Shown here piece by piece: positions 1-26,484 of a stretch of DNA of 26,484 bases. A model generated the notes under the pieces. The model was not told the DNA's origin, searched no databases, and saw only the letters and a program-made list of their open reading frames with translations. The DNA comes from Deltaproteobacteria bacterium (lineage in GTDB: Bacteria > Myxococcota_A > JAADFL01), in contig JAADFL010000068.1 in NCBI GenBank assembly GCA_013152945.1, positions 1-26,484 on the forward strand. Reading direction: 5' to 3'. A program made the position numbers and the translations under genes. The number at the start of each line of letters is the position of its first letter. Positions within the stretch are counted from its first letter, which is position 1.

Positions 1-129
1 CCCCGCACGTGAAACCAGTGCTCCTTTTTTACGGGTCACCTGGACCTGTGGACTCATATTTGTAATACTTGTACACATCAGGGAAGCAGAGAAGGGGGTG
101 GGGGGAGCATGACTCGGGTAGAAAGTCCG

Positions 130-151
130 TCCCCTGCTTATCCCCTGCTTA
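130..151. repeat. 11-nt tandem direct repeat (TCCCCTGCTTA x2)
   Basis: Two exact, adjacent copies of TCCCCTGCTTA lie at 130-140 and 141-151. The 11-nt period puts both copies on the same face of the helix, which would suit a regulator binding as a tandem dimer. They lie about 65 nt upstream of the candidate -35 box. No known regulator is recognised, and chance duplication is possible. Confidence 0.6.
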
Positions 152-216
152 TTTCTTTCAACAAGTCCACTCGATTGTATTACCGGGCCGGCCAGCGTCG
201 GCCCTCGTATTGACCT

Positions 217-244
217 TTGACAGGCCCTTGTTCTAGGATTTGAT
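217..244 (+). promoter_or_regulatory. Candidate sigma-70-type promoter for the aminotransferase-folC pair
   Basis: A consensus -35 hexamer TTGACA (217-222) is followed after 16 nt by TTTGAT (239-244), which matches four of six -10 positions. It would start RNA near 251 and leave a leader of about 80 nt before the ATG at 335. The -35 is convincing and the -10 is weak. Confidence 0.4.
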
Positions 245-321
245 TTTGATAACGGTTTACAGGCGATTCAATGGAGATTATCCGCTTAAAATCTTATTAT
301 ATCGCATGACAGTGCAACATT

Positions 322-327
322 GAAGGG
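322..327 (+). promoter_or_regulatory. Ribosome binding site that decides the aminotransferase start
   Basis: GAAGGG lies 7 nt upstream of the ATG at 335. The in-frame TTG at 320 overlaps this purine block and has no Shine-Dalgarno of its own, so the ATG is preferred. Confidence 0.6.
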
Positions 328-334
328 CTTACAC

Positions 335-1516
335 ATGATTATCAATTCAAATGTCGTCAATATACCCCCCCCACCGCTTGTCGAATTGACAGGCAACATA
401 AAGAAACTTCGGTCCCAAGGTAAACATGTCATTGACTTGAGCCAGGCCATGGTGAATTTTCCTCAGCCCCAAGGCTTTAGGGAAGGGGTGATCAAGGCCA
501 TGGAATCAGGGGCATCTGAAGCCTATGCCCCTGACCAGGGTTTGCTCGAACTCAGGGTGAAATTGGCTGACTACCTTTCTTTTGCCTTTGGCGTTACCTG
601 GGACCCTGAAGACGAGTTGATGATAACCGCCGGCGCAAACCAGGCGGCTTTCCTTGCAATGACATGCGTATTTTCGCCCGGCGACCGGGTTCTGCTGTTT
701 TCACCTTACTATTTCAATCACCACATGGCCCTTTCCATGCTCGGAACAGTACCCGAAACCGTGCAGGGCAAGCCGGAAAAGGGTTTCGTTCCAAGGCCAA
801 ACGACCTGGCCGATATCATAGATTCCAGGACAAGAGGCATTGTGATTGTCAACCCAAACAATCCCACAGGAGCACGTTACAGGAACTCTTTGTCAAAGGA
901 TCTGTGCAGCCTCACTGCTGAAAAGGATCTCTTCCTGGTTTCAGACCAGACTTACCATGAAATCTACTTTGGACTCGATGCGCCTTTGAGCCCTGCATCC
1001 GATTCATCGTGCAGAAACCGCACTGCAACGGTTGGCTCTTTCTCAAAGTCACTTGGCCTTGCAGGCTGGCGGATCGGGTTCCTGGCCGGCCCATCACCTC
1101 TTATTCGGGAAGCATTGAAAGTCCAGGACACATCTATTATCTGCGCTCCGACTGCATCGCAGCTCGGATTACTGGCAGCCCTCGATAAAGCGCCCAAACA
1201 CGTGGAACAAGTGCGGAAGGCGCTCAAGGCAAGACGGGACTCCCTGATGGAAAGCCTCTTCGATTCAGGTTACGGGGACTATTTCAGTGAACCCGGCGGA
1301 GCGGTCTTTCTGTTCTTCAAGTTGCCGAAAGGCATGGACGACATCTCTTCAAGCAGGCAGTTGCTGGAATCCAAGCTCGTTGCAGTAGTGCCGGGCAGCG
1401 TGTTCGGCCCCGGGGGTAAAGGGTACTGGCGAATCAGCTTCGGAACTGCATACAAGGAAGACCTCGTCGAGGCAGGCAAGAGGATAGCCGAGTACCTGAA
1501 AGAGAATCAAAATTGA
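335..1516 (+). CDS. PLP-dependent aminotransferase, class I/II (fold type I)
   Basis: The 393-residue product looks like a cytosolic, soluble pyridoxal-phosphate aminotransferase of the aspartate-aminotransferase superfamily, of usual length. Visible motifs are NPNNPTG (about 173-179), the D204-x-x-Y207 pair that contacts the cofactor ring and phenolic oxygen, SFSKSLG with the Schiff-base lysine at about K238, GWRIGF (about 244-249), and a late YWRISFG where the carboxylate-binding Arg normally lies. All key residues are present, so it is probably active. The amino donor and acceptor cannot be told from sequence. The start is the ATG at 335, preceded by GAAGGG; an upstream TTG at 320 is less likely. 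The stop overlaps the start of the folC-like gene, implying translational coupling. A run of eight C (365-372) encodes part of a Pro-Pro-Pro-Pro stretch near the N-terminus and is a possible slippage site. Confidence 0.9.
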   Translation: MIINSNVVNIPPPPLVELTGNIKKLRSQGKHVIDLSQAMVNFPQPQGFREGVIKAMESGASEAYAPDQGLLELRVKLADYLSFAFGVTWDPEDELMITAGANQAAFLAMTCVFSPGDRVLLFSPYYFNHHMALSMLGTVPETVQGKPEKGFVPRPNDLADIIDSRTRGIVIVNPNNPTGARYRNSLSKDLCSLTAEKDLFLVSDQTYHEIYFGLDAPLSPASDSSCRNRTATVGSFSKSLGLAGWRIGFLAGPSPLIREALKVQDTSIICAPTASQLGLLAALDKAPKHVEQVRKALKARRDSLMESLFDSGYGDYFSEPGGAVFLFFKLPKGMDDISSSRQLLESKLVAVVPGSVFGPGGKGYWRISFGTAYKEDLVEAGKRIAEYLKENQN

Positions 1517-2838
1517 AAGCGTCAACCAACGAATCGCTGGTAAGAGCTTATGAAAAGTTGGAAGATCGGCTCAACAGGCAACTGATAAGGCCTGACTCGT
1601 TTCTTCAAAGAAGTGAAGATGAATCCATGAGGCAACGGGCGAAAAGGAAATTTGAAGAAGCTGCAGACTTCTTCCACCAGGTGGCTGATCCGCAAAAATC
1701 CTTCGAGTCCATACTGATTGCAGGAACGAGCGGCAAGGGAACAACGGCATCCATGGTGGCACATGCCCTCTCATCCAGGGGATTCAAGGTGGGTCTTCAT
1801 ACCTCGCCGTACTTGCAGGTATTAAGCGAGAAGATCTGGATAGACGGCTATTATGCCGACAGCTTCCTGCTCAACGAACTGCTGGACGAAATCTGGCCCA
1901 TGGCCCTGAAAATCCGCACCCCTGCTGCGGCTGCATCGGCTCACGGCCTGGCCAATGTTGCACTGGCATATAAGGCGTTCGAAAAAGCCAAGGTGGACAT
2001 TGCCGTGGTGGAAGCAGGTGTGGGGGGAAGATACGATTTCAACAACATCCTTGAACCCATTGCAACATGCGTGACGAATGTGGGTCCGGATCACCTGGTA
2101 ACGCTCGGTCCCGGGCTCGAAGACATTGCATGGCACAAAGCCGGAATTGCACGGCCGGGCGTTCCCCTTGTCACGGGTGCCGTGGGTAAGGCCCTCTGTA
2201 TCATCGAAAAAGAAGCACAAAAAAAGAACGCCTTCCTGCGGGTGATCGAGCCCGGAACTGGTGAGAATTTCATGAGCAGAGACGAAAGGCTTGCAGCCGC
2301 AGTACTGGACAGCCTGCCCGAGCCTTTTCGAATAAGAGGCTTCACCATGGATGAGCAGAGAAAAACCAGGCTGTTGCCGGGCAGGTTCGAGCAGCTCCCC
2401 GGAGGAAGGGTTTTGCTTGACGGGGCCCATAACCCGGACAAGATCAAGGCCCTTGTTCTGGCCCTCAAACAAAAATACAACGAAAAGCCAGTGCTTGTGT
2501 ACGGGCAACTGGAATCCAAGGACCTGTCGCAAATGCTCGAGCCCCTTTCAAAGGCCGTATCCTTTATTGTGGCGACCGAGCCGGCAACCTACGAAAAGCC
2601 GGCGATCCCTGCGCTAAAAATCGCTGAAACAGCGCAAGCGATAGGGCTCGGAGCAAAGGTGGTTGCCGATCCGAAAGCGGCTGTGTTCGAGGCCCTTTCA
2701 CATGCGGGAACAAGCAAAAAGGTCCTGGTTACGGGCTCGCTCTACCTGCTTGGAGAAATCAGGAACATGATCTATCCATGGCAGGATGTTCTTCGATACA
2801 GGCAGAGTTGGTTCGACACAAAAAAGGAAATCTCTTGA
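1513..2838 (+). CDS. folC: FolC-type Mur ligase (folylpolyglutamate/dihydrofolate synthase family)
   Basis: The 441-residue product is an ATP-dependent amide ligase of the FolC branch of the Mur ligase superfamily, which links glutamate to dihydropteroate or folate. Motifs in order: P-loop GTSGKGTT (71-78), HTSPYL...SEKIWIDG (96-112), VVEAGVGGRYDFNN (165-178), NVGPDH (189-194), HKAGIA (208-213) with the lysine that is carbamylated in the family, and LDGAHNPD (302-309). Length is typical. It starts with TTG at 1513 in an ATTGA overlap with the aminotransferase stop. An in-frame ATG at 1627 would remove N-terminal helix material, so TTG is preferred. The tight pairing with an aminotransferase, and no other folate gene in view, leaves room for a related ligase with another substrate. 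The family is certain; the folate role is inferred. Confidence 0.85.
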   Translation: MKASTNESLVRAYEKLEDRLNRQLIRPDSFLQRSEDESMRQRAKRKFEEAADFFHQVADPQKSFESILIAGTSGKGTTASMVAHALSSRGFKVGLHTSPYLQVLSEKIWIDGYYADSFLLNELLDEIWPMALKIRTPAAAASAHGLANVALAYKAFEKAKVDIAVVEAGVGGRYDFNNILEPIATCVTNVGPDHLVTLGPGLEDIAWHKAGIARPGVPLVTGAVGKALCIIEKEAQKKNAFLRVIEPGTGENFMSRDERLAAAVLDSLPEPFRIRGFTMDEQRKTRLLPGRFEQLPGGRVLLDGAHNPDKIKALVLALKQKYNEKPVLVYGQLESKDLSQMLEPLSKAVSFIVATEPATYEKPAIPALKIAETAQAIGLGAKVVADPKAAVFEALSHAGTSKKVLVTGSLYLLGEIRNMIYPWQDVLRYRQSWFDTKKEIS

Positions 2839-2843
2839 AATGA

Positions 2844-2867
2844 GACTCGTTTCGCATAAACGAAGTC
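2844..2867. terminator. Possible bidirectional terminator between folC and the rhomboid gene
   Basis: An inverted repeat, GACTCGTTT then AAACGAAGTC with one bulged A and a 5-nt loop, fills most of the 32-nt gap between two converging genes. The T-rich tails are short, so termination strength is uncertain. Confidence 0.35.
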
Positions 2868-2870
2868 CTT

Positions 2871-4211
2871 TCAGCCCGGTGAAGGTGGAAGTTTGCAGGA
2901 ATGGGCCAATCTCTCCAAAAGTTTCTTGTAGTCAGGATAATCGAAAAGGGATGTGCCCGTGAATATTACAGCCAACTTGCGGTCAGATCTCGTGACATAT
3001 ACATCGATCCGCTGGCGCTCCTCTTTGTAAGTCCACACGATCTCCAGCTTGTTCCAGGTCCTGGATCCTATTTCGACTTTTGATGCCCCGAGGATCGCCA
3101 GGTCTTGAATCTCGCCAGCAGCCCCCAACCCGGCCAGGAACTGGTCTGAAAAAGCGTCCTTGGAGTTTTCCCCCTGGTATTCCCTGTCAGGCTTCAGAAA
3201 ACCGGCGCTTATCCATTCCTCCCCGTTCCCCCTTGCCTCAAAACCCCAGAACTCCGGAACCGGCTCCCACGTATCCGGGGCAACAAAGGTGATGCCTTCA
3301 GGCGTGGCAACAGCAACCATGACCGGGTCGGACGATGCCACGTAAGCCCCTGCAGCGGTCGCCACGAGCAGTGACGAGACGGCCGTGATGTAGTATCGTT
3401 TCTTCATCCTTGGAAACCTTTGTCCGGATTGTTTGAACAGAGCCGGTTCGAGCAGGAAACCGCAAATTATTCCTGCGACCAGCCCTCCGAGATGAGCAAA
3501 GTTGTCGATCCTGATGTCCGTGAAACCGAGCCAAAGGCAGAGCAACAGGTACGGCATTACAGCAACTCCGAAATAACGCTTGTACACCGGTGGAAGCAAT
3601 TCCTTGTACCTGAATCCAAAGACCACGGATGCCCCCATGACGCCAAAGACCATGCCAGACGCTCCGACGCTCACCATGGGATTCAACAGGTACGAAACAA
3701 TGCCGGAAGACAAGGCGGAAATAATCAGCAGGAGCAGGTATGCCACAGGTGTATAGACATTTTCCATGGCGCCTCCCACGTGGAACAGGACGAACATATT
3801 TACGAACAGATGCCACAAGCCCGAATGGACGAAACTGGCGGTCAGGAGTCTCCAGTATTCCTTCAGCTCGTAAATACGGGAATTGACTTTTGCACCGTAA
3901 TGAATCTGGACAAGCAGGTTACGGCTTCCTCCCGCGGATTCCATGAGCTTCCATATCAACACGTTGAGTCCGATTATTATAATGGTTATCATGGGAAACC
4001 TGCTCAATGTGAAATTGCGCCGAAATGCTATTTCCTGTACGTTGTACAACCCGTTGTACAATTCGAGCTTTTTGGCTCTCACGAAATCAGGACCGGTAAC
4101 AGGTTCGAATCTGATCTCTGCCTCTGGTTTGATTTTACCTTGCCTGACAAGCTCTTCGAAATCCCGGTAAAGAACCCTCCGAATTCTTCCGCCTGTTTTT
4201 ATCTCCACCAT
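2871..4211 (-). CDS. Rhomboid-family intramembrane serine protease with C-terminal soluble domain
   Basis: The 446-residue product has a full rhomboid core. TM1 is around 73-90. EYWRLLTASFVHSGLWHLFVN carries the conserved WR and the H-x4-H-x3-N motif (H129, H134, N138). The nucleophile motif is GASG with Ser185, and the catalytic base is AHLGG with His240, so the Ser-His dyad is intact. It differs from minimal rhomboids at both ends. An N-terminal cytosolic stretch of about 70 residues contains FEELVRQGKIKPE and faintly resembles GYF_2-type modules. After the core, a seventh hydrophobic helix (about 274-292) leads to a soluble C-terminal domain of about 150 residues that reads like a PsbP/Mog1-type fold. 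The ATG at 4211 has GGAG 6 nt upstream. The gene is divergent from the Memo gene. The substrate is unknown. Confidence 0.88.
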   Translation of the reverse strand: MVEIKTGGRIRRVLYRDFEELVRQGKIKPEAEIRFEPVTGPDFVRAKKLELYNGLYNVQEIAFRRNFTLSRFPMITIIIIGLNVLIWKLMESAGGSRNLLVQIHYGAKVNSRIYELKEYWRLLTASFVHSGLWHLFVNMFVLFHVGGAMENVYTPVAYLLLLIISALSSGIVSYLLNPMVSVGASGMVFGVMGASVVFGFRYKELLPPVYKRYFGVAVMPYLLLCLWLGFTDIRIDNFAHLGGLVAGIICGFLLEPALFKQSGQRFPRMKKRYYITAVSSLLVATAAGAYVASSDPVMVAVATPEGITFVAPDTWEPVPEFWGFEARGNGEEWISAGFLKPDREYQGENSKDAFSDQFLAGLGAAGEIQDLAILGASKVEIGSRTWNKLEIVWTYKEERQRIDVYVTRSDRKLAVIFTGTSLFDYPDYKKLLERLAHSCKLPPSPG

Positions 4212-4305
4212 GCCGGACTCCGGGTCTCTCGGTTCATGCTTTCAGGGTACAGTACCTTGAAAGACTGCTCAAGCAGCTATACGATTTGGACAATTGTTCG
4301 GACAG

Positions 4306-4328
4306 CCCGGTTCCCGGGTAATAGGAGG
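4306..4328 (+). promoter_or_regulatory. Stem-loop next to a strong Shine-Dalgarno before the Memo gene
   Basis: AGGAGG (4323-4328) lies 5 nt upstream of the ATG at 4334. Just before it a small hairpin, CCCGG-TTC-CCGGG (4306-4318), could pair in the leader RNA. A near-palindrome CTGCTCAAGCAG (4265-4276) lies further upstream between a possible TTGAAA (4257) and TATACG (4278), a 15-nt spacing that is short for a promoter. The Shine-Dalgarno is sure; the other elements are suggestive. Confidence 0.5.
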
Positions 4329-4333
4329 CTCAC

Positions 4334-5284
4334 ATGAATTACAAGGTTTGCCTTTTTACTTGTCTTTCCGCTTGTGTCCTTATGATGGTCGCCGCATGCG
4401 ATTCGCCGGCCCGGGAGGTGACTCCCAAATCCGGGACCAAGCCAGGTGCCAGCAAGCCTGTTGAAACCATCTTCGAGCCGGTGGTGGCAGGCTCGTTCTA
4501 TCCCGGTGACAAAACCGAGCTGCTGGAAATGATGGATACGTTCCTGGCCAAGGCCAAGCCGGTAAAACCAAAGGGACATATCCTGGGCTTCGTAGAGCCG
4601 CATGCAGGATACATATATTCAGGGCCTGTGGCTGCCTGGGGATACAAGCTCCTCAAGGGCATGAAGTTCGATCGCGTGGTCATAATGGGACCTTCGCACA
4701 GGGCATATACGGATTACATCGGGGTATTGAACAAGGATTATTACTCCATTCCAACCGGCAAGGTGAAGATAGACAAGAAAGCGTGCCGAACACTGCTCAA
4801 GGACAACAGCCTGTTCAGGGAGGATATCAGGTTGTTCGACCGGGAACATTCCGTGGAAGTGGAGATGCCGTTCCTCCAACGCGTGATGCCTGGTGTAAAG
4901 GTCGTGCCCCTGGTTTTCGGTAACCCGGAACCCGAGACTGCAAAAAAGGCGGCCCAAGTACTCACCAGGATTTTCAAGGGCTCGAACACGTTGTTCATAG
5001 CTTCGTCAGATCTTTCCCATTACCATCCATACGACCATGCAGTACCCGAGGACAAGGCGACATTGAAGCTCATCGAGGCCCTGGACACAACCACATTGGC
5101 TGCCAAGTGGAGAACCAGAGAAAGGGAGCTATGCGGATTCGGGCCTGTCATGACCTTGATGTACATGGCCAAGATGAGGAAGGCCACGGCAAAAATTATT
5201 CACTATGCCAACTCTGGAGACACGCAGGGCAATAAGTCAAGGGTCGTAGGGTACGGGGTCGTGGCCTTTTCGATCATTAAATAA
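4334..5284 (+). CDS. Memo-family protein (AmmeMemoRadiSam system protein B) with lipoprotein leader
   Basis: The 316-residue product has the whole Memo/AmmeMemoRadiSam-B core: AGSFYPGD (52-59), EPHAGYIYSG with H90, GPSHRAY with H122, EHSVEVEMPFLQ (171-182), SSDLSHYHPYD with H229, and LCGFGPV with C267. These match the metal-binding His and Cys positions known in Memo proteins. Memo proteins are usually cytosolic and, in bacteria, encoded beside or fused to AMMECR1 and a radical SAM enzyme. Here the chain begins with a lipoprotein signal peptide (lipobox VAAC, Cys22), and neither partner is in the window. Residue +2 after the Cys is Asp, which in E. coli keeps lipoproteins in the inner membrane; that rule may not hold here. 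The start is fixed by AGGAGG. The biochemical role is unknown. It could be an extracytoplasmic metal-dependent dioxygenase-fold protein. Confidence 0.88.
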   Translation: MNYKVCLFTCLSACVLMMVAACDSPAREVTPKSGTKPGASKPVETIFEPVVAGSFYPGDKTELLEMMDTFLAKAKPVKPKGHILGFVEPHAGYIYSGPVAAWGYKLLKGMKFDRVVIMGPSHRAYTDYIGVLNKDYYSIPTGKVKIDKKACRTLLKDNSLFREDIRLFDREHSVEVEMPFLQRVMPGVKVVPLVFGNPEPETAKKAAQVLTRIFKGSNTLFIASSDLSHYHPYDHAVPEDKATLKLIEALDTTTLAAKWRTRERELCGFGPVMTLMYMAKMRKATAKIIHYANSGDTQGNKSRVVGYGVVAFSIIK

Positions 5285-5312
5285 CCGGCATTCGGATATT
5301 TCTACATGCCGG
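5285..5312. terminator. Inverted repeat between converging genes, likely terminator for the minus-strand operon
   Basis: CCGGCAT (5285-5291) and ATGCCGG (5306-5312) form a perfect 7-bp stem with a 14-nt loop. The right arm overlaps the last codons of the NTF2-like gene. Read on the minus strand, the stem is followed by TTATTTAAT, a modest U-tract. It is the only obvious stop signal in the 17-nt gap and could also act on the Memo transcript. Confidence 0.45.
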
Positions 5313-5799
5313 AAAGAATCTTCCACTTGCCATTCTCCCGAATGAATGTCATGCGGTTGAAATCAGACAGCATGTGCCATTCCGGCTCCTTCTTGTCTTC
5401 TTCCGCGGGCTGGGTCTGGTACCTCGTCTCTACGCGCAGGTCTGCATAAGCCCTGTCACCCTGGACATCGATCTTATTTATTTGGATCACGAGCCTGGCT
5501 TTCAACACTCTCTTGAAATCTTCTGAATGAAGTTTCCTGGCCAGCCCGTCATAGTCGTAGTCATCCTGGGTGCCGACAGTCGCGTTCGTCTCCATGTATC
5601 TCTTGGAGGCAAGTGAGAGCAATGCGTCCGCATCTCTCTTTTCAAATGCCTCCCTGTAATTTTCTATCAGCGATATTATTGCCTTATTGTCTGCTGTGTC
5701 AGGTATTTCAGTGCCCTTGATTACCGGCCGGGCACATGCCTGAAAGACCATTGTTTGCAAAACCATAAAGGCGACATAGAGAAAATTTATTTTTGTCAC
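5302..5799 (-). CDS. NTF2/SnoaL-like lipoprotein, function unknown
   Basis: The 165-residue product has a lipoprotein leader (n-region MTKINF, hydrophobic stretch, lipobox FQAC with Cys22). Its body reads like an NTF2/SnoaL-like cone fold: helical IISLIENYREAFEKRDADALLSL, a middle segment around 65-100, then beta-strands with alternating pattern (AYADLRVETRY) and a final FIRENGKWKILSGM, typical of the last NTF2 strand. The GTG at 5799 is chosen as start because GGAGG lies 6 nt upstream (5806-5810) and the signal peptide then begins properly. A longer reading from an ATG at 5853 would put 18 unlikely residues in front. It follows the FGE-like lipoprotein gene by 70 nt on the same strand and is probably last in that operon. 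No catalytic residues are evident; a binding or stress-related envelope role is only a guess. Confidence 0.75.
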   Translation of the reverse strand: MTKINFLYVAFMVLQTMVFQACARPVIKGTEIPDTADNKAIISLIENYREAFEKRDADALLSLASKRYMETNATVGTQDDYDYDGLARKLHSEDFKRVLKARLVIQINKIDVQGDRAYADLRVETRYQTQPAEEDKKEPEWHMLSDFNRMTFIRENGKWKILSGM

Positions 5800-5869
5800 G
5801 ACATACCTCCGGGAACCATTCTCAAAAAGCCATGCAAGCGTAGTTTGCCGCACGGTTCTTTGTCAATCA

Positions 5870-7225
5870 TCAAAAACCGGTAAACACGCATCTGAAACCT
5901 AGATCCTGGCTAAACGAGTCAGCCCATTTTCTCGAGGCGGTTCTCATGTCAGTGGAATCGAATTGCCACGATCCGCCACGCACCACCTTGCTCGTTCCAC
6001 CGGCCGGCCCGGACGGATCTTTGGGATCCGAGTTCGAGTAGTAATCCTTGCCGTACAAATCACGGCACCATTCCCTTACATTTCCCGACATTTCCCTTAC
6101 CCCGAAAGGTGACACGTCATTAAGCGAGCCCACGGCGCTTGCAGATCCGTTGCACCCGAAATAGTTGGCGATGTCACACGAAGGATCGGCATCTCCGAAT
6201 GGATAGACACGATAGTCATCCTTGTTCCTCATGGGACCTCGTGCGGCATATTCCCACTGGGCTTCAGTAGGCAGATCTCCGCCCAGCCATGTACAAAATT
6301 CCCGGGCCTGCTGCCATGTCACACACGCCACAGGATGATTCGGCCTGGCCCCGGGATCCCATACAAATGATCCGCAGGCATTGGGCTCGTTGCCTCCGGT
6401 ATCAGCAGCAAACCTTGCAAAATCCCTCTGCGTGGCCTCATCCCTCATGATCCAGAACGGGGAAAGTTCCACCTGGTGCTGCGGCAATTCCCTTGTCATG
6501 CAATCCAGATCATTGTTCAGGTCGTCCCTACAGCCCATCCAGAAGGTGCCGCCGCTCATTTCTATGATGCCGCCGCCCTTTCCGTCGGCCAGGTAGCACA
6601 CCTCCAAACCTGAAGGTCCATCACAACAAGTGAGCCCATTGCCCCGGTTTGAAGGATGGAGGCATTCGCAGCCGTTTCCCTGTTCTTCCCCAATGTCCCG
6701 GTTTATGTCCGTGTAATCATTGACACAGTTGTACCTGCATCTTCCTGAAACACACTTGGTTACAACATTGGCCTGGTACAGGCACTCATGGCCGCACTTA
6801 CCGCAATTTTTCGGATCATTGTCCAGGTCAGCCTCGCAACCATTGGAAATGTTATTATCGCAATTTGCATGTCCTTTTGGACATTCGAGTTCTTCAAGAT
6901 CCGGTAAGCTTTCGCTTTCACGGTCATCCGGATCCGCCTCAAACCCGGCATCCGGTTCCCACTTGCCATCCAAATCAACACCCCCCCCATCTTCAGCCGG
7001 CTCTTCAATATCCACCCCATCTGCATCCAATGACTCGGCCTCTTCCTTGTCCGGCAGGTAAAGACACCAACCCTTTTCACTGCAGAACTGGCCCTTTGGA
7101 CACTTGTACTTTGGACCGCAGTGCAATTTCTTGACTGTCTGGTCCACATCAACCAAAAGAGTGCACTCTGCAAGGAACAAGAGCATGAAAACAAACGAAA
7201 ACCATTTTATAACTTTGCTTACCAT
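5870..7225 (-). CDS. Cysteine-rich lipoprotein with C-terminal FGE-sulfatase-like domain
   Basis: The 451-residue product starts with a lipoprotein leader (lipobox LAEC, Cys21). A short Cys module follows (CGPKYKCPKGQFC), then a very acidic Asp/Glu/Gly linker (about 60-110), then a second Cys-rich module with CPKGHANC and GCEADLDNDPKNCGKCG, a pattern common in myxobacterial surface proteins. From about 222 to the end is an FGE-sulfatase domain (GGTFWMGC, LPTEAQWEYAARG, MSGNVREWC, VVRGGSW, LGFRC). Genuine formylglycine-generating enzymes have a Cys pair just after the GGS motif. Here that stretch reads QFDSTDMRTASRKW with no Cys, so oxidase activity is unlikely and a carbohydrate or protein-binding role is more plausible. 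The ATG at 7225 overlaps the upstream gene's stop (ATGGTAA), implying coupling. A G8 run encodes Gly residues of the linker (6981-6988). Confidence 0.85.
   Translation of the reverse strand: MVSKVIKWFSFVFMLLFLAECTLLVDVDQTVKKLHCGPKYKCPKGQFCSEKGWCLYLPDKEEAESLDADGVDIEEPAEDGGGVDLDGKWEPDAGFEADPDDRESESLPDLEELECPKGHANCDNNISNGCEADLDNDPKNCGKCGHECLYQANVVTKCVSGRCRYNCVNDYTDINRDIGEEQGNGCECLHPSNRGNGLTCCDGPSGLEVCYLADGKGGGIIEMSGGTFWMGCRDDLNNDLDCMTRELPQHQVELSPFWIMRDEATQRDFARFAADTGGNEPNACGSFVWDPGARPNHPVACVTWQQAREFCTWLGGDLPTEAQWEYAARGPMRNKDDYRVYPFGDADPSCDIANYFGCNGSASAVGSLNDVSPFGVREMSGNVREWCRDLYGKDYYSNSDPKDPSGPAGGTSKVVRGGSWQFDSTDMRTASRKWADSFSQDLGFRCVFTGF
6981..6988 (-). repeat. G8 homopolymer inside the FGE-like lipoprotein gene
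   Basis: Eight C on the plus strand equal eight G in the coding strand, inside codons for the Asp-Gly-Gly-Gly part of the acidic linker (about residues 79-82). Gain or loss of one base would truncate the protein before its FGE-like domain. It is a potential phase-variation tract. Confidence 0.6.
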
Positions 7226-8634
7226 GTCACCATCACGCTGACAGCGTTCTCGTCCAAGAGCAGCATGGTCATGGTCCCTGTTGAATCCGCGCCTGCATGG
7301 TTTCGGGACAGTAGAAACGAGGTCAGGGCCCATATTGCGAGACCGGCGCCTGTGGCAAAGCACACGTCTGCAGCAACAGCCTCATTGAAAACCCGGCTTT
7401 TCTGATTAGAAACACCAGGGTCATTGGATTCCATTTTCTTCAATTTGGACTTTTCGTACAAGGCCAGGCTCCCGAGTACACCGCCTGCCGCAAGCACAGT
7501 GCCTGCCCCTGCCAGGGGCCAGACCCAGGCGGGAATCCCTGCCTGAACAACTTCAGCGGAAACACCCGGGCCTGAAGTAATCAGATCTTTGTGCCCCTTT
7601 TTCGCATTACTTGACGTAACAGATAACATCTTGCAATCTGGTTCATCAGGAGACGATTTCCCGCTGTCCATGTGTACTAACTTGCATTTCGCAGATTTCA
7701 AATTCAAAAAGAGCACGTTGGAGGCGCTCAAAGCCTTGGCCTGTTTTTTTATGCCCATGGCGCTATTCCCGGTCATGTCATCCAAAAGTATAGGCAAATG
7801 TAACCCGGCCGGCCTCAATGAGATGCCTGAATCCCCGGCCGGGACCATGACCTGCAATGACATTCCGGCCTCCACGCCCTCGTATCTCTTGTCCAGTGCC
7901 TCCTGCCCCTTTTGCACAAGGTGCAGAAACGTGACCAAATGTTTCCCGGGCCGCACCCGAACCCTGGCTCCTGCTTCGTGCAAATAGCCGTCAACCAGGA
8001 TGAAATTTATTCTCTTTGTCGGATCCACCCGGATCCAGGACAGTCCCAATTTTTCATCTTGCGCCTTTTTCACATTCCTGAACAAGTTCACAAGGTAAGG
8101 CGGGTGATTCTCCAATGAGATCCGCATGCAAGGATCTTTTTCAAGCGCATGCCCAAGGATGTTTGCGGCTTCAACCTTTGCATGGCCCAAAGCCTTGCCT
8201 CCGTGTTTCAGAAAGCCTGCTCTTTGAGACTCCAGCAAGGCCCTGGCAAGGAGAATCCAGGATTGTTCAAGGCTCTCCTTGCCTGCAAAGATCGTCTTGC
8301 CGTCCATTTTGCCGGTTACTTTCCTGAACTCCTCGATAGCCTTACTCCAATGCATGTGCACCAGCAGGTCGGCTCCCTTTTGCATGTCCCTGTACAAGCT
8401 CACCAGGGATTCGACCCAACCCTTGCCCGGCTCTTTGGGCGTCAAACAAAGCTTTTTTGTCGTATTTCCGGGAAGGCCGGCCAGAATTGTACTCAACATG
8501 CCTTTCAGTGAAGGGCATCCGTTCTTTTGCGAGCAGCCTGATACGGATATGAGCAGGCAGCCATCATCTTGATTTTCCTGGCTGATTCCTGGCGACATAG
8601 AAGCCAGGACAATAATGATTGCCGTCCACGCCAT
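7219..8634 (-). CDS. PEGA-like envelope protein with two C-terminal membrane helices
   Basis: The 471-residue product is not firmly recognised. It begins with a hydrophobic leader (MAWTAIIIVLASMSPGIS) with no lipobox, so it is probably exported. Residues about 70-165 are helical and resemble a repeat-type scaffold. Residues about 200-245 (WIRVDPTKRINFILVDGYL...VRVRPGKHLVTF) resemble a PEGA domain, a small beta-fold common in deltaproteobacterial surface proteins. Two hydrophobic helices near the end (about 369-392 and 422-443), separated by a Lys-rich segment, could anchor the C-terminus in the inner membrane. This plan (leader, helical part, PEGA, two helices) recurs in myxobacterial hypothetical proteins. 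The ATG at 8634 has a weak GGGG upstream. It is first in the operon, and its stop overlaps the start of the next gene. No function can be assigned. Confidence 0.75.
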   Translation of the reverse strand: MAWTAIIIVLASMSPGISQENQDDGCLLISVSGCSQKNGCPSLKGMLSTILAGLPGNTTKKLCLTPKEPGKGWVESLVSLYRDMQKGADLLVHMHWSKAIEEFRKVTGKMDGKTIFAGKESLEQSWILLARALLESQRAGFLKHGGKALGHAKVEAANILGHALEKDPCMRISLENHPPYLVNLFRNVKKAQDEKLGLSWIRVDPTKRINFILVDGYLHEAGARVRVRPGKHLVTFLHLVQKGQEALDKRYEGVEAGMSLQVMVPAGDSGISLRPAGLHLPILLDDMTGNSAMGIKKQAKALSASNVLFLNLKSAKCKLVHMDSGKSSPDEPDCKMLSVTSSNAKKGHKDLITSGPGVSAEVVQAGIPAWVWPLAGAGTVLAAGGVLGSLALYEKSKLKKMESNDPGVSNQKSRVFNEAVAADVCFATGAGLAIWALTSFLLSRNHAGADSTGTMTMLLLDENAVSVMVTW

Positions 8635-8701
8635 GAAATACCCCGGTCCAGGCCATTTTTCTTATCATCAACTCCAGCATGATGCAAGGGAGCAGCACAG
8701 C

Positions 8702-8748
8702 CCGGCGCTTTAAGAGCCGGCAGGGTGCAGAAGATGCTGTTTGCACCC
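8702..8748. promoter_or_regulatory. Two tandem inverted repeats in a divergent intergenic region
   Basis: CCGGC/GCCGG (8702-8706, 8716-8720) and GGGTGCA/TGCACCC (8723-8729, 8742-8748) sit side by side upstream of the PEGA-like gene. They could form successive hairpins in its leader RNA or be protein-binding sites. The stems are short, 5 and 7 bp. Confidence 0.35.
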
Positions 8749-8766
8749 CCTCCAAACCACCCTGGC

Positions 8767-8796
8767 TTGTCTAAAAGATCCAACCATCTGTAATAA
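8767..8796 (+). promoter_or_regulatory. Candidate promoter for the PilZ-like gene
   Basis: TTGTCT (8767-8772), an 18-nt spacer and TAATAA (8791-8796) give a plausible sigma-70-type promoter. It would leave an A-rich leader of about 115 nt. Another TAAGAT nearer the gene has no matching -35. Confidence 0.3.
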
Positions 8797-8902
8797 CCAG
8801 CTTTATCGTAATTTTTCACTTTTCGGCAGTAAATGAAAAAAGACAAATAAGATTTCTTACGCACAAACAGGAAAAAAAGATGATTCAGTACACAAAAGAT
8901 AT

Positions 8903-8910
8903 GGAGGTGG
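8903..8910 (+). promoter_or_regulatory. Ribosome binding site deciding the PilZ-like start
   Basis: GGAGGTGG lies 5 nt upstream of the ATG at 8916. The in-frame ATG at 8880 is preceded only by an A-run, so the downstream start is preferred. Confidence 0.7.
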
Positions 8911-8915
8911 TTGTA

Positions 8916-9281
8916 ATGCAACAGTATGGTGCCGCTCAATTGGCTTTGTCAGATGCTTGTATGCAACAGCCCTATATCGGAACCAAAAAGAGCAGACTCC
9001 CGACTTGTTGGTGCGAGACAGACGACTTCTGCCTGCTGGTAAAATGTAAGGATATTCATGAGGATGGAGTCACCCTGATAACCCTGGCCGAAATGTCGCC
9101 AGGGGAGCAGGTAAGCCTGGAACTGTCTTCTGAGGCAGGAGTATTAAAGGCAAGGGCCGAGGTAACATGGCGTACTCCTGCGCGTGCAGAAAGGCCTGAG
9201 GCCACGGTGAATCTCAAGTTCAAGGACGTACTCCCGGAATCCAAGCCTGCCCTTGCCCGCCTGGTGAGCTTCGAGGCATAG
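8916..9281 (+). CDS. Small PilZ-like domain protein (degenerate)
   Basis: The 121-residue cytosolic protein has no leader. Residues about 25-105 follow the strand order of a PilZ barrel: a basic start (KKSRLPTC), CLLVKCKDIHEDGVTLIT where PilZ proteins have D/NxSxxG, then PGEQVSLELSSEAGVLKARAEVTW and a closing ATVNLKFKD. The arginine-rich RxxxR motif that grips cyclic di-GMP is not visible, and IHEDG replaces the usual IS-x-x-G, so c-di-GMP binding is doubtful. It may be a PilZ protein that has lost ligand binding or a related small beta-barrel. It stands alone between the divergent PEGA operon and the giant gene, whose 3' end faces it across 228 nt. It could link second-messenger state to surface structures, but nothing here proves this. 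Confidence 0.55.
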   Translation: MQQYGAAQLALSDACMQQPYIGTKKSRLPTCWCETDDFCLLVKCKDIHEDGVTLITLAEMSPGEQVSLELSSEAGVLKARAEVTWRTPARAERPEATVNLKFKDVLPESKPALARLVSFEA

Positions 9282-9509
9282 AACTCTGTTCGATTCGATT
9301 TACTTTCCCTGGTTGCCCGGAAAATAACACCTGGTTGTCACCGAAAGAGACTATCTGGAGAAAACGAACAGCTCAAGTAATTATTATCACTGACCAATCC
9401 GGCCCTCTGACCCCGTTGTTCCCGTTTTCCATCCCCCCGTTTCTCCTTCCCCAGTTTACCCCGCCGGGTTCCCTCGTCCAGATTATACTCCCGGTGTGCT
9501 AAAAGTATG
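9282..9509. other. Gap between converging genes with C-rich runs
   Basis: No coding sequence or clear intrinsic terminator was seen. The centre (9411-9462) is strongly pyrimidine-rich on the plus strand, so the 3' leader of the giant-gene transcript would be G-rich there. Confidence 0.5.
9411..9462 (-). promoter_or_regulatory. Potential G-quadruplex downstream of the giant gene
   Basis: On the minus strand five G-runs (4, 4, 6, 3 and 4 G) are separated by 6, 10, 9 and 6 nt. The runs map to 9459-9462, 9449-9452, 9433-9438, 9421-9423 and 9411-9414. Two loops exceed the strict 7-nt rule, so this fits a relaxed quadruplex. It lies about 50-100 nt past the giant gene stop, in its 3' untranslated RNA. 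Confidence 0.4.
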
Positions 9510-12210
9510 TTAAAACTTGCCCACCACCCTGAAGAAGAAGCCATGCCCATCTGTTACGCGGTTCTGGTACAGGTTGTCGGAAAACCTGCTGAAATTATAA
9601 CCCACACCAAGGCGCACATGGTTGAGGAATTCGTAAGACACCTCTGTAAGTAATCCCTGTTTCATGTCCAGGTCATCTTTTTTAACCCAATTCTTCATGA
9701 GCCTGTACTCGACCGCCACATCCAGCGAATTCGTGATGTGAAAGCCTACCCGGCTCAAGGAGAGCAGTGTCATTGTGCCTACCTCAGGCAAGTCACCCAC
9801 CCATTCTTTCCTGTACCTGAATGCCAGGGTCTCGGAGAGTTGCACATGAAAAGGCAGTTCGAACACAGGAACCAGGGAAATCACATCCGAATTCCACCTC
9901 TCTGGCCCGAAACCGGACATGAGGTCCCTGCGAAGTTCTATTCTCTTGGTGTACTTCAAGAGCAGGGACAGCCAGTCCAGGGCAGCGGGCCTGTAAGCCA
10001 GGCCCGTGGAGAACTCGAGGAGCAAAGCCTCGGTCCACTTGTATGACAGGTTCTCTGTCTGTGAATAGTTCAACCTGGCCAGGAAGGCCAGGTCCTTTGT
10101 CCATTGCCACGTTGCCGCGTTCAAGGTTAAAAATTGCAGCCTGTCCCTGCCGCCCCTTGATTCGTCCTGCTGGTCGTATCTTACCTCGTATCGTCCGGAA
10201 AGCTTCAGCCAATCCAGCTTCAAATACTCGTAACCCAGGGATCCGACGTTCCTGGCCGAATTGCCTGCAGAATCACTCCTGACTTGCTGTCTTTCAGCCG
10301 AGGCATCCAGGTACAGGCCCTTAGTAATCTTCCACCTGTTTGCCAGGCCCACCACGGCCCGGTTTGCATCCGGCCCCGACCCTGAATCAACCCTGTATTC
10401 CCCAAAAACCCTGCCACGCTTTGCAATCCGGTTTTCTCCACCCAGAATGGTTGTGGAAACCGTGTCTCCATCAAGGTCCAGAGTCAGCCTTTCCCGCATA
10501 TACACGTCGGTTTTCTCTGACAATGCGCTCTTGAGGCCTGCCTCCACGCCTGTGTCACCGGACCACTGTTCGCTCACCCCGGCAGTGATCCACAGGTCTT
10601 TTTCCAATTTGAAAGCGCCGCCGATGGTTGTTCGCACATCCCTGCCTGAAAAGTCCGGGGCAAGATAACCGTGGGGAATATCCACTTGTTGCTTTACATA
10701 ACCGGACCAGCGGTCGGTGAAGTTGTATTTGAATCCTGCACCGGCGGTCTCGATATGTTCCTTCATGTTTTGCCCGTCAGTGCCGTTGTTCCTTGCCGTG
10801 TACGTATGCCCGTAATCAATACTCAACGTGTAATCATGTGTGTTTCTTAAATATTTCAAAGATGATATCTGCTTGTTGAGACCGATGTCCGCCTCTCCCT
10901 TTGCTCCGGGCATGCTTGCCAGCATTCCATCGTGTCTCAAGATCAGGCGGTCTTGCCTGGTTGCCCTGAAATCCGCCGAGAATCCAAACCTGTTCTGCCC
11001 TCTTTCGTGGAGAGTATCGCCGCTGTAGAACCCGGCATCTATGGTCTGGTAGTATGCATGCAGTCCCAAAAGATCACGGTCCATGCCGAGCCATTCCGCC
11101 ACATCAGACCTTGCTTCCACCTTCAGTGCGTACCCGCCGCGACCCGCTGTTTCATCTTGCAGCGGCACAAAAGACAAGCCTCCATCCTCACTGTACGAGC
11201 TGATTCCTCCCTCTGCCTTGCTGTGGGCCAACTCGATCCTGACCTGTGACTTGTCCGTTAACTTGAGTTGTGCAGATGTGCCCCACAGCTCATATGGATT
11301 TCCCCCGGGGTTCTGCTCGGTCACGTACCCTCCTCCAAGGGTCAGCATGTTGAAGAGGGTCTGCTTTCCGTGAACTCCCCATGCCATCCTGGTGCCGTCA
11401 CCTGCAGCCTCGTAATCCGCCACGATGTACACCGGGTTGCCGTCCAGTGCCCCGCTCATTCCGGATGCAGACAGGAAAGAGGCATCGACCACGCTGGAAA
11501 CAGGGTTCTTGAGAATGATGCGTCCCTCTTGGTATCTCACCAGGTAATCCTGGTCCCGGACCAGGGGTACTGTAAGGAGCAACATGTGCGTATCCCTGTC
11601 TCTGACCATCAGAACAACCTGGTCGCTGCCTTCCACCAGGTCCATGTGTTTCAGGTAGTACACCGAGCCTCCTGTAGCGCGAAGCTCGTCATGCCCGTGA
11701 ACAGTGCCCACCCCGCTGTCGGTTACGAATGCATTCAGCTTGGATTTATAGCCCTTCAGGAACGCATGATCCAGCTTGGCCCTTGCGCCGAAACTCGTCC
11801 TTTCGAACTTGAATAGTTCACCGTCCTTCATGCCTGTATCAAAGTTGCCGACACGCAACTCGTTTGTCTTGTCGGCTTTTACAAGAAGATAGAACCTCTC
11901 CCTGCTGTTGACATCCTTAACCTCATTCGAGGCATCTCCGTACACTGGATAGTACTTTTCAGGATCGGTTATCCTGGTTATGAGGGCGCGGTCCTCCTCC
12001 TTGCCCGAATCGACATGGCCTATGATCTCATAGTCATTGAAGGGTCCCTTCCTGGTTTTTATCCTGGCCTTTAAAAAGGCTGCCGCCCTTCCATGAAGCC
12101 TGACATTCCCGCCTGCCACATCCAGGGTGGTCCGGTCGTTCATCTCGTCCAGCCTGGTATCCCTGTTGCCGATCAAGCCGTCTGCAACTGCAAGCAGGAA
12201 CCAGTAATCC
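9510..12210 (-). other. Beta-barrel module of the giant protein
   Basis: About 900 residues begin with DYWFLLAVADGLIGNRD and a pre-barrel segment containing YPVYGDASNEVKD and LRVGNFDTG. A long series of alternating polar and hydrophobic strands with aromatic girdles follows, finishing in a terminal Phe. No TonB box or plug domain is visible, so it is not a typical TonB receptor. The barrel is expected to sit in the outer membrane. Confidence 0.75.
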
Positions 12211-15200
12211 AGGTCGACCTTCACCTTTCTCTTGATGACTGCCTTGTTACCTGACGGGTCCGTGGATTCGACTATGATCTCGCTGGATTCGTCTTTTCCA
12301 TCCCCAAGGTGCACTATGTGTTCGAATATGCCTCTCTTGTCCACTTTGACTTGTTCGCCGTTCACAGTAACCCTGTTTTCAGGATCAGTGTAACCCTTGA
12401 GCCTGTACGTCTCGCTTTGAATGGGCACCCCGCTCGGGGGCAGCTCCACTGTAAGCCTGGCCGCCTTTGCATTGGTCTCGGACGGCTTGACCCTAATGGA
12501 CTTGACCGCAGGCTTTGCCCCGGTCTTGGTCGAAACAGTGGGCATCTTTGCCGGAGCATGGGGCTCTACCTTACCCCTGGCGGCTCGCGCGCCCGGGGTT
12601 TGCTTGGATACAAGGGCCGGGGTCGACCCCGGGCCGATCACATCTCCCGGTTTCATACCGGGATGGCTCTCGCCCGCTTTTACAACGGGGCGGAGAAAGG
12701 CAACATTCCCGCCAGGCCCGTGTATTTCCAGGTTCACACGGATCTTTCGCCCTCTTGGAACAGCCAGGGTGGTCTTGAAACTCGTATCCATGGCAACCGC
12801 CACTTCCCGGTTGTTCACCTTGATCCCGGGACTCGGTTTGGCCATGGCATATGAAGGAACCGGGGGAGAACCTGCCAATATCAATACCCTCCGGTTCAAC
12901 GCCCGGCTCCTCCGGTTGATGTTCGGCACCAGGGGCTTCAGGTCTCCGAGCCCGACACTCGAAACATCCTGCGGCCTGAATCCTCTCCTCAAGAGCAACC
13001 TCCTGACCGTATCGGCCCTTGCCTGGGTCAAGGCCAGCAACCTTTTCGAGTTCAATCCTTCATCCGAATGCACCTCTATGGCCACCCTTGACCCCGCCTC
13101 CCTGAGCCTCGGGATCTGTCGTTCCAACAACCATCTTCCCTTCCTGGTAAGGTTAGAACGGCCCGGAGCAAAGAGCTTGTCCGCAGAAAGGGACAACTCG
13201 AAAGACGGGCCTGTGACGAACATCGGCATGGCCGGGCTCATCCCCCTTTCGTTCTCACTGTTCCTCAACACCAGCCTGAAGAAGTACAATCCCGGTTCTA
13301 TGGTGCCCTTCTTGCCGGCAATTTTACCGTCCCAAAGTATATTTGAAGAAACTTCTCCCTTTCCTGACGCAATGACCGCAACAGGCCTGGCCAGCGAATC
13401 ATTCAACAACAGGTGCCAGGAATGGACATCCTTAACCCCGGCCGAGAGCACGAACCTGACCGGTTCCTTGAGCTTCCCTTCTTTCAATTCGACCCTGGCA
13501 ATCCCCTTGCCAGCACCTGCCACGTGACAATTTGTATTCAATAATCCCAGGTCCAGCGGACTCCCATCGATGTGAACTACCTTTTCCTTCAAATTTCCGT
13601 ACAGGTCCACCAGTGCCGTTGGTGCAGGTCCGGGTCCTGAAAGCCACATGGGCTTTTGCCCTTTTCCGCTAATAACGAGTTTCATGCCTTTTCCATCACT
13701 CCCGGCCATTTCCAGGATAAGGAGCGAATCCTTGGGCACGGAAATCCGGGCCTTGAACCTGCCTTTTGGATCGGGCTGTAACTTCATGCCGTGTAACTGT
13801 ACGAACGGCTTTTGGGGTACCGGTTTCGATGCCACGGTCTTTCCCGGCTGAAAAGGCATTAACGGGCTGAAACCAAGGGATCCACCCGATGTAACAACGA
13901 ACAGCCTGTACGTATAACTCTCGCTTGATTCGAGCAACGGGTTGCCGCGCCGATCCCTTCCGTCCCATGATATGGACGGAGGAACAGCACCCTTGCCCTC
14001 CCTCCTGTAAACAAGGGCCTTTTTTGAATCCCTTATCTCAAGAAACCATCGTTCCACCTTGTCCGTAGACAAGACCCTTGCCGAAAAGGAAACAGGCGTC
14101 TTGAACATACCCTTTTCCGATGGAGGCACCGTCTTGCCGTCGAGCAGGACCGAGACGTTTACCGGGGGTACTGCCTTGTTGTTCACGCTTACAGTCAATG
14201 TATCGAGACTTCCCTGAACGAGCAGGTTCCTGGTTTCCTCCCTTGGGCCGGCTACTTTGCCGGCGTTTGCCTCCTTGCCGGACTCTTTCAGGCCATTCTT
14301 TACAGATGTTGACTTCCCGGATTTCGAAGCCGGCGGTTTCGCCAATTCCACATAATCGGGTCTCACCCTTTGCTTTGGGCAGGTGATTCCGAAGTTGAGT
14401 TTTATGACCGCTCCGGGCGACAACCTGATCAGCCTGGTCTCATCGGTGGTAAACCTTGCTCCGGGCGGCAATGTATGTGCGGCCGCCTTGAAGGCCCTTA
14501 TCCCGGGCGGTAGGTCCTGGAGATGATACTTCCCACTGCCGTCCGTAACCGAGTACCTGCCGGTATCCGAGTACACTTCCGCACCAGCCACTCCGGACTC
14601 GCCCAGGTCCTGGACTCCATTCTTGTTGGTATCACAAAACACCTTGCCCAGCACGTAACCCCGGTCGAACAGTGGGTCGTGAACCACCCTGATCCTTGCC
14701 GTGGCCGGCTCGGATATGTCCATTGCGGCTCCGCCGATTCCCGGCGCCGCCCCTGCCTTCAGAACCGCCTTTGCCTGTACATAACCTTCGTGACTCGCAC
14801 CTCCTGCCACGGCCTGGAACATCAAGCCCGCCTTGCCTCCACTGTAAAGGCTCAAGGGACCGAAAAGCATGCTTCTGCCCCCTGCGACTCCGCCGGTCGA
14901 GGCCAGGGAGTAACGCACAGCCTTGCCGTTACTCTTTTCCAGGGAAGCCCGGGCGCTTCCACGGACGTACCTGAATCCCTTGGGCAGAAAGACCTGCACG
15001 TATACACCATTGGAGCCGTTGTCAGTAGTCAGGTCCCTTGCAGAATCGTTCTCCGCTTCTGCAAGGAAGGTGACTACTTCGCCCTGCTCGATCTCCCTCT
15101 TGTTGGCCCTCAAGTCGAACTTGATATCCCTGCCTATGGGATCGACCGGAATGTGGTTGTGGTGCACTACCCGCTTATCGCCTTCCACTTGAAGTTCAAG

Positions 15201-18200
15201 GTAGTAATGGAGGTCCGAGCCCAAGTCGGGTTCTGCCTTTGGAACAACGAAATCATACTTTTCATCTCCCTTTGCAGGACCCTTTGCCGGGGGAGGCGAG
15301 TTGGAGGGGAACAGCATGAGGTTTCCCGGAGGTTCAACGTCTATTGTGTAATTACCTGCAGGCGGATCGAACTCGTACACACCGTACTTTCCGGTAACCT
15401 GCCCTTGCTGGCCTTCAGGCAAATCCTTTTCATCAAGGGCTTTTCCCTTGTTTCCATCGGCTGACGGGTCATATTCGTATATTGTAACCTTTGCTCCAAC
15501 CAAAAGATTTCCAGTGCTCGACACATAGATCCTGCCTGTGGGATTGATTGCGAGATTCCTGGTTACCACCTGGTCCGGCTTTACCTCTCCTTCAAGATCC
15601 ACCATGGACAGCAACGCTCCACCAGGGGTGTACACCTTCAAGCTGTACTTCCCGGGCGCCGGCAGGTTCATGGATTGGAACTCTCCCTTTGAATCGGTCT
15701 TCACTTCTGCCAGAGGTTTTGCGCTCGTATCGTAAGAAGGAACCACGACTACCTTGTAACCTTCGAACAAGGCATCAGGCTCTTTACCGTCCAGGTCCAG
15801 GACACCGTTCGGCTCCCCCCGGTCTTCGAATACCCGACCCCTTACAGCAGCGGCTCCCTGGACCTGACCCACAACGACCACCGCCGGCTCGGTCTCGAAC
15901 TCGTCTATTCCCGTGGCTGACACGGATGCCTTGTTTGATATCCGGCTCAGTCTGGGAGTCTCCGGATCGATCTTCACCCTGAACTTAATCACTGCAGAGC
16001 CTCCGGCAGGCACACTGACGGAGTCGACCGCAACTATTCCCTTTCCGCCCTTTCCCGCCGGCGGAGGAATAAACTTACCCGATGCACCGGCCGGCACGAC
16101 AAGGCTGTTTTGCACGTAATCCACCTGGGCGGGCAAATCATCTTTCACAGAAGCATCGTCAACCTGGTCAGGCCCGGGGTTGAACAAGGTGATGGAGTAC
16201 TCCAACTCATCTCCCGGCAGCACACTGCCGCCGTCCACGTCTTTTACCGTCTTTTCGGCCTGCAGGTTCCTGACATAGCCTACAGGCGTTCTGGTAGGCT
16301 GATCACCATTGGCATCATTGCCGTCGCTGTCAGTCGGTTCCACGCCAAGATTGTCTGCAGTGACCGAACCCTGGTTGGAGACGATGCCCTCTGACCGGGC
16401 AGTCACCTTGAACCCTATTTCGACAGAGCCCAGTACGCCTATTTCAGGAATCTCGACATTTATGTTCGTCCCATCAAAGTAACCCTGGTCCTGGTCCTGC
16501 CCGTCGGTAAGCGACTTTCCATCCAAGGTCAGGCTGCCGTTCACATAATTTGCAAGAGCAGGTATGGGATCGATGAATCTCACGTTCTTTGCAGGGGCTG
16601 TGCCCGAGTTCGTAATGGTAACCTTGTATGTTATGTCCTCTCCCGGCCGCACCCTCGATGGAGATGCGGTCTTTGTGGTGCCTGACAGGTCCGCGGTTTT
16701 GCCCACGGTCACAATCGTGGCATCGTCCGGGCCCGGCGATCTCGGATCGTCGGACAAGAAGACCCTTCCACCATCATCGGAGATCTCCGCCTGGTTGGAT
16801 ATGACGCTCCCCAAGGGGGCATCGTCCCGTACCCTTACCTTGAACTCCACCCAGGCAGAGCCGCCGGATGCCCATATCACCCCGTCCGGAGCCCCTGCCG
16901 ATGATATCGGCATGCCTTGCGGCCTGGTGAACATCGGTTTTCCCTGGTCGTCGGGCACAGGTGTTCCGTCAAGCCTGGTGCTGCCCGGCACGTATTCGGT
17001 CCTCGCAGGTATCATGTCCCGCATAACAGCAGCCGTGCTGTCTTCAGGCCCATCATTGAATATGGTTATCTTGTAAGTAACCTCGTCACCTGCCGCCACC
17101 TCCCTGTCAGGGTGACTGGGCACGGTCTTTTCGGTCCTGGAAAAATCGACCGGATCGAGGATGTTGAACGAGGTGGGATCTCCCTTGTCAGGTGTCCTCG
17201 GATCGTCGCTCTTGGCGTTCTCCTTGCCTTGTACGAAAAACACGGCCTGGTTGCTCACGGTTCTGGGCATGGCGTTTTGAGCAATCACACCCGAGAAATG
17301 GAGGGTCAACGAGGTTCCAGGGCCCAGATCTTTGAGATTCCAGGTAATGGTATGTGTATTCGTATCATAATCGTACTGGAAACCATCGTCTGCCACGGTC
17401 ACCGATTCCAACTGTAACGGAACAGGGTCCCGTACCTCCACGTCCTTGCCCGTGGCATTGGAAAGTTCGAGCGCATAATCCACCCTGGCGCCCCTCCGCA
17501 AGGGAGTGGACAAGGGGACCTCCACGTTATTCACAAAGATCCTTTTTTCGAATATCACCTGGGACACCACCGTGACCTTGGTCGGATCGTTCGGCTCCGG
17601 CGACATGGGATCGTCGGTGAGCCCCTTGATAACGCCCTGGTCCGCGGACAACGAGCCCTGGTTCAGGATTACCCTGCCGTTCTCCACGGTTCCTTTGACC
17701 CGGGCTACAAACTCGAAGGACGCAAACGTGCCTGCGGCAAGGGTCTGTGTCGAGAAGGTGATCGTGCCCGTATCCCGGTCGAACACCCCGTCGCCCGACA
17801 CGTATTCCAGGTTGTCCGTGTCCAGGGGGTCCAAGACCTTGAGACCGGAGGCATCCAGGTTGCCCTTGTTGGTCACGCGAATGAGGTACTTCACTTCCTG
17901 GCCCGGCTCCACCTGCCTGCCCGGAGACTCCACGTCCTTGGTCGCACCCGACAGGTCGGGGTAGTCTACGTGCACCAACGTGGGCTGCCTGCCGTTCGAC
18001 GGGTCATTGTCTCCGTCCGAGAGTATCTCCGAGCCCGAGAGCCTGAGATGGGCCTGGTTCTGCACAACCGAACCTGCTTTCGTACCTGCCTTTACCTTGG
18101 CCGTGTAGGTGACTTCCTTGCTCTCTCCGGGCTGCAGGCCGAAGGGATCGGTAACAATGGAGCCTGATACCAGTCTTCCGCCACTGATAGACCCGGGCAC

Positions 18201-21200
18201 GATTTCGATCCGGGCAGGCAAGGGATCAATGATCGTAAGAATATCCGGTTCCGGTGTCGGTGCCCCTCCTGAATTGGTTACCCTAATTTTGTAATGAAGC
18301 TCTGTATAACCCGGGTAAACGGCCTTGGGATTGCCCTTGGCGTTGACTACCTGCACTGTCTTTGTGAAGTTCGACAAGTCCGGAGCACACGACACCCTGA
18401 TCCATGTCTTGCCGTCACCAGGCAGGCCCGGCGGCGAATCCGCATCCTGGCTCAAGTACGTCGATGTATTTTCCGCCGACACCGACGCCTGGTTGGACAC
18501 GTCTACAGGCTTGGCCTTGCACTCTACCCTGACGATTACCTTAAAGGTCGCCGTGGCCTTTTCTGCAGCATCGAGGCTATTGATGGTCCAGGTCAGGTCA
18601 TTGCCCTGGAATGCGGCCGAGCCCTTGCTCACTGCAAGTGAATCCGGGACCACCTCCAGGCCGCTGTCAATCGTGTCGTTTATGACAACCTGGTTTGCCG
18701 GACCTGTGCCCGTGTTCTCCAGGTTCAGGCTGTAAGCAACCTCGTCACCGGGCTTGACGAACCTCTTGTCCGCGGTCTTGGTGAAGCTCCAGAAGGCAGG
18801 CCCGTTCTCGACCTTCACAGATGTCGGCTCGTGCACACCGTTGTCCACGGAACCGTCACGCGGGTCGTCTGAAAGAATCGGATTGGATGTATCGCCGTCC
18901 ACAACCAGCCCTGCCTGGTTCGAAAATGTACCGTTTGCATGAGGCCTTACAACAGTGGCGGAAAAACCGAGGTCCACCTCCTGCCCGGGGGCCAGGCCGG
19001 CCAGGGCCGGCACCTGTGCCGCTGTCCAAATAATGGCTTTTTCCTGCTGGTTGAAAACTCCCTTTCCAGGATCGATGTCCGTCAGCCAGCCCCCGTCCAG
19101 GAGGTCTTTCAATGGTTCCACCACTGCGAGGTTCCTTGCAGACATCGTACTTGCCGGCTCATGGAATACCTTGAGCTTGTAGTTGAGCCGCCTGCCCGGT
19201 ACGACCGAGCCATCGGCCGGCAAGGGCGCATCCACATCCTTTGAAAACGCGAGCAGTACCTGCGAGTCTATCAAGAGGCTCGCAGAAGACTTGAGCGGTT
19301 GCTCGAGTTCGTTGGCGGTCAGCACCGCCTCGTTGATTATCGTGTCCCTGTCAAGGGGCGGGGGTTTCAACCTCGCATTGATTACCAGGGACAGGGTATC
19401 TCCCGGAGCCAGGCTGTCTATGCTCCACTGAACGGAGCGGTCCTGGTCGTTCCAGGTCGCACCGGGGGCTGCGACGAAATCAAGTCTGAAGTCCAGTACA
19501 TCCCGGATCACGATGCCTGTTGCAGCCGCAGAGCCCTGGTTCTGCACTGTGATGGTAAACTCCACGTCAGCACCCGGCTTGGCCTTGCCGCCGGTCGGAA
19601 CAGTGACAGCCTTTTGCATTACCAGCACGGGCGTGAGTTTCACGGGCACCTGTACGCACGGCACATCGGTCCAACCGGGCGTCTCGTCGCTTTTCACCCT
19701 GCCGCAGTTACGGAAACCGGTGGAAGGAGGCCTGTCCTTAAGCCTTGCTTTCAATTGAACTGTCTTTTTACCGCCGGGTTCGATGTTTCCCAGGTTGAAT
19801 GTTACGACACCTGTATTGGAATCATATGAATCCCCGCCAGAAATGTAATCCACGTAAGCAAGGTCCAGGGGATCTTCGAGCAGGGTATTATTTGCAGCCG
19901 TGCCCGAATTGACTATATCGAAGGTAAATGTCAGTTCCTGGCCCGGTAGTGCAGGCGGCCCTGTCTCATTCGACCAGGTCTTTGTAGAATCATCAAACAC
20001 CGGCCTGTTTACAACTATTACCTTTGGTGCCTCAAGGACCAGGTCCGGGTCCGGATCCATGTCCACAAGGGCCGTGTTCCCGATTTCAGCTCCATGGGAT
20101 GCATTCGCCTTGATCGACGCAGTAAACACCAGCCTGGCCGAACCTTTGGGCGGAACCGGAAATGCCGTGGGATCGTCGTACAGGATCGATTTTCCGGCTA
20201 TGTGGACAGGCCTTAAGCTGCTATTCGCGAGATCTATCACCGGGTTTTCAAGCAAGGGGTCCAGGTTGTCCACCAGGCCGCGTATGACTGCAGGCCTGTT
20301 CCCGGTGTTTCTAACCAGGATGGTGTAGGTAAGACTCGTTCCTGGTGTTACAGGGTCTGCGCCTGCAGCTACCGTCTTGGAGGAAGATGACAGGATCGGT
20401 GCGTACACCAGTGTTATCCTGGTCGGATCCTCGTTGCTGGTCGGGTCCTTGGGATCGTCTGTCAGCAGGTCCTCCACCAGGTACGGCGCATGAAAGATCC
20501 CCTGGTTCTCCATGACCAGGCCGTCTATCTCATCGACTCCTGTTCCGTTTGCCGTGAACTCGTCCTCGGAGAAAACCTTGGCCTCGATGGTTATCTCCGC
20601 GGTCCATCCCTGTGGTATGGTTATGTCGTCAACCTGTACGAGCCACTTGCCGTCCTTGAATTGGACAGTAGCCGTGCTGCCGCTTGGTCCCTGGACCAGT
20701 GGTTGAAAATTCTGACTGAAGTACGGGGGGAGTTCGTCCGTGAAGCTTATCCCGCCTGCGGGTTTAGCGCCGTCGTTGTCGAGCCTTATGGTGTACTTGA
20801 TCCTGGATTCAGGTCCGGGCACATCGAATGGACCCGGCACCAAGCTCCATGTCTTGGTTGCCGCTCCAAGTTCGGGCGCAATAACCGTGGTGATGGCCCG
20901 GCCCACTTCGATCGGCGGATCTATCTCGTTCGAGCCCACTGTGGCCACATTTGTTATATCCGAGCCTGCCGGCGCATCCGCAGCGACCTTTACCTTGAAT
21001 TCCACCTGCACCTGGTAACTCGGGTCCGGGTACAGGCCCATGTCTCCGAGGGCCAAACCTGTTTCAAGGGCGCTCTTGCCTCCAATGTCGGGAACAAAGC
21101 CTCCTCCAATGATCCTGGTGCTGCCCGGCACGTACTCGGTGTGGGCGGGCGCATGGTCGTACAATATGACATTGGTCGCGGAATCGCTCCCGGTGTTGGT

Positions 21201-22379
21201 CAACTTCAAGGTATATGTTAGCACCTCGCCGGGTGATGCCTCTTTCTTGTCGACCGTCTTGTCTGTAAGGTTGTTATCGAAATTGGGAGCCAGCGTATCG
21301 AGGGCAAGGGCAACCCATCCGAGTATCACCATGTCGTGACTGGTAAACTCCGGGTCCACCACGCCCGGAACTCCGTCACCGCTACCGCAGTCCACGTGCA
21401 TTCGGGTCTGGCCGGATTTCAGAATCCCAAGACCCTTGTCTCCGATGTCGAAGTGGTCGATGTCCACGCCAAGGGCCTCGGAGCTGTTCCAAAGGTTATA
21501 AGGCGGGTTCTCGTGAACACCGGGCCTGCTCGGGTTCCAGAGGAGAGAGCCGTTCAGCTTCATCCAGTCGCCGTTGGTCTGGGGGAACGGCGGACTGCCG
21601 AGTTGCTGGTCGCCTTCCAGGCCGAAAAGCGTGAACTCGCCCCTGGGCGGATCTCCCACGAGAAAATCGGAAAGATCGAACGAGGTGACGCCGTTGAAAT
21701 CTATCTCCGGGTCGTCGTTTCTTTCCTGCATGGCCATAAAGCCGTCGTAAAGCACGACATCCCTGCGTTTTCCATAGGAGTTCGACTCCCACACTATGCT
21801 TATTGCAAAAGCCCCGTACCTTGCCTGGCAGTTTGCATCCACACTGCAGTCCCCTTCCTTGGCGTACATGTTGGAAAGGGTATATATTCCGTTGTAGTTT
21901 CCTTTGCCCTGTGCCTTTACCAGGCTGGTAATGTCCCTGCGGCAATAATAGAACCCGCCATACGAGGAAATGGTCTCGCACCTTGCAGGGCCTGGAGCGA
22001 TGTCATCGGCCCAGAGATTGGAAAAAGCTGTTCCGTCTGCAAGTATAAGGTCCACGTACTCGTCAGGCTGTCCGCCCTCCTCGGGTGGTGCGTCCATGGA
22101 ACCGCTCCACCACAGGTACGCCTTTACGGCCTGGGCATCCAGGGGAATGCCCTTGATATCCACCGAGTTCTCGGACTTGAGCCACCTGTTTGCATAGTAC
22201 TGGTAGTCTGCATCCATCATTGTGGCGCCTGCAGTGGTAACAGAGCCCCAGATACGGTCATGGTACAGCATGGACGGAGTGGTGCCCTCTACAACCGCAC
22301 TTGCCTCCTTACCGGCAAAGAGGACCGGCAGCATTGCTGCAAGCAGGGACAAGCCCTTTATGGCAGGACTCAATCTCAC
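9510..22379 (-). CDS. Giant outer-membrane protein: DUF11 rod, SdrD-B-like and FlgD-like domains, OmpA domain, C-terminal beta-barrel
   Basis: The 4,289-residue product is uninterrupted. Order from the GTG at 22379: signal peptide (about 1-28, ending ASA); cap domain (about 30-355) with five Cys; 13 DUF11 repeats (about 360-2174); carboxypeptidase-regulatory-like domains (about 2177-2360); a divergent DUF11-like unit (about 2417-2570); an SdrD-B-like unit with DTNKNGVQDLGE (about 2572-2634); two FlgD-like units with WDG cores (about 2774-2830 and 2984-3039); an OmpA peptidoglycan-binding domain (about 3060-3167); a basic Ala/Pro linker; an Ig-like domain; and a beta-barrel (about 3390-4289) ending GHGFFFRVVGKF, a BAM-type terminal-Phe signal. 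I recall similar DUF11-OmpA-barrel proteins in other proteobacteria, but function is unproven. An adhesion or envelope-bridging role is inferred. GTG 22379 is preferred because AAGGAGGT precedes it and the leader then begins correctly; another GTG at 22418 lacks this. Confidence 0.9.
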   Translation of the reverse strand: MRLSPAIKGLSLLAAMLPVLFAGKEASAVVEGTTPSMLYHDRIWGSVTTAGATMMDADYQYYANRWLKSENSVDIKGIPLDAQAVKAYLWWSGSMDAPPEEGGQPDEYVDLILADGTAFSNLWADDIAPGPARCETISSYGGFYYCRRDITSLVKAQGKGNYNGIYTLSNMYAKEGDCSVDANCQARYGAFAISIVWESNSYGKRRDVVLYDGFMAMQERNDDPEIDFNGVTSFDLSDFLVGDPPRGEFTLFGLEGDQQLGSPPFPQTNGDWMKLNGSLLWNPSRPGVHENPPYNLWNSSEALGVDIDHFDIGDKGLGILKSGQTRMHVDCGSGDGVPGVVDPEFTSHDMVILGWVALALDTLAPNFDNNLTDKTVDKKEASPGEVLTYTLKLTNTGSDSATNVILYDHAPAHTEYVPGSTRIIGGGFVPDIGGKSALETGLALGDMGLYPDPSYQVQVEFKVKVAADAPAGSDITNVATVGSNEIDPPIEVGRAITTVIAPELGAATKTWSLVPGPFDVPGPESRIKYTIRLDNDGAKPAGGISFTDELPPYFSQNFQPLVQGPSGSTATVQFKDGKWLVQVDDITIPQGWTAEITIEAKVFSEDEFTANGTGVDEIDGLVMENQGIFHAPYLVEDLLTDDPKDPTSNEDPTRITLVYAPILSSSSKTVAAGADPVTPGTSLTYTILVRNTGNRPAVIRGLVDNLDPLLENPVIDLANSSLRPVHIAGKSILYDDPTAFPVPPKGSARLVFTASIKANASHGAEIGNTALVDMDPDPDLVLEAPKVIVVNRPVFDDSTKTWSNETGPPALPGQELTFTFDIVNSGTAANNTLLEDPLDLAYVDYISGGDSYDSNTGVVTFNLGNIEPGGKKTVQLKARLKDRPPSTGFRNCGRVKSDETPGWTDVPCVQVPVKLTPVLVMQKAVTVPTGGKAKPGADVEFTITVQNQGSAAATGIVIRDVLDFRLDFVAAPGATWNDQDRSVQWSIDSLAPGDTLSLVINARLKPPPLDRDTIINEAVLTANELEQPLKSSASLLIDSQVLLAFSKDVDAPLPADGSVVPGRRLNYKLKVFHEPASTMSARNLAVVEPLKDLLDGGWLTDIDPGKGVFNQQEKAIIWTAAQVPALAGLAPGQEVDLGFSATVVRPHANGTFSNQAGLVVDGDTSNPILSDDPRDGSVDNGVHEPTSVKVENGPAFWSFTKTADKRFVKPGDEVAYSLNLENTGTGPANQVVINDTIDSGLEVVPDSLAVSKGSAAFQGNDLTWTINSLDAAEKATATFKVIVRVECKAKPVDVSNQASVSAENTSTYLSQDADSPPGLPGDGKTWIRVSCAPDLSNFTKTVQVVNAKGNPKAVYPGYTELHYKIRVTNSGGAPTPEPDILTIIDPLPARIEIVPGSISGGRLVSGSIVTDPFGLQPGESKEVTYTAKVKAGTKAGSVVQNQAHLRLSGSEILSDGDNDPSNGRQPTLVHVDYPDLSGATKDVESPGRQVEPGQEVKYLIRVTNKGNLDASGLKVLDPLDTDNLEYVSGDGVFDRDTGTITFSTQTLAAGTFASFEFVARVKGTVENGRVILNQGSLSADQGVIKGLTDDPMSPEPNDPTKVTVVSQVIFEKRIFVNNVEVPLSTPLRRGARVDYALELSNATGKDVEVRDPVPLQLESVTVADDGFQYDYDTNTHTITWNLKDLGPGTSLTLHFSGVIAQNAMPRTVSNQAVFFVQGKENAKSDDPRTPDKGDPTSFNILDPVDFSRTEKTVPSHPDREVAAGDEVTYKITIFNDGPEDSTAAVMRDMIPARTEYVPGSTRLDGTPVPDDQGKPMFTRPQGMPISSAGAPDGVIWASGGSAWVEFKVRVRDDAPLGSVISNQAEISDDGGRVFLSDDPRSPGPDDATIVTVGKTADLSGTTKTASPSRVRPGEDITYKVTITNSGTAPAKNVRFIDPIPALANYVNGSLTLDGKSLTDGQDQDQGYFDGTNINVEIPEIGVLGSVEIGFKVTARSEGIVSNQGSVTADNLGVEPTDSDGNDANGDQPTRTPVGYVRNLQAEKTVKDVDGGSVLPGDELEYSITLFNPGPDQVDDASVKDDLPAQVDYVQNSLVVPAGASGKFIPPPAGKGGKGIVAVDSVSVPAGGSAVIKFRVKIDPETPRLSRISNKASVSATGIDEFETEPAVVVVGQVQGAAAVRGRVFEDRGEPNGVLDLDGKEPDALFEGYKVVVVPSYDTSAKPLAEVKTDSKGEFQSMNLPAPGKYSLKVYTPGGALLSMVDLEGEVKPDQVVTRNLAINPTGRIYVSSTGNLLVGAKVTIYEYDPSADGNKGKALDEKDLPEGQQGQVTGKYGVYEFDPPAGNYTIDVEPPGNLMLFPSNSPPPAKGPAKGDEKYDFVVPKAEPDLGSDLHYYLELQVEGDKRVVHHNHIPVDPIGRDIKFDLRANKREIEQGEVVTFLAEAENDSARDLTTDNGSNGVYVQVFLPKGFRYVRGSARASLEKSNGKAVRYSLASTGGVAGGRSMLFGPLSLYSGGKAGLMFQAVAGGASHEGYVQAKAVLKAGAAPGIGGAAMDISEPATARIRVVHDPLFDRGYVLGKVFCDTNKNGVQDLGESGVAGAEVYSDTGRYSVTDGSGKYHLQDLPPGIRAFKAAAHTLPPGARFTTDETRLIRLSPGAVIKLNFGITCPKQRVRPDYVELAKPPASKSGKSTSVKNGLKESGKEANAGKVAGPREETRNLLVQGSLDTLTVSVNNKAVPPVNVSVLLDGKTVPPSEKGMFKTPVSFSARVLSTDKVERWFLEIRDSKKALVYRREGKGAVPPSISWDGRDRRGNPLLESSESYTYRLFVVTSGGSLGFSPLMPFQPGKTVASKPVPQKPFVQLHGMKLQPDPKGRFKARISVPKDSLLILEMAGSDGKGMKLVISGKGQKPMWLSGPGPAPTALVDLYGNLKEKVVHIDGSPLDLGLLNTNCHVAGAGKGIARVELKEGKLKEPVRFVLSAGVKDVHSWHLLLNDSLARPVAVIASGKGEVSSNILWDGKIAGKKGTIEPGLYFFRLVLRNSENERGMSPAMPMFVTGPSFELSLSADKLFAPGRSNLTRKGRWLLERQIPRLREAGSRVAIEVHSDEGLNSKRLLALTQARADTVRRLLLRRGFRPQDVSSVGLGDLKPLVPNINRRSRALNRRVLILAGSPPVPSYAMAKPSPGIKVNNREVAVAMDTSFKTTLAVPRGRKIRVNLEIHGPGGNVAFLRPVVKAGESHPGMKPGDVIGPGSTPALVSKQTPGARAARGKVEPHAPAKMPTVSTKTGAKPAVKSIRVKPSETNAKAARLTVELPPSGVPIQSETYRLKGYTDPENRVTVNGEQVKVDKRGIFEHIVHLGDGKDESSEIIVESTDPSGNKAVIKRKVKVDLDYWFLLAVADGLIGNRDTRLDEMNDRTTLDVAGGNVRLHGRAAAFLKARIKTRKGPFNDYEIIGHVDSGKEEDRALITRITDPEKYYPVYGDASNEVKDVNSRERFYLLVKADKTNELRVGNFDTGMKDGELFKFERTSFGARAKLDHAFLKGYKSKLNAFVTDSGVGTVHGHDELRATGGSVYYLKHMDLVEGSDQVVLMVRDRDTHMLLLTVPLVRDQDYLVRYQEGRIILKNPVSSVVDASFLSASGMSGALDGNPVYIVADYEAAGDGTRMAWGVHGKQTLFNMLTLGGGYVTEQNPGGNPYELWGTSAQLKLTDKSQVRIELAHSKAEGGISSYSEDGGLSFVPLQDETAGRGGYALKVEARSDVAEWLGMDRDLLGLHAYYQTIDAGFYSGDTLHERGQNRFGFSADFRATRQDRLILRHDGMLASMPGAKGEADIGLNKQISSLKYLRNTHDYTLSIDYGHTYTARNNGTDGQNMKEHIETAGAGFKYNFTDRWSGYVKQQVDIPHGYLAPDFSGRDVRTTIGGAFKLEKDLWITAGVSEQWSGDTGVEAGLKSALSEKTDVYMRERLTLDLDGDTVSTTILGGENRIAKRGRVFGEYRVDSGSGPDANRAVVGLANRWKITKGLYLDASAERQQVRSDSAGNSARNVGSLGYEYLKLDWLKLSGRYEVRYDQQDESRGGRDRLQFLTLNAATWQWTKDLAFLARLNYSQTENLSYKWTEALLLEFSTGLAYRPAALDWLSLLLKYTKRIELRRDLMSGFGPERWNSDVISLVPVFELPFHVQLSETLAFRYRKEWVGDLPEVGTMTLLSLSRVGFHITNSLDVAVEYRLMKNWVKKDDLDMKQGLLTEVSYEFLNHVRLGVGYNFSRFSDNLYQNRVTDGHGFFFRVVGKF
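12880..13200 (-). other. OmpA-type peptidoglycan-binding domain of the giant protein
   Basis: The segment has the OmpA-C signature: LFAPGRSNLTRKGRWLLE, VAIEVHSDEG with the Asp that binds diaminopimelate, LALTQARADTVRRLLLRRG with the partner Arg, SVGLGDLKPLVPN, and RALNRRVLIL. Both ligand-contact positions are kept, so it should hold peptidoglycan in the periplasm. It lies N-terminal to the barrel, the reverse of the order in OmpA itself. Confidence 0.8.
14480..15860 (-). other. Carboxypeptidase-regulatory/SdrD-B-like and divergent DUF11 segment
   Basis: Read N to C, the segment holds RGRVFEDRGEPNGVLDLDG with following strands ending in SLKVYTPGG. A second similar unit (RIYVSSTGNLLVGAKVTIYEYD...) comes next, then a divergent DUF11-like domain (REIEQGEVVTFLAEAEN...). 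The last unit is SdrD-B-like (VLGKVFCDTNKNGVQDLGE...GKYHLQDLPPG), whose Asp/Asn loop is a likely calcium site. These rigid beta-domains link the repeat rod to the FlgD-like and OmpA part. Confidence 0.7.
15860..21300 (-). repeat. Thirteen DUF11 (TIGR01451-type) protein repeats
   Basis: Thirteen units of roughly 140 residues each open with a KT(V/A/W) segment, a PG-x-x-(I/V/L)-x-Y motif and N(S/T/D)G, then a D-P-(I/L)-P or similar core, and close with (S/I)NQA or a variant. Eight units (2 and 6-12) end in an acidic linker of the type SDDPRSPGPDDAT, a feature that may bind calcium. The copies have diverged, although units 1 and 11 share YVPGSTR and a near-identical DNA block (about 16974-17000 and 21114-21140). 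Confidence 0.85.
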
Positions 22380-22389
22380 CAGGTCAGCC

Positions 22390-22397
22390 ACCTCCTT
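22390..22397 (-). promoter_or_regulatory. Strong Shine-Dalgarno deciding the giant-gene start
   Basis: On the minus strand AAGGAGGT ends 10 nt before the GTG at 22379. The spacing is slightly long, but the match to anti-Shine-Dalgarno is complete, and the following codons give a clean signal peptide. Confidence 0.6.
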
Positions 22398-22435
22398 GCC
22401 GCACTCCCGCGCACACACCTTTGAGTGGAAATGAG

Positions 22436-22465
22436 ATTATATTTCCCGCATACAGGTGTGGGCAA
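22436..22465 (-). promoter_or_regulatory. Candidate promoter of the giant gene
   Basis: On the minus strand TTGCCC (22465-22460), an 18-nt spacer and a perfect TATAAT (22441-22436) predict a start near 22429. That leaves a leader of about 50 nt to the GTG at 22379 and only about 11 nt to the GTG at 22418, which supports the internal start. Confidence 0.55.
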
Positions 22466-22484
22466 GCAAGAATGCATTTTTTTT

Positions 22485-22510
22485 GCCCGGCTATCCGGGC
22501 CCGGCTATTT
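22485..22510 (+). terminator. GC-rich hairpin between two divergent promoters
   Basis: GCCCGG-CTAT-CCGGGC (22485-22500) is a perfect 6-bp stem with a 4-nt loop, overlapping a 10-bp palindrome CCGGGCCCGG (22495-22504) and a direct repeat of GCCCGGCTAT (22485-22494, 22499-22508). T8 precedes it and TATTTTT follows. It could end antisense transcription coming from the giant gene, or be an operator for both genes. Confidence 0.35.
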
Positions 22511-22564
22511 TTGTATGAAAATTGCGGACAAAAACGCTTGTCAGCCATATTTTCAGCCGACCCC

Positions 22565-22592
22565 TTGTATTTGCCATACCTTGTCCTATAAT
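22565..22592 (+). promoter_or_regulatory. Candidate promoter of the DUF218 lipoprotein gene
   Basis: TTGTAT (22565-22570), a 16-nt spacer and a perfect TATAAT (22587-22592) precede the start codon by 1 to 7 nt. Transcription would begin around 22599, at or inside the start region, suggesting a leaderless mRNA starting at the ATG at 22600. Confidence 0.5.
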
Positions 22593-22593
22593 C

Positions 22594-23985
22594 ATGAGCA
22601 TGCTCTTTTGGCGAAATGTTTTCCCCAGGTTGATTTCAGACATGCTCGTGCTGGCAGCTTGCATATCGCTTGCAAACTGCTCGGGCGGCAACGGCCCGGA
22701 GCTTGAAACAGGCAGGGAAGTCCAAACTGACAGCGAAACAGATAGTCCGGATGCTGAAGCTGCAACAGACAACGAAGCGGAAAACCCGGCCGTTCCTTCA
22801 CTCGATCCCTCTGCATGTAAGCCTGCGGCTCCCTTCGACTGGAAGGGCGCGGATAAAAATTACGAGTTTGTGTCCGGCAATGATTTTGTTCAGGACAAGA
22901 ATTTCTATCTCCTTACGTTGTTCGAACGCCTCGATTCTGTAAAGAGCGAGCTTTTGTCGGACAATCAAATTTCAGCGATTTCGAAAGACCGGGACCAATC
23001 GCTTCGGCAAGCAGTGACCGGGTGTGGAACAGACGCGGACTGCTATTCAAATAAATTGCTTTGGAACGACGACCAAGTAAGTGAGGCTGCAGGAGCCCTG
23101 GCATCGGCCTTGATCGACCGTGCCGGGGACACGGCATTTATAACGAATCACTTGAGGGCATCAGGCATGTTTGCGCTCTTTTGTGACAAGAGCGACAGGG
23201 ACTTGTTGATTTCGGCCTGGACCCATACCATGACCGGCCTGTGCAAGGCGTTCGGAAAGTTCGGCCAAGGCCTTGCACCGGATGAACTGCAAGGCCTGGT
23301 GAAACAAGTCAGTAACAATCACCCAGGGCCGTTGCTCATGTTCGAGCCCCTGCTGTACGTTGCACTTGGAGCAATGGCAAAAGACGGGCGCGACGAAGCG
23401 GGGCGCTACGAGCCTTTGGCACAAGGCGAAAACAGAGTGGCCCTGGATTACATCCGAAACATTAACTGGGACGACTATGCCTTCAGTGTCATTCTGGTGC
23501 CCGGGCTCGGTCCAAAGACCCTGGACGAACCCTTGTCAGAAGGCGGCAAGATGCAATGTGACCTCGGCTTTGCGCGCTGGCATGCAGGGCTTGCACCGAT
23601 TATCGTTACTTCCGGAGGACACGTTCATCCGGATCGTACTCCTTATTGCGAGGCCATAGAGATGAAGCACTACCTGATGGAGACATACGGTGTGCCGGAA
23701 AGGGCGATACTCGTGGATCCCCATGCAAGGCACACCACCACGAACCTGCGCAATACTGCGAGGCTGATACTGCGATATGGAATCCCGCCCGACAAGCCGG
23801 CGTTGTCGACCACGAACTGGGCACAAAACAGGTCGATCGGAGGAGGAGGCCTTGGCGACAGATGCAAGGATGAACTCGGTTATGTGCCGTTTCGAAAGAG
23901 TGCAATTCTCTCGGACAATGATTCGTGCTGGCTTCCGGCGGTAACTGCGCTGTACGCCGACCCCCTGGATCCCCTGGATCCATGA
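22594..23985 (+). CDS. DUF218/YdcF-family (ElyC/SanA-like) lipoprotein
   Basis: The product (463 residues from ATG 22594) has a lipoprotein leader with two overlapping lipoboxes, LAAC (Cys23) and LANC (Cys29). An acidic low-complexity stretch follows. A middle part of about 220 residues, mainly helical with a few Cys (GCGTDADC), is not recognised. The C-terminal third is a DUF218/YdcF domain: VILVPGLG, IIVTSGGHVHPD, YCEAIEMKHYLMETYGVPERAILVDPHARHTTTNLRN, the order expected for this family linked to envelope biogenesis. No Shine-Dalgarno precedes either ATG (22594 or 22600), while a perfect TATAAT sits just upstream. A shorter start at 22642 would leave too small a leader. The last codons are a 9-nt duplication (CCCCTGGAT x2) giving PLDPLDP. 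It is divergent from the giant gene and converges on the symporter gene with a 15-nt gap. Confidence 0.82.
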   Translation: MSMLFWRNVFPRLISDMLVLAACISLANCSGGNGPELETGREVQTDSETDSPDAEAATDNEAENPAVPSLDPSACKPAAPFDWKGADKNYEFVSGNDFVQDKNFYLLTLFERLDSVKSELLSDNQISAISKDRDQSLRQAVTGCGTDADCYSNKLLWNDDQVSEAAGALASALIDRAGDTAFITNHLRASGMFALFCDKSDRDLLISAWTHTMTGLCKAFGKFGQGLAPDELQGLVKQVSNNHPGPLLMFEPLLYVALGAMAKDGRDEAGRYEPLAQGENRVALDYIRNINWDDYAFSVILVPGLGPKTLDEPLSEGGKMQCDLGFARWHAGLAPIIVTSGGHVHPDRTPYCEAIEMKHYLMETYGVPERAILVDPHARHTTTNLRNTARLILRYGIPPDKPALSTTNWAQNRSIGGGGLGDRCKDELGYVPFRKSAILSDNDSCWLPAVTALYADPLDPLDP

Positions 23986-24000
23986 TCAAACGGATTAATG

Positions 24001-25347
24001 TTACTTCATCCTGTGAAAATAGTCCCTTGCAGCAGACATGACTCTTCTTGACAAGAGCAGCGTTGCGATCATGTTCGGCACGGCCATGAGCGCAAAGGCC
24101 GTGTCAAGAATGTTGACAACCACTTCCACGCTCCACACAGCCCCGAGGAACAATGATACCAGGTAGATTACATCGTGGATCCGTTCATGTTCTGCGCCGA
24201 ACAGGTATGCAAAGCATTTCCGGCCATAGTATGAATAACTGAACATGGTGCTCAAGCCGAACAGAGCGGCTGCCAGGACAAGGCTGAAACTGCCGATCCA
24301 TCCCAGTTGGCTGTGAAAAGACTCCAGGGTAAGTGTCACGCCCTGAACTCCCCCGTTACTCCAATCACCGCCGAGCAGCACGACCAGGCCGGTCAACGTG
24401 CATATGACAATGGTGTCTATGAAAGGTCCAAGCATGGCGACCAGGCCTTCCCTTACAGGTTCACGAGTCTTTGCTGCGCCATGGGCGAGCGGAGCCGTGC
24501 CAATTCCCGCCTCATTGGAAAATGCAGCCCTCTTGACCCCGGTCCGCACCACTGCCATGACCGCTATTCCCATTGATCCTCCCTTTATCGCATAACCCTT
24601 GAAAGCCGAATCAAGGATACTTGCGAACAGGCCGGGGACACGGTCGATATTGATGAACACCACGACCAGGGAGATAACCAAGTACAGCAGGCACATTGCA
24701 GGCACCAGGCGCGAGGCGACCGTGGCGATTCTTTTTACTCCGCCCAGTATGACCAGGGAAACAAGGCCCAGAGACAAAAGTCCGCCTATCCATGTCGGCA
24801 GGCCCATACTGCCATGGAGCACCTCGCAAAGCTGATTACTCTGGAACATGGCAAGGGTTCCTACCAGGCCGCAGAACGCAAAGAACCCGGCAAGCGGCTT
24901 GAAGCGTTCTCCAAGCCCGACCTCCATGTAATACATGGGTCCGCCCTGCAACCTGCCGAGGCTGTCCTTTCCGCGGTACATTACAGACAATGTGCCGGTA
25001 AAAAACTTGGTGGCCATGCCCACGATTGCAGCGACCCACATCCAGAACAAGGCCCCTGGCCCGCCCTGGGTGACTGCAACAGCGACTCCGCCGATGTTTC
25101 CAAGTCCGATAGTAGCGGAAAGCGCGGTGCTAAGTGCCTGAAAATGGCTGATATCTCCAGGATCTTGTGCCTTGTCGTACTTGCCTGTTAGAACTTTGAG
25201 AGCGTGCCCCATGGCTGTGAAAGGCAGGAACCTCGAATAAAGAGTAAGGGCCAAACCGCCGCCGACCAACAAGATGATCAGCGGCGTTCCCCATGCAAGG
25301 GAAACCATCTTTCCGGTGAATGCCGTCATGTTGTCCATGAATGTCAT
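24001..25347 (-). CDS. Sodium:alanine/glycine symporter (AGCS family)
   Basis: The 448-residue inner-membrane protein has about ten hydrophobic helices and the AGCS hallmarks: HFQALSTALSATIGLGN (68-84), GGPGALFWMW (95-104), GGPMYYM (135-141), GGVKRIATVASRLVP (202-216) and FSNEAGIGTAPLAH (276-289). The family imports alanine or glycine with sodium or protons. Length and motifs are complete, so it is probably functional; the exact amino acid is not predictable. The ATG at 25347 has GGAAAA upstream; a second in-frame ATG at 25338 has no ribosome site. It is a single-gene unit converging with the DUF218 gene. A palindromic block about 40-60 nt upstream may be a control site. It is the only clearly metabolic transporter in the window. 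Confidence 0.92.
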   Translation of the reverse strand: MTFMDNMTAFTGKMVSLAWGTPLIILLVGGGLALTLYSRFLPFTAMGHALKVLTGKYDKAQDPGDISHFQALSTALSATIGLGNIGGVAVAVTQGGPGALFWMWVAAIVGMATKFFTGTLSVMYRGKDSLGRLQGGPMYYMEVGLGERFKPLAGFFAFCGLVGTLAMFQSNQLCEVLHGSMGLPTWIGGLLSLGLVSLVILGGVKRIATVASRLVPAMCLLYLVISLVVVFINIDRVPGLFASILDSAFKGYAIKGGSMGIAVMAVVRTGVKRAAFSNEAGIGTAPLAHGAAKTREPVREGLVAMLGPFIDTIVICTLTGLVVLLGGDWSNGGVQGVTLTLESFHSQLGWIGSFSLVLAAALFGLSTMFSYSYYGRKCFAYLFGAEHERIHDVIYLVSLFLGAVWSVEVVVNILDTAFALMAVPNMIATLLLSRRVMSAARDYFHRMK

Positions 25348-25387
25348 GGCTTTTCCATATACATGCTGTGAGCTATTAGTTCCAGTT

Positions 25388-25405
25388 TTTTCGAAAACCG
25401 GTTTT
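25388..25405. promoter_or_regulatory. Overlapping palindromes upstream of the symporter gene
   Basis: TTTTCGAAAA (25388-25397) and AAAACCGGTTTT (25394-25405) are perfect palindromes sharing AAAA. They lie about 40-58 nt upstream of the symporter ATG, where an operator would be expected. No matching regulator is known to me. Confidence 0.35.
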
Positions 25406-25446
25406 GTGCGGACATGAAATTACGGCAGGATCAACATGAATGAACA

Positions 25447-25468
25447 ATCAACCATGGAAATGGTTGAT
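25447..25468 (-). terminator. Hairpin downstream of the MopE-like gene
   Basis: ATCAACCAT-GGAA-ATGGTTGAT is a perfect 9-bp stem with a tetraloop, 49 nt past the MopE-like gene stop. On the minus strand it is followed by TGTTCATTCATG, only moderately T-rich. It is the best terminator candidate in this gap. Confidence 0.45.
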
Positions 25469-25517
25469 CATCGTCTTTACCACAGCAATTCGTCTTATTT
25501 GGCCCCTGCCTTATTAC

Positions 25518-26484
25518 CTACTTCGGTACACAGTAATTGTCCTTGCACACAAAGCCCGAAGGGCATTCACCAAAAACGCAGGGCTCCCTGCAGGCGCATT
25601 CCACACAAGAAGTCGGAGGCTCGCACAGGTTGTCTGCATCATCGTCCTTGCCGTTGCAATCGTCGTCCTTGCAATTACATATTTCGTCCACCGGTCCGAT
25701 TCCACCCTCGCATGGTCCCCACTTGCCGTTTTCATCACAAGTCGTGGTTCCAAACTCACACAGTCCCACGTCCGTGCCGCATGGCTTTGTGGCGCCATCG
25801 ATGCAATTACATCCCTCGTCCGTCACGCCGTTACAGTTGTCGTCTTCGCCGTTGCACTTCTCCTCCACAGGCCCGACCCCGCCCTGGCACGGCCCCCACT
25901 TACCTTTTTCGTCGCAGGTGGAAGTGCCGAATTCACACAAACCCACATCTGTTCCACACGGCTCGGTCGCACCTGTGATGCAATCACAGCCCTCGTCGAT
26001 CACGCCGTTGCAGTTGTCGTCCTCGCCGTTGCACTTCTCGGCGGTTGCTATGTCCGTGCCGTCCGTGTTGTTGTCCTCGTTGCATTCGTTCTGGGTGCCC
26101 GTGCCGTCTCCCTTGTCGTCCGCCCGTGCAAAAAATTTCGAGTCCTTGACCCCGCCGGCGGGAACCTTCCATGTCCATCTAAGCAAGCTTGCTCCGCCCG
26201 GCAATATTGCCTCTGTGGTCTTTGCGGTCCCAAGATAATCTCCTGGTGACGCATCGGTTCCATAATAGAAACTAACAGGCAACCCCGGAGCCACGCCGAG
26301 CGCCCCGATGTTCATCACCTTGCATATGAAATCTATCTCACCAGGGCAATGCTTCGTATCCAGCCACAGTTTTATCGTAAGGTCCGGCGCATCGAACACG
26401 CCCTCGCCCTGCTCGTTCTGCCTGAAGCTGTTGTACGTAAGCCAGTTCGGCTCCTCGCCCGCAGGTATCTCACCGTCTTCGGTA
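25518..26484 (-). CDS. MopE-motif cysteine-rich protein with CARDB-like domain (5' end outside the window)
   Basis: The frame is open to the right edge, so the first part is missing; 322 residues are visible. The GTG at 26399 is internal, not a real start. The visible N-terminal part (DLTIKLWLDTKHCPGEIDF...VMNIGALGVAPGLPVSFYYG) reads like a CARDB adhesion-type beta-domain, ending in FARADD and NECNEDNN. Two nearly identical 59-residue repeats follow, each with EKCNGEDDNCNGV, DEGC, PCGTDVGLCEFG and CDE-x-GKWGPC. A shortened third motif (ICNCKDDDCNGKDDD) and a final Cys-rich knot (CPSGFVCKDNYCVPK) close the chain. The CNGxDDxCNGxxD motif is the MopE repeat, linked to copper in Methylococcus and to calcium-like coordination by its Asp cluster. 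It is probably secreted or surface-exposed. Metal binding here is inferred, not shown. Confidence 0.82.
   Translation of the reverse strand, partial: TEDGEIPAGEEPNWLTYNSFRQNEQGEGVFDAPDLTIKLWLDTKHCPGEIDFICKVMNIGALGVAPGLPVSFYYGTDASPGDYLGTAKTTEAILPGGASLLRWTWKVPAGGVKDSKFFARADDKGDGTGTQNECNEDNNTDGTDIATAEKCNGEDDNCNGVIDEGCDCITGATEPCGTDVGLCEFGTSTCDEKGKWGPCQGGVGPVEEKCNGEDDNCNGVTDEGCNCIDGATKPCGTDVGLCEFGTTTCDENGKWGPCEGGIGPVDEICNCKDDDCNGKDDDADNLCEPPTSCVECACREPCVFGECPSGFVCKDNYCVPK
25686..26039 (-). repeat. Two 177-nt tandem repeats in the MopE-like gene
   Basis: Units 25863-26039 and 25686-25862 are nearly identical, each encoding 59 residues. The exact 177-nt spacing continues into a third, degenerate start at 25685. 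High similarity points to recent duplication and a site where copy number may vary by recombination. Confidence 0.85.

What the first reader, a model, noticed from the sequence alone, without database searches (positions are those of the whole stretch)
9510..22379. A 4,289-residue protein that joins a DUF11 rod, a peptidoglycan anchor and an outer-membrane barrel
One uninterrupted gene, almost half of the window, encodes an exported chain with a cap domain, 13 DUF11 repeats, further Ig-like and SdrD-B-like domains, an OmpA domain with both ligand residues, and a barrel of about 900 residues ending in Phe. One molecule could hold the cell wall, sit in the outer membrane and carry a very long arm. 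I recall smaller or related DUF11-OmpA-barrel proteins, but no defined role. This is the best candidate here for an undescribed envelope system.
Basis: partly seen in the sequence, partly recalled or inferred. Interest (0 to 1): 0.75.

Follow-up and report, generated by a model that had tools for sequence, protein, structure and literature searches.

The report
Giant rod-and-barrel outer-membrane protein
One bacterial gene encodes a very long chain of immunoglobulin-like beads joined to a cell-wall anchor and a predicted giant membrane pore; relatives in hundreds of species keep the same parts, either as one chain or as neighbouring genes, so this looks like a widespread, unnamed machine for displaying long fibres on the cell surface.

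Summary
The minus-strand gene 22379..9510 (4,289 aa; Shine-Dalgarno AAGGAGG 11 nt before the GTG) has a signal peptide, a cap, 13 DUF11 repeats, SdrD_B and Ig-like domains, an OmpA domain with both ligand residues (Asp3119, Arg3134) and a ~900-residue barrel ending in Phe. Of 94 distinct loci, 48 are fused and 35 split with the rod immediately upstream, and the state changes at least six times on the barrel tree. Rod and barrel are therefore one system. The barrel fits no Pfam barrel family and is often labelled 'TonB-dependent receptor'; at least 544 stretches in a species-level genome collection encode it. AlphaFold models of two distant members give ~40-42 strands, more than SprA (36). Tip domains are swapped between lineages while the base stays constant. 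In some relatives the rod is several proteins, each ending before the last DUF11 strand, and the next gene usually begins with such a strand. I infer a wall-tethered surface rod that the giant barrel exports and anchors (about 60% likely). Export direction and energy source are untested.

The parts
9510..22379 (-). Whole gene, 4,289 aa, single exported chain
   Evidence: ORF and translation; start at GTG 22379 with Shine-Dalgarno upstream
22391..22397 (-). Shine-Dalgarno AAGGAGG, 11 nt before the GTG
   Evidence: read from sequence
22296..22379 (-). Signal peptide VRLSPAIKGLSLLAAMLPVLFAGKEASA (residues 14-41)
   Evidence: sequence; charged start, hydrophobic core, AxA-like end
21249..22295 (-). 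N-terminal cap (tip) domain, residues 42-390; no Pfam family and no PDB profile match
   Evidence: conserved in Myxococcota relatives at 36-39% identity
15912..21236 (-). Thirteen DUF11 repeats, residues 395-2169 (the rod)
   Evidence: Pfam PF01345; iterated profile
15114..15806 (-). CarboxypepD_reg/SdrD-like domains, about residues 2205-2435
   Evidence: Pfam PF13620/PF17210/PF13715 stretches
14664..15101 (-). Degenerate DUF11-like domain directly before SdrD_B, about residues 2440-2585
   Evidence: position of the last DUF11 domain found by profile in relatives and sequence; not scored by the profile in the window itself
14385..14648 (-). Barrel-proximal SdrD_B domain with the family motif ending LNFGI, residues 2591-2678
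   Evidence: PF17210; same domain at the barrel-proximal end of nearly all split rods
14223..14384 (-). Low-complexity, Lys/Pro/Ser-rich linker, residues 2679-2732; candidate segment threading the barrel
   Evidence: sequence; function inferred
13194..14222 (-). Ig-like domains (FlgD_ig-like), residues 2733-3075
   Evidence: weak Pfam match (E 0.024) at 2784-2828
12879..13175 (-). OmpA peptidoglycan-binding domain, residues 3082-3180; ligand Asp3119 (13062-13064) and Arg3134 (13017-13019)
   Evidence: PF00691 over cut-off; PDB OmpA relatives; D/R check
12213..12455 (-). Ig-like (Glucodextran_B) domain before the barrel, residues 3322-3402
   Evidence: PF09136; strands in the model
9513..12212 (-). 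Giant beta-barrel, residues 3403-4302, about 40-42 strands, ends GFFFRVVGKF
   Evidence: AlphaFold2; structure comparison; family alignment
11439..11678 (-). Conserved insert after strand 7 (ATGGSVYYL..GSDQV..VRDRDTH..DYLVRYQEGRI), candidate plug or cap, residues 3581-3660
   Evidence: alignment and model; role inferred

Best explanation
It is a self-contained surface-rod display system. SHOWN by sequence: rod (DUF11/SdrD_B), OmpA wall-binding module and barrel form one evolutionary unit that exists as one chain or as neighbouring genes. SHOWN by prediction only: the C-terminal ~900 residues form one very large closed beta-barrel of about 40-42 strands. INFERRED: Sec carries the chain to the periplasm and BAM inserts the barrel. 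The rod crosses the outer membrane through the barrel lumen (about 6 nm wide by geometry, so whole Ig domains could fit). The OmpA domain stays in the periplasm and holds peptidoglycan. The SdrD_B domain and linker sit at or in the barrel, so that a rod of roughly 60-70 nm with a cap at its tip stands on the cell, probably for adhesion or contact. Folding of the Ig domains outside could pull the chain through, as proposed for intimin. Where rod and barrel are separate proteins, the barrel must act in trans, as channel, dock or both.
For: Fused in 48 and split with the rod immediately upstream in 35 of 94 distinct barrel loci; only 4 without a rod in reach, at least one of them at a contig edge. 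At least 6 fused/split changes on the barrel tree. Four annotated plasmid pairs overlap by 4 nt, as in translational coupling. Both split partners carry signal peptides in many loci. Nearly all split rods end in the same SdrD_B motif, often followed by an OmpA-like domain, intact or degenerate. OmpA Asp/Arg pair kept in the window and many relatives. Two AlphaFold models, from the window and from an Erythrobacter split barrel, agree on ~40-42 strands. SprA is the solved barrel matched over the greatest length in the second model (644 aligned residues, Z 14.3). Tips are swapped while the base is constant: Myxococcota cap, NHL propeller, Invasin_D3/Big_1, CshA repeats, GEVED. Rod length varies from 0 to 26 DUF11 repeats. 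Within close pairs the rod diverges more than the barrel.
Against: No experiment. Sidedness is not shown: an OmpA domain C-terminal to the rod also fits a rod lying in the periplasm. In many split rods only ~10-20 residues join SdrD_B to the OmpA-like domain, which is tight for crossing a barrel. The models came without coordinates or PAE, so closure and strand number rest on secondary structure and on alignments to porins; the odd count of 41 in one model shows an error of a strand or two. No energy source or chaperone was seen nearby. A conserved insert could plug the barrel for good.
Confidence: 0.6

Rival explanations
1. Periplasmic scaffold: barrel in the outer membrane, OmpA on the wall, and the DUF11 rod lies within the periplasm as a spacer or tether, like the DUF11-containing OmcB of the chlamydial envelope.
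For: OmpA domain lies between rod and barrel, and in several split systems at the rod's C-terminus; short SdrD_B-to-OmpA linkers; weak Chlam_OMP6 match to a repeat.
Against: Rod length varies from 0 to 26 DUF11 repeats, far beyond periplasm width if it stands upright; tip modules include adhesin-type domains (CshA, Invasin_D3) and are swapped between lineages.
Confidence: 0.17
2. Large-substrate transporter: the barrel imports or exports another cargo (polymer, protein), and the rod is its receptor or sieve.
For: Barrels are annotated as TonB-dependent receptors in public records; predicted lumen and conserved insert.
Against: No TonB plug or barrel Pfam model in any of 22 members at E<=1; no conserved neighbour other than the rod in the annotated plasmid loci.
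Confidence: 0.15
3. Distant relative of SprA: a type 9-like translocon with a built-in adhesin and a CRD-OmpA module comparable to PorE.
For: SprA top Foldseek match for the window model (E 1.4e-7) and longest coverage for the second model (644 residues); insert after strand 7, where SprA also has one (PMC9127263).
Against: Many unrelated barrels score about as well; no SprA_N (PF14349) match in 22 members; profile search of PDB sequences does not find SprA at E<=10. Large barrels may simply look alike.
Confidence: 0.08

Closest known systems
Type Ve (inverse) autotransporters: intimin, invasin
   Same: Barrel plus chain of Ig-like passenger domains capped by a tip domain; some have a periplasmic wall-binding domain (PMC6555100)
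   Different: There the barrel is N-terminal and 12-stranded with the passenger C-terminal; here the order is mirrored, the barrel has ~40 predicted strands and belongs to another family, and rod and barrel are often separate genes
Type Va autotransporters
   Same: N-terminal passenger, C-terminal barrel, C-terminal Phe
   Different: 12-stranded PF03797 barrel; no OmpA module; no two-gene form
Type Vb two-partner secretion (TpsA/TpsB)
   Same: Adjacent genes for a very long exported protein and its outer-membrane partner
   Different: TpsB is an Omp85 barrel with POTRA domains, absent here; here the conserved rod end is the C-terminal one, not an N-terminal TPS domain
SprA/Sov, type 9 secretion translocon
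   Same: Very large single-chain barrel (36 strands, PMC9127263), insert after strand 7; T9SS PorE pairs a carboxypeptidase-regulatory-like fold with OmpA
   Different: No sequence match to PF14349; no other T9SS part tested here; here the cargo is encoded with the barrel
Chaperone-usher pili (FimD)
   Same: Ushers among the best structural matches; multi-subunit relatives show Ig subunits lacking the last strand
   Different: No usher Pfam match; the window's rod is one covalent chain; no PapD-like chaperone seen

Membership tests
DUF11 repeat protein (PF01345) | Profile match over the curated cut-off | tested here: met
   376 bits vs 24.6, 13 repeats
OmpA-like peptidoglycan-binding domain (PF00691) | Profile match over the curated cut-off | tested here: met
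   37.5 vs 27.2 bits
OmpA-like peptidoglycan-binding domain (PF00691) | Asp and Arg (spacing 15) that hold diaminopimelate | tested here: met
   Asp3119, Arg3134; binding itself not tested
Type Va/Vc autotransporter barrel | 12-stranded PF03797/PF03895 barrel | tested here: not met
   ~40 strands predicted; no PF03797; only weak YadA_anchor (best E 0.044) in 4 of 22 members
Type Ve inverse autotransporter | N-terminal barrel followed by passenger | tested here: not met
   barrel is C-terminal
Two-partner secretion TpsB (Omp85) | POTRA domains plus Omp85 barrel | tested here: not met
   no POTRA or Omp85 Pfam match in the window protein, and none listed for 22 barrel members or for split barrel proteins scanned whole
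TonB-dependent receptor (its public label) | plug PF07715 and barrel PF00593 | tested here: not met
   no match at E<=1 in 22 barrel members nor in the window protein; whole split barrel proteins L036, L110, L118 likewise at E<=0.1
SprA/Sov (T9SS translocon) | PF14349 sequence match | tested here: not met
   none of 22 members; none in own genome, but the controls did not ring
SprA/Sov (T9SS translocon) | very large single-chain barrel | tested here: inconclusive
   predicted ~40-42 strands; SprA aligned over 644 residues
Chaperone-usher system | usher barrel PF00577 | tested here: not met
   no match in 22 members
Chaperone-usher system | donor-strand exchange between Ig subunits | tested here: inconclusive
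   not applicable to the window's single chain; sequence signature found in relatives

The most novel reading that the evidence does not exclude
An unnamed class of outer-membrane display system, spread over at least eight diderm phyla. A ~40-strand barrel, larger than any single-chain barrel in the sources I read, exports and anchors DUF11 rods. Some members assemble the rod from separate proteins by donor-strand complementation: each subunit stops before the last DUF11 strand and the next subunit starts with it. The window's 4,289-residue chain is the fully covalent form of such a fibre.
Probability: 0.4. Interest if true: 0.9.

Novelty: new variant of a known kind. Interest (0 to 1): 0.75.

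Why it matters
If right, a large set of proteins now called 'TonB-dependent receptor', 'OmpA family protein' or 'DUF11 domain-containing protein' belongs to one surface-fibre system. It would give DUF11, a very common repeat of unknown role, a defined context in diderm bacteria, and add the largest predicted single-chain outer-membrane barrel that I know of. It would also offer a compact model for how folded Ig fibres cross the outer membrane without a known motor.

Tried and rejected
(1) A single-sequence genome-contig scan found nothing; the alignment-based scan worked. (2) Paper searches for DUF11 with OmpA, barrel, TonB, two-partner secretion or giant found no description; PMC6304850 and PMC3751524 were prefix false hits (DUF1178 and others) and PMC12282271 mostly so (DUF1194; its single DUF11 mention seen is a domain architecture). 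(3) SprA membership by sequence: no support. (4) Cap domain: no Pfam or PDB profile match. (5) Conserved accessory genes: Kelch proteins precede several freshwater Myxococcota giants but not the window, so not part of the system. (6) A profile of the DUF11 last strand was too weak on short N-termini (3 of 18); the simpler N[TSRQ][AG] motif, chosen after reading the sequences, was used instead. (9) No Rfam match in the window. (10) No promoter- or terminator-like site at the gene's 3' end.

Full report
OBSERVATION. The finding describes a minus-strand gene. Numbers here count from 22418. Pfam finds DUF11 (E 2.9e-114), SdrD_B, Glucodextran_B and OmpA, all over cut-off. An iterated DUF11 profile finds 13 repeats between 395 and 2169. 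The OmpA domain keeps Asp3119 and Arg3134 at the spacing of 15 known for diaminopimelate binding (from general knowledge of OmpA). The window is one whole contig (C68) of a 4.84 Mb, 94% complete genome, in the phylum of MAGs that the other collection names Myxococcota (G036 = L046 and others). DUF11 was found nowhere else in that genome.

BARREL. Two AlphaFold2 models were made. The window's residues 3300-4302 with 74 relatives gave pLDDT 85 and pTM 0.80. A split-type barrel protein from an Erythrobacter (L120) with 50 relatives gave pLDDT 80 and pTM 0.76. Counting strands of seven or more residues gives 41 in the window model and, by my reading of the output, about 42 in the second. An odd number cannot close with both ends periplasmic. 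A 24-residue strand of the window model is two strands in the second, so 40-42 is my estimate. Structural alignments to porins use the first and the last strands together (model 104..1003 and 235..1133), as expected of a closed barrel. The second model matches SprA over 644 residues, far more than the smaller porin and usher barrels listed. A 2022 review calls SprA, with 36 strands, the largest single-chain outer-membrane barrel known (PMC9127263). I had no coordinates and no PAE, so size and closure remain predictions. Pfam has no model for this barrel: 22 members show only weak matches to generic barrel families.

FAMILY. Phyla named for these loci are Myxococcota, Pseudomonadota, Nitrospirota, Omnitrophota, Elusimicrobiota, Campylobacterota, Fusobacteriota and Thermodesulfobacteriota. 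Within the window's phylum 71 of 282 genomes have it, usually one copy.

FUSED OR SPLIT. Each locus was scored with my own profiles for DUF11, SdrD_B, OmpA and barrel. After removing seven duplicate loci, 48 are fused, 35 are split with the rod gene immediately upstream, 4 have no rod in reach (one lies at a contig edge, another has unknown bases) and 7 are cut by contig ends. In annotated plasmids the pair overlaps by 4 nt in four cases. On the barrel tree the state changes at least six times. Many partners of split pairs have a recognisable signal peptide. So rod and barrel belong together and covalent linkage is optional. Limits: the 80 loci are the best-scoring ones, not a random sample, the tree is a quick one, and the signal-peptide test is a simple hydrophobicity rule.

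BASE AND TIP. Nearly all split rods end in one SdrD_B domain with the motif TTENPRVVRLTxGKxxKxNFG (in L101 no SdrD_B was found; in L020 the reading frame runs off before the motif), mostly followed by an OmpA-like domain that is intact in some and has lost the Asp in others. The window has the same motif region (LPPGARFTTDETRLIRLSPGAVIKLNFGI). At the other end the domains differ: a ~350-residue cap in Myxococcota, an NHL propeller in L061, Invasin_D3/Big_1 in L064 and L075, CshA repeats in L097, GEVED in L096. A constant base and exchanged tips, with 0 to 26 DUF11 repeats between, is the pattern of surface adhesins. This is inference by analogy, not proof of location.

SUBUNIT RODS. In several relatives (Sphingomonadales, Granulosicoccaceae, Nitrospirota, divergent Myxococcota) the rod is spread over two to four genes. 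All 17 usable subunit proteins that end in a DUF11 domain stop at profile position 72-75 of 93, after the penultimate strand; of 792 internal domains only 47 stop that early (Fisher p 2e-20). The next gene's mature N-terminus carries the missing strand's N[TSRQ][AG] motif in 11 of 17 cases against 43 of 819 controls (p 2.7e-10). In L120 the ends read ...SATLKYSCQIN* and then, after a signal peptide, QQAVNTATIGVPAG..., which joined would read as an ordinary DUF11 domain. This suggests donor-strand complementation between subunits. The motif was chosen after looking at these sequences and related loci are not independent, so the second p-value is optimistic.

MECHANISM. I favour a wall-tethered surface rod, exported and held by the giant barrel (0.60). 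The linker 2679-2732 or the SdrD_B region would lie in the barrel. By barrel geometry (general knowledge), 40 strands give a diameter of about 7 nm, wide enough for an Ig domain. Rivals are a periplasmic scaffold (0.17), a transporter with a receptor arm (0.15) and a true SprA relative (0.08).

KNOWN SYSTEMS. It works most like intimin-type display in mirror order (PMC6555100), with a two-gene form reminiscent of two-partner secretion, but defining features of types Va, Vb, Ve, ushers, TonB receptors and SprA were tested by sequence and not met. I therefore call it a new variant of a known kind; a separate class is possible.

Noticed in passing
L120:3062-9410, L107:1-3641, L121:1-9284, L155:3577-11975, L156, L157, L069, L068: Rod subunit genes that end exactly before the last DUF11 strand, with the next gene's mature N-terminus usually starting with such a strand: a likely donor-strand-complemented DUF11 fibre.
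   Followed up: partly
window 8880-9281 (+): PilZ-domain protein (c-di-GMP binding candidate) convergent with the 3' end of the giant gene; possible regulator of a surface adhesin.
   Followed up: no
window 4334-5284 (+): AmmeMemoRadiSam system protein B (Memo) with what reads as a lipoprotein signal (MMVAAC), an unusual exported form.
   Followed up: no
window 22522-23985 (+): DUF218 domain protein with a lipoprotein-like signal, divergent from the giant gene and sharing its upstream region.
   Followed up: no
window 5870-7363 (-): Formylglycine-generating-enzyme-like (FGE-sulfatase) domain in a Cys-rich, lipoprotein-like protein beyond the giant gene's 3' end.
   Followed up: no
window 25518-26483 (-): Contig-edge fragment with repeated EEKCNGEDDNCNGVIDEGC (MopE-type, putative metal-binding) motifs.
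   Followed up: no
L026, L027, L030, L032 and L034, upstream of the giant gene: Several Myxococcota giants are preceded by ~600-700 aa same-strand ORFs; Kelch-type repeats were found in the three scanned (L027, L030, L032).
   Followed up: partly
L073:3685-8684: An Omnitrophota barrel without upstream rod is followed by two SdrD_B-bearing proteins, perhaps a reversed gene order.
   Followed up: no
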